Positions 1-64,000 of a stretch of DNA of 64,000 bases are shown in pieces (position 1 is the stretch's first letter; every line of letters starts with the position of its first letter). The notes below the pieces were generated by a model. The model searched no databases. It had not been told where the DNA came from and saw nothing but the letters and a program-made list of their open reading frames with translations. The DNA comes from Caldicellulosiruptor kronotskyensis 2002 (GTDB lineage Bacteria > Bacillota > Thermoanaerobacteria > Caldicellulosiruptorales > Caldicellulosiruptoraceae). The translations under genes were made by a program, and so were the position numbers. Where the stretch lies: assembly GCF_000166775.1 (NCBI RefSeq), contig NC_014720.1, positions 124,001-188,000 on the forward strand. Direction: 5' to 3'.

Positions 1-79
1 TGTTGAGCTGATGGTTTATGATAAAACCTACACCATAACAGAAGATGAGATTAAAATCCCTCTTCAACAAAGGAGGTAA
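1..79 (+). CDS. C-terminal fragment of an unidentified protein (5' end outside window)
   Basis: An open frame enters from the left edge. It reads 25 codons from position 2 and ends at TAA 77-79, with a lysine/isoleucine-rich tail finishing IPLQQRR. The stop lies next to the ribosome-binding site AGGAGG (71-76) of the following GH65 gene, so the two are probably co-transcribed and translationally coupled. The context suggests another carbohydrate enzyme or transporter gene, but 25 residues are too few to name a family. Confidence 0.6.
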   Translation, partial: VELMVYDKTYTITEDEIKIPLQQRR

Positions 80-81
80 AT

Positions 82-2367
82 TTGATTTTGAGCTGGAGAA
101 TTTCAAAAGAAGGGTTTGACCCCTCTTCAATAGAATTGGATGGTAGCAGATTTCTAATTGCAAATGGATACATGGGGTACAGAGGAACCTTAGAAGAGTT
201 TGGAAAGAATGAGCTTGTTGCGTGCACTGTTGCAGGTGTTTACGACAGGTATGATGATAAATGGCGAGAGTTAGTAAACGTGCCAAATGGACTTTTTGTA
301 AAAGTGAATTATAACAATACCCTTCTTTCTCCAATGACTTTCCAAGATTGTGCTCACACTTATGGTCTTGATTTGAAAGATGCGTATTATTTCAGAAACA
401 CGAAGTTTTTTGTTGATAAAGAGAAGTGGATAAAAATAAAAACAAAAAGATTTGCAAGTAGCACAGATTACCATCTTTTGTGCTTAGAATATTCTATCAC
501 TGCAAATTTTGATTGTGAGATAGAAATAGAAACAGGAATTGATTGTGATATATGGGAGATAAACGGACCGCATTTTAAAGGGATGTCTTTCCAAAAATTA
601 GATGGAATTTATGTGACCCGTCTAACAACCAATGAAGGTAAAAACTTCGCAGTGGCTGAAACAGCTGATCATTTAGATAATTTCATTGATAAGGAATACT
701 TACGCTTATATGCAAGAAAAAGCAAAGTGAAATTGGCAAGTGATAAAGAGTTTAAGTTCTACAAATACATGTGTGTTACTCATTCAATTGAATTTGAAAA
801 TCCATTTGATGAAGCGATAAAAAGAATAAATGAGGCTAAAAACTTGGGTTTTGACTATCTTTTTGAAAAGCACAGAGAAAGATGGCAAGAAAGATGGAGC
901 ATATGCGATATCAGTATAGATGGCGATGAAAAAGCAATGCTTGCACTTCGATTTTCCATGTATCATCTTCTGAGTATTGCACCTTATCATTCTGAAAAAC
1001 TCTCAATCCCTGCACGTGGACTTTCCGGGCAGATGTACAAAGGTGCAATATTTTGGGACACAGAAATTTTCATGCTTCCTTTTTTCTCATATACACTTCC
1101 AGATGTTGCACGCAATATTGTAATGTATCGTGTACATACCTTGGATGGAGCAAGAAGAAAGGCAAAAGAATATGGCTATGGAGGTGCATTTTATGCATGG
1201 GAAAGCCAAGAGACTGGTGATGACGCATGTAGTCTTTTCAACGTCACAGATGTGATTACACAAAGACCTATAAGGACATATTTTCGGGACAAGCAGATTC
1301 ACATTAATGGCGATGTTGTCTATGGATTTTTTACCTATTACAATGCAACAGGCGATTTTTCAATCTTCTTAGAAGGTGCAGCAGAAGCTGTATTTGAGTG
1401 TGCAAAGTTCTATTACTCTTATGCGTATTATAAACCACTAAAAGACAGATTTGAAATTTTAGATGTCACAGGACCTGATGAGTACCACGAAAGAGTAAAT
1501 AACAATGCTTACACCAACAGAATAGCAAAGTTTACCTTCGAAAAGGCTATATGGTTATATGACATCCTAAAAGAGAAGTATCCAAATATCTTACAAGAAA
1601 TTGATTCAAAAACATGTATTTCCCAGTATATTGAAAAAATTAAAGAAGCAGAGCAAAAGATATTCTTACAAAAGCCAAATGAAGAAGGGATCATTGAGCA
1701 GTTTGATGGTTACCTTAAGTTAGAAGACATAGAAGTTGAAAAGCTAAAAGACAAGATGCTACATCCTTATGAGTACCTTGGCGGTGGAAATGGTTTGGCA
1801 ACTCAAACTCAGGTGATAAAACAGGCTGATGTAGTTGTGCTTTTGAATTTATTTGAAAGTGAATATGAAAAGGCAATCTTAAAAGCAAACTGGGAGTACT
1901 ACAATGGGCGCACAGAACATGGTTCTACCCTCAGCTACAGCATGTACGGACTTTTAGCTGCGAAACTCGGTAAACTAAAGGATGCTTATGAATACTTTTT
2001 GAAAACAGCACTGATAGACTTAGAAGGAAATTACAAGCAGTATGTTGGGAATTTGTACATTGGAGGTACACATCCTGCCGCAAACGGTGGTACATGGATG
2101 GCAGCAGTGTTTGGTTTTGGTGGAATTAGGGTAGAGGGGACTAAAGTTGAGATGGATCCACATCTTCCCGCACATTGGAAAAGCCTTAGATTTAATTTAA
2201 TAATTCATGGAAACCTATTTGAGTTTGAGATTTCAAATAGCAAAATATTGATAAAAAGCACCAGGTTAAAGAATTCAAAAAATAGAAGTTACAGAATTGT
2301 AGCAAATAAAAGCGAATTTATACATGAAATAGGTCAGTTGCTTGAAATAAATTTGAAAGGAGAATGA
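82..2367 (+). CDS. GH65 disaccharide phosphorylase (kojibiose/nigerose phosphorylase type)
   Basis: This is an intracellular inverting phosphorylase that splits an alpha-linked glucose disaccharide with phosphate, giving beta-glucose-1-P and glucose. The 761 residues and their layout fit GH65: an N-terminal beta-sandwich (about 1-250), an (alpha/alpha)6 barrel (about 310-680) and a small C-terminal sheet. The signature GPDEYHE starts at residue 464, and Glu467 is the expected general acid. There is no signal peptide. The start is TTG, 5 nt after AGGAGG at 71-76. The next gene, 4 nt downstream, is a beta-phosphoglucomutase, the usual partner of GH65 enzymes. GH65 members act on maltose, trehalose, kojibiose or nigerose. 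I favour nigerose or kojibiose because a GH87 alpha-1,3-glucanase lies in the same run of genes. Sequence alone does not settle specificity. Confidence 0.88.
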   Translation: MILSWRISKEGFDPSSIELDGSRFLIANGYMGYRGTLEEFGKNELVACTVAGVYDRYDDKWRELVNVPNGLFVKVNYNNTLLSPMTFQDCAHTYGLDLKDAYYFRNTKFFVDKEKWIKIKTKRFASSTDYHLLCLEYSITANFDCEIEIETGIDCDIWEINGPHFKGMSFQKLDGIYVTRLTTNEGKNFAVAETADHLDNFIDKEYLRLYARKSKVKLASDKEFKFYKYMCVTHSIEFENPFDEAIKRINEAKNLGFDYLFEKHRERWQERWSICDISIDGDEKAMLALRFSMYHLLSIAPYHSEKLSIPARGLSGQMYKGAIFWDTEIFMLPFFSYTLPDVARNIVMYRVHTLDGARRKAKEYGYGGAFYAWESQETGDDACSLFNVTDVITQRPIRTYFRDKQIHINGDVVYGFFTYYNATGDFSIFLEGAAEAVFECAKFYYSYAYYKPLKDRFEILDVTGPDEYHERVNNNAYTNRIAKFTFEKAIWLYDILKEKYPNILQEIDSKTCISQYIEKIKEAEQKIFLQKPNEEGIIEQFDGYLKLEDIEVEKLKDKMLHPYEYLGGGNGLATQTQVIKQADVVVLLNLFESEYEKAILKANWEYYNGRTEHGSTLSYSMYGLLAAKLGKLKDAYEYFLKTALIDLEGNYKQYVGNLYIGGTHPAANGGTWMAAVFGFGGIRVEGTKVEMDPHLPAHWKSLRFNLIIHGNLFEFEISNSKILIKSTRLKNSKNRSYRIVANKSEFIHEIGQLLEINLKGE

Positions 2368-2371
2368 AGCA

Positions 2372-3040
2372 TTGGTTCCTATCGAAGTTCTTCTAAAAAG
2401 TATAGAAGGTGCAATATTTGACTTGGATGGTGTCATCGTAGACACAGCAAAATATCACTATTCTGCGTGGAAAAAGCTTGCGAACATGTTGGGGTTTGAA
2501 TTTACTGAAAAAGACAATGAAAAGCTCAAAGGTGTTAGCAGAAAAGAGTCGCTTGAAATACTTCTCAAAATAGGTGGCAAAGAAAATGAGTTCAGTAGAG
2601 CTCAAAGAGAAGAATTGATGGATATAAAAAATAACTGGTATTTGGAGTATATAGTCAAGCTAACAGAGGATGATATTCTTCCGGGCACAAAAGAGACCAT
2701 ATTGACCTTGAAAGAACAAGGTATAAAAGTTGGACTTGCAACAGCAAGCAAAAACGCAATGTTGATACTTGAAAGGCTCAAGATAAAAGATTTGTTTGAT
2801 GCAATTGTTGATGGTACGCAGATATCCCGAGCAAAACCTGACCCTGAAATATTTTTAAAATGTGCCCAAAAGCTTGAGGTAGATCCGAAAAAATGTATTG
2901 TGTTTGAGGATGCAGCGGCGGGCATAAAAGCAGCAAAACTAGCAGGAATGTTTGCAGTTGGAGTAGGTTCGCTTGATACGCTGAGCGAGGCTGATATAGT
3001 TGTTAGCAGCCTGGCCCAGTTAGTGAAGGAACTAAATTAG
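2372..3040 (+). CDS. pgmB: Beta-phosphoglucomutase (HAD superfamily)
   Basis: Converts beta-glucose-1-P to glucose-6-P, feeding the GH65 product into glycolysis. The 222-residue protein has the HAD signatures in order: FDLDGV with Asp17 (nucleophile) and Asp19 (acid/base), a cap domain at about 25-95, ATASK (motif II), RAKPDPE (motif III lysine) and FEDAAAG (motif IV). This length and cap type are typical of beta-PGM rather than phosphoglycolate phosphatase. The start is TTG, 9 nt after AAAGGAG at 2356-2362, which lies within the end of the GH65 gene. The two genes are separated by 4 nt, so translational coupling is likely. Confidence 0.9.
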   Translation: MVPIEVLLKSIEGAIFDLDGVIVDTAKYHYSAWKKLANMLGFEFTEKDNEKLKGVSRKESLEILLKIGGKENEFSRAQREELMDIKNNWYLEYIVKLTEDDILPGTKETILTLKEQGIKVGLATASKNAMLILERLKIKDLFDAIVDGTQISRAKPDPEIFLKCAQKLEVDPKKCIVFEDAAAGIKAAKLAGMFAVGVGSLDTLSEADIVVSSLAQLVKELN

Positions 3041-3091
3041 AGGCAATAATTTAGTTAAAATAAAAATATTGCAATAAAAGGAGGTTGTAAG

Positions 3092-5086
3092 ATGGTAAAA
3101 AGGCTTTGGATATTAAGTTTGATTGTAATTTTACTTCTTAGTTCTTTTTCAGTTGCATTTGCAGACATCAGAGTAGAGACTCCTTACATGGAGTACCAAG
3201 GAGATACTTTAAAGTTTTACTCTACAGTTGAAAGCGACATCTATGGGGAGCTTTCCATAGGGGATGAAGTATTAGTTGCAGTTTACGCAATAAAAGAGGA
3301 TGGCAATAGCATTTTGTTAGGACAAGGGAAAATTGTTATACTTGATGTGTATCAAGACCAAACGGATGGTAAGGTCTACTACAATGGGTCGAACTACAAC
3401 TTAATAGAAACCAGCATTCCAGTATTAAGTGCGCTGCTAACGAACTCATCCAAAATTAAGTTTTATGCAGCATCTTTAAATAAAATCAGCAATACATCTA
3501 ATTCATCGTATTCTATTTTTGCACTTCCACCAATCATCCTGCCAAATCCTGCATCTGTTGACAAAACTACTCTTGGAAATTCAGACTTAGAACTGAGCAT
3601 GTATCTTCCTGCATCTGTGCAAATATCAAAAATTATTAAGTCGGCTACTCAAACCGAACTTAGAAAGGACATAGATTATGTTATTTCAAATAGCAAGCTT
3701 TATTTTAAAAATGCCTATGTTAAAAATTTAAGCTTGGGTCAAAATACATTTGAGATATATGACACCTTGGGAAATATAACAATTTTAAAAGTAAATGTGA
3801 CCGAGTCTGCTCAAGTGCCGTCAAACCAGCAAGGTTCAACTCCATCTCAGAGCTCTGGCTCAGCAGCAACCAATGCAGGAAGCAACCAACAGGGGACTTT
3901 TCAACAGTCGTCGGCAGAAGATAAATCAAAATTAGAAAGTACTATACAAATCTCAGTAGACAAGAATTTGAATACAGCAAATGCTGTAATAGACAAAGAT
4001 ACAATTTCTAAGTTGTTGCTTTCACAAAAAGTGGAGGAGACAAAGAAATTAATTTTAAACGTCAAAGCAGAAGGAAATATAAGCACATATAATATGAACT
4101 TGCCAAAAGACACTTTGCAAGTTCTTTCTGACAAGGTGGAAAGTCTCAAGATTACAACACCAGTATGTAGCTTGGAACTAAATAAGATGCTTCTACAAGA
4201 TATAAAAGACAAAGAAGTTTCTGTCAAAGTGTCTAATAAAACAGAGAATATTGCCGAGAGCGTAAAACAAATTTTGGGTCAAAAACCAATAGTTTCAGTT
4301 CAAATCACTGCAGGGGATGCAAAATTAGAAAGCTTGGGCAAAAGTGCAGTCAAGCTTGAAATTCCGTACAAGCCATCGGCAATTGAAAAGGAAAATACTC
4401 ACAAGCTTGTTGGTGTGAGGATTGATGGAGACAATATTGTAACTTTAAAGCAAAGCTTTTATTCTGCCCAGGATGGCCATTTCGTAATTTTTACAGATCA
4501 TTTGAGCGATTTTTCTCTCCTTTACAGGGATGTTAGCTTTGACGATGCGTTCTATTCATATGCTAAAAAACAAATTGAGTTTTTAGCGGCAAGAGATGTT
4601 ATAAAGGGTGTTGGGAAGAACAAATTTATGCCTAAGAATAATATCACACGTGCAGATTTTGTTACATTAATTGTAAGAGCATTTGGACTGGATGCTCGAG
4701 TGGACTCTAACTTTGATGATGTCCTTCCATCAGATTATTACTATCAAACGGTAGGTATCGCAAAGAAACTTGGCATTGTAAATGGTGTTGGCAAAAACAA
4801 GTTTGAACCAAAGAAAGCTATCTCACGAGAAGATGTAATGTGTATAATGGAAAGAACATTAAAACTTTTAGGTTTACTAGAAGTACAGGAAGAGCCAACA
4901 AAAGTATTAGATCAATACAGTGACAGCAATCAAATTTCAGATTATGCGAAAGATGCTATTGCTCAGCTTGTAAAGAATCAGATAGTAAAAGGCTACAATA
5001 ACATGCTAAATCCAAAGAGGAATCTTACAAGGGAAGAAGCAGCTGTACTTTTGTACAATATCTATCAAAATGTGCTCTTAAGATAA
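3092..5086 (+). CDS. Secreted SLH-domain surface protein of unknown function
   Basis: The 664-residue protein has a clear signal peptide (hydrophobic residues about 5-23, cleavage near AFA-D). An unrecognised beta-rich region follows (about 25-235), then a Ser/Gln/Asn-rich linker (about 240-275). A second beta-rich region (about 280-480) resembles the stretch that often precedes SLH repeats in S-layer-type proteins. Three C-terminal SLH repeats (about 487-530, 547-593 and 610-660) would bind pyruvylated secondary cell-wall polymer. No catalytic motif is visible. It lies between the phosphomutase and the GH87 gene, with AGGAGG before its ATG. A role in holding or presenting alpha-glucan at the cell surface is plausible but is only inferred from position. 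Confidence 0.75.
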   Translation: MVKRLWILSLIVILLLSSFSVAFADIRVETPYMEYQGDTLKFYSTVESDIYGELSIGDEVLVAVYAIKEDGNSILLGQGKIVILDVYQDQTDGKVYYNGSNYNLIETSIPVLSALLTNSSKIKFYAASLNKISNTSNSSYSIFALPPIILPNPASVDKTTLGNSDLELSMYLPASVQISKIIKSATQTELRKDIDYVISNSKLYFKNAYVKNLSLGQNTFEIYDTLGNITILKVNVTESAQVPSNQQGSTPSQSSGSAATNAGSNQQGTFQQSSAEDKSKLESTIQISVDKNLNTANAVIDKDTISKLLLSQKVEETKKLILNVKAEGNISTYNMNLPKDTLQVLSDKVESLKITTPVCSLELNKMLLQDIKDKEVSVKVSNKTENIAESVKQILGQKPIVSVQITAGDAKLESLGKSAVKLEIPYKPSAIEKENTHKLVGVRIDGDNIVTLKQSFYSAQDGHFVIFTDHLSDFSLLYRDVSFDDAFYSYAKKQIEFLAARDVIKGVGKNKFMPKNNITRADFVTLIVRAFGLDARVDSNFDDVLPSDYYYQTVGIAKKLGIVNGVGKNKFEPKKAISREDVMCIMERTLKLLGLLEVQEEPTKVLDQYSDSNQISDYAKDAIAQLVKNQIVKGYNNMLNPKRNLTREEAAVLLYNIYQNVLLR

Positions 5087-5117
5087 ATTTATGAATAACA
5101 GGGAGGGACGAGATGCT

Positions 5118-8100
5118 ATGAAAAGAAGGCTTATTTCAATCATAACCATTTTTATTCAGCTACTGAGTCTGATTGCATATGTGCCGGCAGTTCATGCCCA
5201 AGGCTTGCCTGATTTGATTGTTACAGATATTTCGTGGCAGCCAGCAAATCCTCAGGCAGGAGATAAAGTGCTCTTTAGCGTAACAATCAAAAATATAGGT
5301 GATGCACCAACTCCGAGCGGAGTAATCCATGGTGTTGGATTTCACATTGACAATGACTTTACAAGGTTTTGGTGGACTGACAACTTCACAGGCCCCTTGC
5401 AGCCTGGAGAAGAGAAAACACTGACAGTGACAGGTGGAATGGGTGGTCCTGATAGAAATCTGCCAACCTGGGATGCTATTGGTGGGCGTCATACCGTGTG
5501 GGCGTTTGTCGATGATTACGACCCAAATCCCGGCGACGATATAACAGGTAGAATAAAAGAGAGCAATGAAGACAACAATGTATTCGGGAAAGAAATTATT
5601 GTTGCAGCTGGGTCAGGCGGACCGAGAATTGTGAGAATAAAAAGTGCATGGACAGGGCAGTATGTTTATCAGGCAGGAGACAAACTACAATACAGCTATG
5701 ATATACCTGCAAACGATGCACGGTCCCAGTGGATAATTGAAGAGTTTGAAGGCAGTATCAGAATTAAAAATAGAGCAACATACAACTATATTCACATTGA
5801 AAATTATGATTCAAAGAAATATGTTGAATGTGGCAATATAGATGATAGCTGGTACAGCGCGCGCTGGGTTCTGGAAGATGCAGGTGGCTCATATAGAATT
5901 AAAAGCGTATTCAAAAATACACAGTATTTAAATATAGAAGGAAATCCCGGGTATGTTGTTTTGAGTGAAGCCTACCCTGAATGGGATTCCGCAAAATGGA
6001 TCTTGGAAGATGTTGATATCACTCAAAACTTCACAGCACCACTACCTGACTTGGTTATTGAGGATGTATACTGGGATCCGGCAAATCCTCAGGAAGGAGA
6101 CGATGTTTTGTTTAAAGTAAAAGTTAAAAATATTGGTGAGGGTGCTGTTAAAGAGGGTGAACAGATTGCTGCAGGTTTTAATGTAGATGGCAGGGCACCA
6201 TGGTTTTGGACTGATCTTTACACAGGCGGTTTGGCGGTAGGACAGAGTATTGTCTTGCCTGTAATAGGAGGGACTGAAGGAAAGTATTGGAAAGCAAAAA
6301 GCGGGATTCACACTCTTTATTGCAATGTAGACGATTACGACCCTGACCCAAATGATGATAAAGTGGGTAGGGTAAAAGAGAGTAATGACAATAACAACTC
6401 ATTCCACAAGCGACTGCCATATATTCCAAAAGCCCAACCAAAGGAAGAACCGCTGCCTCTTATGTGTGGTGCAATCTATGTTGGTGGAAAATTGAATGTT
6501 GCAAAAGATGTTTACCATAATGATACAAGAGCAGAAAATAAGGTAATGAAAATAAGAGAGAAGTTTAGTAATCTTAAGAACAACAATAATGTTGATGCTT
6601 CGTTATTTGATGAACTGGCTAAATATAAGATTGAAAAGGTGGTTGTTGGAACTCCAAATCCTGCTAACACCAAGCCAAGCAAATTTGCTATGTATTGGGA
6701 TGAGAATTACTTATACGCAGTTGTTCGAGTTTATGACGCTGCAAAGAGAAAAGATGCACCAGATCCTGGACAAATATGGAATAATGACAGCGTTGAGATT
6801 TATCTTGATATGGACAGAAACAAAGAAGATTCTTATACATCAGATGATTTTCAATATTTCTTTGGCTGGAACTATTCACAGCCGATGGAGTTCAAACACA
6901 ATGCAATTCAAAATGTAAGATTTACTCAACATGATTTTGATGATGGTTATGGAATGTTAATCGAGATTCCGTGGACAACACTTGGCGTATCTGCTCAGAA
7001 GAACATGGTATTTGGTTTTGATATAGCAATAGATGATAACTACGCAAATCAAACCCGCGGATGCCAATATATTTGGAATTCGAAAGATGACCAGGCATGG
7101 CAGTATCCAAATAGGTTTGGTGACTGTCAGCTTGTTTTGGGTCTGGGAACACCAAAGCAACTTCCACCACCTCAAAAACAACAAGCTCAAAAACCAGAAG
7201 CACCACCATATCAAGTACCAGCTGGCATAGGAGCGAGCGTTCCATGGATAGAGTTTGAAGCAGAAAATGCATCAACAAACGGTGATATCATAGGACCATC
7301 TTATGAGGTCAATGATGAAGCAAATGAAGCATCCAATAGAAGATTTGTAAGACTTGATCAGGTTGGAGAATATGTTGAATTAACTGCGACCAGTGAAGTA
7401 AATTCAATTGTTGTAAGATATAGCATCCCGGACAGTGACGATGGCAAAGGAATTGATGCAACAATTTCGCTTTATGTAAATGGACAGTTTAGACAGAAAT
7501 TGAACCTTACATCAAGATACAGCTGGGTATATGGAGCATACCCGTGGAGCAACGACCCATCTTTTGGTGCACCAAGGTATTACTTTGATGAAGTGAGAGC
7601 ATTGATTGGACAGGTTAACCCAGGAGATAAAATAAGATTGCAGGTAGACAGCGGTGATGATTCACCATACTATGATATTGACTTGATAGACATTGAAAAT
7701 GTTGCACCACCACTTCCAAAACCAGACAACTTCCTGGACATAAGAGATTTTGGCGCAATACCAAATGATGGAAAGGATGATACAAAAGCTATCTATGATG
7801 CAATTTTCGCTGCAAAGCAGCAGGGAAAAGGTGTATGGATACCTAAGGGTGTATTTGAGAAATTAGAAGGACCTGTTGTTGATAATGTATATAGTGGCTT
7901 TAGTGGCACAGGCTACGTAAAAGGGTTTGATGTGATTGGAGCAACAGAAAAACTTCTCATATCAGGAATACCATCAGATGGAAATTACACAATGGAAATT
8001 AGATACTCTAACGCAACTGGAATAGATCAGGCACTTTCATTTATGGTAAACGGGCATAGATATGAAGTTTCATTGCCACCAACAGGTAGCTGGGATAGCT

Positions 8101-9203
8101 GGCAGACTACAACAATTGATGTTGTTCTCAATACTGGCAGAAACCTGCTTCAGATAATTCATCAATATGAAGATACAGGGAATATTTACCTTGACTATGT
8201 AAAAGTGAACACTACCTTGTTCGAAGCAGAAGACGGGTGGCTGACATGTCCAATATATGTTGATAATGTAACAATTAGAGGAGCTGGTATGTGGTACTCA
8301 ACAATAAGTGGTCCATATTCGCAGTTTGTTCTAATGGGCAACAACTGCAAATTCTATGATTTTGCAATATTTGGTGAGACAAATTCAAGAATTGACGAGC
8401 TTGACGACAATGCATTCTTAGGCTGGGGAGGAACGGGCTCTGTATTAGAAAACATTTGGGTTGAACACAAAAAATGTGGATTCTGGGTTGGAAACTCTAA
8501 ATATGGCAGGACGGATGGACTTGTTATCAGAAACTGCAGATTCAGAAACTTGATGGCTGATGGTGTAAATCTTTGTGATGGTACTATTAATTCAATAATT
8601 GAAAACTGCCATGCAAGAAATACTGGCGATGATGCTTTTGCGATCTGGTCGGCAACTTACAACCAAAATGTCTGGGCATGTGAAAATAACATAATTCGTA
8701 ACAACACAATACAGCAACCATGGCTTGCTCAAGGAATTGCATTGTACGGAGGTAGCAACAACATTGTTGAAAACAATCTTATAATAGATATTCCAACATC
8801 TGCAGGAATATTAATTAGTACTACATTCCCGTGCATACCATTCAGCGGAACATCAGAAGTAAGAAATAATAGTATCGTAAGAGCTGGTGAACAAAGTGGC
8901 AAATTGGGAGCAATTAGAATAATGTGTGATCAGCAAGATATATCTGGAATTGTCATCAAAAACATTGACTTATACGATTGCACAGATGTAGGAATAAGAT
9001 TTATGGGAACAAAACAAGCAAATGGGATTGTATTTGAGAACGTTCGCATCAACTACACTGGTTCATATGGTATATACGCATCAGGTGAGACAAAAGGTAC
9101 AGTTATATTTAAGAATGTAACAATTGACAATACCGCACTTGACAAGGTAATGTTCGAGACTCCTAACATGACAGTAGAAAAGCTTGAGGGTAATAACTGG
9201 TAA
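5118..9203 (+). CDS. Secreted multidomain GH87 alpha-1,3-glucanase (mycodextranase type)
   Basis: This is a probable extracellular endo-alpha-1,3-glucanase of 1361 residues. I chose ATG 5118 over in-frame ATG 5091 because GGGAGG at 5101-5106 lies between them and a signal peptide then begins directly (cleavage near HA-Q28). The domain order is CARDB (about 29-145), a beta-trefoil-like domain (167-302), CARDB (308-428), a CBM9/DOMON-like domain (445-675), a CBM35-like beta-sandwich (708-862), and a right-handed beta-helix (870-1361) interrupted by a further CBM35/6-like sandwich (about 921-1036). Within the helix, ADGVN carries Asp1148 and NTGDD carries Asp1171 and Asp1172. This 0/+23/+24 spacing matches, from memory, the catalytic aspartates of characterised GH87 enzymes. 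There is no SLH domain, so it is free or held by its binding domains. A generic pectate-lyase-fold protein is the alternative, but the motif match argues for GH87. Confidence 0.8.
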   Translation: MKRRLISIITIFIQLLSLIAYVPAVHAQGLPDLIVTDISWQPANPQAGDKVLFSVTIKNIGDAPTPSGVIHGVGFHIDNDFTRFWWTDNFTGPLQPGEEKTLTVTGGMGGPDRNLPTWDAIGGRHTVWAFVDDYDPNPGDDITGRIKESNEDNNVFGKEIIVAAGSGGPRIVRIKSAWTGQYVYQAGDKLQYSYDIPANDARSQWIIEEFEGSIRIKNRATYNYIHIENYDSKKYVECGNIDDSWYSARWVLEDAGGSYRIKSVFKNTQYLNIEGNPGYVVLSEAYPEWDSAKWILEDVDITQNFTAPLPDLVIEDVYWDPANPQEGDDVLFKVKVKNIGEGAVKEGEQIAAGFNVDGRAPWFWTDLYTGGLAVGQSIVLPVIGGTEGKYWKAKSGIHTLYCNVDDYDPDPNDDKVGRVKESNDNNNSFHKRLPYIPKAQPKEEPLPLMCGAIYVGGKLNVAKDVYHNDTRAENKVMKIREKFSNLKNNNNVDASLFDELAKYKIEKVVVGTPNPANTKPSKFAMYWDENYLYAVVRVYDAAKRKDAPDPGQIWNNDSVEIYLDMDRNKEDSYTSDDFQYFFGWNYSQPMEFKHNAIQNVRFTQHDFDDGYGMLIEIPWTTLGVSAQKNMVFGFDIAIDDNYANQTRGCQYIWNSKDDQAWQYPNRFGDCQLVLGLGTPKQLPPPQKQQAQKPEAPPYQVPAGIGASVPWIEFEAENASTNGDIIGPSYEVNDEANEASNRRFVRLDQVGEYVELTATSEVNSIVVRYSIPDSDDGKGIDATISLYVNGQFRQKLNLTSRYSWVYGAYPWSNDPSFGAPRYYFDEVRALIGQVNPGDKIRLQVDSGDDSPYYDIDLIDIENVAPPLPKPDNFLDIRDFGAIPNDGKDDTKAIYDAIFAAKQQGKGVWIPKGVFEKLEGPVVDNVYSGFSGTGYVKGFDVIGATEKLLISGIPSDGNYTMEIRYSNATGIDQALSFMVNGHRYEVSLPPTGSWDSWQTTTIDVVLNTGRNLLQIIHQYEDTGNIYLDYVKVNTTLFEAEDGWLTCPIYVDNVTIRGAGMWYSTISGPYSQFVLMGNNCKFYDFAIFGETNSRIDELDDNAFLGWGGTGSVLENIWVEHKKCGFWVGNSKYGRTDGLVIRNCRFRNLMADGVNLCDGTINSIIENCHARNTGDDAFAIWSATYNQNVWACENNIIRNNTIQQPWLAQGIALYGGSNNIVENNLIIDIPTSAGILISTTFPCIPFSGTSEVRNNSIVRAGEQSGKLGAIRIMCDQQDISGIVIKNIDLYDCTDVGIRFMGTKQANGIVFENVRINYTGSYGIYASGETKGTVIFKNVTIDNTALDKVMFETPNMTVEKLEGNNW

Positions 9204-9217
9204 CAAACTCTCCCACC

Positions 9218-9255
9218 CCCCCACTTTGCCATAAGGCAAGGTGGGGGTTATTTTT
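9218..9255 (+). terminator. Rho-independent terminator after the GH87 gene
   Basis: A 13-bp stem (9218-9230 with 9235-9247, one G-T wobble) has a 4-nt loop ATAA. TTA and a run of five T follow. It is G-rich in an AT-rich background and closes the GH65-to-GH87 gene run. Confidence 0.9.
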
Positions 9256-9304
9256 AAAAAATCAAGGTCTATGTCAACTATTTAATAATGTGCAAATTAT
9301 TATG

Positions 9305-9313
9305 TGATATAAT
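9305..9313 (+). promoter_or_regulatory. Candidate extended -10 promoter for the truncated sensor gene
   Basis: TGATATAAT is an extended -10 (TGn plus TATAAT at 9308-9313), 34 nt before the GTG start of the next gene. No convincing -35 box lies at 16-18 nt upstream. The same extended -10 occurs before the importer at 32.2 kb. Confidence 0.45.
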
Positions 9314-9346
9314 TATGGATAGATGCTTATCAAGAGGTGTTTTTAA

Positions 9347-10354
9347 GTGTATAAAAGCATAAAATATAGAATAACACTTGTGACTTCAATCATATTCATC
9401 GGATTTATAGCTTTAGTGGCATTGGCTTCGAACTTTATATTTAAAGATTTTTTAATGGATTATTACTACCAGCTATTACAAAAAAATGACCAGAGTATAA
9501 CCAATAATTATAAAATTTATGTAACGCTCATAGAAGAGTCTGCAAAACAGATTGGGACAAATAGTAAAGTATTTGAACTGTTAAAAAACAATAATGCAGG
9601 AGGCAATATAACAGAGATTTTAGATGGAATCAAACTCTCTAATACAAGAATATTGGCAGTTGTATTGTATGATACAAATGGAAGATATTATACTTCAAGC
9701 TATGTTGTAGACTATCCAACATTGAGTGAACTTTTAAAGGATAAAAGAATAAAAGAGTTTGTTGCCAATGATAAAAAGCAAAGCTTGTGGTTGATTAGAA
9801 ATAGAGAGCTAGCTCCATACTACAATAATACATATTATAAAAGCACCTATGGAGTTGTAAGTTTTATTTCTAAAATATATGATGAAAATAAAAGACTCTG
9901 TGGATATCTTGTGATTGATATAGACCCTAAATATTTTTACCAGCGGCACTTTGGAGTTTCTGATCATGCTGACATTTCGGTTTATCTTTATGATAAGGAT
10001 ATTGGTCTGCTACCACGCCAGGATGAACAGACTCAGACCCTCTTAAAACTTTCCTCTGTGGTAAAAAACAGAAAAATAGATAGCAAAGCCTTAAAAAAAG
10101 AGAATACATTGGTAAGAATCGACGATAACGCATTACTTGATATGGTTAAAATTTTTGATTCAGGATATATTGTCATTTTATATAACATAAGTGAATTTGG
10201 AAGAGATATTATGACATACACAATCTTTGTAATAATAATTAGTGTGTTATTAATTGGAATGTCATTTTTATCAAGTACCATTTTGACTCAGACAATCTAC
10301 AAGCCTCTGATCAACTTGGTTAGCAAAATAAGAAATTACAATTATAATAATTAA
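9347..10354 (+). pseudogene. Truncated membrane sensor: extracellular sensory module without a kinase or DNA-binding output
   Basis: The 335-residue frame starts at GTG 9347. It has a transmembrane helix (about 10-33), a roughly 245-residue extracytoplasmic region resembling the dCache-like sensors of YesM kinases and YtdP-type AraC regulators, and a second transmembrane helix (about 283-308). It then stops after some 25 cytoplasmic residues, just where a HAMP or linker would begin. No HisKA, HATPase or HTH coding continues in any frame, because the opposite-strand kinase gene ends 2 nt away. I interpret it as the 5' remnant of a kinase or AraC sensor gene cut by a deletion. It has no internal stops, so expression as a membrane protein is possible. 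Confidence 0.6.
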
Positions 10355-10356
10355 AA

Positions 10357-12090
10357 TTATTCATTTCTGGCTTTTACTTTAATCAAAATGGTTGTACCTT
10401 TGTTTTTTTCACTTGAAATAAACAAACCATATTCTTTACCATATTCAATTTTAAGTCTTTCATCGACGTTTTTTAGTCCATAACCACCTTTACCGTTTTT
10501 GCTTAAATTATCTAATTCAGAAGGGTCAAATCCTACTCCATTGTCTGAAACTTCAATATGCAAATCCTCATTAACTAACATGCTTTTTACAACGATAAGA
10601 CCTTTTTCTTTCTTAGGCAAGATTCCATGTTTTATGGAGTTTTCCACAAGCGGCTGTACAGTAAATTTGAGAATCTTCATGTCCGTTGTTTCAGGAGCAA
10701 TTTCAAACTCAATGTCAAACTTATTAGGAAATCTAATCTTTTCGATAGCAACAAAATTTTTTACAAGCTCTATTTCATCAGATAATCGTATGTACTTTTC
10801 ACCTCTATGCAAACTTATACGATAGAACTTGGCTAAAGCCATAACAATATTTTCAATTTCAGGCTGTTTTTTGATTTTAGCAATCCAAGCTATAGCGTCA
10901 AGTGTATTATAAAGAAAATGGGGGTTTATTTGCGATTGTAATGCTATCAGTTCAAGCTCTCTTTGCTTTTCCATATCATGATTGATTGTTTCAACTAAGT
11001 TACTTATTCGTTTGGTCATTTCCTCAAATGCAAGTTCTAACTCCCATATCTCATCGTGTAAGTTTTTATATATGTAGGGCTTAACATTTTTTGTTTGACC
11101 TATAGAATTAATTCTATTTAATAAAAATCTAATGGGATTGGTCAATGAAGAAGCAGCCTTGATTGCTATCACAACACATAATATTAATGTAAAAAATACA
11201 AGCCATATTATTATAATATTTATCTTGGTAAGCTGATTTTTTAAATTAGATAGTGGAAGCAAACTTATAATAAACCATTTGCAATTAAGACGTTCAAGAT
11301 TTTCGCTGGGTTTGCTGATTGCTACAAGAAATTGCCCCTCGTTTATTGTTCTCAATGAGTAACTAAATTCTTTTTTGGCATCAGAAAGCCAGTTTTCAAA
11401 AATGATATTCCCCACATACTTACTTTCAGGATGGCTGATGATTTTGTTCTGCTGATCTATAACAAGGGTAGAAACAATATCCGATGACTTGCTTTTGTTA
11501 CATATAATGGCTATACTGTTTTCGTCAATTAGCATCAGAAGATAGCCCAAATATTGACCGGTATAAAAATTATAATATCTTTTTCCAAGAACTATATAGT
11601 TGTTTCCATTATCTTTTACTATAGGACCCCATACGAATAAGTTTCTTCTATCTTCTATATGAGAAAGTAACTCTTTTGTGATGAATAAAGAAGGGTTTAC
11701 CTTGGTGTTAAAGTTAAATACTTCGCCTTTCTTGGTTACAATTACAATATCACCAATATAATCGTTTATTCCCATAGTGTTTAAATATGTTGTTAATTTT
11801 TTTTCTTTTTCGTTGTACGATAAATTAGTATTAGATAAGAGATCATATATGTCTTGATTTTGAAGTAGTCTTACCGACGTAAGGTTTATGTTGGTAAGAA
11901 GCAAGTAAATGCCCTCCTGAATATCACTGTGAATATCTTTGAGGTGCTTGTAGTAGTATTTTTGTATTATAAATTCACTGAATACTCTCGAAAAATATAT
12001 TATAGTAAATGTAAAAATCACTATACCTAAGACTAAAAAGAAAGTGATTCTGCTTTTGAGCTTAAATCTTCGTAAAAAGTTAGTATTCAT
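10357..12090 (-). CDS. YesM-type sensor histidine kinase
   Basis: This membrane histidine kinase of 577 residues belongs to the LytS/YesM group. It has a TM helix (about 13-35), an extracellular sensor domain, a second TM (about 285-310), a HAMP-like region, and a His_kinase domain with QINPHFLYN, where His391 is the phosphoacceptor. A HATPase domain follows with N-box VENSIKHG and the glycine boxes DNGVGFD and GKGGYGL. Its ATG lies inside the 3' end of the response-regulator gene (11-bp overlap, 12080-12090), so the pair forms an operon with the regulator first. Family precedent is sensing of extracellular oligosaccharides. The neighbouring GH87 cluster or the amino-sugar importer upstream could be the target. 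Confidence 0.9.
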   Translation of the reverse strand: MNTNFLRRFKLKSRITFFLVLGIVIFTFTIIYFSRVFSEFIIQKYYYKHLKDIHSDIQEGIYLLLTNINLTSVRLLQNQDIYDLLSNTNLSYNEKEKKLTTYLNTMGINDYIGDIVIVTKKGEVFNFNTKVNPSLFITKELLSHIEDRRNLFVWGPIVKDNGNNYIVLGKRYYNFYTGQYLGYLLMLIDENSIAIICNKSKSSDIVSTLVIDQQNKIISHPESKYVGNIIFENWLSDAKKEFSYSLRTINEGQFLVAISKPSENLERLNCKWFIISLLPLSNLKNQLTKINIIIIWLVFFTLILCVVIAIKAASSLTNPIRFLLNRINSIGQTKNVKPYIYKNLHDEIWELELAFEEMTKRISNLVETINHDMEKQRELELIALQSQINPHFLYNTLDAIAWIAKIKKQPEIENIVMALAKFYRISLHRGEKYIRLSDEIELVKNFVAIEKIRFPNKFDIEFEIAPETTDMKILKFTVQPLVENSIKHGILPKKEKGLIVVKSMLVNEDLHIEVSDNGVGFDPSELDNLSKNGKGGYGLKNVDERLKIEYGKEYGLFISSEKNKGTTILIKVKARNE

Positions 12091-13369
12091 CTTTTAATTC
12101 ACCTGCAAAAGTATGATAATCTACAAATTCTTTTGGAGTATATCCCGTATACTTTTTGAATAACTGACTAAAATATTTAGCATCTTGGTATCCCACTTTT
12201 TCTGCAATCTCATAGACTTTTAGGTTTGTTGATAAAAGCAATTCCTTTGCTTTGGTAATTCTGTATTCAACAAGGCAATCATAAAATGTTTTTCCCAGTT
12301 CATCTTTAAACAAGTGTATCAAGTGGGAAGTGCTGATATGAAGTTTATTTGCTACTTCATCAATGGTGATATCTCTGTTATAGTTTTCAACAATCATTTT
12401 TAGAGCATCTTTGACTTCTTTTCTGATACCGATTAAATCTTTGTCGCGTGCACAGCCAATTATATTTAGCTCTGGCAAAGGAGAATAATTTGAAGCAAAT
12501 GTAGCTTCTCTATAAGCTTTAAATATATTATCCCATAGGTGTACATCACTTATTCCCACTGCAACAGTAAAATTATCATTTTGAAATTTTCTATTAATTT
12601 TTCTCATCAAATAACATAATTCGTTTTTAAGCTGTTCATAAAGAGTATCTGTGTCACCATCAAGACCAATTATTATAACAAATTCATCCTCGTCTTTTTC
12701 CAGACAAATGCCACTATTTGAAATGCGTGCAAATACATTGTTTAACATTTGATTAGTTATGTAATCTTTTAGCATGTACAAATGTTCGTTTGTAGTTAAA
12801 GCAGTCTTATCATAATTTGAAATTCTTATAGTTATTACTACTATATTGTTTGAATCAATTTTAAAATAAGAAAGTGTTTCTTTAATGGATTGGCTATCTA
12901 AAACCTTTCCATATACAATTTCTCTCAGCAAACCAAGTTTTAAAGCCGAAATATTGTTTTTGAAGCTGTTGTAAGAGTCAATAAAATTTCTTTCACTTTC
13001 TATTTTCTTAATTACCTTCTGGATTGTTTCGATAAGTTCATTGTTATCAATGGGCTTTAGAATATAGTTTGTTGCACCATACTTTATTGCTGCTCTTGCG
13101 TACTCAAAATGGTCATACGCACTTATTACTATCAGGTGAGAATTAATTTCATTTTCTCTTAATTTTTTCATAAATTCGACACCATCTAATATAGGCATTC
13201 TAATATCAGTAATGATAATATCAGGATTGAGGATTTTTGCAAGATTTAAAGCATCTTCTCCATTTTCAGCTTCTCCAACTATTTCTATTTGATATTTAGC
13301 CCAATCAATGGTTTGCTTAATTCCTTCTTTGACATAGTACTCATCATCCACAATCATCATTTTGTACAT
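12080..13369 (-). CDS. YesN-type response regulator with AraC HTH
   Basis: The 429-residue regulator has an N-terminal receiver domain (1-120) with acidic pocket Asp8/Asp9, phosphoacceptor Asp55 in TDIRMP, and a KPI lysine motif. A middle region (about 130-315) of the kind found in YesN proteins follows, then a C-terminal AraC double HTH (about 320-425) with the typical KYFSQLFKKYTGYTPKEF ending. It is divergent from the binding-protein gene at 13553 across 183 bp, which suggests that it controls that importer as well as its partner kinase's operon. Phosphorylation by the kinase encoded immediately downstream is inferred from the 11-bp gene overlap. Confidence 0.9.
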   Translation of the reverse strand: MYKMMIVDDEYYVKEGIKQTIDWAKYQIEIVGEAENGEDALNLAKILNPDIIITDIRMPILDGVEFMKKLRENEINSHLIVISAYDHFEYARAAIKYGATNYILKPIDNNELIETIQKVIKKIESERNFIDSYNSFKNNISALKLGLLREIVYGKVLDSQSIKETLSYFKIDSNNIVVITIRISNYDKTALTTNEHLYMLKDYITNQMLNNVFARISNSGICLEKDEDEFVIIIGLDGDTDTLYEQLKNELCYLMRKINRKFQNDNFTVAVGISDVHLWDNIFKAYREATFASNYSPLPELNIIGCARDKDLIGIRKEVKDALKMIVENYNRDITIDEVANKLHISTSHLIHLFKDELGKTFYDCLVEYRITKAKELLLSTNLKVYEIAEKVGYQDAKYFSQLFKKYTGYTPKEFVDYHTFAGELKDEY

Positions 13370-13552
13370 CTTAAATCACCCAATTAATATTTTACCACAA
13401 ACAATGTGCTGTTTTAATGAAAAGTTGAAAACTTGCACGCGCCAAAAAAGTTAAACTCAAAACAAGATATTCAGATTTTAAAATAATGTTTTTTGATTTA
13501 TTATAATAACAAACAATTCACAAAATCAAATTGATAAAAGGAGGTATTTTCA
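13370..13552. promoter_or_regulatory. Divergent intergenic regulatory region with an inverted repeat
   Basis: This 183-bp AT-rich gap separates the response regulator (-) from the importer (+). It contains the inverted repeat AAGTT-GAA-AACTT at 13422-13434, directly followed by a short GC-rich patch. A TATAAT occurs at 13502-13507 on the + strand, about 50 nt before the GTG start, with only a weak A/T-rich -35. AAAGGAGG precedes the GTG. The inverted repeat is a candidate operator but is short enough to be chance. Confidence 0.4.
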
Positions 13553-14833
13553 GTGAAAAATTTTAAAAAGATTTTAGGGCTTATTGTTTTGGTTGTATTT
13601 ATGGTAAGCATAGTGGGAATGTATGGCAACACTGGTGTAGACGCAAAGACTACCGAAAAGGTTAAAATCAGGGCAGTGACATATTTCACTGGTGCAGATC
13701 CATGGACAAACACATGGAAAGAGGCTATTAAAGATTTTATGGCTAAAAATCCAAATGTTGAAATTGTTGACGAAGCAACTCCCGCTGCAAATGATGCTAT
13801 TAGAACCAAGATTAAAACAGATTTTGCTTCAGGCAATGAACCGGATGTAACATTCTTCTTTGTAGGTGCAGACGCAGAACCACTACTAAAGTCTGGCAAA
13901 GTATTTATATGGGATGACGAATTAAAGAAAGATACAAAATGGAGCAGCAACATTTACAAAAGTGCGCTTGCATTTACAACTTACAATGGTCCAATCAAAG
14001 AATACAAGGGAAAAGTATATGCAATACCAACCATAGGCTTTTATGAAGGATTATATGTAAATGTCGACTTATTTAATAAATATAATCTTCCACTTCCAAC
14101 TGATTGGGATAAGTTTATTAAAGCAGTTAACACATTCAAATCAAAGGGTATAATTCCAATAGCAGGTTCCATACTTGAATCATATTACTTGATTGAAACA
14201 TTTATCCTTTCTGCTGGTGGACCGCAGGGACACAATACCCCGTTCCATCCGAGTTGGGAAAAAGGGTTAAATATAATAAAAGACCTATACAAGATGGGAG
14301 CATTTCCAAAAGATGCATTGACGCTTCAAGATGCTCAGGCACAGGCACTGTTTGCAGACAAGAAAGCAGCAATGATGATAAATGGTTCGTGGTGTGTAGG
14401 TGGCTTGAAAGATAAGGTTAACACAAAAATAATGCCAGTTCCAGTTGTTCCTGGTGGCAAAGCGCATCCAACTGACATAATCGGTGGATTTGGTTCTGGA
14501 TGGTATGTAAGCAAAGATTTGAACAAAAAGAAGAATGGCTGGCCAGTAAAATTTGTAAAATATATAACATCTCCTGAAGTTGAGGCTAAATTTATTGCAG
14601 TTGGTGGTGTTCCAGCAATTAAATGTAAGGTTCCAAATGTTACTCCAGTTGCACAGAGCGGTTATGATATGATGGCAAAAGCTAATTCTGTTTCGATGCC
14701 AATTGATGCTCAGATATTACCAGAGGCATTTACAAAGATTAGAACAGATTTGGCATATGTTGTAACAGGTAAGAAAACAGCAAAGCATCTTTTGGCTGAA
14801 GCTAAGAAGATTCAAGATAGTGTAAAGAAATAG
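13553..14833 (+). CDS. ABC sugar importer, extracellular solute-binding protein
   Basis: The 426-residue protein is of the MalE/family-1 solute-binding type. A hydrophobic signal sequence (about 6-26) is followed by a periplasmic-binding-protein fold. It carries the usual DPWTNTW and NEPDVTF segments near the N-terminus and MMINGSW near the hinge region. The start is GTG after AAAGGAGG. The signal region contains no cysteine, so the standard Gram-positive lipobox is absent. Two permease genes follow, and no ATPase gene is nearby, so a shared MsmX-type ATPase is likely. Genes downstream process GlcNAc sugars, so chitobiose or related oligosaccharides are the likely cargo. This is inferred from context. 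Confidence 0.85.
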   Translation: MKNFKKILGLIVLVVFMVSIVGMYGNTGVDAKTTEKVKIRAVTYFTGADPWTNTWKEAIKDFMAKNPNVEIVDEATPAANDAIRTKIKTDFASGNEPDVTFFFVGADAEPLLKSGKVFIWDDELKKDTKWSSNIYKSALAFTTYNGPIKEYKGKVYAIPTIGFYEGLYVNVDLFNKYNLPLPTDWDKFIKAVNTFKSKGIIPIAGSILESYYLIETFILSAGGPQGHNTPFHPSWEKGLNIIKDLYKMGAFPKDALTLQDAQAQALFADKKAAMMINGSWCVGGLKDKVNTKIMPVPVVPGGKAHPTDIIGGFGSGWYVSKDLNKKKNGWPVKFVKYITSPEVEAKFIAVGGVPAIKCKVPNVTPVAQSGYDMMAKANSVSMPIDAQILPEAFTKIRTDLAYVVTGKKTAKHLLAEAKKIQDSVKK

Positions 14834-14850
14834 TTATTAACAGGATTGGA

Positions 14851-14888
14851 GATTAGGGAGATTAGCCTTCGGGCTAATCTCCCTAATC
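14851..14888 (+). other. Intercistronic hairpin with UUCG loop between binding-protein and permease genes
   Basis: A perfect 17-bp stem (14851-14867 with 14872-14888) closes on the very stable TTCG tetraloop. No T-run follows on the + strand. It therefore looks less like a full terminator than like an mRNA-stabilising or partial-termination element that keeps binding-protein mRNA in excess over permease mRNA. Confidence 0.75.
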
Positions 14889-14946
14889 ATTCAAAAAAAT
14901 AATAAAGAAATTACATAAAATTTTAAATAGGGGAGAAGGATTAGAA

Positions 14947-15819
14947 ATGCAAATACTAAAAAATAAAAAATATGCAATTGGGCTACTGCTACCTGCACTA
15001 TTGTTGGTTAGTGTCTTTATATACTACCCTTTGTTTGCCACTTTTTATTACAGTTTTTTTGACTGGCGAGATTTTTCTAACTATAAGACCTTTGTAGGAC
15101 TTAATAACTATGTGCAGATGATTCAAGATTATGCTGTAAGAAAGGCACTTGTAAACACCTTCATTATGATGGTATGTGTAATTGTATTTCAGGTTGGGAT
15201 TGCTCTTGTTTTGGCTTTGATAGTAGATAGCATAAAAGCAGGATATAAGTTTTTCAGAACAGTTTTCTTTTTTCCTGTTGTAATTTCTGGTACTGCAATA
15301 GGATTGATGTTTTATTTAGCATATGCATATGACTATGGACTTTTAAATGCTATTATGACTGCTTTTGGAGGACAGAAAAAAGTTTGGGTTACGGAAAATT
15401 CAGCTTTAATTATGGTTTTAATACCAGTAATTTGGCAATATGTTGGATTTTATTTTGTTATCTTTCTTGCAGCTCTTTCTAAAGTTCCTCACGATATATA
15501 TGAGTCGGCTTTGATTGATGGAATAACAGGGATAAAGAAAGCTATTTATATAACAATTCCACTTATATGGGATGTAATTACGGTTTGTATATCACTTGCA
15601 ATTGTTGGTACATTTAAGGTATTCGACATAGTGTATGTTATTACTGGTGGTGGTCCTATGGATGCAAGTCAGGTTTTAGGTACTTATTTATATAAGATTG
15701 CCTTTACAGGTCAGAATCAGGGTTATGCTTCTGCAATTGGCGTATTAATAATAGTTCTTGGTATAATTTTGTCAACAATTTCCAATAAACTAACAGAAAG
15801 AGAAACAATAACCTATTAG
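14947..15819 (+). CDS. ABC sugar importer permease (MalF/UgpA type)
   Basis: The 290-residue integral membrane protein has six predicted hydrophobic helices, starting at about 12-32. The EAA loop signature YESALIDGIT, which contacts the ATPase, is in the cytoplasmic loop at about 189-198. It is the first of a permease pair, and the next gene begins about 20 nt after its stop. The start ATG lies behind GGGGAGAAGG. With the binding protein upstream it forms a CUT1-family importer for di- or oligosaccharides. Cargo is inferred from the downstream amino-sugar genes. Confidence 0.9.
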   Translation: MQILKNKKYAIGLLLPALLLVSVFIYYPLFATFYYSFFDWRDFSNYKTFVGLNNYVQMIQDYAVRKALVNTFIMMVCVIVFQVGIALVLALIVDSIKAGYKFFRTVFFFPVVISGTAIGLMFYLAYAYDYGLLNAIMTAFGGQKKVWVTENSALIMVLIPVIWQYVGFYFVIFLAALSKVPHDIYESALIDGITGIKKAIYITIPLIWDVITVCISLAIVGTFKVFDIVYVITGGGPMDASQVLGTYLYKIAFTGQNQGYASAIGVLIIVLGIILSTISNKLTERETITY

Positions 15820-15839
15820 AAATGAAAGGGGATTATAAA

Positions 15840-16685
15840 ATGAGTGGAATGACTAAAAAGTTTAGTTTTGTTGACGTGATTAAATATCTCATTCTTATTT
15901 TGTGGGCGTGTACAACTGTATTACCACTTTTATGGGTTTTGAATAATTCATTTAAGGAGAGCAATGAAATTCTTCTAAATCCAATGAAATTACCATCAAA
16001 GCTTTCATTTTTCAACTACAGTCAATTGATAAGTTATGGAAATATGAATATATTTAGAGGATTTCTCAACAGCTTAATTATTTCAGGAAGTGTAGTCTTG
16101 TTGGTTTTACTTTTTGGCGGTTTTGCTGCATATGTCATTGCAAGATTTGATTTCAAGTTAACTGGAATTGTAAAGATTTTTTTTACTGGTGCCATGTTAG
16201 TACCAGCATTTTCAATAGTAATTCCTTCTTTGGTCATATTAAGAAAATTGGGTTTAAATGGTAGTTACTTGGCACTTATTCTTCCCCAGACAGCCGGACT
16301 TTTGCCTTTTGCAACTTTGACTTTAGCAGGATTTATGAAAACCTTGCCAGTCGAACTTGAAGAGGCAGCTATAATAGATGGTGCTGGTGTTCTTAGAATA
16401 TTTTTCAGGATAATTGTTCCTTTATCTATTCCAGGTTTAGTGACAGCGGCAATTTTTGTTTTTCTGTGGTCTTATAATGATTTATTTATGTCACTCATAT
16501 TCATACCTATTCGAGAAAAGCAACCTATATGTGTACTACTTTCTCTTGTTTCGAGTGTATATGGGACCAATTATGGAGCGATGATGGCAGCTTTAATTAT
16601 TACAGTTTTGCCAGTAATAATATTATATGTATTTTTGCAGGAATATGTAATTAAGGGTATGACAGCAGGCGCAGTAAAGGGTTGA
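15840..16685 (+). CDS. ABC sugar importer permease (MalG/UgpE type)
   Basis: This second CUT1 permease has 281 residues from ATG 15840. I chose this start rather than ATG 15822 because the ribosome-binding site AAAGGGG lies between the two. It has six hydrophobic helices and the EAA loop EEAAIIDGAG. The protein ends AGAVKG, a common end for MalG-type permeases. It partners the permease encoded immediately upstream. Confidence 0.9.
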   Translation: MSGMTKKFSFVDVIKYLILILWACTTVLPLLWVLNNSFKESNEILLNPMKLPSKLSFFNYSQLISYGNMNIFRGFLNSLIISGSVVLLVLLFGGFAAYVIARFDFKLTGIVKIFFTGAMLVPAFSIVIPSLVILRKLGLNGSYLALILPQTAGLLPFATLTLAGFMKTLPVELEEAAIIDGAGVLRIFFRIIVPLSIPGLVTAAIFVFLWSYNDLFMSLIFIPIREKQPICVLLSLVSSVYGTNYGAMMAALIITVLPVIILYVFLQEYVIKGMTAGAVKG

Positions 16686-16748
16686 TTTTTGGCTTGATAA
16701 CAGGTAAACAAAAAGCTTAAAATAATAAGGTAGGAGAGGGATATTGCA

Positions 16749-17786
16749 ATGCACAAAATGTTGAAAGAAATTTATGAACAACCTTCTGTTATTAAAAGAT
16801 GTTATGAAGATAATATTGAGATTATAAGACTTATTACAAAGAATATTAAAGATAGAAATATAAACAATATCATATTTGTTGCAAGGGGTTCGTCTGACAA
16901 TGCAGCAACATTTGGAAGGTATATAATTGAAATATTATCAGGAATTCCAGCAGGACTTGCAGCACCATCGGTGGCATCACTTTATAAAAAGAATCTTCAA
17001 TTGGAGAAAACCTGTGTGATAGGTGTATCTCAATCTGGGCAATCAGAAGATATTTGTAGTTTTTTGGATATGGCAAAAGCAAATGGAGCAATGACCATTG
17101 CTATAACAAACAATCCAAGATCTAAATTATCGCTTATTGCAGAGTATAAATTAAATATGAATGTTGGGATAGAAGAAGCCGTTGCAGCTACCAAAAGTTT
17201 TACTGCAGAAGTAGTGCTTTTGGAGCTTTTTGCAGCGTTTTTGGCAGAAGACGATAAATTGGTTTTTGAACTATCAAATATTGAAAGTATTATAGAAGAT
17301 GCGCTTAACCAGGAGGGATTAATTAAGGAAAATATCGAAAGATTTAGATATATGAACGAATGCTTTATTCTTGGTCGAGGTGTGAGCTTTCCTATAGCAC
17401 TTGAATTTGCCCTAAAAATTCAGGAAACAAGTTATGTGAGGGCAAAAGGATTTTCAACTTCTGATTTTAGACATGGTCCTTTGGCTATGATAGATAAAAA
17501 CATACCTGTGTTTATTGTGGCACCAGTTGATGAGACTATTGAAGATAATATAGAGATTGCAGAAAGATTGACAAAAGAAGGGATTGATATAGTAACCTTT
17601 AGCGATTCGAAAAAACTAAATGAAAAAGCATGTAAATACGTAGATATAAGAAAGGATTTAAATAAATTTATAAAACCTTTGTTTGCAGTACCTCTTGTTC
17701 AGCTTTTTTCATATTACTTATGTGTATTGAAAGGAAATGATCCAGACAAACCACGACATTTAAGTAAGGTGACCATTACAAAGTAG
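16749..17786 (+). CDS. SIS-domain glucosamine-6-phosphate deaminase/isomerase (NagB-II/AgaS-like)
   Basis: The 345-residue cytosolic protein has two tandem SIS domains (about 35-165 and 195-330). This is equivalent to the isomerase half of GlmS without the glutaminase domain. The N-terminus MLKEIYEQP is typical of this group. Sugar-phosphate-binding segments include ARGSSDNA, SQSGQSEDI and the ATKSFTAE stretch. Members deaminate glucosamine-6-P to fructose-6-P or act on related amino-sugar phosphates. Its position directly after the importer, in a cluster with NagA and GH20, supports GlcN6P deamination as the last step of GlcNAc catabolism. A galactosamine-6-P substrate cannot be ruled out. 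Confidence 0.8.
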   Translation: MHKMLKEIYEQPSVIKRCYEDNIEIIRLITKNIKDRNINNIIFVARGSSDNAATFGRYIIEILSGIPAGLAAPSVASLYKKNLQLEKTCVIGVSQSGQSEDICSFLDMAKANGAMTIAITNNPRSKLSLIAEYKLNMNVGIEEAVAATKSFTAEVVLLELFAAFLAEDDKLVFELSNIESIIEDALNQEGLIKENIERFRYMNECFILGRGVSFPIALEFALKIQETSYVRAKGFSTSDFRHGPLAMIDKNIPVFIVAPVDETIEDNIEIAERLTKEGIDIVTFSDSKKLNEKACKYVDIRKDLNKFIKPLFAVPLVQLFSYYLCVLKGNDPDKPRHLSKVTITK

Positions 17787-17790
17787 AGAG

Positions 17791-17824
17791 TCCGCCCTTT
17801 TTGTTCTCCAAGGGCGGATTTATT
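17791..17824 (+). terminator. Rho-independent terminator after the importer-deaminase operon
   Basis: A 9-bp GC-rich stem (17791-17799 with 17810-17818) has a 10-nt loop, followed by TTTATT. It lies 4 nt after the deaminase stop and separates that operon from the response-regulator gene. Confidence 0.8.
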
Positions 17825-17873
17825 AAAACCTAAGAGCTTTAAATGTTTTTAAAAATCAATAGGAGAGGTAAGC

Positions 17874-18662
17874 ATGAAAAAAGTAGTAATAATTGATGAT
17901 GAGGAAATTATAAGAGAAGGTCTGAAAACTTTTGTTAATTGGAAAAAATTAAATTGTGAGGTTGTAGCTTTAGCTGAGAATGGCACTGAGGGATTATACA
18001 TAGTTGAAAAATATAAGCCAGACATTATTATCACTGACATCAGAATGTTTGGCTTAAATGGACTTGAGATGATAAAGGAGATAAAGAAAAAAAATAAAAA
18101 GAGTAAGATTATAATTATCACCGCTTACCGCAACATTGAGTATGCTCAAGAAGCAATTAAACTTGGGGTTTTTCGATTGCTTTTTAAACCAGCAAAAACA
18201 GATGAAATTGAAAAGGCTGTGCAAGAAGCAATTGAGGAGATGGAATATGAAAAAATTGCTGATGATAAAGAAGCTTTAAGACAGTGTGTACTGCAAGTTA
18301 TTAAAACACAAAAAAATGAGGAAGAAGAAAAACCTTTAAGCTTTATAGCAAGCAAGATATTGAGTTACCTTTTGGAAAATTACTACAAAGAGATTTCTTT
18401 GCAGGAGTTGGCAGAAGAATTTTATATCAGTCACTGGCACCTCAGCAAATTGATCAAAAAAGAACTTGGTTTGAACTATACTGACTTAATTAATATTATC
18501 AGGGTTGAGCAAGCAAAAAGACTCTTAGCTATTCCACGCTATCGAGTCAATGAAATTGGGAGTATGGTTGGATACAATGATAACACATATTTTTGCAGAG
18601 TATTTAAGAAGCTAACAGGTATGTCTCCACAAGAATACAGAAATAAATATTTTGCAAATTAG
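17874..18662 (+). CDS. Short response regulator with AraC HTH
   Basis: The 262-residue regulator has a receiver domain (1-120; acidic pair Asp8/Asp9, phosphoacceptor Asp55, lysine in LLFKPA) joined almost directly to an AraC double HTH (about 160-260). It lacks the long middle region of the two other regulators here. In the loop after Asp55 the usual proline of DIRMP is phenylalanine (DIRMFGLNG). It converges with the kinase gene on the other strand, 23 bp away, which is its likely partner. AGGAG lies just before the ATG. Confidence 0.88.
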   Translation: MKKVVIIDDEEIIREGLKTFVNWKKLNCEVVALAENGTEGLYIVEKYKPDIIITDIRMFGLNGLEMIKEIKKKNKKSKIIIITAYRNIEYAQEAIKLGVFRLLFKPAKTDEIEKAVQEAIEEMEYEKIADDKEALRQCVLQVIKTQKNEEEEKPLSFIASKILSYLLENYYKEISLQELAEEFYISHWHLSKLIKKELGLNYTDLINIIRVEQAKRLLAIPRYRVNEIGSMVGYNDNTYFCRVFKKLTGMSPQEYRNKYFAN

Positions 18663-18685
18663 ACTATATATCTTTAATAATATGG

Positions 18686-20458
18686 CTATTTAGGAATTAC
18701 CAATACAATTTCTGTGCCACTGCCAACTGTGCTATTTATTAGAAGTCTATATTGATTTCCAAACAAAAGCCTAAGACGTCTGTGAACATTTAAAAGACCA
18801 ATTCCACAACCATCTTTTTCTGAAAAATCAGGCATTTTATGTAGCCTACTACTAATATAAGAGAGCTTTTCTGGTTCTATACCTTTGCCATTATCTTTTA
18901 CTTTTATGATCAGCTTGTTATTGTACTCCTCAATTTCTAATAGGATTGTAGGTTCTTTTATATTAGAGTCAAAGGCATGCTTAATACAATTTTCAATAAT
19001 TGGCTGCAAAGTCATAAATGGAATTTTAAAATTTAATAAATCATTATTTTTTACATCTTTTATGAAATTCAGATTTTTGAGATGATTATTCCTCTTACAA
19101 ACCAAAAATATATAACTATCAATATATTCCAATTCTCTTTGTAGTGACACTAAAGTTGAGTCTTCACGATTTATGCTATACTCTAAAAGAGTAGCTAATG
19201 CTGTAATCATCTCAGAAATTTCTTCTGCTCCTAAGAATTTAGCTTTCCAATTGATAACATCCAGAGTATTGAACAAAAAGTGCGGGTTTATTTGTGCTTG
19301 AAGAGCTTTTATTTGTGCATCTTTTGCAATAAGCCTTGCTTTGTATACTTGGTTAATTAAATGGTTTATCTTTTCGGTCATTCGGTTAAACGAAGAGATT
19401 AAATAACCAAACTCATCCTTTCTGTTCGATTCAATTTTTATCTGCATTTCTCCATTTTCAACCTTTTTCATGTATCTAATTAATTGATTGATTGGCGAGG
19501 TTATGTCCAGATAGATATAATTAATTAGTAGTAATGATAAAAGCACAGTAATAATAAAGAGAAAAAATAGCGTTTTAGATACTAAATTTATTTCATTTAA
19601 CAGAAACTTCTTTGAAAAAAACATATAACATGTCCAACCGGAAATAGGCACATCAGACTTGACAAAATAGTAATTATTTTTGAAATTGCTGGTAAGTTCA
19701 AATTTGTGTTTATTAACGATTAAATCTTCAAGATCAGTTGAATTAGTTGAATTTAAAAAATTAACATAAATAAGTTTATCTCGGTATGCAAAAGCAATGG
19801 CATCATAGTTTTTTATTTTTAATGTTGTTATGGAGTCATACAATTTGTTTAAATTCATTTTAACAATAAGTAATCCAATTTCATCTAAAGTGTTTCTATC
19901 ATATACTATTCTTCCTATGTAAACATCAGAGTAAAGTTTATTAATTGGCTTTACATATATAATTGGCTTTCCGTCTGTTTTTTTAGCTTTCTGATAAATT
20001 ACACAAACATCTGAACTGTCAATCCTTTCATTCTCACGGCTGACATAGAAAAGACTATTGTTTTCTGAAAAATTAAAGGCTATTAAATTTATATCATTTC
20101 TTGACAAAAGTAATGAATTAAGATATCCTTCAAAATCTTTTTTAAAGATGTAATTAAAAAGTTCGGGGTCGTCGTTCCTGTCAATCAGTGTCTTATAAAA
20201 GTTGTAAATGGAGTTATCATATAGCACTTCCTGGGTAAATTTATATATATTTTGCGTGTAATAATCTATGATGCTTGACATTTGAATTATATTTACCTCT
20301 TGAGATTTTAAAAATTTGTTTTTTAATACTTCAGTATATTTAAGATATCCTATATATCCCAGTATAAGAGTTGGTATACAAGTTATGAGAACAAGAGCAA
20401 GAAGTAATTTAAACTTTATTGATGTCAGACTAAATAGAGACTTGATGTATTTCATCAT
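18686..20458 (-). CDS. YesM-type sensor histidine kinase
   Basis: The kinase has 590 residues from ATG 20458. The frame extends upstream to TTG 20479, but AAGGAG lies between the two, so the downstream ATG is preferred. The order is a TM helix (about 10-32), an extracellular sensor (about 35-270), a second TM (about 280-305), HAMP (about 305-360), a His_kinase domain with QINPHFLFN (His393), and a HATPase domain with IENCIKHAF and DNGKGIEP. It is convergent with the short AraC response regulator and is probably its partner. This arrangement, with kinase and regulator on opposite strands, differs from the two operonic pairs in the window. Confidence 0.88.
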   Translation of the reverse strand: MMKYIKSLFSLTSIKFKLLLALVLITCIPTLILGYIGYLKYTEVLKNKFLKSQEVNIIQMSSIIDYYTQNIYKFTQEVLYDNSIYNFYKTLIDRNDDPELFNYIFKKDFEGYLNSLLLSRNDINLIAFNFSENNSLFYVSRENERIDSSDVCVIYQKAKKTDGKPIIYVKPINKLYSDVYIGRIVYDRNTLDEIGLLIVKMNLNKLYDSITTLKIKNYDAIAFAYRDKLIYVNFLNSTNSTDLEDLIVNKHKFELTSNFKNNYYFVKSDVPISGWTCYMFFSKKFLLNEINLVSKTLFFLFIITVLLSLLLINYIYLDITSPINQLIRYMKKVENGEMQIKIESNRKDEFGYLISSFNRMTEKINHLINQVYKARLIAKDAQIKALQAQINPHFLFNTLDVINWKAKFLGAEEISEMITALATLLEYSINREDSTLVSLQRELEYIDSYIFLVCKRNNHLKNLNFIKDVKNNDLLNFKIPFMTLQPIIENCIKHAFDSNIKEPTILLEIEEYNNKLIIKVKDNGKGIEPEKLSYISSRLHKMPDFSEKDGCGIGLLNVHRRLRLLFGNQYRLLINSTVGSGTEIVLVIPK

Positions 20459-20505
20459 TGCATATATCTCCTTGCTCAACAGATGTATATCTTAATTTTA
20501 ACATA

Positions 20506-20569
20506 GAAGAAAAAAATGAGGTATTCACATTTAGAATTATTGAATAATACAAAAGAATACCTCATTTTT
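20506..20569 (-). terminator. Terminator after the phosphohexomutase gene
   Basis: On the minus strand a perfect 15-bp stem (20555-20569 with 20512-20526) has a 28-nt AT-rich loop. It is followed by a T-run (A-run 20511-20516 on the + strand, partly in the stem). It lies just after the mutase stop and before the kinase start. Confidence 0.7.
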
Positions 20570-20584
20570 ATTTGTGATAAAATC

Positions 20585-22000
20585 TTATCTGAGATTTAAA
20601 AACTCAGCAAATATCTTACACACCTCTTCTGCATGAACTTTTTCTTCCATTTCGCTATATATTCTGAGAAGTGGTTCTGTCCCTGAAAATCTTGCTAACA
20701 CCCAACCACCATTTTTAAAGTATACTTTTACACCGTCAATATAGCTAACATTAGAGATTTCAAAAGGGAAATCAGGAAGGTGCTTTTTGTCAAAAAGTAT
20801 TTCCCAGATTTTTTCTTTTTCTTCAGGCTCAAAAGAAAAATCATTTTCTACCATATACAGTATCCCATATATTCGATGTATTTCTTCAAGAATCTCAGAT
20901 AGTTTTCTGCCAGTTTTACAAATAAGTTCTACTAACAAGGTTGCTGCAAATATACCATCTTTACCTTTTATGTGTCCTTTGATTGTTAGTCCTCCACTGC
21001 TCTCTCCACCTATTATCGCACCAGTTTCTTCCATTTTTGCGCTAATATACTTGAAGCCAACTGGTACTTCATAACATTTTTCACCAAACGAACTTGCAAT
21101 TCTGTCAAGCAAGTGTGTTGTAGCTAAGTTGCGAACGACCGGACCTTTCCAACCTTTGTACTTAAGGAAATAATAGTAAAGCAAGACCAAGATATCATTT
21201 GGATGAATAAAATTGCCTATTTCATCTATTATACCTACTCTGTCGGCATCGCCATCTGTTCCAATTCCTAAATCGTATCCTTTTTCAACAACTAAATGTT
21301 TTAAACGATAGAGCGTAGAGGTTGTGGGTGAGGGCAATCTTCCGCCAAATAGGGTGTCGTGCCTTTCGTGGATAGTATCTACATCACATCTTGCAGTAAT
21401 TAATATTGTTTGCAGAGAAGTCCTTGATACTCCATACATTGGGTCAAGAAGTATCCGTAGTTTTCGCTTTTTTATTGCTTCAATATCAATCATACTAAGA
21501 ATAGCATCTATATAATCATCAAATGGATCTATTATCTCTATCCAACCATTCTCAATGGCCTTTTCAAATTTAAGACGTTTTATTGAATCACTCAACAAAC
21601 TATTTGCTATTGTTTCAATTTCGGATGTTACCTCAAAAGGAGCATCTCTTCCTTCTTCTATAAACAGTTTTATACCATTGTAATCTGCAGGATTATGACT
21701 TGCAGTTACTGTTGCACCAAATTTTGTATTGAGCTTTTTGACTGTAAACATTACAAGGGGTGTGGGAGCAACTTTGTTAATAAAGAAAACCTTTATCCCA
21801 TTTGCAGAGAGCACTTCAGAAAACCAGCGAGCAGCTTTATCTGAAAGAAAACGACGATCATAGCCAAGTACAATTCCATCAGAATCAATGCCTTTTTCTT
21901 TCATATAAATGCTAACTGCCTGAGCTACCTTTTGAATGTTTTCTTTTGTAAAATCATCACCTATTATGGCACGCCATCCACCTGTCCCAAACTTAATCAT
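20585..22000 (-). CDS. Phosphohexomutase (phosphoglucomutase / phospho-N-acetylglucosamine mutase family)
   Basis: The 471-residue alpha-D-phosphohexomutase has the four family signatures. TASHNP carries phosphoserine Ser101, and DGDADR has metal ligands Asp249/251/253. GGESSGG is the sugar-binding loop, and RFSGTEPLLRIY is the C-terminal phosphate-binding loop. I set the start at ATG 22000. The frame reaches TTG 22018, but AGGAGG lies within those extra codons. It follows the GH94 gene on the same strand with a gap of about 40 bp. In this setting it would turn GH94-derived GlcNAc-1-P (or glucose-1-P) into the 6-phosphate for NagA. Substrate choice is inferred from position. Confidence 0.87.
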   Translation of the reverse strand: MIKFGTGGWRAIIGDDFTKENIQKVAQAVSIYMKEKGIDSDGIVLGYDRRFLSDKAARWFSEVLSANGIKVFFINKVAPTPLVMFTVKKLNTKFGATVTASHNPADYNGIKLFIEEGRDAPFEVTSEIETIANSLLSDSIKRLKFEKAIENGWIEIIDPFDDYIDAILSMIDIEAIKKRKLRILLDPMYGVSRTSLQTILITARCDVDTIHERHDTLFGGRLPSPTTSTLYRLKHLVVEKGYDLGIGTDGDADRVGIIDEIGNFIHPNDILVLLYYYFLKYKGWKGPVVRNLATTHLLDRIASSFGEKCYEVPVGFKYISAKMEETGAIIGGESSGGLTIKGHIKGKDGIFAATLLVELICKTGRKLSEILEEIHRIYGILYMVENDFSFEPEEKEKIWEILFDKKHLPDFPFEISNVSYIDGVKVYFKNGGWVLARFSGTEPLLRIYSEMEEKVHAEEVCKIFAEFLNLR

Positions 22001-22042
22001 GTACTTTTTCCTCCTCAAATTAGTCTTATCAAAAATTAACTT

Positions 22043-24451
22043 TTACCCCATTACTACTATAACTTCATTTATACTACCCTTGGGCTGAACAGGAACAAAA
22101 TTTTCTTCAAGATCTTTGCCATTTAATGTAATATGCTTTACTCCTTTTTCTACTCTATTTGGATTAAGCACAGTAATCTTATAAGTTGCTCCTCTGAATT
22201 TTCTAATCATCTCAAATTTGTCCCAATTGCTTGGTATACATGGGTCAATAACAAGACCGTCGAAGGTTGGCCTTATACCCAGAATCCAATGTGTAACTGC
22301 ATGATAAGCCCATCCAGCTGTTCCAGTAAGCCAAGGATGTCTTGCTTTGCCAAAAGATTTATGATATTTTCCGTAAACAAATTGACAGTAGCTATATGGT
22401 TCGGACTCACGAATTTCGATGATGTCATTTTGATTGTAAGGAAGGAGCGCATTATAAAGCTCCATTGCTCTTGAGCCCCGGCCAAGCTTGCATTCGGCAA
22501 CCCATGCCCATGTATTTGCATGGCTAAAAATTGCCCCATTTTCTTTAATTCCTTTGTAAACTCTTGTTACAAAACCAATCTCATCATTTGGTTTTGAGTA
22601 TGGAGGATGTAAAAGATGCAGACCATATTTAGAAAAAAGATATTCATATACAGCATCCATTGCTGATATTCCCCGCTCATAGTCTGCAACACCTGATACT
22701 ACTGCCCATGCATTTGATTCTAAATAAATTTTTCCTTCTTCGCATTCATTACTACCAATTTTTAAGCCATTTGCTGTTATTCCACGTAAATACCATCTAC
22801 CATCCCATAGAACATCATTGCATACTTTTTTAATATTTTCTGCTAAGGCCGAATATTTTTCGACATCATCTTTTTTTCTAAGATATCTGGCAATCTCAAT
22901 AAAAGATTGCAAAGCCCAGTAATGAAGCATAGAGACCATTGCACTTTCACCATCGCCAAGGTTTAGGCAGTCGTTCCAATCAGCTCTCAATCCCTTGGCT
23001 ATTCCATGTGGCCCTACATATTTTGCTGTAAAATCAATAATTCGTTTCATGTGTTCATAAACTGAAGCTTGGCCTTTATCGGCAAAAGGAATTACCATAT
23101 CAAGAAATTCAATTTCGCCAGTTTCTTTTATATATTCACTTATTGTGGGAATAAGCCACAGCGCATCGTCTGAGCAGGCATCTTCAATTCCATGGATTAT
23201 ACTATCTTTTTTGGGTTTGGGCACTATGGTTGGAGACTTAAATTTTGGTTTTGGCATCTCTTCCTCTTCAAACCATTCCGGTTCAAAAAGATGCAAACCG
23301 TAACCCTCACTTGTCTGTGCTTTTAATAATTCAATAATTCTTTGCTTGCACTTTTGAGGATTTGTATGAGGAATTGACATTGCATCTTGAGCAGTGTCTC
23401 TATATCCAAGTCCTGTCCTTCCACCAACTTCTATAAAAGATGCAAACCTTGACCATACAACACATGTTTCGGCTTGATATAAATTCCAAATGTTTATTAT
23501 TGTATTCAAGCCCTCATGAGGTGTTGTGCACTGAAAAACAGAAAGTTTATCGTCCCAGTATTTTTTGAGTTCATAAAAGCTATTGTCGACATTTTCAAAC
23601 TTACTATATTTTTCCTTGATTTCTCTGCCTTTATTTCTATCCCCAACGCCCAGCATGAAGATAAATCTTTTTTCTTCACCTGGTTCTAATACAAATCTCT
23701 TGTGAAGAGAAGCACAGTGATTTCCTGTCAGATCTTCACTGTTTGAACACATACCTTTTTCAACAGCAATTGGGTTTGTTTCTGTTCTGTAATTGCCTAT
23801 GAATATATCTCTTACACAATCAAAACTATCAGGTTCAAAGTTAGAAGCAAAGAAGTGGTACATGTCGGGTATATAGAAAAAGTCGTATTCTATAATACCA
23901 TCTTTGTAACTTGAACCACTTGCATAAAGACTCATCTGAAGATTTTGATTGTCAATTTCTATATGGTGATATGAAAACTCAGCATAAGTAAAAATGCTAA
24001 GCTTTCTTCTGCTAATTCCCGTATTTTTTACTCTAACATCCCAAATTTCAACTGCATCATCAAGAGGTATAAAAAGCCACTGCTCAGCATGAATATTATT
24101 GTAATCGCAGATAAACTTAGAATAGGAAAGACCGTGTCTGCAAATATATTTAGCAATGTTCAAGCTTTTTCCCACTGGTTGCCATGAAATACTCCAATAA
24201 TCTCCTGTTTCATCATCTCTTAAGTAAACATAGTGTCCTGGTCTGTCAAGCGACACACCATTTTGTCTAAATCTTGTTATTCTGTGGTATTGAGGTGTTT
24301 TATAGAAGCTATAGCCACCTGCATTATGTGAGATTACTGTGCACATATCTTTGACACCCAGATAATTTGTCCAGGAGACGGGGATATCAGGTCGTTCAAT
24401 TACGTATTCTCTATTTTGGTTGTCAAAGTACCCATATTTCATAAATTGCAT
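22043..24451 (-). CDS. GH94 phosphorylase, N,N'-diacetylchitobiose phosphorylase type
   Basis: This 802-residue cytosolic inverting phosphorylase has an N-terminal beta-sandwich (about 1-270), an (alpha/alpha)6 barrel (about 310-735) and a C-terminal sheet. In GLRADWNDCLN the second aspartate, Asp494, is the expected general acid. Its position nearly equals Asp492 of the Vibrio chitobiose phosphorylase as I recall it. The segment GGRTGLGYRDTAQDA resembles chitobiose phosphorylases rather than cellobiose phosphorylases. Its reaction would be (GlcNAc)2 + Pi to GlcNAc-1-P + GlcNAc. Adjacent mutase, GH20, NagA and deaminase genes fit this pathway. Cellobiose or laminaribiose remain possible substrates until tested. 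It has no signal peptide. Confidence 0.85.
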   Translation of the reverse strand: MQFMKYGYFDNQNREYVIERPDIPVSWTNYLGVKDMCTVISHNAGGYSFYKTPQYHRITRFRQNGVSLDRPGHYVYLRDDETGDYWSISWQPVGKSLNIAKYICRHGLSYSKFICDYNNIHAEQWLFIPLDDAVEIWDVRVKNTGISRRKLSIFTYAEFSYHHIEIDNQNLQMSLYASGSSYKDGIIEYDFFYIPDMYHFFASNFEPDSFDCVRDIFIGNYRTETNPIAVEKGMCSNSEDLTGNHCASLHKRFVLEPGEEKRFIFMLGVGDRNKGREIKEKYSKFENVDNSFYELKKYWDDKLSVFQCTTPHEGLNTIINIWNLYQAETCVVWSRFASFIEVGGRTGLGYRDTAQDAMSIPHTNPQKCKQRIIELLKAQTSEGYGLHLFEPEWFEEEEMPKPKFKSPTIVPKPKKDSIIHGIEDACSDDALWLIPTISEYIKETGEIEFLDMVIPFADKGQASVYEHMKRIIDFTAKYVGPHGIAKGLRADWNDCLNLGDGESAMVSMLHYWALQSFIEIARYLRKKDDVEKYSALAENIKKVCNDVLWDGRWYLRGITANGLKIGSNECEEGKIYLESNAWAVVSGVADYERGISAMDAVYEYLFSKYGLHLLHPPYSKPNDEIGFVTRVYKGIKENGAIFSHANTWAWVAECKLGRGSRAMELYNALLPYNQNDIIEIRESEPYSYCQFVYGKYHKSFGKARHPWLTGTAGWAYHAVTHWILGIRPTFDGLVIDPCIPSNWDKFEMIRKFRGATYKITVLNPNRVEKGVKHITLNGKDLEENFVPVQPKGSINEVIVVMG

Positions 24452-24693
24452 TCCCCCTCAATTTTGAGATTGACATTTTAATGTCTTCTATCAGAATAAT
24501 AGCATTTAAACACATTTGAAATCAAACAGAAAAATCAAAAAATATCAATATAAAACAGTTATACACACTAAATAACAAGAAAATTAAACAAATAACAATA
24601 TAATTAAGTAAAATGAAAATTGTAAAAAGTATATTCATAATTTAAAATATATTTTAGTGTTACTTTGCTTTGTACAAGAAAGGAAGATCATTC
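24452..24693. promoter_or_regulatory. Divergent AT-rich promoter region between GH94 (-) and acetyltransferase (+)
   Basis: The 242-bp gap contains no gene. On the minus strand there is a good promoter: TTGATT (24520-24525), an 18-nt spacer, then TGC-TATTAT (-10 at 24496-24501) about 45 nt before the GH94 start. On the plus strand a TATAAT occurs at 24599-24604 without a clear -35. AAAGGAAG precedes ATG 24694. Confidence 0.55.
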
Positions 24694-25662
24694 ATGGTAT
24701 TTAGAACCTTAAATGAATCAGAACTTGAAAAATGGTTTTACCACTGTGCAAGTGTTTTTGGAGAAAATCAAAATTTAGATTTTTGGCTTGATTATTTTAA
24801 AAGGCATTATTTCAATGATCCTTTCAGAGATATTAACAGCATTTTTGTTGCAGCAGACGGCAGCAGCATAGCAAGTACAGTAAGATTATTTTACAGAAAG
24901 ATATACTTTCATGGGGAAGAAATAACAGTTGGTGGAATAGGAGAGGTAAGTACAAAACATGAGTACAGAGGAATGGGGCTTGCATCAAAGTTACTTTGCA
25001 TGGCTGTAGATACAATGAGGAAAAAAAGACTTTGCATTTCTATTTTGTTTGCATCCTTACATAATTTTTATGGTAAGTTTGGCTATAAAGTATTGCCGCG
25101 CGAATTTTGTTTGGTTGACAGAGATACCTTTCAAAAATATTATGAATCTAAGACTACTCAAATAGGGGAAATAAAAGAAATAAATTTGTCAGACAATAAT
25201 GTCGAAATTATAGATGAAATCTACAATCTATACTCAACTAATTTTAATGGCCCTGTTGTTAGGAACAGGGAATATTGGCTTGGATGGGTTAAGCTTGAAC
25301 CCAAAACAAGTTTAGGATACTTTGTTGAGGGGAGATTGGCTGCATATTTGTTTTATAGAAAAAATGGCAAAGAAATAAATATACTGGAATATGGCTGCTC
25401 TGACTCCTCAAACAAAGAGATACCTTTGATGGAGTTTATAAAATTTATTATAAACAATGAAAATGCAGAAGCAATTAAATATCCAAAGGCAATTGGCCTT
25501 GAGCTTACTGGATGTACTGAGTATAAAGACAATAGTTTGATGTTAAATCTTATTACTCCTTTCAAGCTGGAAGGCTTACTTGTTGATTCAACCGAAAAAT
25601 TGATAAGTATCCTGACAAGAGAGCCAAATAAATTTCTGTTTTGGGGCACTGATAATTTTTAA
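24694..25662 (+). CDS. GNAT-family N-acetyltransferase, substrate unknown
   Basis: The protein has 322 residues from ATG 24694, preferred over TTG 24670 because AAAGGAAG lies between them. An N-terminal GNAT domain (about 1-140) carries the acetyl-CoA pyrophosphate-binding motif YRGMGLASKLL, with Arg92. A second, GNAT-like or Eis-like half (about 150-322) follows. It is the first gene of a + strand run with GH20 and NagA. Acetylation of glucosamine or partly deacetylated chito-oligosaccharides would suit that setting, but no sequence feature shows the substrate. A general antibiotic- or protein-acetylating role is the alternative. Confidence 0.75.
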   Translation: MVFRTLNESELEKWFYHCASVFGENQNLDFWLDYFKRHYFNDPFRDINSIFVAADGSSIASTVRLFYRKIYFHGEEITVGGIGEVSTKHEYRGMGLASKLLCMAVDTMRKKRLCISILFASLHNFYGKFGYKVLPREFCLVDRDTFQKYYESKTTQIGEIKEINLSDNNVEIIDEIYNLYSTNFNGPVVRNREYWLGWVKLEPKTSLGYFVEGRLAAYLFYRKNGKEINILEYGCSDSSNKEIPLMEFIKFIINNENAEAIKYPKAIGLELTGCTEYKDNSLMLNLITPFKLEGLLVDSTEKLISILTREPNKFLFWGTDNF

Positions 25663-25702
25663 CAAGGCATAAAAATTGCTTGCAGAAGGGAGATATCAAA
25701 AA

Positions 25703-27337
25703 ATGTTTAAAATTGTTCCAAAGCCTAAAAAACTTGATTTTACAGGGAAATGGTTTGAGTTCAATGGTTTTGAAAACATTCCAGATTTCATTTCAAGAGA
25801 GTTTTCAATACCAAAAGGCTCATGGAAGATAGAGATTGTCGAAAGACCTGGAACAGGTATTTCAATAGAGGACAAAAAAGTAAAGGTCTGGGGAAATGTT
25901 AATGTTGCTTATGCCACCTTAGTTCAGCTCTTAATTCAAAGAAGAGATGCACTGCCGCAAGTCACAGTAGAAGAGGAATTTAGATTTTATTTTAGAGGCT
26001 TTCATCTTGATATTGCGAGGGGCGGAGTGCCCAGTTTTTCAACTTTTAAAAACATATTGAGATGGCTATTTTTGCTCAAATATAACTACTTTGCAATATA
26101 CTTTGAAGATCTTTTTCCATGGGAAAAACATCCTAAGATAGGGGCAGGTAGAGGAAGATTAACAAAAGAGGAGTTAAAAGAAATTATAGAGTACGGCAAA
26201 AATCTTGGAATAGAAGTATTTCCATCCTTAGAGTTAACAGGTCACATGGAGAATATTTTATCAATTCCAGAGTACTCTAAATATAGTGAATGGTATTTAC
26301 CAAGAGAAGGATGCCTTGACTTGTCGAGTGAAGAAGCAAAAAAATTCGCTTATGAACTTTTAGAAGAAGTATTAGAGTTTTTCCCATCTAAGTACGTTCA
26401 CATCGGCGGGGATGAGACATGGGCACTCGGCAGAGGAAAAAGCTTGGAAAAGAATTGGGCATTTGAAGGGCCAAAGCTATATGAAGAACATCACAAAAAC
26501 ATGATAGATATGGTAGAAAAATACAGAAAGATTCCTATCATGTGGGCAGATATGCTAACAGGTATGTTTCTGAGGCCTGATGAAAGGAAGGTATGGGAGA
26601 AACTTTTGCAAAGCGATATATGGCAAAGGACAATTTTAGCCAACTGGGACTATGCAGCAATGCCCAAGGAGCATTTTATAAACAGGATTGAAAGTCTTGG
26701 AAAGAATTACCAATCAAATCAGATAGTGTGTCCGGGTTTTTCTAATTGGAACAGGTTTTATCCTGACTTTGAAGTAGCAATTGAGAACATAAAAAATTTT
26801 ATTGAGGCTGCTAAGACAAAAGGCATTCAAGGCTTTTTGGTGACATCCTGGGGTGATGATGGTCAGGAGTGTTTGTTTAGTTTTTTATATCCGCTTTTTG
26901 TTGCTACAATTGAGCTTGCTGAAGGTGATGGGGATTGGGAGAAAAGTTTTATTATTCTTTCTGGTGAAAATGAAAAACTGTTTGATGTGCGAAAAGTCTT
27001 TGGTACGTCGAAAATTGCAAGTAATATAAAAGGTCTATTGTATGGAAGCAAAGAGGTTGTGCAAATGGGGACTTCTGAGAAACAAGGGTTAAAAAGGTGT
27101 TTTGAAGAAGCTTTGCAAAAGGCTATTGGTGCAAATCTTCCTGAAGATTTAGCATTTATCCGGCAGGCTATAAGAGTAGCGATAAAAAGGCTTGAGAATA
27201 CAGTGACAGCAGGTGATTTAATTGAGCTTGGAAGTTATTACTGCAGGCTGTGGCGTAAAGAGAGGAAAAAGGAAGGGCTTGATAGGATTGTTGGAAGGTT
27301 TTGGGCAGCAGCTGGCAGAGATGATTTGGGATTGTAA
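25703..27337 (+). CDS. GH20 beta-N-acetylhexosaminidase (GcnA-like, cytosolic)
   Basis: Releases GlcNAc (or GalNAc) from non-reducing ends by substrate-assisted catalysis. The protein has 544 residues from ATG 25703. The frame opens at TTG 25676, but GAAGGGAG sits between. A short N-terminal domain (about 1-95) precedes a TIM barrel with RGFHLDIARGG near the first strand and the GH20 catalytic pair in HIGGDE (Asp237, Glu238). A helical C-terminal region (about 430-544) follows, as in the GcnA-like subgroup. There is no signal peptide, so it should act on imported chito-oligosaccharides or glycopeptides. It is followed by nagA. Confidence 0.88.
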   Translation: MFKIVPKPKKLDFTGKWFEFNGFENIPDFISREFSIPKGSWKIEIVERPGTGISIEDKKVKVWGNVNVAYATLVQLLIQRRDALPQVTVEEEFRFYFRGFHLDIARGGVPSFSTFKNILRWLFLLKYNYFAIYFEDLFPWEKHPKIGAGRGRLTKEELKEIIEYGKNLGIEVFPSLELTGHMENILSIPEYSKYSEWYLPREGCLDLSSEEAKKFAYELLEEVLEFFPSKYVHIGGDETWALGRGKSLEKNWAFEGPKLYEEHHKNMIDMVEKYRKIPIMWADMLTGMFLRPDERKVWEKLLQSDIWQRTILANWDYAAMPKEHFINRIESLGKNYQSNQIVCPGFSNWNRFYPDFEVAIENIKNFIEAAKTKGIQGFLVTSWGDDGQECLFSFLYPLFVATIELAEGDGDWEKSFIILSGENEKLFDVRKVFGTSKIASNIKGLLYGSKEVVQMGTSEKQGLKRCFEEALQKAIGANLPEDLAFIRQAIRVAIKRLENTVTAGDLIELGSYYCRLWRKERKKEGLDRIVGRFWAAAGRDDLGL

Positions 27338-27372
27338 AAAAATTAAGACAATATTTTGAGGTGTTTTTAAAA

Positions 27373-28515
27373 ATGAGAAAAAAGTTTTTAGTCAAAAAGA
27401 TTTTCAATGGATATTCGTTCATCAGAGACAATGTCTTGGTTGTAGAAGATGGAATAATTCTGGGAACGCAAAATGGAATTGATATTGGAAAAGATGAGAT
27501 TATAGACAGAAGAGATTTTATTTTATCACCTGGATTTGTTGACAAACACACACATGGTATTGGTGGAGTTGATTTTTTTGATACTACAGAGAATGATTTA
27601 AAAACAATCCAAAACTACTATTTTAAACATGGTGTTACAACTATACTGCCAACAATTGTATCAGCACCGTTTGAAAACATATATAAGCTTGCAAGAGCTA
27701 TCAAAGAGGCAAAGAAAGACCCAAATTTTAAGCTAAACATCCCCGGGATATTCTTAGAGGGGCCATTTATAAACCCTGCCAAAAAAGGTGCACATGATGA
27801 GAGGTTTTTGCAAATGCCGACAGTTGAGAAATTAGAGGAATTGATTTCTAACTGTGAAGAAAAAATTATTGACATTGCGCTTGCACCAGAACTACTTGAC
27901 AATCCCAATAAGTTTATCTCAAAGGCTATCGAACATAAAATCAATATCTCTCTTGGTCACACAGAAAGCAGTTTTGAACAGGCAGCAAAAGCACACACGC
28001 TTGGTGCCAAAAATATTGTTCACCTTTTTAACGCAATGCCACAGCTACATCACAGACAGAATTCTATTACAACTTATGCGCTTTTGAATGATATAAAAGT
28101 AGAGCTAATTTGCGACCTTATTCACCTTTCACCTGAGATTATTAAACTAACATACAAGCTGAAAGGTGCAGAGAACATTATACTAATCAGTGATTCTATT
28201 GCTGCAACAGACCTTAGTGATGGTGAATACAGTTTAGGAAGCCTTAGAGTAAAAGTTGAAAATGGAATTTGTAAATTAGCAGACGGTACCATCGCTGGCA
28301 GCACATTGACAATTGATAAGGCAGTGAAGAACCTGGTAAAAATCGGAATTAGATTAGAAGATGCTCTCATGGCAGCAACTTACAATCCATCAAAACTTTT
28401 TTCACTTGAGTGCGCTACGATAAAAGAAGGCTTTAGGGCAGATTTTGTATTGATGGATGAGGATTTAAATGTAAAAGAGGTATATGTTGGGGGAGAGCTT
28501 GTATATAAGGCCTGA
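27373..28515 (+). CDS. nagA: N-acetylglucosamine-6-phosphate deacetylase
   Basis: Hydrolyses GlcNAc-6-P to glucosamine-6-P and acetate. The 380-residue amidohydrolase-fold protein has the HxH pair His59/His61 in DKHTHG, the glutamate metal ligand in FLEGPF, LGHTES and HLFNAM histidines, and the catalytic aspartate in ISDSIAATD. The start is set at ATG 27373. The GTG at 27361 forms part of the Shine-Dalgarno GAGGTG. It lies downstream of GH20 on the same strand and links both the mutase (GlcNAc-6-P) and the SIS deaminase (GlcN6P). It ends 6 bp from the convergent response-regulator gene. Confidence 0.93.
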   Translation: MRKKFLVKKIFNGYSFIRDNVLVVEDGIILGTQNGIDIGKDEIIDRRDFILSPGFVDKHTHGIGGVDFFDTTENDLKTIQNYYFKHGVTTILPTIVSAPFENIYKLARAIKEAKKDPNFKLNIPGIFLEGPFINPAKKGAHDERFLQMPTVEKLEELISNCEEKIIDIALAPELLDNPNKFISKAIEHKINISLGHTESSFEQAAKAHTLGAKNIVHLFNAMPQLHHRQNSITTYALLNDIKVELICDLIHLSPEIIKLTYKLKGAENIILISDSIAATDLSDGEYSLGSLRVKVENGICKLADGTIAGSTLTIDKAVKNLVKIGIRLEDALMAATYNPSKLFSLECATIKEGFRADFVLMDEDLNVKEVYVGGELVYKA

Positions 28516-28521
28516 TAAATT

Positions 28522-30111
28522 TCAAAACAAACTCTCCCTGAACTGACTTGGTGTAAGCCCGGTATACTTTTTGAACACTTGAGAAAAATACTTCTCATCA
28601 GAAAAACCAACCATATTTGCAACCTGATATGTTTTTAAGCTGGGGTTTTTCAAAAGTTCCTGAGCTTTTTGAATTCTAATTTTGTGCAGGTAATCAACAA
28701 AATTAATCTTCAATTCCCTTTTAAATAGAATGCTCAAATACGCAGGTGTTACATATACCTCTTTTGCAACACTTTCTAATGTGATGTTTTTGTTATAGTT
28801 TTTTTCAATGAAATTAATAGCTGCTTTAACGATTAGATTTTTGTTTTCACTCTGCTCAATTTTGTCTGCTGTTGCATTTAAAAAGCTAAGTAGCGATGCT
28901 TTAAGCAGTTCTTTTTTCTCAGTTTTTAAAATGTTTTCAAAAACCTTGCTATTTACTACGTCATTTAAATCAATACATTTTTCATGGCAGACTTTGATGA
29001 TGCTGCCCAGTAGTGCCAAAACGGCTGACTTTATAAACCATTTGTTGAATGTATTGATGGCATACAATGAATTTATAAAGTTTTCAACTTTTTCTTTAAT
29101 AGTATCTTTTTGGCATAGCAAGAGGCTATTTATTATTGCTTTTTCCTCATCGATTGGGTAAAGTAGGGTATTTTTGTTAAGGCAAATATCATCATAGTAT
29201 AATATGTCAATATCATCTGCAAAGAATTTGAGCTCTAAAGCATTTAAAGCTTGTTCATAACAGAAGTTAATTTTTTCAATTTTATCAATCCACCTGCTAA
29301 CTCCAAAGTAAAGTTTCAGTCCAAGTTTTTTATCAACAATTTTTTTAACTTTTGTAAGAATATCATCCATCATTTCTCTATCAAATTCAAAGTCAGAATT
29401 AATTAATATGACTATTTCATTTCTACCTCTGAAAACTTCTGCTCTAAAGTCTTCTAATTCTTCTTGAATTAAATTCACGCACGCAAGAGTGTACGCTTCT
29501 TGTTTTACAAAAGAAGTTGGATAAGTATTGGATACATTTTCAATATCAAATTTGGCAAGAGCAATGCAATATTTTCCAGATGAAAGTTTTATATTGTACC
29601 TTTCAAAGAGCTTTTCTATCTCTTCCTTGCTTCGGATGCCAAATATAACCTCATTTAAGATTCTCTCTTTTAAAATTGGCAAAGTTTCATTGTAATATTC
29701 TATGAATCTGTTTATCAGGGTTTCTTTTTCCCTTTCTTTTTCAAGAACGTTTTTGGCCTTCAGCACTGCATCTAAGACTTCTTTCGGTCTGCAGGGCTTT
29801 AGCAAATAATTCAGGCTCCTTAACTCAAGTGCTTTTTGGGCGAAGTAAAAGTCATCATACCCGCTTAAGATTACACTTTCAAATATATATCCTTCTTTTT
29901 TGGCATTTTCAATTACTTGAAGTCCATCAAGCTTTGGCATTTTGATATCTATCAAAACAATGTCAGGACAAAGCTCTCTGATTTTCTCAAGTGCCTCTTC
30001 ACCATTTGTTGCAAATCCAATAATCTCAATGCCGTTACCTCTCCAGTCAACAAGAGTTGAGATGCCTTCAATTACTTCCGGTTCATCATCGGCTATAAAA
30101 AGTTTAATCAT
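28522..30111 (-). CDS. YesN-type response regulator with AraC HTH
   Basis: The 529-residue regulator has a receiver domain (1-120; Asp8/Asp9, phosphoacceptor Asp55 in IDIKMP, KPC lysine), a long YesN middle region (about 130-420) and a C-terminal AraC double HTH (about 425-527). Its ATG overlaps the stop of the kinase gene as TAATG (30111 shared), so translation is coupled. The operon lies divergent from the beta-glucan importer (32239), separated by 319 bp that also contain the importer promoter. Control of that importer and the downstream glucanases is the simplest reading. Confidence 0.9.
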   Translation of the reverse strand: MIKLFIADDEPEVIEGISTLVDWRGNGIEIIGFATNGEEALEKIRELCPDIVLIDIKMPKLDGLQVIENAKKEGYIFESVILSGYDDFYFAQKALELRSLNYLLKPCRPKEVLDAVLKAKNVLEKEREKETLINRFIEYYNETLPILKERILNEVIFGIRSKEEIEKLFERYNIKLSSGKYCIALAKFDIENVSNTYPTSFVKQEAYTLACVNLIQEELEDFRAEVFRGRNEIVILINSDFEFDREMMDDILTKVKKIVDKKLGLKLYFGVSRWIDKIEKINFCYEQALNALELKFFADDIDILYYDDICLNKNTLLYPIDEEKAIINSLLLCQKDTIKEKVENFINSLYAINTFNKWFIKSAVLALLGSIIKVCHEKCIDLNDVVNSKVFENILKTEKKELLKASLLSFLNATADKIEQSENKNLIVKAAINFIEKNYNKNITLESVAKEVYVTPAYLSILFKRELKINFVDYLHKIRIQKAQELLKNPSLKTYQVANMVGFSDEKYFSQVFKKYTGLTPSQFRESLF

Positions 30112-31919
30112 TATCTTTTCACTCCTTCAAACTCTATGTCTTCTATTGGCAGCGTTAATATTACCTCTGTACCTTGACCAGATTGACTCTGTATACTTAG
30201 ATTGTATCGATTTTCATAGTAAAGTTTAAGCCTCTCATTTACATTTTTAATGGCATAGCCAAAATTATTTTCCTTTCCCGATTCTAAAAGTTCTTTGACT
30301 TTATCAAGTTGTTCTTTTGACATTCCAGTTCCATTATCTTTTATAGAAAAACAAAGTTTATCTTTGTCTTTTTTACCTGTTATTTCAATGTAAGTTTGTG
30401 ATGTTGAATTTTCCATTCCATGTACAATGGCGTTTTCAACAAATGGCTGAAGTATCAATTTGGGTATATAATAATCCTCTATCTCAACGTCGATCTCTAC
30501 TGAATACTTAAGTCTATTTTTATACCTTTTGCTCTGCAAAAAAAGATAATGTTCTATTAGTTCTTTCTCACCTTTTACCTGAATAAACTCACTTCCTCTG
30601 TTTAAGGTAAGTCTAAAGAGTCTTGAAAGAGAATAAATCATTTCGCTTATTTCACTGTCATGGGATTTTTCGGCCTTCCAGAATATAGTATCCAAAGTAT
30701 TATAAAGGAAGTGAGGATTTATCTGAGCCTCAAGTGCTTTTAGTTCGGCTTCTTTTTTGTGAATTTCCAACTTTAATACTTTGTTTATCAACTCATTTAT
30801 TTTTTCGACCATATTATTGTATTCAGAAACAACTATTGCAATTTCATCACTGGCGTATTGGTCAATTTTTACCTGTTCTCTTAAATTACCCTGACGCACT
30901 TTTTTCATAGAATTTACAAGTTTCTGAAGGGGAGCTGTGAGCATTGAAGAAAAGTACATTGAAATTACAAAAGCAAATATCAAACACATAATAAGTACTC
31001 TTATATACAAAAGAACAAACGAATTTCTAATTGAATTTATAGCATTTTCAAGTGAAACTATACTAACAAATCGCCAGTTAGATGTCGAAATATAACTTGA
31101 GGTTATCAAAAGTTTTGATGAATTGGCGGTGATTATTTCATTTTCTCTGCTGAGGATGTTTTCATTTAAAAGTTTTTGGGCAAATGTAGCCGTAAACTGC
31201 GGTGTTGTACTCTCAAGAGAGATTATTCTATTGTTACTATCGACTATAAAAAAACATGCTTCTTTTTCTTTTAAATCTTCTAAGTATATTTTCTCAATAG
31301 TTGGTATATTTATACAAATTATGAGTAATCCTGCTGGTTCATATGTGTTGTAATCCAAAAGGAGTCTTGCCATTGCTATTTTTGGGTAATTGTTTTTTGA
31401 AATCAAGGTGAAAGGTAGGCTGTTCAGGCTCAGCCACATAGGAGCACCTCTGTTTTTGACAACTTGTTTAAAAAAATCTGTCTGTTTTATTTCGAAAAAA
31501 TCTGCAACTCCAGTGCTGTTGTCATTTGAAAAGTAATATTTATCACCTTGAAAAGAATAAAGCATAATAAAGCTTATATAATCCTTGGAAGCAAGAAGGC
31601 TTGCCAGGGGCTCTAAAGAATATTTTGTAAAATCTGGACGCGGGTTTATGAAGTTTTGCACTCTCTGATCTAAAAAAAGAAATGATGAAAGTTCATTTAC
31701 ATCCCTTTGAAGAAAGTCTATGCTGGATGCAATTCTTTTTGTATCTCTCAAGAGCAGATTTCCAACCTCTTCTTTAAGCTGGTTTGTTGAAATTGTATAT
31801 GAGAATAAAGCCAACACCAAGGAGGTTATTACTATTATGCTGTAGAAGAGAATGAGTATCTTATATTTTATACTCAGCCGTAAAAAATGTTTTTTGAGCT
31901 TTAAAAGCATTTTACCCAA
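30111..31919 (-). CDS. YesM-type sensor histidine kinase
   Basis: The 602-residue membrane kinase has a TM helix (about 20-42), an extracellular sensor (about 45-295), a second TM (about 300-325), HAMP (about 325-380), a His_kinase domain with QINPHFLYN (His403), and a HATPase domain with VENAIVHG and DNGTGMS. It is the first gene of a kinase-then-regulator operon and overlaps the regulator start by 1 nt (TAATG). Location next to the importer and three secreted beta-1,3-glucanases suggests that it senses laminari-oligosaccharides. That ligand is inferred. Confidence 0.9.
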   Translation of the reverse strand: MGKMLLKLKKHFLRLSIKYKILILFYSIIVITSLVLALFSYTISTNQLKEEVGNLLLRDTKRIASSIDFLQRDVNELSSFLFLDQRVQNFINPRPDFTKYSLEPLASLLASKDYISFIMLYSFQGDKYYFSNDNSTGVADFFEIKQTDFFKQVVKNRGAPMWLSLNSLPFTLISKNNYPKIAMARLLLDYNTYEPAGLLIICINIPTIEKIYLEDLKEKEACFFIVDSNNRIISLESTTPQFTATFAQKLLNENILSRENEIITANSSKLLITSSYISTSNWRFVSIVSLENAINSIRNSFVLLYIRVLIMCLIFAFVISMYFSSMLTAPLQKLVNSMKKVRQGNLREQVKIDQYASDEIAIVVSEYNNMVEKINELINKVLKLEIHKKEAELKALEAQINPHFLYNTLDTIFWKAEKSHDSEISEMIYSLSRLFRLTLNRGSEFIQVKGEKELIEHYLFLQSKRYKNRLKYSVEIDVEIEDYYIPKLILQPFVENAIVHGMENSTSQTYIEITGKKDKDKLCFSIKDNGTGMSKEQLDKVKELLESGKENNFGYAIKNVNERLKLYYENRYNLSIQSQSGQGTEVILTLPIEDIEFEGVKR

Positions 31920-32238
31920 ACACCTTCTTTTTTAAACTCACTTTTATTCTACAGGTCAAAGTATATTATACAACTTCATATATAAAATTCACAAGATATT
32001 CTTTTTTAGAAATGCATCTTGCTATCAATCATCATAATTTTAATAGCAATTAATAACTTATATACTTGAAATATCCATAAAAAATACAAACCAAATTTAA
32101 AGATTGTCATCTTAAAATTGTGAATGTATGCTGATATAATTTAACCAAGAAAAATTCATTTCCAACATTTGATTTTGGGGCGCCCCAGAGAGGTCTTTAA
32201 AAATTAAATAAGAAAAATGCAAAAAGGAGGAAAAAGTG
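31920..32238. promoter_or_regulatory. Divergent regulatory region of the beta-glucan importer operon
   Basis: This 319-bp gap has no gene. On the + strand TGA-TATAAT (extended -10, TATAAT 32135-32140) has a weak TTAAAA at -35 (32112-32117). It is followed by a roughly 90-nt leader that contains the perfect palindrome TGGGGCGCCCCA at 32176-32187, and by GGAGG (32226-32230). The palindrome is the only GC-rich stretch in the gap. Confidence 0.6.
32176..32187. promoter_or_regulatory. 12-bp GC palindrome in the importer leader, candidate operator
   Basis: TGGGGCGCCCCA is perfectly self-complementary and lies about 30-40 nt after the predicted transcription start and 50 nt before the start codon. 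It could be a dimeric repressor site. As RNA, its arms leave no loop, so a DNA-level role is more likely. Confidence 0.4.
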
Positions 32239-33561
32239 ATGTCAAAGAGAACCTTAAAAGTATTTATTTCGGTTTTACTTGTAACAGTAATGATCGTTAG
32301 CTTATTAGCAGGTTTTCAAGGTACTTTTACAGCTTCTGCATCGACTAAAAAAACAGTAGAAATCAAATTTTTCTCCAACCTACCAGATAGGACGTCTAAC
32401 CAAGGCAAACTTGAACAGATGTTAATTGACAGCTATATGAAAGCAAATCCTAATGTCAAGATTAAGGTTGAAGCACTTCAGGATGAACCTTACAAACAAA
32501 AGTTCAAAGTTTATGTTGCAACAAATCAGATGCCAGACATTTTTATGGTATGGGGGCAGCCATCTTTCTTCTTGCCGGTTATGAAAGGTGGATATGCAGC
32601 TGAAATAAAGCCAGAACAAATAAAAAACTATGGTTTTAAAACATCATCGTTAAAAGATTTTATGTATAATGGCAAAATATACGGACTTCCAAGAAATACA
32701 GACTTTATGGTGCTCTATTATAACAAAGGACTGTTCAGTAAATACAATGTAAAAGTACCAACAACATTTAGTGAGCTTTTGGATGCAGCGAAAGTATTCA
32801 GGAAAAATGGAATTGCTCCGATTGCAATAAACGGTAAAGATAAGTGGATACTGGCAATTCTGTATCAGGAGCTTGTTGTGAAAGAGAGCGGAGACCAAAA
32901 ATTAATTTACGATGCAATTTCGAAGAAATCTGTATCCAAGAACCAGATTCTTTTAAAAGCTGCAAAAGACTTAGTTGAGCTTGTGAATGTAGGTGGATTT
33001 CAGGATGCATTTGTTGCAGCAGATTATGGAGCAGCAAACAACTTATTTGCTCAAGAAAAAGCAGCAATGTACTATATGGGTTCATGGGAAGTTGGAATGG
33101 CAGCAAATCCAAACTTCTCTGATTCTTTCAAAAAGAATGTTGATGCAACATACTTCCCAATAATATCAGGTGGCAAGGGCAAAAAGACAGATATATTAGC
33201 ATGGCACGGCGGTGGATATGCAGTCTCTGCAAACTCAAAGGTTAAGAATGAAGCAATGAAACTTCTTCTTTACATGATGCATCCAACAAGATGGGCAAAG
33301 ATTGGTTGGCAGCAGGGACTTGTTGTTCCAGGACAGAACTGGGAAAAGTTTATGACGGGAAAAGAAACAGTTCTCCAGAAAAAGCTGACACAGATATTTA
33401 GCAGTGCAACATCTGTAAGTGGTACAGTATGGCAAGATGCGTTCACTCCAAACTTCAAGACAGAGGCAGAGACACTTTGCCAGATGCTTGTTGCAAAGGC
33501 TATTACACCTGAAAAGTTCTTGTCAAAGATTGAAGAACTTGCAAAGTTAGAAGTTAAGTAG
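32239..33561 (+). CDS. ABC sugar importer, extracellular solute-binding protein
   Basis: This family-1 solute-binding protein has 440 residues from ATG 32239. GTG 32236 is possible but only 5 nt from GGAGG. The signal sequence (about 7-28) ends LLAGF, where a lipobox would require cysteine, and cleavage near TASA is likely. Typical binding-protein segments include MPDIFMVW and AAMYYMGSWEVG. Two permease genes follow, then the giant SLH-GH16-GH55 gene in the same direction. Likely cargo is laminari-oligosaccharide. No ATPase gene is present. Confidence 0.85.
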   Translation: MSKRTLKVFISVLLVTVMIVSLLAGFQGTFTASASTKKTVEIKFFSNLPDRTSNQGKLEQMLIDSYMKANPNVKIKVEALQDEPYKQKFKVYVATNQMPDIFMVWGQPSFFLPVMKGGYAAEIKPEQIKNYGFKTSSLKDFMYNGKIYGLPRNTDFMVLYYNKGLFSKYNVKVPTTFSELLDAAKVFRKNGIAPIAINGKDKWILAILYQELVVKESGDQKLIYDAISKKSVSKNQILLKAAKDLVELVNVGGFQDAFVAADYGAANNLFAQEKAAMYYMGSWEVGMAANPNFSDSFKKNVDATYFPIISGGKGKKTDILAWHGGGYAVSANSKVKNEAMKLLLYMMHPTRWAKIGWQQGLVVPGQNWEKFMTGKETVLQKKLTQIFSSATSVSGTVWQDAFTPNFKTEAETLCQMLVAKAITPEKFLSKIEELAKLEVK

Positions 33562-33578
33562 TTCTAAAAATTAAATTA

Positions 33579-33618
33579 CCTGCTCCCAGGATATCAAAAA
33601 GAACATCTTGGGAGCAGG
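33579..33618 (+). other. Intercistronic hairpin between binding-protein and permease genes
   Basis: A 14-bp stem (33579-33592 with 33605-33618, one G-T pair) has a 12-nt A-rich loop and is followed by AATTTTATT. It probably works as a partial terminator or as a 3' stabiliser of the binding-protein message. Confidence 0.7.
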
Positions 33619-33643
33619 AATTTTATTCACAAGAGGTGACAGT

Positions 33644-34531
33644 ATGCAAAAAGTATTATCAGACAAAAAGACAATTTTGTTGCTGGTTTTGCCGGGACTT
33701 TTGATATATACATTTGCAATTCTTTTCCCAATTATACTCAGCATATATCTTGGAATGACTGATTGGTCAGGGATTGGTAAGCCAAATTTTATAGGTCTTG
33801 AAAATTTCAAAAAGATAATATTTTCAGATACCACATTTTGGAAATCTCTTAGAAATGCAATATTCCTTGCTCTTGCGTATGTGTTTGTTCAGCATCCAAT
33901 TGCATTGATTTTTGCTATTATGATTGACAAAATTGGAGGAAAACCTGAAAAAGTTTTTAGAACAATTTTCTTTATACCTTGCGTGATACCAGTTGTTGTA
34001 ACATCGCGTATGTGGGTAAGCTTGTATGATCCTCAATATGGACTAATTAACAAGATACTTGACTTTTTACACTTAGGTTTTTTGAAACAGCAGTGGCTGG
34101 GTGACATGAAAACAGCTCTAATATCAGTGATTATAATCTGTATGTGGCAGGGTTTTGGCTGGGCGCTTTTGATTTACTACGCGGGTCTAAAAGGCATACC
34201 AGAAGAACTTTATGAGGCTGCAAGAATTGATGGTGCAACAGGTTTTAAGCTCTATACAAAGATTACTGTACCATTACTAAAGCCTGTTATTAAAGTCAAC
34301 TTTACCATAGCTATCATCTATGCTTTGAAACAGATGGAAACAGTTTATTTGACTACAAACGGTGGTCCCGGCGATGCGAGCCAGTTTTTAGCCAACTATT
34401 TGTATATCAGAGCATTTAACTCATACCAATATGGATATGCAAATGCAATATCTGTTTTGTTTGTAATTGCATGCTTGGCTGTAAATATCTTTTTCCAGAA
34501 AATATTTAAATCAGAAAATTATGAGTTTTAA
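33644..34531 (+). CDS. ABC sugar importer permease (MalF/UgpA type)
   Basis: The permease has 295 residues from ATG 33644, chosen because AGAGGTGA lies at 33632-33639. TTG 33608 lies inside the upstream hairpin. It has six hydrophobic helices and the EAA loop YEAARIDGAT. It is the first permease of the putative beta-glucan oligosaccharide importer and works with the binding protein upstream and the next permease. Confidence 0.9.
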   Translation: MQKVLSDKKTILLLVLPGLLIYTFAILFPIILSIYLGMTDWSGIGKPNFIGLENFKKIIFSDTTFWKSLRNAIFLALAYVFVQHPIALIFAIMIDKIGGKPEKVFRTIFFIPCVIPVVVTSRMWVSLYDPQYGLINKILDFLHLGFLKQQWLGDMKTALISVIIICMWQGFGWALLIYYAGLKGIPEELYEAARIDGATGFKLYTKITVPLLKPVIKVNFTIAIIYALKQMETVYLTTNGGPGDASQFLANYLYIRAFNSYQYGYANAISVLFVIACLAVNIFFQKIFKSENYEF

Positions 34532-34552
34532 CATCAAATGGGAGGTTTTGAC

Positions 34553-35395
34553 GTGTCAAAGCAAAGTAGTATTGCTAAAAGAGACAAAACAATCCTTCTT
34601 ATTTTGCTTGGAGTATTTTCAATTGGACAACTGTTTCCGCTTGTTTGGTTGGTTGATTTTTCTCTTTGCAAAAGTGGAGATGTATATGGTGCGAATATCC
34701 TCAAAATACCTTCCCCACCACAGTATATAAACTATATTGTTGCTTGGAGAGATGGAAAAATTCCGCAGTATTTTATAAATAGTGTAATAGTAAATTTTGT
34801 ATCAGTTTTTCTTGTTGTTCTATTTTCACTTATGATGGGGTATGCATTTGTAAGGATGAACTGGAAATGGAGCAACAGAGTTTTAACTTATGTTCTTTTA
34901 GGGTTGATGATACCAATCCATGCAACTCTTCTTCCGAACTTTGTTATTTTCAGACAGCTCAATATTCTTGATTCATATTTTGCACTAATAATTCCGTACG
35001 TTGCATTTTCGCTGCCACAAGCAGTGTTCTTGATGACGGGGTTTATAGGAAGCATACCTCGGGCTTTAGAAGAATCAGCAATTATAGATGGCTGCGGTAT
35101 ATTTAGAATTTTATTTCAAATTATTTTACCACTTTCAAAACCTGCGCTGGTAACTGTAACTGTTACTACATTTCTGAATACATGGAACGAATTTATTATG
35201 GCAGCAACATACTTAACATCTGACAGGTTCAGGACTCTGCCGTTTTCTGTCTACAACTTTGCAGGTCAGTATGCATCTAACTACGCAGTTCAGTTTGCTG
35301 TAATGACAATAGTAGCTCTTCCATCATTGATTGTGTATATTGCCCTGAACGAACAGGTCACAAAAGGGGTTACCCTGGGTGCTGTGAAGGGGTAA
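34553..35395 (+). CDS. ABC sugar importer permease (MalG/UgpE type)
   Basis: The permease has 280 residues from GTG 34553. The frame opens at ATG 34538, but GGGAGG at 34540-34545 directs the GTG. It has six hydrophobic helices, the EAA loop EESAIIDGCG and the typical C-terminus LGAVKG. It lies 82 bp before the SLH-GH16-GH55 gene with no terminator between, so surface enzyme and importer are likely to be co-expressed. Confidence 0.9.
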   Translation: MSKQSSIAKRDKTILLILLGVFSIGQLFPLVWLVDFSLCKSGDVYGANILKIPSPPQYINYIVAWRDGKIPQYFINSVIVNFVSVFLVVLFSLMMGYAFVRMNWKWSNRVLTYVLLGLMIPIHATLLPNFVIFRQLNILDSYFALIIPYVAFSLPQAVFLMTGFIGSIPRALEESAIIDGCGIFRILFQIILPLSKPALVTVTVTTFLNTWNEFIMAATYLTSDRFRTLPFSVYNFAGQYASNYAVQFAVMTIVALPSLIVYIALNEQVTKGVTLGAVKG

Positions 35396-35477
35396 AGTTT
35401 GATTTATGGCAAAAATATAAATTTTGAAGTGCTCTCAAGAGAAAAAGTTGGATATTGTGACAGAAGGGGAGGATAGA

Positions 35478-38400
35478 ATGAAACGAGGGGGAGCAAAGTT
35501 TCTTTCGGTACTACTTGTAGTTTTAGTACTTTTGCAATGGACAATACCCCTGAGAGGAATAGCGCACGGGCAGAATGACTTATCAGGACACTGGGCTGAA
35601 AATGAATTAAAAAAATGGGCAGAAAAGGGAATTTTAAAAGGTTATCCAGATGGAACAATCAGACCAAATGCGACAATTACAAGAGCAGAGTTTGTAGCGT
35701 TAATTGATAGGATATGCAATTATGTAGAGAAGTCACCGAATGTGTTTAAAGATGTTGAACCTCAAAAATGGTATGCAGATGTTATTTCAAAAGCTATCGC
35801 GGCAGAGATTATAAAAGGTGACGACAGAGGAAGATTTCGTCCAAATGATCCAATAAGCCGCCAAGAAGCTGGTGTAATATTTGCAAAGGTCTTCAATTTA
35901 GAATCTGCAAATAAAAATGTTTTAAACAAATTTAGTGATTCAGCTGAAATTGCAGAGTGGAGCAAGGATGCCCTCAGTGCTATGGTTGAAAAAGGATATT
36001 TGATTGGAAGGAAAAACAATAGAATTGCTCCTAATGACTATTTAACACGTGCAGAGTGTGTAAAGATTATAGGCAGGATAGTAGGAGAACTTATAAATAA
36101 AGCAGGCACATATACAGAGAAAATAAAGGGGAATGCAGTAGTTAATACAAAGGATGTTACCTTAAATAATATGAGCATTGAGGGCGATCTATACTTGACA
36201 GAGGGAATAGGAGATGGAGATGTTGTACTTAACAATGTAAATGTTAAGGGTCGTGCAATAATCAAAGGTGGTGGAGAAAACACAATAACCATAAAAGATT
36301 CAGTAATTCAAGGTTCCCTGCTTATTAAAAAAGCGAATGGAAGAATAAGAGTAGTTATTAATGGCTCAACCCAAATTGGTGGAACTGTGCAATTGCTCTC
36401 AGGTTCGACTTTAGAAGAGGATAATGTTACTACAAAAGGTTTTGACAAAGTAGTGGTGCTTGAATCTGTTATACCCGGGCAAGAGGTTACGTTAAAAGGA
36501 GATTTTTCAGAGGTAGAAGTTAAGGCTTCAAATGTAAAGATAAATATTCAAAATGGTACAATTGCGTTGCTAAAGATTAATGAAGCAACAAAGGGCGTAA
36601 GTGTCCAGTTGTCTAAAGATGCAGTGATAAATACGTTAAATGCTCATAAAGATGTTAGCGTTGAGGGCAATGGAACTATACGTTCATCAAACATTGAAAT
36701 TAAAGGAGTTTCCTCCAAGACTAGCAAAGAAACTTCTTCCCAGACAGGTAGGATATCTACCGGAGGAAATGAAACAGGTACTTTAACAGCTGGAGAAACG
36801 ACTTCATCACAAGGAACAAGTACCCAGACAGGTGGAACAACAGGAGGAAGTGTGGCAAGTTTTCCTTCGACCGGTGGAACATCTTCCTCTGGGAATGTAA
36901 GAACAGCTCCAACAACGCCTACGAATCTTACTGTAACAGTGTCTGCCTATAATATTGTTGATTTGAGCTGGGGAGTTGTTGAAGGAGCAACAGGGTATAA
37001 TTTATATCGTGCTGAAAGTGTTAATGGACAATATGTTAAGATTAACACATCTGTTATAACAACTCCGTGCTACAAGGATACGACGGTTGCTCCAAACAAA
37101 ACATATTATTATAAAGTTTCAGCAATTAATGCTAATGGCGAATCTGCATTATCAAATGCTGTGAATGTGACAACAGCAACTGTTCCTTCCGTGGGTGAAT
37201 GGAAACTTGTATGGAATGATGAATTTAACGGCACACCAGGAAGTGGTTTGGATACAAGTAAGTGGGTGTATGAAACAGGTGGAAGTGGTTTTGGGAATAA
37301 TGAGCTTCAGTACTGCACGGACAGAACAGAGAACGTCTATATAGAGCAAGACCCGAATAATCCCAGCAACAGGTTTTTGGTAATCAAAGCTATAAAAGAA
37401 AATTATGGGGGAAAAGAGTACACATCCGGCAGAATTAAAACAGAAGGCAAATTTGATTTTACGTATGGAAAAGTAGAGATAAGAGCTAAGCTTCCATACG
37501 GCGGAAAAGGAATAGGAGCTTCTTTTTGGATGCTTGGAAGCAACTATAATACAGCTGGATGGCCGAACTGTGGTGAAATTGATGTGATGGAATGGAATGG
37601 CAATACCCCTACAAAGATATACGGCACAATTCATGGACCGGGCTACAGTGGGGGAGATGGGATAGGCACATGGCATGAATATCCAGGAGGGTTTTCTAAC
37701 GAATTTCATACTTACGCTATTGAGTGGGAACCAAATGTAATTCGTTGGTATTTTGATGGACAACTTTATCAAGAAAGAAGAGTAGAGGACCTCTTTGGTA
37801 AGACATGGGTGTTTGTTCATGACTTCTTCATGATTTTAGGATTAGGTGTTGGAGGTACTTGGGTTGGCAATCCAGATGGAACTACAGTATTTCCACAAAA
37901 ATATGTAATTGACTATGTACGAGTATACCAAAGAGAAGGTAACGTTTATCCTAACCCTCCAAGTAGAAAGTTAGTTCAGATTAAGAATGTAGAAAATGGA
38001 CAGTTTGTATGTGCTGATAAGTTTAATGGCGATTATCTCTATGCAAACAGATCTTCTGCAGCGTTGTGGGAGACATTTGAACAAAAAGACCTTGGTAATG
38101 GTAATATTGCGTTAATAGCTCTTTCAAACTATAAATACGTGAGCGCTGACAATGCAAACAACCAGTTGGTTGCTTCTAAAGAAACTATTGGTGCGACAGA
38201 GACATTCAAAGTTGTAGTCAATGGTGACGGCACAAAGTCTCTTCTGTGCTTATCAAATAACAAATATGTTTCGGTAGGAAGTTCATATATATTAGAAGCA
38301 ACAGCTTCTACAGTAGGAAATTCTGAAAAGTTCATCATCTATTCTACACCGACAACTCCAAGAGGCCTTACTGCAACCTCGGTTAGAAATTATTCTGTAA

Positions 38401-41400
38401 CTCTTAGCTGGACAGCTGTGGAAGGTGCTGCAGGGTACAATATATATCGCTCGGCAAAAAGTGGTGGCCCGTACTCAAAAGTAAATACTGTAGCTGTTAC
38501 TTCCACAACCTATACGGATGCAACTTTGAGTCCAGGAAATACTTACTATTATAGGATTACTGCTGTAAACGCACTTGGAGAATCGGAAATGTCAGAAGAG
38601 ATTTTTGTTACAACACCTACTGAGTTGACTGCTCCATCTGCTCCTACAGGGCTTTACATGGTATCAAGCACCGAAAATTCAATAACTATAAGCTGGACAC
38701 AGGTAGCAGGAGCAACAGGATATAATGTCTACCGCGCAGCTGAAAGAAATGGAACATACACGAAGGTTAATGAATCACCTATAGAAAATGTTAGTTATAC
38801 AGATACAGGTTTGAGTACTGGTGCAGCTTACTTCTATAAAGTTACTGCCGTGAATGCAGCAGGCGAATCAGATATGTCAGATGTTCTGTTTGCTACGACA
38901 TCAGGTTATGGGGTCTCTGGAGGCAGGTCTTACTCTTATATAATAGCGGTATCAAACTCCAAGTTTGTTCGGGTTGATCCTAGCAATGCATGGAATCCTC
39001 TTACTGCATCAGCAAGTGATGCATCTACAGATGCTGAGCTATTTGAAATAGTATTTAAAGCTGATGGCAATGTTGGTTTTGCGTCAAAGGCACTGAATAA
39101 CAACTTAGTATGCGCAGACTCATGGAGTACTCCTGACTATAAACTTCTTCCAAGAAGTAGTTATAGTGCAGATCCAGGTGGTTGGGAAACATTCACATTA
39201 GTGCCGCAAGGAGATGGAACTATTGCAATTAAGGCAAACAATGGTGGAAGGTTCGTAACAGTTGAGCCAACAACAGGTATTTTGAAAGCGACCAGCGCCA
39301 CAGTAGGGGTTAATGAAAAGTTTATCATCGTCACACCATACGCACCTGGCCAACCATCTGTCACTATTGATGAAGTGCTTGATAATTCAGTTACTTTCCA
39401 CTGGTCAGTACCATCATCCTCAGTTGTAGCAGGTTATAATGTATATCGTGCTACCACCAGTGGTGGACCTTATATCAAGCTCAACAAAGCTCTTTTGACA
39501 ACAACCAGTTATACAGATACAAGTATGACAGCAAACACCACCTATTACTATATAGTTGCTGCGGTGAATGCAAGAGGAGAAACAAAGTCTCCAGAAGTAA
39601 TGGTAAAAACACTTAGTGGACCAATACCTGCAATACCAACTGGTTTAGACATAACTTCTTGTACGCAAAATTCTATTACGTTAAACTGGAATGCGGCAGC
39701 AGGTGCACAAAGTTATAATATCTACCGTTCTACAAGTAGATTTGGAACATATGTTAAGATAAACACAGAACCAATAACGTCAACAACCTACACCGATACC
39801 AACTTAACAACCACTTCATATTACTATAAGGTAACAGCAGTCAATGAAAATGGAGAAACCAAAATGTCAGAGCCTATATCTTTAGAAAAGAAATTGTTTG
39901 GTCCAAATGTCTATATATTTGATCCGAATGATGCGCCGGCTGATGTTCAAGCTGTTTGTACAAGCATATTCAAGCAACAAGAGGCAGCTCAATTTGGAAA
40001 TGGTAGATATGCACTTTTATTCAAACCAGGGACATACAGCACTGATGTCAAAGTTGGCTTCTACACCGAAGTACTTGGTTTAGGAAGACTGCCTACAGAC
40101 ACAACCATCCATTCGCTGACTGTTGATGCTGCTTGGATGCCCAATAACAATGCAACATGTAATTTCTGGCGTGGTGCTGCAAATCTTACTGTAGCTACTG
40201 ACACTAAGTGGGCTGTATCACAAGCTGTATCTTTAAGACGCGTAAAAATCAACGGGAAGTTAACATTACATGATGCGGGTGGATGGGCAAGTGGTGGCTT
40301 CTTGGCAGACTCATACATTACAGGTGTTGTAGAATCCGGTTCTCAGCAGCAATGGTTCTCACGAAACACTTACTGGCAAGCTTGGGACGGGCAAGTTTGG
40401 AACATGGTATTTGTAGGTGTTAATAATCCACCACCTGGGACATGGCCTGAGACAAAATATACCACAGTTGAACGAACACCAGTGATGAGGGAGAAGCCGT
40501 TCATTTATATTGACGAAAATGGACACTATAATATTTTTGTTCCAGCTGTCAGATCTGACACGGTAGGAATTTCGTGGAATAACGATATGGGTCCAGGTAC
40601 ATCAATACCAATTGAAGAATTTTACATTGCACACCCGGACAAAGATACAGCTGATACAATTAATGCAGCGCTTGCTCAAGGGAAACACTTGCTTTTGACC
40701 CCTGGTATATATAATTTAGATAAGCCTATTGAAGTTAATAATCCTAATACTGTTGTACTTGGAATTGGATTGGCAACATTAAGAGCTGTCAATGGTTGCA
40801 TACTCTTAAAAGTTGCTGATGTAGATGGAGTTATAATTGCAGGAATCCTATTTGATGCAGGGGAGAAAACATCACCTGTACTGTTAATGGTTGGACAGGA
40901 GAATTCTTCAGCTAATCATTCTAATAAACCAATTACATTAAGCGATCTTTACTTTAGAGTAGGCGGGGCTGGTGTTGGCCGAGCAGATGTATGCGTTGTA
41001 GTAAATAGTAGCAATGTGATCGGAGATCATTTCTGGGTATGGCGTGCTGACCATGGCGATGGCGTTGCTTGGGATTTAAACACTACCAAAAACGGCATGA
41101 TAGTTAATGGCAATGATGTCACTATGTATGCTCTATTTGTTGAACATTTCCATGAATATCATGTGGTATGGAATGGCAGTGGTGGACGCACATATTTCTA
41201 TCAATGTGAGCTACCTTATGATGTACCTAAACAAGAAAGCTGGATGAGCCATAATGGTACAGTAAAAGGCTATGCATCATATAAGGTTGCAGACACAGTA
41301 ACATCTCATGAGGCATGGGGACTTGGAATATATTCATACTTCAGAGATGCACAAGTTGAGTGCAATAGTGCTATAGAGGTTCCAAATAATTCAGGTGTCA

Positions 41401-42785
41401 AAATACACAATGCATGCACTGTAAAGTTAGCGGGTTATGGTGGTATAAAACATGTGGTCAATAACACTGGAGAACCAGTAAATGTAGCAGGACAGAGAAG
41501 CATTGTAACAGAATATTGCAACAATGTTGATCAGCCTGAAATTTCACCATCTACTGGGGTTTATTCTTCAGAGCAGATGGTTACAATAACCTGCTCGACA
41601 GCAGATGCAACTATAAGGTATACCTTAGATGGCACAGAGCCTACTGAGACAAATGGAATAACTTATAGTGGACCATTTACTGTCTCGTTTGGCACAATTG
41701 TTATCAAAGCAAGAGCGTTCAAGGAAGGAATGAATCCCTCCTATGTTACGACTGCTACAATAACTGTTACTGACAGCCTGTCATTTGGAAAGCCTGCTAC
41801 TGCATCGTCCACAAGAAGTGGAAGTGGAAATACTCCCGACAAAGCATTTGACGGGGATTTGAAGACACGCTGGGAGTCAGAACAGAGAGATCCTCAGTGG
41901 ATAATGGTAGATCTTGGACAGAGCTACAGCATTACTGGAGTTAAGATTGTATGGGAGACTGCCGCAGCAAAAGAATATAAGATACAAGTATCAAGTGATA
42001 ATATAAACTGGACTGATGTCTATACAGTTACTGACGGACAACCAGGACACACTTTGGATATAAGTTTTCCATCAGTAGTTGGTAGATATGTAAGAATGTA
42101 TGGTATTTCCAGAGCTACAAGTTGGGGCTATTCCATATATGAATTTGAAGTGTATGGCAACAAAGTTGCTACACCAGTTATAACACCTGCTTCAGGCACA
42201 TATGTGGGATCTCAAATAGTTACAATAACATGTGACACAGAAGGTGCAACAATAAGGTATACCATTGATGGTTCCAATCCAACCCCAAGCTATGGAATTA
42301 TATATGAAGGACCGTTTACGATAACTACAACAACCACCATTAAAGCAATTGCTTATAAAGAAGGTATGTATACATCGAATATGCGGACAGAAACTATAAT
42401 AATCACAAATAACCTGGCACTGAAAAAACAAGCTACAGCATCGACAGGGAACGCAAGCTTAGCATTTGATGGCAATATGAATACGCGATGGGAGTCAGAG
42501 TGGAATGACCCACAATGGATTGCTGTGGATTTAGGTGCTGTTTACAATATTACAGGAATTAAGTTGGTTTGGGAAACAGCTGCTGGGAAGGATTACAAGA
42601 TACAAGTTTCATTGGACGGTCAAACATGGACAGATGTCTTTGAACGCTTAGGTTGGACGGGGGGAACTGACGAAATTACGTTAGACACACCTGCCCAGGG
42701 GCGCTATGTTAGAATGTATGGAACTGCCCGAACAACAGGATATGGTTATTCACTCTGGGAGTTTGAAGTGTATGGGAGCAAGTAA
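35478..42785 (+). CDS. Giant S-layer-anchored beta-1,3-glucanase: SLH3-CBM54-Fn3-GH16-...-GH55-CBM32
   Basis: The protein has 2435 residues from ATG 35478 (GGGGAGG just upstream; TTG 35424 rejected). After a signal peptide (about 1-30) come SLH repeats (33-75, 88-136, 151-205), CBM54 (208-408), a Ser/Thr/Gly linker (413-475), Fn3 (476-568) and GH16 (573-820). GEIDVMEW in GH16 gives nucleophile Glu700 and acid/base Glu705. Next are a trefoil/fascin-like domain (828-956), two Fn3, a second trefoil (1151-1286), two Fn3 (1288-1471) and GH55 (1475-2015), with FVEHFHEY carrying Glu1889. Two chitobiase-C-like plus CBM32 units finish the protein (2020-2435). Endo (GH16) and exo (GH55) beta-1,3-glucanase activities on one wall-bound chain are expected. 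From memory a very similar protein is known in C. kronotskyensis. Confidence 0.93.
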   Translation: MKRGGAKFLSVLLVVLVLLQWTIPLRGIAHGQNDLSGHWAENELKKWAEKGILKGYPDGTIRPNATITRAEFVALIDRICNYVEKSPNVFKDVEPQKWYADVISKAIAAEIIKGDDRGRFRPNDPISRQEAGVIFAKVFNLESANKNVLNKFSDSAEIAEWSKDALSAMVEKGYLIGRKNNRIAPNDYLTRAECVKIIGRIVGELINKAGTYTEKIKGNAVVNTKDVTLNNMSIEGDLYLTEGIGDGDVVLNNVNVKGRAIIKGGGENTITIKDSVIQGSLLIKKANGRIRVVINGSTQIGGTVQLLSGSTLEEDNVTTKGFDKVVVLESVIPGQEVTLKGDFSEVEVKASNVKINIQNGTIALLKINEATKGVSVQLSKDAVINTLNAHKDVSVEGNGTIRSSNIEIKGVSSKTSKETSSQTGRISTGGNETGTLTAGETTSSQGTSTQTGGTTGGSVASFPSTGGTSSSGNVRTAPTTPTNLTVTVSAYNIVDLSWGVVEGATGYNLYRAESVNGQYVKINTSVITTPCYKDTTVAPNKTYYYKVSAINANGESALSNAVNVTTATVPSVGEWKLVWNDEFNGTPGSGLDTSKWVYETGGSGFGNNELQYCTDRTENVYIEQDPNNPSNRFLVIKAIKENYGGKEYTSGRIKTEGKFDFTYGKVEIRAKLPYGGKGIGASFWMLGSNYNTAGWPNCGEIDVMEWNGNTPTKIYGTIHGPGYSGGDGIGTWHEYPGGFSNEFHTYAIEWEPNVIRWYFDGQLYQERRVEDLFGKTWVFVHDFFMILGLGVGGTWVGNPDGTTVFPQKYVIDYVRVYQREGNVYPNPPSRKLVQIKNVENGQFVCADKFNGDYLYANRSSAALWETFEQKDLGNGNIALIALSNYKYVSADNANNQLVASKETIGATETFKVVVNGDGTKSLLCLSNNKYVSVGSSYILEATASTVGNSEKFIIYSTPTTPRGLTATSVRNYSVTLSWTAVEGAAGYNIYRSAKSGGPYSKVNTVAVTSTTYTDATLSPGNTYYYRITAVNALGESEMSEEIFVTTPTELTAPSAPTGLYMVSSTENSITISWTQVAGATGYNVYRAAERNGTYTKVNESPIENVSYTDTGLSTGAAYFYKVTAVNAAGESDMSDVLFATTSGYGVSGGRSYSYIIAVSNSKFVRVDPSNAWNPLTASASDASTDAELFEIVFKADGNVGFASKALNNNLVCADSWSTPDYKLLPRSSYSADPGGWETFTLVPQGDGTIAIKANNGGRFVTVEPTTGILKATSATVGVNEKFIIVTPYAPGQPSVTIDEVLDNSVTFHWSVPSSSVVAGYNVYRATTSGGPYIKLNKALLTTTSYTDTSMTANTTYYYIVAAVNARGETKSPEVMVKTLSGPIPAIPTGLDITSCTQNSITLNWNAAAGAQSYNIYRSTSRFGTYVKINTEPITSTTYTDTNLTTTSYYYKVTAVNENGETKMSEPISLEKKLFGPNVYIFDPNDAPADVQAVCTSIFKQQEAAQFGNGRYALLFKPGTYSTDVKVGFYTEVLGLGRLPTDTTIHSLTVDAAWMPNNNATCNFWRGAANLTVATDTKWAVSQAVSLRRVKINGKLTLHDAGGWASGGFLADSYITGVVESGSQQQWFSRNTYWQAWDGQVWNMVFVGVNNPPPGTWPETKYTTVERTPVMREKPFIYIDENGHYNIFVPAVRSDTVGISWNNDMGPGTSIPIEEFYIAHPDKDTADTINAALAQGKHLLLTPGIYNLDKPIEVNNPNTVVLGIGLATLRAVNGCILLKVADVDGVIIAGILFDAGEKTSPVLLMVGQENSSANHSNKPITLSDLYFRVGGAGVGRADVCVVVNSSNVIGDHFWVWRADHGDGVAWDLNTTKNGMIVNGNDVTMYALFVEHFHEYHVVWNGSGGRTYFYQCELPYDVPKQESWMSHNGTVKGYASYKVADTVTSHEAWGLGIYSYFRDAQVECNSAIEVPNNSGVKIHNACTVKLAGYGGIKHVVNNTGEPVNVAGQRSIVTEYCNNVDQPEISPSTGVYSSEQMVTITCSTADATIRYTLDGTEPTETNGITYSGPFTVSFGTIVIKARAFKEGMNPSYVTTATITVTDSLSFGKPATASSTRSGSGNTPDKAFDGDLKTRWESEQRDPQWIMVDLGQSYSITGVKIVWETAAAKEYKIQVSSDNINWTDVYTVTDGQPGHTLDISFPSVVGRYVRMYGISRATSWGYSIYEFEVYGNKVATPVITPASGTYVGSQIVTITCDTEGATIRYTIDGSNPTPSYGIIYEGPFTITTTTTIKAIAYKEGMYTSNMRTETIIITNNLALKKQATASTGNASLAFDGNMNTRWESEWNDPQWIAVDLGAVYNITGIKLVWETAAGKDYKIQVSLDGQTWTDVFERLGWTGGTDEITLDTPAQGRYVRMYGTARTTGYGYSLWEFEVYGSK

Positions 42786-42804
42786 AAAAAAACAACTGGA
42801 GAAA

Positions 42805-42842
42805 TCCGAGGGGGAGTTTTTATTCTCCCCTTCGGATAAATA
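42805..42842 (+). terminator. Terminator-like hairpin after the SLH-GH16-GH55 gene
   Basis: A 12-bp stem (42805-42816 with 42825-42836, one G-T pair) has an 8-nt loop and is followed by TAAATATTATT. The T-tract is imperfect, so termination may be partial. Confidence 0.65.
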
Positions 42843-42885
42843 TTATTAGTCCGTATAAATTTTATACTAAGTGGGGATATCAGCA

Positions 42886-43095
42886 GTGAATAATTCTGAG
42901 TTGACTAAGAGAGAAAAAGAAATAATAAAGTTGATTGCAAAGGGTTATAGCAACAAGGAAATCTCTAGTTTTTTAAACATAAGTGAGGGAACGGTAAAAA
43001 CGTATATCAAAATTATTATGTTAAAACTCAATGCTCGGAGCAGAGTTGAGATCGCAGCTTACTATTTTCAAAATATTGATAAATTTAAAGAATAA
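42886..43095 (+). CDS. Orphan LuxR/GerE-type HTH protein
   Basis: The protein has 69 residues from GTG 42886, with GTGGGGAT about 8 nt upstream. An in-frame GTG at 42871 is the alternative. The whole protein is a LuxR-type HTH: LTKREKEIIKLIAKGYSNKEI, then the recognition helix region ISEGTVKTYIKIIMLKLNARSR. There is no receiver or ligand domain. It could be a small stand-alone regulator, like GerE, or the surviving end of a larger regulator. It lies between the two GH55 genes, so it may affect glucanase expression. Confidence 0.7.
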   Translation: MNNSELTKREKEIIKLIAKGYSNKEISSFLNISEGTVKTYIKIIMLKLNARSRVEIAAYYFQNIDKFKE

Positions 43096-43373
43096 GGTAC
43101 ATAAGATGGTAGAGGAAATACCTCTTTTAGACTATTCATTTGATAGTATGAAAAAAGAGAGATTTTTATAACTTTTTAAAGATGTAATAATAAAAGTAGA
43201 AGCAAGATATCATTTAGAAATGGAGAATATTGACCTATCAAAAAAGTAGCTGAAAAATATGCAAGAAAAAATCCAATAGACTTAAATAAAGGTGGTGAGA
43301 AACTCTAGTAAATAAAAACATTAGAGCATCTTAAAACATCTTATAGAAAATTGAGAAAGAGGAGGTTTCAGAA
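43096..43373 (+). pseudogene. Gap with decayed coding remnant, then RBS of the GH55 gene
   Basis: No intact gene is visible. Peptide-like stretches occur in successive frames: MVEEIPLLDYSF from 43106, then DVIIKVEARYHLEMENIDLSK, then VAEKYARKNPIDLNKGGEKL ending at TAG about 43309. They read like one small gene broken by two or more frameshifts. I cannot name its family. GAGGAGG before position 43374 is the ribosome-binding site of the next gene. Confidence 0.35.
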
Positions 43374-46300
43374 ATGAAAAAATTTAAAAAAGTAATTGCA
43401 CTATTTTTGTGTATTGCGTTCATTGAGGGGTTTTTCTTCTCTTCTCCAGTAATATCGAAAGCCGAGACAAATTTAGCATTGAACAAAGCAGTGACAGCAT
43501 CATCTACGCAGGCTGGGTTGGATGTAAAGAGTGCAGTAGATGGGAATGTAAACACCAGATGGGGGTCAGACTGGTCAGACCCGCAGTGGATAAGTGTGGA
43601 TTTAGGGAGTGTGTACAGTGTAAATAAGGTAGTACTCAGATGGGAGACGGCATATGGTAAGTCGTACAAGATCCAGGTATCGACGGACGGGATGAACTGG
43701 ACGGATGTGTATTCGACCACAGCAGGAGATGGAGGAGTGGACGAGATAGTATTCAGTCCAGTGAATGCGAGATATGTGAGGATGTATGGGACAGAGAGAG
43801 GGACAGGTTGGGGTTATTCACTATGGGAGTTTGAGGTGTATGGTGGAGCAGCAGTTCAGGATACGACATGCGGAGGTAATTTAGCATTGAACAAAGCAGT
43901 GACAGCATCATCTACGCAGGCTGGGTTGGATGTAAAGAGTGCAGTAGATGGGAATGTAAACACCAGATGGGGGTCGAACTGGTCAGACCCGCAGTGGATA
44001 AGTGTGGATTTAGGGAGTGTGTACAGTGTAAATAAGGTGGTACTGAGATGGGAGACGGCATATGGTAAGTCGTACAAGATCCAGGTATCGACAGACGGGA
44101 TGAACTGGACGGATGTGTATTCGACCACAACAGGAGATGGAGGAGTGGACGAGATAGTATTCAGTCCAGTGAATGCGAGATATGTAAGGATGTATGGGAC
44201 AGAGAGAGGGACAGGCTGGGGTTATTCGCTGTGGGAGTTTGAGGTGTATGATAGCGAGGAAGTCGAGAAAGTAGCAACACCCGTAATAACACCTGGTACT
44301 GGGACATACACATCGGCGCAGACTGTGAGCATTACATGTGCGACGGCAGGGGCGACGATAAGGTACACAACAGATGGTACAGAGCCAACACCGGCAAATG
44401 GCATAGTATACAGTGGACCGTTTACAGTGACAGCAACAACCACAATAAAGGCGATAGCATATAAGGATGGAATGCTAAACTCAGATGTGGCAACAGCAGT
44501 GATAACGATAAATAGCACAATTCTTAGCGCACCTACAGGGCTTAAAGTGTCATCTGTTACCACTACATCAATAAGTCTGGAATGGTCTCCTGTCCCTGGA
44601 GTAAGTGGATATAATATATATCGTTCGTTTGTACCGGAAGGACCATATGTTAAAGTTAATTCGTCACCTATTACTTCTACAAATTATACAGACAGTGGAT
44701 TAGATAGCGCTACCTATTATTACAAAGTTTCAGCTGTGAATGCAAGCGGGGAGTCAAATCTATCGGAAGCAGTATCTGCAAAAACAGTGCTTTATTTTGG
44801 TCCGCATGTAAAAATATTTGATCCGTCAATGTCATCAGCCGAGATACAAAGCATATGTGATACCATATTTGCAGAAATGGAAAAGAATCAGTTTGGAACA
44901 CAGCGATATGCTCTTTTCTTTAAACCAGGTTCCTACAGTGTTAATTTAAGTGTGGGATTCTACACATCAGTTCATGGTTTGGGTAAAAGACCAGATGATG
45001 TAACAATAACAGGTTCAGTTCGTTGTGAAGCTGATTGGATGGACGGAAATGCCACATGTAATTTCTGGAGATCTGTTGAGAATCTTACAGTAATACCAAC
45101 ATATAGAGCAAACAATTTAGTATCAGCAGGGACAGAAACATGGGCAGCATCACAAGCTGCTCCTTTAAGGCGTGTACACATAAAAGGTGGCCTTTCGTTA
45201 TGGGATCCTGGTTCAAACTATGATAAAAGCTGGTCAAGTGGTGGATTTATTGCTGACTCAGTGATTGATGGGCAGATTACCTCTGGTTCACAACAGCAAT
45301 ACTTTACAAGAAATACTCAAATGGGATCGTGGAGCGGCTCGAACTGGAACATGGTATTTGTTGGCGATATAGGTGCGCCCGCTGAACAGTGGCCAAATCC
45401 AGCATACACGGTAGTTAATCAAGCACCAGTAATACGTGAAAAGCCGTTCATTTATATTGACGATTCTGGAAATTACGCAGTATTTGTACCTGCTGTTAGA
45501 ACTAACGCGCAAGGGATTAGTTGGGCGAATGGAATGGGAGAAGGAACTTCCTTATCTATGGACCAATTTGTTGTTGCGCATCCTGAGACATCAACTGCTG
45601 CAACGTTGAATCAAGCTCTAAGTCAGGGTAAGAATATTTTGTTCACACCGGGTATATATCATCTTAGTGAACCACTGCGCGTATCAAAACCAAACACAGT
45701 TATATTAGGTCTTGGGTTAGCAACTTTAGTACCCGATAATGGAACGCCAGCTATGACTGTTGCTGATGTTGATGGAGTAATAATTGCAGGAATACTTTTT
45801 GATGCTGGGCCAAATAATTCACCAGTATTGTTAGAAGTTGGACCTGAGGGTAGTACCCAGAGTCATGCTTCAAATCCAATTACACTCAGTGATTTGTTCT
45901 TTAGAGTAGGTGGTGCAGGTGTTGGAAAAGCGGATGTTTGTATTAAGATTAATAGCAATGACGTAATAGGTGATCATTTCTGGGTATGGCGTGCAGACCA
46001 CGGTGATGGTGTAGGCTGGACAATAAATACCACAAAGAATGGAATTATTGTAAATGGCAACAATGTAATCATCTACGGACTGTTTGTTGAACATTTTCAT
46101 GAATATCAGACGTTATGGAATGGAGAGAACGGGCGTGTATACTTCTATCAAAGTGAAATTCCGTATGATGTACCAAACCAAGAGAGTTGGATGGATGGAA
46201 GTGAAAACGGATATGCTTCATACAGAGTAGCTGATTCTGTAAATTCTCATCAGGCATGGGGATTAGGAGTGTACTCCTACTTTAGAGACGCGGATGTGAA

Positions 46301-47096
46301 ATGCAATAGTGCAATTAAGGTACCAGCTAAACCAGGTGTGAGAATTTATCATGCTTGTTCAGTTTACCTTGCAGGATATGGAGAAATAACCCATGTTGTC
46401 AACCATACAGGGGACACTGCAAAGGCGGGCTATATGAGACAAACTATCGATGAATATTGTAACAACGTAGAACAACCAGATATAATGCCAAAGTCTGCAG
46501 TATACGGGACACCACAGACTGTTACAATCTCCACTGTAACACCAGGTGCAACAATCAGATATACAACAGATGGTTCTGAACCGACACCTACTACTGGAAT
46601 GATTTACACGGGTCCCTTTAGCGTATCATCTACTACTACTATTAAAGCAATCGCATATAAGGAAGGTATGAATAATTCGCGAATAGCGACTACAACGATT
46701 AAAATTGATCCGGCTTATGCAAATGACATAGCGTTGAACAAGCCGGCAACCGCTTCATCAGGTAATGCAAGTCTTGCATTTGATGGTGATACAACCACGC
46801 GCTGGGAGTCTGCTTGGAGTGATCCACAATGGATAATGGTTGACTTGGAAGCTGTTTATAGCATAACAGGAGTTAAGTTAGTATGGGAAACTGCAGCTGC
46901 ACGTGATTACAAGATTCAAGTATCATTGGATAAAGTAACCTGGATGGATGCATTTGTACGAACAAACGGAACGGGAGGCACAGAAAATATAACCTTTAAC
47001 TCACCAGTTCAAGGTAGGTACGTACGTATGTATGGTATCGCGAGAACAACAAATTATGGATACTCACTATGGGAATTTGAGGTTTATGGTAATTAG
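43374..47096 (+). CDS. Secreted GH55 exo-beta-1,3-glucanase with three CBM32 domains
   Basis: The 1240-residue protein has a signal peptide (about 1-31), two near-identical CBM32/F5-8C domains (33-165, 169-295), a chitobiase-C-like domain (298-380), Fn3 (384-472) and GH55 (475-1032). FVEHFHEY, with Glu906, lies in the twin beta-helix at the point where the GH55 acid is expected. A chitobiase-C-like domain (1034-1110) and a divergent CBM32 (1117-1240) close the chain. GH55 enzymes release glucose or laminaribiose from beta-1,3-glucan ends. There is no SLH, so the protein is soluble or substrate-bound. Its GH55 half is a paralogue of that in the preceding giant protein. GAGGAGG precedes the ATG. 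Confidence 0.9.
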   Translation: MKKFKKVIALFLCIAFIEGFFFSSPVISKAETNLALNKAVTASSTQAGLDVKSAVDGNVNTRWGSDWSDPQWISVDLGSVYSVNKVVLRWETAYGKSYKIQVSTDGMNWTDVYSTTAGDGGVDEIVFSPVNARYVRMYGTERGTGWGYSLWEFEVYGGAAVQDTTCGGNLALNKAVTASSTQAGLDVKSAVDGNVNTRWGSNWSDPQWISVDLGSVYSVNKVVLRWETAYGKSYKIQVSTDGMNWTDVYSTTTGDGGVDEIVFSPVNARYVRMYGTERGTGWGYSLWEFEVYDSEEVEKVATPVITPGTGTYTSAQTVSITCATAGATIRYTTDGTEPTPANGIVYSGPFTVTATTTIKAIAYKDGMLNSDVATAVITINSTILSAPTGLKVSSVTTTSISLEWSPVPGVSGYNIYRSFVPEGPYVKVNSSPITSTNYTDSGLDSATYYYKVSAVNASGESNLSEAVSAKTVLYFGPHVKIFDPSMSSAEIQSICDTIFAEMEKNQFGTQRYALFFKPGSYSVNLSVGFYTSVHGLGKRPDDVTITGSVRCEADWMDGNATCNFWRSVENLTVIPTYRANNLVSAGTETWAASQAAPLRRVHIKGGLSLWDPGSNYDKSWSSGGFIADSVIDGQITSGSQQQYFTRNTQMGSWSGSNWNMVFVGDIGAPAEQWPNPAYTVVNQAPVIREKPFIYIDDSGNYAVFVPAVRTNAQGISWANGMGEGTSLSMDQFVVAHPETSTAATLNQALSQGKNILFTPGIYHLSEPLRVSKPNTVILGLGLATLVPDNGTPAMTVADVDGVIIAGILFDAGPNNSPVLLEVGPEGSTQSHASNPITLSDLFFRVGGAGVGKADVCIKINSNDVIGDHFWVWRADHGDGVGWTINTTKNGIIVNGNNVIIYGLFVEHFHEYQTLWNGENGRVYFYQSEIPYDVPNQESWMDGSENGYASYRVADSVNSHQAWGLGVYSYFRDADVKCNSAIKVPAKPGVRIYHACSVYLAGYGEITHVVNHTGDTAKAGYMRQTIDEYCNNVEQPDIMPKSAVYGTPQTVTISTVTPGATIRYTTDGSEPTPTTGMIYTGPFSVSSTTTIKAIAYKEGMNNSRIATTTIKIDPAYANDIALNKPATASSGNASLAFDGDTTTRWESAWSDPQWIMVDLEAVYSITGVKLVWETAAARDYKIQVSLDKVTWMDAFVRTNGTGGTENITFNSPVQGRYVRMYGIARTTNYGYSLWEFEVYGN
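43473..43880 (+). repeat. CBM32-coding 408-bp repeat, copy A
   Basis: This is the first of five near-identical 408-bp units (136 codons: a CBM32 domain plus a GGAAVQDTT-type linker). The identity extends to synonymous positions, which marks recent duplication or gene conversion. Confidence 0.9.
43881..44249 (+). repeat. CBM32-coding repeat, copy B
   Basis: The second unit in the GH55 gene starts exactly 408 bp after copy A. It differs by a handful of bases, for example an aspartate-to-asparagine change in the GSxWSDPQW segment. It ends at EFEVY before a different linker. Confidence 0.9.
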
Positions 47097-47122
47097 TGGA
47101 TGATATTGCAAAGAACATAATA

Positions 47123-47153
47123 GCCCCCAGAGCGTTAAAATTCCTCTGGGGGG
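47123..47153 (+). other. GC-rich hairpin between GH55 and GH81 genes
   Basis: A 9-bp stem (47124-47132 with 47144-47152) has an 11-nt loop and no T-run after it. It could attenuate or stabilise a GH55-GH81 transcript rather than end it. Confidence 0.55.
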
Positions 47154-47240
47154 TGACAATTAATTTAATAACAAAATTTGGTGGATTAACTAGTTGAAAT
47201 AAAAAACTTAAAAAATTAATTCAAGTGGGGTTGGTAAGAG

Positions 47241-50200
47241 ATGAGCAAATCCAGAGTAGCTAAATATTCGAAAAGATTTCTGATTTTTATATATATTATT
47301 TGCTTGATAAACTTGGTTCTCCCACTAAATTACCTAAGAGCAAATGCTGAAACGTCGTATTTAATCTCTGTAAATAGACCTTGCTATGCTTCATCTGTCA
47401 ACGGAAGTGATACTCCTGAGCGAGCAACTGATGGTGATTTAGGAACATATTGGCAGGCTGCGTGGAACATCGATAATCAATGGATTGATGTAGATATTGG
47501 TAAAACAGCACAGATAAACAAGATAGTATTTAAGTGGCAAAGTGAATTAAGTTATGCTAAAAGATACAAAATTCAAGTTTCAGATGATGAAATTAACTGG
47601 CAAACGGTATATGTTAATGAAAATGGGACTGGTGGAGTACAAGTAACAGGACAAAACGGAATGGTGTATTATGAAGAGGAAATAACCATAAGTGCTACTG
47701 GACGCTACGTACGTATGTTTGCTGAAAAATCGGCATCGGGCTATGGAGTTGCACTCCGCGAGTTTGAGGTATATGGTTATGGTGGAGTGGTTTCACCTCC
47801 GACACAGGCAGTCAATCTTGCCTTAGGTAAATCATGCAGTGCATCATCCACAGCGACACCATGGTGGGCTCAACCCGGACAGTTAGATCCAAATAAAGCT
47901 GTTGATGGAGATAAATCAACATATTGGCAGTCAAAAGAAGGCAATGATCAATGGTTTCAAGTAGATCTTGGAAATATATATACTATCGGCAAGGTGAATA
48001 TTATATGGGGTGAAGGAGAATTTGGGCGAATATATGACATCCAGGTATCCACAGATGGAATTAATTGGGAGACTGTATACAGACAAATATACGGAAATGG
48101 TGATCCTGAAAGCATTCCAGTCTATGCGGTTTGTAGGTATGTGAGAATGAAAGGAATAGCTATGGGAAGAGGCGGCGGATATTCGATTAAAGAGTTTGAA
48201 GTATATCAGTATGTACCAGGAGATCCACAAATAAGGCATCAAATTCCTTCATTACCATCTAAACAGATAGTAAGTGTTGGTAAAGGAAGCTATTTAATAG
48301 ACGATGTAAATTGTGCTCAGCCGAGATATCCAAAATATGTAACAAAAAATATTAAAACACCCATCCCGTCAAATGACTGGTGGACTTCTGTGATATACAA
48401 GCGATTGAGTGATGGGATGCCAGCTTTGCCTTTGGTATATTGGTATTTTGATAACGGTTTAGGGTTTTACTATGCAAGCGATTTGTTTACTGCACCGAAT
48501 AATGGGGGAATGGATACAAAGTGCAGAAATATGGATCTATTCGTAAATACATCAAGCATTATTGGTACCCCTTCGGCGAAGTTAGATGGCTACGGGGATT
48601 GGTCAGTTACTGTTGTGTTCAGTGATGACGATACCCCAAAAATGAGATCAACGCTTGTTAAAGGTTCTCCATACGTTTACAATACATTCACTGATCCAAA
48701 TTCAGTTGAAGTGTGGAGCCCGTCTCTGGTTTGCATATTCGATGAGAATGGCAATCCTATTCTTACAAACGATGGAGATTCAATAACAACTGATCATATA
48801 GGCGTTGAAGTTACAAATGTAAATACAGCTCCGGAGCCTAAGACGCTTGTAAGGTCTTATGGAATATTTGCACCTCCAGGAACTGTATTTACAAGAGTTG
48901 GTAGCAAAATAAAGATAAAATTAGGAAGTGGAGAAAACTATTTAGTAATTGGCCTTTTACCTGAGAGAAAGAATTTAAACTATTTATATCAACATGCATA
49001 TGCGTTTGTTATCGACACAACTGTTAGTTATAGATTTGATCAGAGCACATCTACAGTGTATACAACATTTACTGACAAAGTTGTTCTAAAAAGACAAGGA
49101 TTCTCATCACAAACTCTTATGGCACTGTTTCCTACACAATGGAAATATACAAATGCATCATTTGCCCCTGTAACATATAATTCTGCACGAGGTTTAATGA
49201 AGGTTATTGAAGGAAATTCATTTACAACTCAGCTAAAATTTTACGGTATAACGCCCTCATTTGGCGAGCCCATTGAATCAAATACCTACAGTAGAGAAAA
49301 AATGAAAGAATATCTGAATGCATTTAAAGAAAGCGTAAGCAGAGATTATTGGGTTGCAGATCCTTATTGGCAAGGGAAAAAGACTCATCCGTTAGCAATG
49401 GGAATATTAATAGCTGAGCAAATTGGAGATTATGAAACAAGAGATTTATTTATAAGCATATTGAGAAAAATTCTTATAAATTGGCTTACTTATGATGGCA
49501 ATGACGATTATCCATACTACACATATTATTCTTCTAGCTGGGGCACTCTAAACGGCGATGGTGGAGATCATGGAATGGCAATAAATCTTTCTGACCATCA
49601 CTTCTTATGGGGCTACTTTATATTTCCGGCAGCAGTGCTAGCCTCCTATGATAAAAATTTTGTAAGAGATTACGGTGGTATGATTGAACATATGATTCGT
49701 GATTGTATGAATCCATCGAAAACAGATTCTATGTATCCGTATATGAGGAATTTTGATCCATACGAAAGCCATTCATGGGCAGGGGGTTATGGCGATAATC
49801 AAAGTGGAAACAATCAGGAGTCTACGTCAGAGGCGACATTTGCATGGGCTGGTCTTTATTTATGGGGATTAGTAACAGGAAATGACACGTACAGAGATGC
49901 TGGAATTTGGGGATTTACCTCTGAGGTAAATGCGATTGAGCAATATTGGTTTAACTATGACCAAGATAACTGGGCTGAGGATTATGCATCTGGTGCAGTT
50001 GGAATACTTTGGGGAACTGCTTACACAAATGGGACATACTTCTCAGCAAATCCATGTTGTATTTATGGTATTCATTGGTTACCCGTTACTCCAGTATTGA
50101 CTTACTTAGGATATAAACCAGAAATAGCTGCAAGAATTTACTCAATGTTCAGAAACGATCTCGAGAAATATGTAGCAAATAACCCAAATGATCCAGAAGG

Positions 50201-52160
50201 ATGGTTCCATATTACGTGGGCTTATCAGTCATTATTTGATCCGGAAGGAGTAATGAATAAGTGGGATGATTCAAAGTTGCCGGATGATGAAAGATTTAAT
50301 ACTTATTGGTTTGTACAAAATATGAGTGCGAAAGGTTATCGTTCAACTGAAATATGGTCTAATAATTGGACTTGCTATCAAGTATTCAAAAAAGATGGCA
50401 AATATAGTGCTGTAGTTTGGAACCCCCTGGATTCAGTTCAATACGTAGAGTTTTGTAATAAAGATGGTGTAGTAGGCTCAGTATATGTGCCACCACATGT
50501 GACGGTTGTTGTCAATCCTTTGGTTCACAATGGTATGGCTCAAGTAACAATTCCACCAGCACCTGCACCCGATCCTGCTCCACATGCTGTTCCAGGGTTA
50601 ATTGAGGCTGAGGACTATTATACAAACTTTAGTTGTAGTAAGGTTCCGTGTTCTGAAGGAGGATATGCTATTGGATATATTGATAATGGTGATAAGCTGG
50701 TATATGAGGTAAATGTCGAAGAGGAAGGAGACTATACTGTTCAATATAGAATAATTAATCGAAGTTCAAACCCGGGAGTAATCTTTTTAAAATCAGATCT
50801 TGCTATTGATCAGATTTTGGCAATGACAGAAGTACCCATTAGTAACGATTGGACGACAATTGCTTCAGATGTTCATCTTAAAGCTGGCACCCAAAAAATT
50901 ATCCTGTATTTCAATAAAGGAGGATTTGACTTAAATTGGATTAAATTTACTAAAAAAGCATTATCCCAAAACTTAGCATTGAACAAAGCAGTGACAGCAT
51001 CATCTACGCAGGCTGGGTTGGATGTAAAGAGTGCAGTAGATGGGAATGTAAACACCAGATGGGGGTCAGACTGGTCAGACCCGCAGTGGATAAGTGTGGA
51101 TTTAGGGAGTGTATACAGTGTAAGCAAGGTAGTACTCAGATGGGAGACGGCATATGGTAAGTCGTACAAGATCCAGGTATCGACGGACGGGATGAACTGG
51201 ACGGATGTGTATTCGACCACAGCAGGAGATGGAGGAGTGGACGAGATAGTATTCAGTCCAGTGAATGCGAGATATGTGAGGATGTATGGGACAGAGAGAG
51301 GGACAGGTTGGGGTTATTCACTATGGGAGTTTGAGGTGTATGGTGGAGCAGCAGTTCAGGATACGACAGGCGGAGGTAATTTAGCATTGAACAAAGCAGT
51401 GACAGCATCATCTACGCAGGCTGGGTTGGATGTAAAGAGTGCAGTAGATGGGAATGTAAACACCAGATGGGGGTCAGACTGGTCAGACCCGCAGTGGATA
51501 AGTGTGGATTTAGGGAGTGTATACAGTGTAAGCAAGGTAGTACTCAGATGGGAGACGGCATATGGTAAGTCGTACAAGATCCAGGTATCGACAGACGGGA
51601 TGAACTGGACGGATGTATATTCGACCACAGCAGGAGATGGAGGAGTGGACGAGATAGTATTCAGTCCAGTGAATGCGAGATATGTAAGGATGTATGGGAC
51701 AGAGAGAGGAACAGGTTGGGGTTATTCACTATGGGAGTTTGAGGTATATGGTGGAGCAGCAGTTCAGGATACGACAAGCGGAGGTAATTTAGCATTGAAC
51801 AAAGCAGTGACAGCATCATCTACGCAGGCTGGGTTGGATGTAAAGAGTGCAGTAGATGGGAATGTAAACACCAGATGGGGGTCGGACTGGTCAGACCCGC
51901 AGTGGATAAGTGTGGATTTAGGGAGTGTATACAGTGTAAGCAAGGTGGTACTGAGATGGGAGACGGCATATGGTAAGTCGTACAAGATCCAGGTATCGAC
52001 GGACGGGATGAACTGGACGGATGTATATTCGACCACAGCAGGAGATGGAGGAGTGGACGAGATAGTATTCAGTCCAGTGAATGCGAGATATGTAAGGATG
52101 TATGGGACAGAGAGAGGAACAGGCTGGGGTTATTCGCTGTGGGAGTTTGAGGTGTATTAA
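47241..52160 (+). CDS. Secreted GH81 endo-beta-1,3-glucanase with CBM6 and five CBM32 domains
   Basis: The 1639-residue protein has a signal peptide (about 1-36), two divergent CBM32 domains (40-183, 190-325) and GH81 (about 330-1096). The expected acid Asp785 lies in LSDHHFLWGYF. The E-x3-E pair Glu860/Glu864 lies in NQESTSEA, as in characterised GH81 enzymes. A CBM6-like domain (1118-1240; IEAEDY start, DLNWIKF end) is followed by three almost identical CBM32 repeats (1244-1639). The last repeat stops right after EFEVY. It has no SLH domain. GH81 enzymes cut long beta-1,3-glucan chains such as those in yeast and fungal walls. It follows the GH55 gene by 144 bp on the same strand. Confidence 0.92.
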   Translation: MSKSRVAKYSKRFLIFIYIICLINLVLPLNYLRANAETSYLISVNRPCYASSVNGSDTPERATDGDLGTYWQAAWNIDNQWIDVDIGKTAQINKIVFKWQSELSYAKRYKIQVSDDEINWQTVYVNENGTGGVQVTGQNGMVYYEEEITISATGRYVRMFAEKSASGYGVALREFEVYGYGGVVSPPTQAVNLALGKSCSASSTATPWWAQPGQLDPNKAVDGDKSTYWQSKEGNDQWFQVDLGNIYTIGKVNIIWGEGEFGRIYDIQVSTDGINWETVYRQIYGNGDPESIPVYAVCRYVRMKGIAMGRGGGYSIKEFEVYQYVPGDPQIRHQIPSLPSKQIVSVGKGSYLIDDVNCAQPRYPKYVTKNIKTPIPSNDWWTSVIYKRLSDGMPALPLVYWYFDNGLGFYYASDLFTAPNNGGMDTKCRNMDLFVNTSSIIGTPSAKLDGYGDWSVTVVFSDDDTPKMRSTLVKGSPYVYNTFTDPNSVEVWSPSLVCIFDENGNPILTNDGDSITTDHIGVEVTNVNTAPEPKTLVRSYGIFAPPGTVFTRVGSKIKIKLGSGENYLVIGLLPERKNLNYLYQHAYAFVIDTTVSYRFDQSTSTVYTTFTDKVVLKRQGFSSQTLMALFPTQWKYTNASFAPVTYNSARGLMKVIEGNSFTTQLKFYGITPSFGEPIESNTYSREKMKEYLNAFKESVSRDYWVADPYWQGKKTHPLAMGILIAEQIGDYETRDLFISILRKILINWLTYDGNDDYPYYTYYSSSWGTLNGDGGDHGMAINLSDHHFLWGYFIFPAAVLASYDKNFVRDYGGMIEHMIRDCMNPSKTDSMYPYMRNFDPYESHSWAGGYGDNQSGNNQESTSEATFAWAGLYLWGLVTGNDTYRDAGIWGFTSEVNAIEQYWFNYDQDNWAEDYASGAVGILWGTAYTNGTYFSANPCCIYGIHWLPVTPVLTYLGYKPEIAARIYSMFRNDLEKYVANNPNDPEGWFHITWAYQSLFDPEGVMNKWDDSKLPDDERFNTYWFVQNMSAKGYRSTEIWSNNWTCYQVFKKDGKYSAVVWNPLDSVQYVEFCNKDGVVGSVYVPPHVTVVVNPLVHNGMAQVTIPPAPAPDPAPHAVPGLIEAEDYYTNFSCSKVPCSEGGYAIGYIDNGDKLVYEVNVEEEGDYTVQYRIINRSSNPGVIFLKSDLAIDQILAMTEVPISNDWTTIASDVHLKAGTQKIILYFNKGGFDLNWIKFTKKALSQNLALNKAVTASSTQAGLDVKSAVDGNVNTRWGSDWSDPQWISVDLGSVYSVSKVVLRWETAYGKSYKIQVSTDGMNWTDVYSTTAGDGGVDEIVFSPVNARYVRMYGTERGTGWGYSLWEFEVYGGAAVQDTTGGGNLALNKAVTASSTQAGLDVKSAVDGNVNTRWGSDWSDPQWISVDLGSVYSVSKVVLRWETAYGKSYKIQVSTDGMNWTDVYSTTAGDGGVDEIVFSPVNARYVRMYGTERGTGWGYSLWEFEVYGGAAVQDTTSGGNLALNKAVTASSTQAGLDVKSAVDGNVNTRWGSDWSDPQWISVDLGSVYSVSKVVLRWETAYGKSYKIQVSTDGMNWTDVYSTTAGDGGVDEIVFSPVNARYVRMYGTERGTGWGYSLWEFEVY
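50973..51380 (+). repeat. CBM32-coding 408-bp repeat, copy C
   Basis: The first of three tandem units in the GH81 gene is almost identical to copies A and B, 7.5 kb upstream. Position 50973 is exactly 7500 bp after copy A. Confidence 0.9.
51381..51788 (+). repeat. CBM32-coding 408-bp repeat, copy D
   Basis: The middle unit starts 408 bp after copy C. Only scattered single-base differences are visible from copies C and E. Confidence 0.9.
51789..52157 (+). repeat. CBM32-coding repeat, copy E
   Basis: The last unit starts 408 bp after copy D and lacks the linker, because TAA follows directly after the EFEVY codons. Confidence 0.9.
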
Positions 52161-52453
52161 GGATAAATAATGCTGGCTTAATAAACAGACAAAAGTCTGA
52201 GCATATAATGGCAAAATTAATTTCAAATTTAACAGTGTAAGCTGAATACAATGCAGTCCCGACAGAATCAGCAATTACATTTAAATGGCATTAATTGATT
52301 TTTTAGCGGGACACTTTTTACCGGGTGTCCCGTGCCTATTTTTCAACAAAATTGAGACCTTTTCTAAAATTCAGTGTATTTACTTATAAGATACTATTAA
52401 AGTAGAATGAAATATGTAAAAGCTATCTAAAAACAAAGGGAGGCAGATTAAAA
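52161..52453. other. Intergenic region after the GH81 gene
   Basis: The 293-bp stretch has no gene. It holds a weak CAGAC-AAAA-GTCTG hairpin (52186-52199), the terminator at 52306-52346 and then AT-rich DNA leading to GGGAGG before the GH30 start. A GATACTAT at about 52390-52397 could be a -10 box, but I see no firm -35. Confidence 0.5.
52306..52346 (+). terminator. Rho-independent terminator ending the beta-1,3-glucanase run
   Basis: An 8-bp GC-rich stem (52307-52314 with 52325-52332, extended by a G-T pair) has a 10-nt loop and is followed by TGCCTATTTTTC. Confidence 0.75.
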
Positions 52454-53794
52454 ATGTTCAAGAAAATTACATGTTACATAACGGCAAAGGATTGCAGCAT
52501 TCCCCTGCAGCAAGTAGACAATATAAAAGAGTGTGAGAAAATAGAAAAGGAGTCTGTTATAACAATTGAGCCATCCACTACATTTCAAGAGGTATTAGGT
52601 TTTGGTGGGGCACTTACAGAGGCTGCCGCGGTAAATATACTGTCACTTTTGCCACACCAGCAAGAAGAGATTTTAAGAGGGTACTTTGACCCAAAAGAGG
52701 GGCTTGGCTATAAGCTTTGTAGAATTCACATGAACAGCTGTGATTTTTGTGTTGATAGCTACAGCTGTGATGATGTTGAAGGTGATACCGATCTAAAACA
52801 TTTTAACATTGAAAGAGACAAAAAGATGGTAATTCCTCTTTTAAAAAGAATAAAGGAATATTGTCAAGATCTCAAAATTCTCGTTTCACCTTGGAGTCCG
52901 CCTGCATGGATGAAGACAAACGGTGATATGTGCCATGGTGGAAAGCTAAAGGATGAGTATAAAAAAACATGGGCAAAGTTTTTCTGCAAATTCATAAAAG
53001 CATATAAAGAAGAAGGAATTGAGATATGGGCTGTGACAGTTCAAAATGAGCCGATGGCAACTCAAGTGTGGGAGTCGTGCATATACACAGCTGAAGAAGA
53101 AAGAGATTTTGTGAAGGATTACTTAGGACCAACTCTTGAAGAAGAAGGGCTGTCCCATATAAAAATACTTATATGGGACCACAACAAAGATATCATATAT
53201 GACAGGGTAAAAACAATTTTGAGTGACAAAGAAGCTGCTAAGTATGTATGGGGAGTTGCATTCCACTGGTATGGAGGAGACCATTTTGACCAGCTCAAAA
53301 AAATAAAAGAAGAGTTTCCTGATGTCAATTTGGTGTTTACCGAAGGTTGTCAGGAAGGTGGAGTAAAGCTTGGTTCTTGGGAGCTTGGTGAAAGGTATGC
53401 TCATGAGATAATTGGTGATTTTAACAGCTACACGATTGGATTTATGGATTGGAATATTGTTCTTGACACAATGGGTGGACCTAATCATGTAGGGAACTTT
53501 TGCGACGCTCCGATAATAGTTGATAAAGACCAGAAAAAGATTCACTATCAAAATGCATATTATTATATAGGGCATTTTTCTAAATTCATAAGGCCGGGAG
53601 CTAAAGTAGTCAAAAGTAGCTGTAGTAGTTCAAAACTTGAAGTTTTGGCAGCGAAGAACCAGGACGATACTTTAGCAGTGGTTGTCTTTAATAAAAACCC
53701 AGAGGAAATAGAGTTTAGTATGGTTATTGGAGAGAAAATATTCTGTGGAAAGTCTCCAGCAAGGTCTATATTGACCATTGTTCTGGAAAAGTAA
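52454..53794 (+). CDS. GH30 beta-glucosidase/beta-1,6-glucanase-like enzyme, cytosolic
   Basis: The 446-residue retaining glycosidase is of the glucosylceramidase-like GH30 group. It is a TIM barrel with VLGFGGALTEAAA near the start, SPWSPPAWMKT, acid/base Glu199 in VQNEP and nucleophile Glu297 in VFTEGCQ, followed by a C-terminal beta-domain. It has no signal peptide. GH30 members include beta-1,6-glucanases, beta-glucosidases and beta-xylosidases. Next to the laminarinase genes, removal of beta-1,6-linked glucose from imported branched oligosaccharides is attractive but unproven. The ribosome-binding site is AAAGGGAGG. It is convergent with the AraC gene. Confidence 0.85.
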   Translation: MFKKITCYITAKDCSIPLQQVDNIKECEKIEKESVITIEPSTTFQEVLGFGGALTEAAAVNILSLLPHQQEEILRGYFDPKEGLGYKLCRIHMNSCDFCVDSYSCDDVEGDTDLKHFNIERDKKMVIPLLKRIKEYCQDLKILVSPWSPPAWMKTNGDMCHGGKLKDEYKKTWAKFFCKFIKAYKEEGIEIWAVTVQNEPMATQVWESCIYTAEEERDFVKDYLGPTLEEEGLSHIKILIWDHNKDIIYDRVKTILSDKEAAKYVWGVAFHWYGGDHFDQLKKIKEEFPDVNLVFTEGCQEGGVKLGSWELGERYAHEIIGDFNSYTIGFMDWNIVLDTMGGPNHVGNFCDAPIIVDKDQKKIHYQNAYYYIGHFSKFIRPGAKVVKSSCSSSKLEVLAAKNQDDTLAVVVFNKNPEEIEFSMVIGEKIFCGKSPARSILTIVLEK

Positions 53795-53809
53795 AATATA
53801 AATAAAATG

Positions 53810-53838
53810 GGTGGGCGAAAAAGCCCGCCTTTAATTTT
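53810..53838. terminator. Bidirectional terminator between GH30 (+) and AraC regulator (-)
   Basis: A 7-bp GC-rich stem (53810-53816 with 53823-53829) has loop GAAAAA. TTTAATTTT follows on the + strand and CCATTTTATTT on the minus strand, so it can serve both convergent genes. Confidence 0.8.
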
Positions 53839-56200
53839 GAGAGCTATAAAGAGTCCTGTACTTTGTTGGTGAAAGTCCCACCTTTTTCTTAAAGACATTT
53901 ATAAAACTGTTAGGGTATATGTATCCTACTTTTAAAGCAATTTCATTTACAGAATAGTTGGTTTGCGTGAGCAATAGCTTAGCTTTTTCTATTCTCAGGT
54001 GAGTAATATAATCGCTCAGGTTTTGACCAGTTTTTTCTTTAAACAATGATGATAAATACTGAGGAGTTATATTAAACTTTTCAGCAATCAAAGATAAAGA
54101 CAGGTTTGGGTCATTATACATCTCATCTATGTATGTCTTTACTTTTTCAACAAGAGTAAAACGGAAAGATAACTGATTATTCTTTACAAATTCTGCAAGA
54201 CTTATAAAATTGTCTTGAATCTTAAAAAACAAATCATCAAGCGTGAGTGTATTTGTTTTTGTTATGATTTCATTTTCAATGATTTTAAACAGCTCTGAAG
54301 AAGATTTATAGTTAATAAGCCTGCAAGCATTTTCGTAGAGAATATAAAGATTGACACATAAAAGCTTTGCTTGAATTATTGGAATGTTGTCAGACACAAA
54401 TATTTTAGAGTGGATATTTTTAAAGATTTCTTCCAAAGATGCTTTGTTACCGTTTAAGATACACTCAAGAATTCTATTTTCCATTTCAGGAGTGATAAAT
54501 GATAAAGTTTCATCCTTCAGCTGAGATAAGGCATCACTAAATTTATAGATTTTGACGTTACCTGATATAAACTTTAAACTCAAGGCCTTTTCTGCTTCTT
54601 CAAAGCAGGTATTGATGGCAGAAATTCCTTTTTTAATTGTGCTCACACCAATGGTAAGAAGAATTGCGAAGTTGCTTTGGATAAAGTTTTTGCCATATTC
54701 CAATCTACCCACGATAGAATCTACCGTGTCGTTATGGTCAACAATATTTAATATTATTCCCAACTTTTTTTCTCCTAAAATCACGTTGTAAACTTTGTTA
54801 TTCTGGCTTGTTAGCACCTCGTTTAAGATATTGAAAATTATAAAACGGACAAAGCTATAATCTGTAATATCTTTTTGAAGCTCAAAGTTCTGACAATCAT
54901 ATATCTCAACAAGTATTACCATAAATAAGTCTGAATCAAATTTTATCTGATATTTTTCAAACACTTCTTTTTCGGATATAGCTGAGGGGATATTGCCTAC
55001 CAACAAATGTTCTAAAAACCAGTTTTGCAAGGTAGGCAGAAATTCATTTATTTGTTTTCTCAAAAACTCTTCTTCTGCTACTAGTAAACTTGCAAGTTCT
55101 TTTAATTTTATCATTTCGCTTTTATCTTCAATGTTTTCTATACCCTCTGAATATGGATAGGACAATTTTTGTTTTTTAAACTTGGAAACCAGAATATTTT
55201 TGATTTCATCTACAGGTCTGTAGCTTTTTAAAGAAAGAAGCACAATTGTTGGTAGTCCTAAGATCAGTGAGAAGATAAAGTAAAGTAGCAGGTATATCTT
55301 CATATTATTTATAGGTTTAAAAAAAGACTGCGAAGATATTGCTATTATGTATTTCCACTGGTACATATCACTTTTGTAATACAAAATTATCTTATCTTTT
55401 TTAGTCTTCATCTCGGTTAGAGAATTTTCTGTGAAAGAGTTTTTAATAGTGTCTTTCAATAAAGAATCAATATTTTTGTCTGGAACATACTGGGTTAAAG
55501 TTGTATTGTCAGAGTTCAAAACATATATGTTACTGTTTTCATAAAGAACATTGCTTTTGATAAAATCATTTAACTTTTCTTCATCTAACAGGATAAATAA
55601 AGTTGCCTTCTTGTCCTGAAAAGTCCAATAGGGCAGTGAATGCAAGAAAAGTATTGTGCTTCTTGGTTGACCTCTAATTAGAAAACTCATGGGCATAAAA
55701 TACCTGTTATACGATTTATTCAAAAGATTTAGCCAATCTAAATAATCTGTATCTATTGGTCGAATTATGTAATCGTAATATAACTTACTTGATTCAAAAA
55801 AATTTGGGGTTATAATGATATTTTCAAAAGGTATGTAAATTCCAATTTCTAAGATGAATGGAGAAGTATAATAAAGCATAAGCTGCTGGGTAAAGTTGCG
55901 GATATCAAGTATGATGTCATTTTTAGAGGCAAGGAGATTGTGGTTTGATATTAAAGTCAAATAAAATGGACTTGCATTTATGCTTTCCTCTATTAGCTCT
56001 AAAGGTCTTAAGGTTACATCATTTATTTTTGAAGGCAGATTTGTCATGATTGCTTTGCTATATGATTTTAAGTTGTTTAAAGAAATGGAATATCCATTGT
56101 AATAAGCATATAACCCTGCTACAAATGGAATGAAAAACACCAAAAAATATGATAATAATAACTTTACCAAAAAATCTCTATTTTTTAGAAATTTGAGCAT
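53831..56200 (-). CDS. Membrane-bound AraC-family regulator (YtdP-like)
   Basis: This 789-residue one-component sensor/regulator has a TM helix (about 11-32), an extracellular sensor domain (about 35-295), a second TM (about 300-322), a long cytoplasmic middle region with GGDEF-like remnants as in YesN proteins, and a C-terminal AraC double HTH (about 690-787). It has no kinase or receiver domain, so the signal passes through the membrane directly. It is divergent from the LplA-like binding-protein gene by 255 bp, and probably activates that importer and the beta-glucuronidase when their sugar is outside the cell. Confidence 0.88.
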   Translation of the reverse strand: MLKFLKNRDFLVKLLLSYFLVFFIPFVAGLYAYYNGYSISLNNLKSYSKAIMTNLPSKINDVTLRPLELIEESINASPFYLTLISNHNLLASKNDIILDIRNFTQQLMLYYTSPFILEIGIYIPFENIIITPNFFESSKLYYDYIIRPIDTDYLDWLNLLNKSYNRYFMPMSFLIRGQPRSTILFLHSLPYWTFQDKKATLFILLDEEKLNDFIKSNVLYENSNIYVLNSDNTTLTQYVPDKNIDSLLKDTIKNSFTENSLTEMKTKKDKIILYYKSDMYQWKYIIAISSQSFFKPINNMKIYLLLYFIFSLILGLPTIVLLSLKSYRPVDEIKNILVSKFKKQKLSYPYSEGIENIEDKSEMIKLKELASLLVAEEEFLRKQINEFLPTLQNWFLEHLLVGNIPSAISEKEVFEKYQIKFDSDLFMVILVEIYDCQNFELQKDITDYSFVRFIIFNILNEVLTSQNNKVYNVILGEKKLGIILNIVDHNDTVDSIVGRLEYGKNFIQSNFAILLTIGVSTIKKGISAINTCFEEAEKALSLKFISGNVKIYKFSDALSQLKDETLSFITPEMENRILECILNGNKASLEEIFKNIHSKIFVSDNIPIIQAKLLCVNLYILYENACRLINYKSSSELFKIIENEIITKTNTLTLDDLFFKIQDNFISLAEFVKNNQLSFRFTLVEKVKTYIDEMYNDPNLSLSLIAEKFNITPQYLSSLFKEKTGQNLSDYITHLRIEKAKLLLTQTNYSVNEIALKVGYIYPNSFINVFKKKVGLSPTKYRTLYSSQN

Positions 56201-56455
56201 ATCTTTATAAGCCTCCTGTCTTTATAGAGTGAAAAACTCACACAAATCCTATCAACTACTATTTTAACTTACTGTCAATTCAATTAGAAGGGGAGCTTAA
56301 AAAGTAATAAGTCATATTAAATTTTCTTAACTGGTGAAAAAGCCTTTTTCTTAATAATGTTTAACCAAACTTAAAAATATGAAATTGACACGTTTTGAGG
56401 GACGGGTGTATGCTAAAAGCCGAAACACAAAATAAAAACAGGAGGGTTTGAAACC
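56201..56455. promoter_or_regulatory. Divergent promoter region of the LplA-like importer
   Basis: The 255-bp gap holds a good + strand promoter: TTGACA (56385-56390), an 18-nt spacer and TATGCT (56409-56414) preceded by TG. GGAGGG lies about 45 nt after it, before ATG 56456. GAGTG-AAAAA-CTC near 56227-56239 is a small inverted repeat by the AraC gene start. Confidence 0.6.
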
Positions 56456-58036
56456 ATGTTTGCAAGAAGAATGAGTAAAGTGATAATTTGGCTGGTTGTA
56501 ATAGCTTTTCTAAGTAGTATGTTTATCTTTTACAATGTAGCCTCGGCTCAATCAAGTAAACCGGTTCTTACTATTTTTACATGGATGGATCCTAAGGCAG
56601 CTCCGGTTTTAAAAAACTACAGAGAAATGGCTGTTTACCAAACAATTATGAAAAAATTCAAGGTAGATTTGCAATTTATTCACCCGGCAATGGGAAGCGA
56701 AAATGAACAGTTCAATATCATGGTAGCATCAAGACAGCTACCTGACATTATTGATTGGCACTGGTTTGCTTATCCAGGTGGTCCACAAAAGGCTATTATG
56801 GACAATGTGATAATTAAACTTAATCCTTACATGCAATATGCTCCTAATCTCAAAAAGTATTTTGACACACATCCAGACATCAAGAAAATGGCAACAACAG
56901 ATGATGGAACAATCTATATGTTTCCATTTATAAGAGAAGATAAAATAAACTGCACATTTTACGGGCCTATGATCAGAAAAGACTGGTTAGAAAAGTTAAA
57001 TCTAACCGTTCCTGAGACAGTTGATGAGTGGTATAAGATGCTTCTTGCAATTAAAAAGAATGCATCAAAACTAAATAGCAAAATGCCAGTCTATCCATTT
57101 TCAGCAGATTACTGGTCTGCAAATCCTCGAGGAGTTTTTGACTACTGCAGCTTTTTGGTAGGTGCATGGGGGATAAAAACTGACTTTTATGTTGATAAAA
57201 ATAGAGTAAAATTTGGTCCGCTGCAACCAGAATTCAAACAGTTCATGTCAGTGCTTCAAAAATGGTGGAAAGATGGGCTTATTGACCCTGACCTTTTGAC
57301 AATGAACCGTCAAGCAATACAGGCAAAGATAATGAATGACCAAATAGGTGCATGGCTTGGACTTTTGGGTGGAACAATGGGCAAATTTTTGCAGGCTAAA
57401 AAAGGCACAGAATTTGATTTAGTCGGGGCACCTTATCCAACTCTTAAAAAAGGCCAAGTTGCAGAGCTTGGACAAAGAGATTTCCCTATAAATGGTGATG
57501 GTATGGCTATTACTCCAAAATGCAAAAATGTCCAGCTTGCAGTCAAGATTTTAGACTGGGGTTACAGCAAAGAAGGGTATCTTGCTTACAACTTTGGTGT
57601 TGAAGGTAGATCCTATGTCATGAAAAATGGCATTCCAACATATACAGAAGCTATTCTTAATCATTCAAAACTTTCTGCTATGGAAGCAATTGCACAGTAT
57701 GGCAGAGTATCATGGAGTGGTCCTTTTGTACAGTCAAAATATTATGTAAATCAGATGGTAGCTATGCTTCCACAGCAAAAGGATGCTTTAAAAGAATGGA
57801 CAAAACCTGATAATTCTAAACTGTTGCCACCAATAACATTTACACCTGATGAGGCAGCAAAAATTAGCAACATCATGAACACTGTAAACACCTATTACAA
57901 TGAGATGTTTGTAAAGCTCTTAACAGGAAAATCAAACGATATGAACGGTTTTGTAAACACATTAAAGAGAATGAGGATTGATGAGGCACTCAAGATCTAT
58001 CAGACAGCATATGAGAGGTTCATGAAAAAGAAATAA
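56456..58036 (+). CDS. Importer solute-binding protein, LplA-like
   Basis: The 526-residue protein is a large solute-binding protein of the LplA/aldouronate group. A signal sequence (about 8-32, cleavage near ASA-Q) carries no lipobox cysteine. The body is longer than family-1 sugar-binding proteins, as is usual for LplA. LplB- and LplC-type permease genes follow, then a beta-glucuronidase. Cargo is therefore likely to be a glucuronic-acid-containing oligosaccharide, inferred from gene order. Confidence 0.83.
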   Translation: MFARRMSKVIIWLVVIAFLSSMFIFYNVASAQSSKPVLTIFTWMDPKAAPVLKNYREMAVYQTIMKKFKVDLQFIHPAMGSENEQFNIMVASRQLPDIIDWHWFAYPGGPQKAIMDNVIIKLNPYMQYAPNLKKYFDTHPDIKKMATTDDGTIYMFPFIREDKINCTFYGPMIRKDWLEKLNLTVPETVDEWYKMLLAIKKNASKLNSKMPVYPFSADYWSANPRGVFDYCSFLVGAWGIKTDFYVDKNRVKFGPLQPEFKQFMSVLQKWWKDGLIDPDLLTMNRQAIQAKIMNDQIGAWLGLLGGTMGKFLQAKKGTEFDLVGAPYPTLKKGQVAELGQRDFPINGDGMAITPKCKNVQLAVKILDWGYSKEGYLAYNFGVEGRSYVMKNGIPTYTEAILNHSKLSAMEAIAQYGRVSWSGPFVQSKYYVNQMVAMLPQQKDALKEWTKPDNSKLLPPITFTPDEAAKISNIMNTVNTYYNEMFVKLLTGKSNDMNGFVNTLKRMRIDEALKIYQTAYERFMKKK

Positions 58037-58071
58037 AAAGGGAAGCTGAAAAAACATTTATAACTAATGTT

Positions 58072-58105
58072 TCCCCTGGGGGTTTAAAGAAGAGCCTCCG
58101 GGGGA
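58072..58105 (+). other. Intercistronic hairpin between binding-protein and permease genes
   Basis: A 12-bp stem with three G-T pairs (58072-58083 with 58094-58105) has a 10-nt loop. It is followed by ACATAAATATG without a T-run. It is the third such hairpin placed between a binding-protein gene and its permeases in this window. Confidence 0.6.
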
Positions 58106-58184
58106 CATAAATATGTCTTAATTTTTGCATTTTTGTTGATTTTTTGGACGAATTGAATAAGAGCAAAAGGAGGCAAACAATTTA

Positions 58185-59132
58185 ATGGCCCGACAGATAA
58201 ATTCAAAAAAACAGGGACAGTCAGAATTGTTACGTGACTTAAAGCGTAATAAAAATCTTTATCTAATGCTTTTGCCAATAGTTGCTTACTATTTTATATT
58301 TCACTACATACCCATGTATGGTGTACAGATAGCATTTAAAGATTTTACTCCGGCAAAGGGTATTTTAGGCAGTCCATGGGTTGGATTGGAAAAGTTCAGG
58401 GAGTTTTTTGTATACGATAGTTATTATGTTTGGCGAATCATAAGAAATACAATTCTATTAAATGTTTACGATATAATTTTTGGATTTCCTGCACCAATAA
58501 TTTTTGCTTTGCTTTTAAACGAGATAAAAAACAGTGTGTACAAAAGAACATTGCAAACAATAAGTTATATGCCGCACTTTATTTCAACCGTTGTTATTGT
58601 TGGTATAATCCTTGACTTCTTCTCTCGCGATGGTCTTATAAATCAAATATTAAAATCATTGGGTATTTTAAGTGAACCCATTTCATTCATGACTGAACCT
58701 GGGTGGTTCAGACCTATCTATGTTGGTTCTGGAATTTGGCAGCAGCTTGGATGGAATTCCATAATATATCTTGCAGCAATATCAAATATTGATCCTCAAC
58801 TTTATGAAGCAGCCCTAATTGATGGTGCTGGACGCTTTAAGCAGGCAATATATGTAACCTTGCCGGGGATATTGCCTACAATAGTGATACTCTTCATTTT
58901 GAGGATGGGAAGCATTATGAATGTTGGATTTGAAAAGGTGTATTTGATGTACAACCCGCTCACATATGAAACGGCAGATGTAATTTCGACATATGTTTAT
59001 CGAAAAGGACTTTTGGAGATGGACTATAGCTATGGTGCAGCTGTTGGACTTTTCAATTCATTAATAAATTTCATGTTTGTTGTAATGGCAAATCAGCTGA
59101 GCAAAAAATTTACTGAAACTTCTCTGTGGTAA
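58185..59132 (+). CDS. ABC importer permease, LplB type
   Basis: The 315-residue protein starts at ATG after AAAGGAGG. It has a basic N-terminal tail, six hydrophobic helices and the EAA loop YEAALIDGAG. The segment PMYGVQIAFKDF after the first helix is typical of LplB-like permeases. It pairs with the next gene, 15 nt downstream. Confidence 0.9.
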   Translation: MARQINSKKQGQSELLRDLKRNKNLYLMLLPIVAYYFIFHYIPMYGVQIAFKDFTPAKGILGSPWVGLEKFREFFVYDSYYVWRIIRNTILLNVYDIIFGFPAPIIFALLLNEIKNSVYKRTLQTISYMPHFISTVVIVGIILDFFSRDGLINQILKSLGILSEPISFMTEPGWFRPIYVGSGIWQQLGWNSIIYLAAISNIDPQLYEAALIDGAGRFKQAIYVTLPGILPTIVILFILRMGSIMNVGFEKVYLMYNPLTYETADVISTYVYRKGLLEMDYSYGAAVGLFNSLINFMFVVMANQLSKKFTETSLW

Positions 59133-59147
59133 AAGGTAAGGTGATAT

Positions 59148-60035
59148 ATGGTGAAGATAAAAAAAGGAGTTAGCGAGATAATATTTGACATCTTCAACTA
59201 CATATTCTTAGGACTGCTTTGTTTCACATTTTTATATCCCATGCTCTATGTATTATTTGCCTCATTTAGCAATCCGATAAAACTCATGGCATACAGAGGA
59301 CCTCTTTTAAAGCCGCTTGACTTTTCTGTTGAGGCATACAAGTTGCTTCTCAGCTACCCTATGATTTGGATAGGCTACAGAAACACAATCATCTACGTTG
59401 TGCTTGGAACTGCCATAAATATTCTTCTTACCACAATGGGCGGATATGTTCTTTCAAGAAGGAATCTAAAACTAAAAAATCCCATCATGTTCTTCATCGC
59501 ATTTACTATGTACTTTAGCGGTGGTATGATCCCAACATACCTGCTTGTTCAGTCGCTGGGGATGATAGACACAATTTGGGCGATGATAATCCCAGGTGCT
59601 ATTTCAACAACAAACCTGATTATAATGAGGACAGGGTTTCATTCTGTGCCAGACAGTTTGGAAGAGTCTGCAAGGATAGATGGAGCTGGGGACTGGACAA
59701 TACTTTTTAGAATCATGATACCACTTGCAATGCCAATGATAGCGGTAATGATTCTCTTTTATGCAGTAGGTCACTGGAACGCGTTTTTCAATGCGATTAT
59801 ATACCTGCGCTCAAGGGATTTGTATCCACTTCAGCTTGTTTTAAGAGAGATACTTATTATGAACAGCACAGAGAATATGACAACAGGAATTTCAGATGCA
59901 TCTGACCGGTTTGCTATAACAGAGCTTATAAAGTATGCGGCGATAATTGTTGCTACGGTACCAATACTTTGTATTTATCCCTTCTTACAAAAATACTTTG
60001 TGAAAGGTGTTATGATTGGTGCTATAAAAGAGTGA
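59148..60035 (+). CDS. ABC importer permease, LplC/YtcP type
   Basis: The 295-residue permease has six hydrophobic helices, the EAA loop EESARIDGAG and the C-terminus KGVMIGAIKE typical of LplC/YtcP. It begins 15 nt after the LplB-type gene and is followed, 49 nt later, by the beta-glucuronidase. This supports one operon of importer plus intracellular enzyme. Confidence 0.9.
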   Translation: MVKIKKGVSEIIFDIFNYIFLGLLCFTFLYPMLYVLFASFSNPIKLMAYRGPLLKPLDFSVEAYKLLLSYPMIWIGYRNTIIYVVLGTAINILLTTMGGYVLSRRNLKLKNPIMFFIAFTMYFSGGMIPTYLLVQSLGMIDTIWAMIIPGAISTTNLIIMRTGFHSVPDSLEESARIDGAGDWTILFRIMIPLAMPMIAVMILFYAVGHWNAFFNAIIYLRSRDLYPLQLVLREILIMNSTENMTTGISDASDRFAITELIKYAAIIVATVPILCIYPFLQKYFVKGVMIGAIKE

Positions 60036-60084
60036 GAGCATAAATGTAAAATTAAAACTATTAACATGAAGGAGGCAATGAAAG

Positions 60085-61863
60085 ATGTTGTATCCACGAG
60101 AGACAAAAAGCAGAGAAATAAAAGACCTCAGTGGAATATGGAAATTTAAACTGGACAAAGAGAATAAAGGATATGAAGAAAAATGGTATTTGGAGCCTTT
60201 AAAAGAGACAATTCCAATGCCGGTGCCCGCAAGTTACAACGACATTACCCAAGACCCTGAGATAAGAGATCACATAGGAGATGTGTGGTACGAAAGAAAT
60301 TTCTGGGTATCTTCGGCTTGGGTGAATAAACGAATTGTCCTTCGAGTTGGAAGTGCCACGCATAAAGCAAAGGTGTTTGTCAATGGGAAAGAGGTGATAG
60401 AGCATAAAGGCGGATTTTTGCCGTTTGAGGTTGAAATAAGTAAGTATATAAACTTTGATGTCGAAAATAGGGTGACCATTTTAGTGAATAATGTCTTGGA
60501 CTGGACCTGTTTGCCGCCAGGTTTCATAAAAAACTACAATGACCCCTTTCATCCTTCTGGATATAGGACCCAAGAATATCTATTTGATTTTCTCAACTAT
60601 GCAGGAATTCATAGACCAGTGATTCTTTACACAACTCCCAAGACATATATTTCTGATATAACAGTAATTACTGAAATACAAGATAAAAAAGGCATTATTA
60701 ATTATGAAGTTAAAGTAGAAGGACAAGAGTGCGATAAGAAAGAAGTGAGGGTGACAGTTGTTGATAAGGAAGGGAAGAAAGTTGCAGAGAATATAGGGAA
60801 AAGCGGGATACTTGAAATTTCTGATGCGCAATTTTGGGAACCTGACAATCCGTACCTTTATGCATTGAAAGTTGAAACCATTGAAGATGGTGTGGTTGAA
60901 GACCTCTATACTCTTCCAGTAGGAATTAGGACTGTAAAGGTTGAGGGCAATAAACTTTTACTCAACAACAAACCAATTTACCTAAAAGGCTTTGGCAAGC
61001 ATGAAGATGCTGATATAAGAGGAAAAGGATATGATCCTGTAATAGCCGTAAAAGATTTTAATCTGCTGAAATGGATAGGAGCTAACTCATTCAGAACTTC
61101 GCATTATCCATATGCAGAGGAGATTTTGAATTTGGCAGACGAGCAAGGTATTTTAATAATAGATGAAGCACCAGCTGTTGGTATGAACTTTTTCAACAAA
61201 AATGAGAAAGTGTTCTGCAAAGACAGGGTAAACGAAGAAACTCTAAAACATCATATTCAAGTAATAAGGGAGCTTATAACAAGGGATAAAAATCATCCAT
61301 GTGTAATAATGTGGAGCGTGGCAAATGAGGCAGCAACATACGAAGAAGAGGCATATGAATATTTCAAAAAAGTAGTAGATGAGGTCAAAAAACTTGATAG
61401 TACAAGACCTGTAACGATAGTTGAATCTTCATTTCCTGATGAGACAAAAGTGGGCAATTTAGTTGACGTCATATGTGTAAACAGATACTACTCATGGTAT
61501 ACAGATTGTGGGAAACTTGACTTGATAGAATTTCAATTGGAGAAAGAATTAAAACGTTGGTATGAACTATTCAAAAAACCGATTATTGTTTCAGAATATG
61601 GAGCCGATACTATAGCGGGATTTCATAGCGACCCACCTGTCATGTTTTCTGAAGAGTATCAATGCGAGATGTTAGAAAGATTTCACAGAGTTTTTGATAG
61701 ATTAGATTTTGTAGTAGGCGAGCATATTTGGAATTTTGCAGACTTTGCAACAAAGCAGGCTGTTCACAGAGTAATGGGCAACAGGAAAGGTGTATTTACA
61801 AGACAAAGACAGCCCAAAGCTGCAGCTTTCTTGCTAAAGAAAAGATGGTGTGAGAAAAAATAA
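60085..61863 (+). CDS. uidA: GH2 beta-glucuronidase
   Basis: The 592-residue cytosolic enzyme is collinear with E. coli UidA: sugar-binding jelly roll (about 1-180), Ig-like domain (about 182-275) and TIM barrel (about 276-592). Acid/base Glu415 and nucleophile Glu504 (SEYGADT) are present. Asn566 and Lys568 in the NRKG motif are the residues that recognise the glucuronate carboxylate in UidA. Both keep nearly the same numbering. NEP after the acid/base is replaced by NEA, a small departure. It would free glucuronic acid from oligosaccharides brought in by the preceding importer. AAGGAGG lies before the ATG. Confidence 0.92.
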   Translation: MLYPRETKSREIKDLSGIWKFKLDKENKGYEEKWYLEPLKETIPMPVPASYNDITQDPEIRDHIGDVWYERNFWVSSAWVNKRIVLRVGSATHKAKVFVNGKEVIEHKGGFLPFEVEISKYINFDVENRVTILVNNVLDWTCLPPGFIKNYNDPFHPSGYRTQEYLFDFLNYAGIHRPVILYTTPKTYISDITVITEIQDKKGIINYEVKVEGQECDKKEVRVTVVDKEGKKVAENIGKSGILEISDAQFWEPDNPYLYALKVETIEDGVVEDLYTLPVGIRTVKVEGNKLLLNNKPIYLKGFGKHEDADIRGKGYDPVIAVKDFNLLKWIGANSFRTSHYPYAEEILNLADEQGILIIDEAPAVGMNFFNKNEKVFCKDRVNEETLKHHIQVIRELITRDKNHPCVIMWSVANEAATYEEEAYEYFKKVVDEVKKLDSTRPVTIVESSFPDETKVGNLVDVICVNRYYSWYTDCGKLDLIEFQLEKELKRWYELFKKPIIVSEYGADTIAGFHSDPPVMFSEEYQCEMLERFHRVFDRLDFVVGEHIWNFADFATKQAVHRVMGNRKGVFTRQRQPKAAAFLLKKRWCEKK

Positions 61864-61980
61864 ACTTAATGAACTTAAGGGGAGGTGAACAAAGAGTAAT
61901 TAATAAAGTTAGCAAGAACAAGCTGGAAATGTTTTATATAAATAATGAAATGAAAGAGGAAATGGGAGAGGGGGATGAGT

Positions 61981-64000
61981 ATGAATTTTTCAAGGTTCAT
62001 TTCGTTAGTTTTAGTATTTGCTTTGATTTTGAGCTTTTTTGCACCTGCGAGTGCTCAGACAAATACAAGGAATGACATTTCAGGTCATTGGGCTGCAGGG
62101 GAACTGACAAAATGGATATCAAAAGGCATCTTGCAAGGTTATCCTGACGGGACAATTAGGCCTGATAAGAGTATTACAAGAGCTGAATTTGTTATGCTTT
62201 TGGACAGAATATTCAAATTTGTTGATAAAGCAAATCTTTCTTTTGCAGATGTGAGTACTAATAGCTGGTATGCCGATGCAGTAGCTAAGGCGACTGCTGT
62301 AGGTGCAATTATTGGTGATACTAATGGTAAGTTTCGGCCAAATGATCCTATTAGTCGTACTGAGGCAGCTGTTATACTTTCAAGAATATTCAATCTGGAA
62401 GCAACAAATGAAAGTGTTTTAGACAAATTTAGCGATTCAGACAAGATTCCAAGTTGGGGTAAAGAAGCATTAAGTGCGATGATTGAAAAAGGGTACATGA
62501 AAGGAAGAAGCGGTAACGTTATCGCACCAAATAGTCCCTTGACACGAGCAGAATTCGTAAAATTAATAGATAAAATTGTAGGTGAACTTGTAACCACTGA
62601 AGGCACACGCACAGGCAATGTAGCTGGAAACCTTGTTGTTAATACTAAAAATGTGACTTTGAAAAATATGGTTATTGATGGTGACCTATATTTAACTCAG
62701 GGTGTAGCAGAAGGAGCTGTTCAACTTGAAAATGTTGTGGTTAAAGGTCGCACTATAATTAAAGGCGGAGGCGAGATTGTTATAGATAATTCGTCAATAG
62801 CAGACAAGCTTTTCGTTGAAAAAATGAAAGGGAACAAAAGGATTATAGCAAGTGGTTCTACAGAAATTAAATCAGTAGAATTGGGTTGTGCCGCTACTTT
62901 GCAAGAGGACAAAATCAGCGGCAAAGGCATTCAAACTGTAAGAGTTCTTCCAACAGTTTCTTCTATGCAAGAAATTAACTTACACGGAGATTTTGAACTT
63001 ATCTCATTAGAGGCAGCAAACGCAAAAGTAAACATAACTAAAGGTTTGATCAAGACTTTTGAAGTAAAATCAACTGCAACGAATTCAAGCATCCAGGTTG
63101 GCAACGAAGCTAAGATTGAAAAATTAACTGTCAATGCAAAGGTAGAGGTGAAAGGGCAAGGCGTTATTCAGAATGCTAAGATAAATGTCTCTGGTGTGAC
63201 AATGGAGAGAAAACCAGCAAATGTAGAAACTGCACCAGGTGTGACTCTAAATGTTGTTTCTAAAGAGGAAGCGGATAAAAAAACATCAGGTAACACTGGC
63301 GAGTCCATATCTCAAGGACCTGCGATTATTACACTGCCAGTTACTACTCCTGTATTGACTTCTCCACAAGCACCTACCGGTCTTAATATTAAGTCAATCT
63401 CGACAAATTCTATTGAGTTAAATTGGTTGCCTGTAAATGGAGCGTCTTATTACAATGTATATCGAGCATTTAGCAGCGCTGGTCCATACAAAAAGATTAA
63501 TACCACGGCTATACAATCAACTACTTATACCGATACAAATCTAATTGCAGGCACTGCCTACTACTATAAAGTTTCTGCAGTTAATGAATATGGAGAATCG
63601 AAATTGTCAGAGGCAGTTGTTGCAACTACACAGACTGCACCAGAGGGATGGAAACTTGTGTGGAGTGATGAATTCAACGCTACGCCAGCACCTGGGGTTG
63701 ACGAAAACAAGTGGACGTATGAAATAGGCGGCGGTGGGTGGGGTAACAATGAGCTTCAGTATTATACTAATAGTATCAAGAATGTATATATAGAACAAGA
63801 TCCTGATAATCCCAATAACGGATTTTTAGTTATTAAAGCAATAAAGGAAGATTACAAAGGATATCATTATACTTCGGGGAGAATTAAGACAGCAGGGAAA
63901 TTTGAATTTACCTATGGCAGGGTAGAAATGAGAGCAAAACTACCCTACGGTCAGGGCATATGGCCAGCTTTCTGGATGCTTGGGAGCAATATCAACACAG
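61981..64000 (+). CDS. SLH-CBM54-Fn3-GH16 surface beta-1,3-glucanase (3' end outside window)
   Basis: The open frame runs to the window edge without a stop. The start is ATG 61981, with GGGAGAGGGGG 6 nt before it; ATG 61975 is too close. A signal peptide (about 1-26, ASA-Q) is followed by three SLH repeats (about 32-75, 88-135, 150-198), CBM54 (about 205-410), a linker, Fn3 (about 460-548) and the start of GH16 (from about 553). GH16 is cut before its GEIDVMEW-type catalytic motif. It is closely similar in order and sequence to the N-terminal third of the protein at 35478, so the two are paralogues. It should be a wall-anchored laminarinase or lichenase. Confidence 0.88.
   Translation, partial: MNFSRFISLVLVFALILSFFAPASAQTNTRNDISGHWAAGELTKWISKGILQGYPDGTIRPDKSITRAEFVMLLDRIFKFVDKANLSFADVSTNSWYADAVAKATAVGAIIGDTNGKFRPNDPISRTEAAVILSRIFNLEATNESVLDKFSDSDKIPSWGKEALSAMIEKGYMKGRSGNVIAPNSPLTRAEFVKLIDKIVGELVTTEGTRTGNVAGNLVVNTKNVTLKNMVIDGDLYLTQGVAEGAVQLENVVVKGRTIIKGGGEIVIDNSSIADKLFVEKMKGNKRIIASGSTEIKSVELGCAATLQEDKISGKGIQTVRVLPTVSSMQEINLHGDFELISLEAANAKVNITKGLIKTFEVKSTATNSSIQVGNEAKIEKLTVNAKVEVKGQGVIQNAKINVSGVTMERKPANVETAPGVTLNVVSKEEADKKTSGNTGESISQGPAIITLPVTTPVLTSPQAPTGLNIKSISTNSIELNWLPVNGASYYNVYRAFSSAGPYKKINTTAIQSTTYTDTNLIAGTAYYYKVSAVNEYGESKLSEAVVATTQTAPEGWKLVWSDEFNATPAPGVDENKWTYEIGGGGWGNNELQYYTNSIKNVYIEQDPDNPNNGFLVIKAIKEDYKGYHYTSGRIKTAGKFEFTYGRVEMRAKLPYGQGIWPAFWMLGSNINT

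Follow-up and report, generated by a model that had tools for sequence, protein, structure and literature searches.

The beta-1,3-glucanase locus

The DNA analysed here is a stretch of 64,000 nucleotides (the window) from Caldicellulosiruptor kronotskyensis 2002, contained in a closed single-contig genome of 2.84 Mb. Three consecutive genes in the window encode beta-1,3-glucanase-type enzymes, with SLH-GH16-GH55, GH55 and GH81 architectures, and no paper on this GH55/GH81 locus was found in the literature searched. The SLH-GH16-GH55 gene (35424-42785) is the upstream neighbour of the GH55 gene, and Pfam identifies in it two diverged CBM32 domains with a CHB_HEX domain between them (41778-42770, forward strand). 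The next gene (43374-47096, forward strand) encodes a protein of 1240 amino acids, assigned from its open reading frame, Pfam matches, GH55 homology and a tree; we take its family name, GH55, from the sequence-only reading and from established knowledge, and homology supports it. The order of the protein is signal peptide, CBM32 A, CBM32 B, CHB_HEX, Fn3, GH55, CHB_HEX and a final CBM32 (Pfam, homology). The GH81 gene (47241-52160, forward strand, 1639 amino acids; open reading frame and Pfam Glyco_hydro81C) encodes CBM32 N1, CBM32 N2, GH81, a linker and then CBM32 C, D and E (Pfam).

The C-terminal CBM32 of the GH55 gene (46728-47084, forward strand) is of the other CBM32 type described below, and its sister is the last CBM32 of the GH16-GH55 gene (42414-42770; support 97/95). 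These two domains end their respective genes, each after a CHB_HEX, and share 75% protein identity; the pair suggests an older module exchange between the neighbours.

Five near-identical CBM32 units in two genes

Units A (43473-43841) and B (43881-44249) directly follow the signal peptide of the GH55 protein, whereas C (50973-51341), D (51381-51749) and E (51789-52157) form the end of the GH81 protein, with the stop codon immediately after E. All five are direct copies on the forward strand, spaced by 408, 7092, 408 and 408 bp, which bears out the sequence-only reading as to their number and place. That reading had taken the repeat unit to be 408 bp long; the period is indeed 408, but the near-identical block is the 369 bp of the CBM32 itself. 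A 39-bp spacer follows only A, C and D (43842-43880, 51342-51380 and 51750-51788, forward strand, with T, G and A, respectively, at base 397 of the unit), so that 408 bp is the period of the arrays. In both genes near-identity runs from the first codon of the domain to its last tyrosine codon and does not extend past either domain edge; B and E themselves end at the domain edge. The assignment to CBM32 (F5/8 type C fold) follows from PF00754 and PF22633, both scoring far above cut-off over the whole domain.

Among units A-E, for which the data come from one strain, 16 of 369 sites vary and 13 of these are third codon positions, with 3-14 differences between any two units. The proteins differ at 3 of 122 positions (dN <= 0.011), and dS (Nei-Gojobori) ranges from 0.025 (A-C) to 0.149, synonymous sites being 85-97% identical; the claimed match at third positions thus holds. 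Between the units and every other CBM32 of these proteins, silent sites are saturated or nearly so (dS is 2.4 for one of these domains and undefined for all others; 51-63% nucleotide identity), and the same applies to the CBM32s in the rest of the genome. Synonymous divergence among the aligned units, proposed earlier as a check, is therefore far below that to other CBM32 domains, which are strongly diverged as had been noted. A search for the same unit in other CAZyme genes had likewise been proposed as a check, and its outcome is negative: the 2.84 Mb contain no further copy above 68% identity, and the only traces are one 63-bp and one 92-bp fragment at 72-76%. No unit match above 69% was found among 11 other genomes of the genus, and a search of a plasmid collection with the unit gave no match. 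Statements about the whole genome in this work rest on about 0.45 Mb of sampled stretches together with whole-genome searches.

Purifying selection on the protein could by itself keep copies alike, and the few amino acid differences and low dN are what it would give, but it does not account for the identity at synonymous sites or for the silent variants common to both genes. Conservation of the protein only is excluded by dS, and the chance that it explains the units is negligible. Five near-identical 408-bp units are also hard to assemble from short reads. Several observations speak against an assembly artefact. Each unit has its own variant set, the three spacers differ from one another at base 397, and no informative site of A, C, B or E is more than about 160 bp away from unique flanking sequence or a spacer tag. 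The genome is a single closed contig, and outgroups independently have 2 and 3 modules at the same positions. With the units individually tagged, duplication during assembly was rejected, and we hold an artefact to be very improbable.

Variants shared across the genes form a mosaic

The sequence-only reading had pointed to single-base variants common to the two genes, and these are readily seen. A is nearest to C, with 3 differences, and B is nearest to E, with 8; B and E, the last units of their genes, share 96G, 159G, 165G, 336C, 348G and 351G. Other variants group the units differently: A and B, both in the GH55 gene, share 141G/152A/153T against C, D and E, a patch of 13 bp; D and E share 237A/330A; site 306 joins A with C; and B and D share 213A. 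Unit D resembles C towards its two ends and E in between (237-330), and unit B has two private replacements, D33N and A84T. Of the 78 pairs of informative sites (13 sites), 44 are incompatible; even the most favourable single tree takes 19 steps to explain the 13 sites, 6 of them extra changes. The sharpest conflict is the gene-specific 13-bp patch, flanked as it is by sites 96 and 159, at each of which B agrees with E. Since the variants conflict with any single tree, the units are mosaics. Patch 141-153 is suggestive of a contiguous tract, but the positions of incompatible sites along the unit show no significant clustering (order permutation p = 0.21), so discrete conversion tracts are a reading of this pattern rather than a demonstrated feature.

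These data bear on a simpler history, in which a two-unit array was copied once between the genes and D arose by tandem duplication, with no continuing exchange. The nearness of A to C and of B to E is what copying a block of the first and last units predicts, and the spacer is present in both genes. Under one tree, however, the A/B patch set against the six B-E sites, the D/E pair 237A/330A and the B/D variant 213A would all need parallel changes. Some exchange after copying is thus required, which makes this history different in degree from the explanation that we prefer, namely that the copies overwrite one another; without such exchange we judge it improbable.

Outgroups indicate overwriting at fixed positions

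Two outgroups are informative, a contig of a Clostridiaceae metagenome-assembled genome (JAAYAD010000085.1, here L009) and Clostridium paridis (L076). L009 has an adjacent GH55-GH81 pair in the same order (GH81 identity 73%), with the same module counts as the window, two N-terminal CBM32s in GH55 and two N-terminal plus three C-terminal ones in GH81. L076 carries the closest GH55 (72% identity; the sister sequence in the tree, with 95% support). Two CBM32s stand at its N-terminus, and the next domain appears to be the same CHB_HEX-type one. The L009 GH55 groups with other paralogues, and its orthology with the window GH55 is not strict, so that the argument for the GH55 gene rests mainly on L076.

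In a tree of 26 CBM32 rows the domains fall into two well-supported groups (99/99). The first holds A-E together with the last GH81 CBM32 of L009. In the second are the GH55 N-terminal pairs of L009 and L076, as well as modules one and two of the C-terminal GH81 array of L009. Units A-E are monophyletic (100/99), and positional orthology is rejected: for A and B with the GH55 N-terminal pair of L076 (p-AU 1e-8) or of L009 (p-AU 7e-7), and for C-E with modules c1-c3 of L009 (p-AU 2.7e-5). A control is built into the GH81 gene, where N1 (47364-47771, forward strand) and N2 (47817-48203, forward strand) are near-identical to nothing and behave orthologously, pairing with their L009 counterparts (100/99 and 100/100).

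That the outgroups match the window in counts and positions implies that modules were overwritten and not multiplied. Copy number is unchanged, at two in GH55 (L009, L076) and three C-terminal in GH81 (L009), as non-reciprocal exchange leaves it, and the copy-number change by slippage that had been suggested finds no support in these counts. Unit E is the likely founder position, the only one that has the same CBM32 type in the outgroup GH81. On these sequence comparisons, four of the five positions were overwritten, and the simplest source is the type that occupies E. A search of 84,980 genomes with the protein sequence of the unit gave its best match, at 77%, in the last CBM32 of the L009 GH81. 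Placement of A-E next to L009 c3 has an AU value of 0.37 and the rival placement with the other GH81 one of 0.175, two alternatives between which the tree does not decide, so that E itself may be a later arrival by import.

The hallmarks of concerted evolution are present, with within-genome copies more alike than positional counterparts and silent sites homogenised too, and concerted evolution across the two genes is well supported. Taking together the low dS, the 44 incompatible pairs and the rejected positional orthology, we consider it probable that the CBM32s of these two adjacent beta-1,3-glucanase genes evolve in concert through gene conversion or overwriting, as the sequence-only reading had supposed for the two loci. 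The five copies would then be near-identical because they overwrite one another.

A likely sequence of events can be outlined. The outgroup state suggests an ancestral GH81 with the repeat-type CBM32 at its last position, E, and a different CBM32 type at its other two C-terminal positions and at both N-terminal positions of GH55. Within GH81, E-type copies would have taken the places of C and D, and in GH55 a block of two units plus spacer those of A and B. Both genes have the spacer, which shows that no less than a unit-spacer-unit block moved into or out of the GH55 gene. The replacements would most likely have come about through ordinary RecA-dependent recombination between the direct repeats, 7.1 kb apart, in a non-reciprocal form (gene conversion or equivalent double crossovers). 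Short exchanges at a later stage, both inside each gene and across the two, would have mixed the variants into the mosaic observed.

Predicted function and comparison with known systems

The closest solved relatives of the units are Paenibacillus CBM32s (PDB 4zy9, 2rv9 and 4zz5; E = 6e-40, whole module aligned). These structures are those of the DD1/DD2 tandem pair of the Paenibacillus sp. IK-5 chitosanase/glucanase (PMC12154041). Compared with DD1/DD2, the window units stand in a different enzyme context, and their ligand specificity is a prediction. The B-specific replacement D33N presumably maps near a ligand-contact loop of these Paenibacillus modules. Judging from domain content, the arrays probably tether the GH16, GH55 and GH81 enzymes to insoluble beta-1,3-glucan or to fungal wall, and the benefit of homogenisation is likely to be one binding specificity at all array positions, giving avidity for insoluble beta-glucan or the fungal cell wall.

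The kind of process is already known, since recombination after duplication has been proposed for the repeats of the Caldicellulosiruptor glucan degradation locus (GDL; PMC7142884), and three identical GH5 domains are reported in another study (PMC4892530). In the present genome, 11 CBM3s lie within 6 of 246 nucleotides of one another, and 10 identical CBM3 proteins occur in five cellulase genes. The CBM3, GH48 and GH5 modules of the GDL resemble the present case in being near-identical and common to neighbouring multi-domain enzyme genes of one genome; the difference is that the window module is a CBM32 in beta-1,3-glucanases, with outgroups that show replacement at a fixed module number. Concerted evolution in prokaryotes has been described for whole genes (Wang and Chen 2018; PMC6053082). 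There, as here, paralogues within a genome are more alike than positional orthologues between species, but in the window single modules are homogenised inside otherwise diverged genes.

The locus offers a clear example of overwriting across two genes that leaves module number and position fixed and spares internal controls. It indicates how all arrays of an enzyme set can retain a single binding specificity, and it is a warning that in such enzymes module trees depart from gene trees. As far as the literature searched shows, the outgroup demonstration is new, as is the copy-number-linked shift at silent sites described below.

Among 57 loci with several CBM32s, two show domain-limited CBM32 sharing between adjacent genes beside GH55: a Streptomyces locus (L071, 6086-6454 and 8348-8716; 97.3% nucleotide identity) and a Catenulispora locus (L027, 9139-9504 on the reverse and 10001-10366 on the forward strand; 98.9%).

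A silent-site signature of the repeated modules

The codons of the units differ from those of the flanking parts of the same genes, with a GC3 of 0.47-0.53 against 0.27-0.29. Nearly all of the rise is in G, with G3 going from 0.17 to 0.34-0.42 and T3 from 0.35 to about 0.19 while C3 is unchanged. GAG, CAG, AAG, GTG, GTA, GGG, ACG, TCG and ATA are enriched in the units and NNT codons are depleted. The codon skew noted in the sequence-only reading is therefore real, and so is its enrichment in GTG, but AGG (0.20 vs 0.24) and CGG (0 vs 0.02), which it also named, are not enriched.

The cellulase locus of this genome has a similar signature, with G3 at 0.33 in repeated segments and 0.16 in unique ones and a switch at module borders. 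Codon-choice deviations of its homogenised modules correlate with those of the CBM32 unit at r = 0.77, against a background maximum of 0.766 in 670 other 122-codon windows, of which only 3 reach 0.70. At the same locus in 8 genomes, taking repetition as a proxy for recombination rate, GC3 is 0.42-0.49 in repeated and 0.27-0.31 in unique parts; the pattern holds in 53 of 53 genes, which share ancestry and are not independent. Across the cellulase loci G3 rises from 0.16 in unique to about 0.34 in repeated parts, while C3 moves from 0.11-0.12 to 0.12-0.13. In L167-L169 (G000:C1:996001-1044000) and L204-L222, covering eight genomes of the genus, repeated G3 is about 0.30-0.37 against 0.15-0.19 in unique parts, with within-gene switches and flat C3.

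Two modules differ reciprocally in copy state between genomes. A module of G007, presumably of GH44 type, is present there in two copies (G3 0.28) and is single in six species (0.15-0.16). A GH5-type module shows the opposite distribution, with several copies in six species (0.25-0.29) and one in G007 (0.20). In the windowed comparison of G007 with the others, G3 is 0.38/0.39 for modules multi-copy in both, 0.20/0.17 for those single in both, 0.28/0.15 for multi/single and 0.20/0.27 for single/multi, the last two cells comprising only two independent modules. Counter-cases are GH48, of which G011 has one copy, and GH5, of which one copy lies in the part of G009 covered; in both G3 is still high, and both are very close in sequence to multi-copy homologues. 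The two GH44-type copies of G007 (G007:C1:2194310-2195608, reverse strand, and 819340-820638, forward strand) are 99.1% identical in DNA although 1.4 Mb apart and on opposite strands. A substitution-direction analysis, with small counts, implies equilibrium GC3 values of 0.49-0.59 for GH48, 0.34-0.49 for CBM3 and 0.37-0.42 for the single-copy GH9.

Three simple causes of the signature were considered and rejected. Translational selection does not fit, because EF-Tu, EF-G, RpoB and RpoC have a G3 of 0.17-0.21, and the correlation of their codon deviations is as low as 0.30 for the units and 0.13 for the repeated segments of the cellulase loci. Repetition alone does not suffice, as transposase copies lack the G3 rise and one IS family of G007 is C3-rich instead. 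Simple GC-biased conversion would be strand-symmetric, raising both G and C, and C3 is flat.

The signature could also have come with the unit, if a CBM32 of foreign origin, with codon habits of its own, was imported recently and spread through the five positions, a possibility that concerns the source of the unit and is compatible with overwriting. The unit GC3, against about 0.28 in the same-gene flanks, is the highest in the sample, the locus is absent from all 11 other genomes of the genus, and 2 of 222 sampled genes share the codon signature, both plausible imports. These are a bacteriocin-type peptidase-containing ABC exporter (L137:3133-5334, reverse strand) and a TnpB-like gene (L138:9840-11195, reverse strand), which are G3-rich and possibly imported, and their sharing of the signature keeps a foreign origin alive. 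Set against it, no donor was found, the best match having 77% protein identity; CBM3, GH48 and GH5 modules carry the same signature across many species of the genus, and in the two reciprocal cases it follows copy number; and a homologous CBM32 is already at the E position of the outgroup GH81. We regard such an import as rather unlikely.

We tentatively put forward, as a proposal somewhat less probable than its negation, that homogenisation itself shifts silent sites in Caldicellulosiruptor-type genomes, about doubling G3, depleting T and leaving C flat in CBM32, CBM3, GH48, GH5 and GH44 modules, with switches inside genes at module borders. The shift might come about through strand-asymmetric biased conversion, or through selection made effective by many exchanging copies. 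GC-biased gene conversion has been proposed for bacteria (Lassalle et al. 2015; PMC4450053) and is disputed (e.g. PMC8153448). The present pattern resembles it in that GC3 is raised where segments recombine, irrespective of the codons that highly expressed genes use, and differs in that coding-strand G goes up and T down with C hardly changed, which a symmetric GC bias does not predict. If true, the proposal would provide a bacterial counterpart of the composition change in converting gene families, and the silent-site shift lends itself to studying, in nature, whether gene conversion in bacteria is biased, which is a matter of dispute.

An island absent from a close relative

The three glucanase genes lie in a 23.8-kb block (28512-52346), together with a two-component system and an ABC sugar transporter, which is absent as a unit from the close relative G002, where the matches to window positions 27332-28511 and 52347-54129 lie 50 bp apart. 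No GH55 was found in the 11 other genomes of the genus, nor in the other 397 genomes sampled across the phylum. The dS of the single-copy GH9 between this genome and G002 is 0.07, so that, with an arrival of the block after the split from G002, most of the divergence among A-E (dS up to 0.149) would predate the arrival. Much of the homogenisation would then have taken place in a donor lineage, if the island did arrive after that split; the alternative is loss of the block in G002.

A second block, of 14.9 kb, from 54130 to about 69051 (G000 coordinates, past the end of the window), is also missing in G002. Both blocks contain beta-1,3-glucanase genes, and each is replaced in G002 by 33-50 bp.
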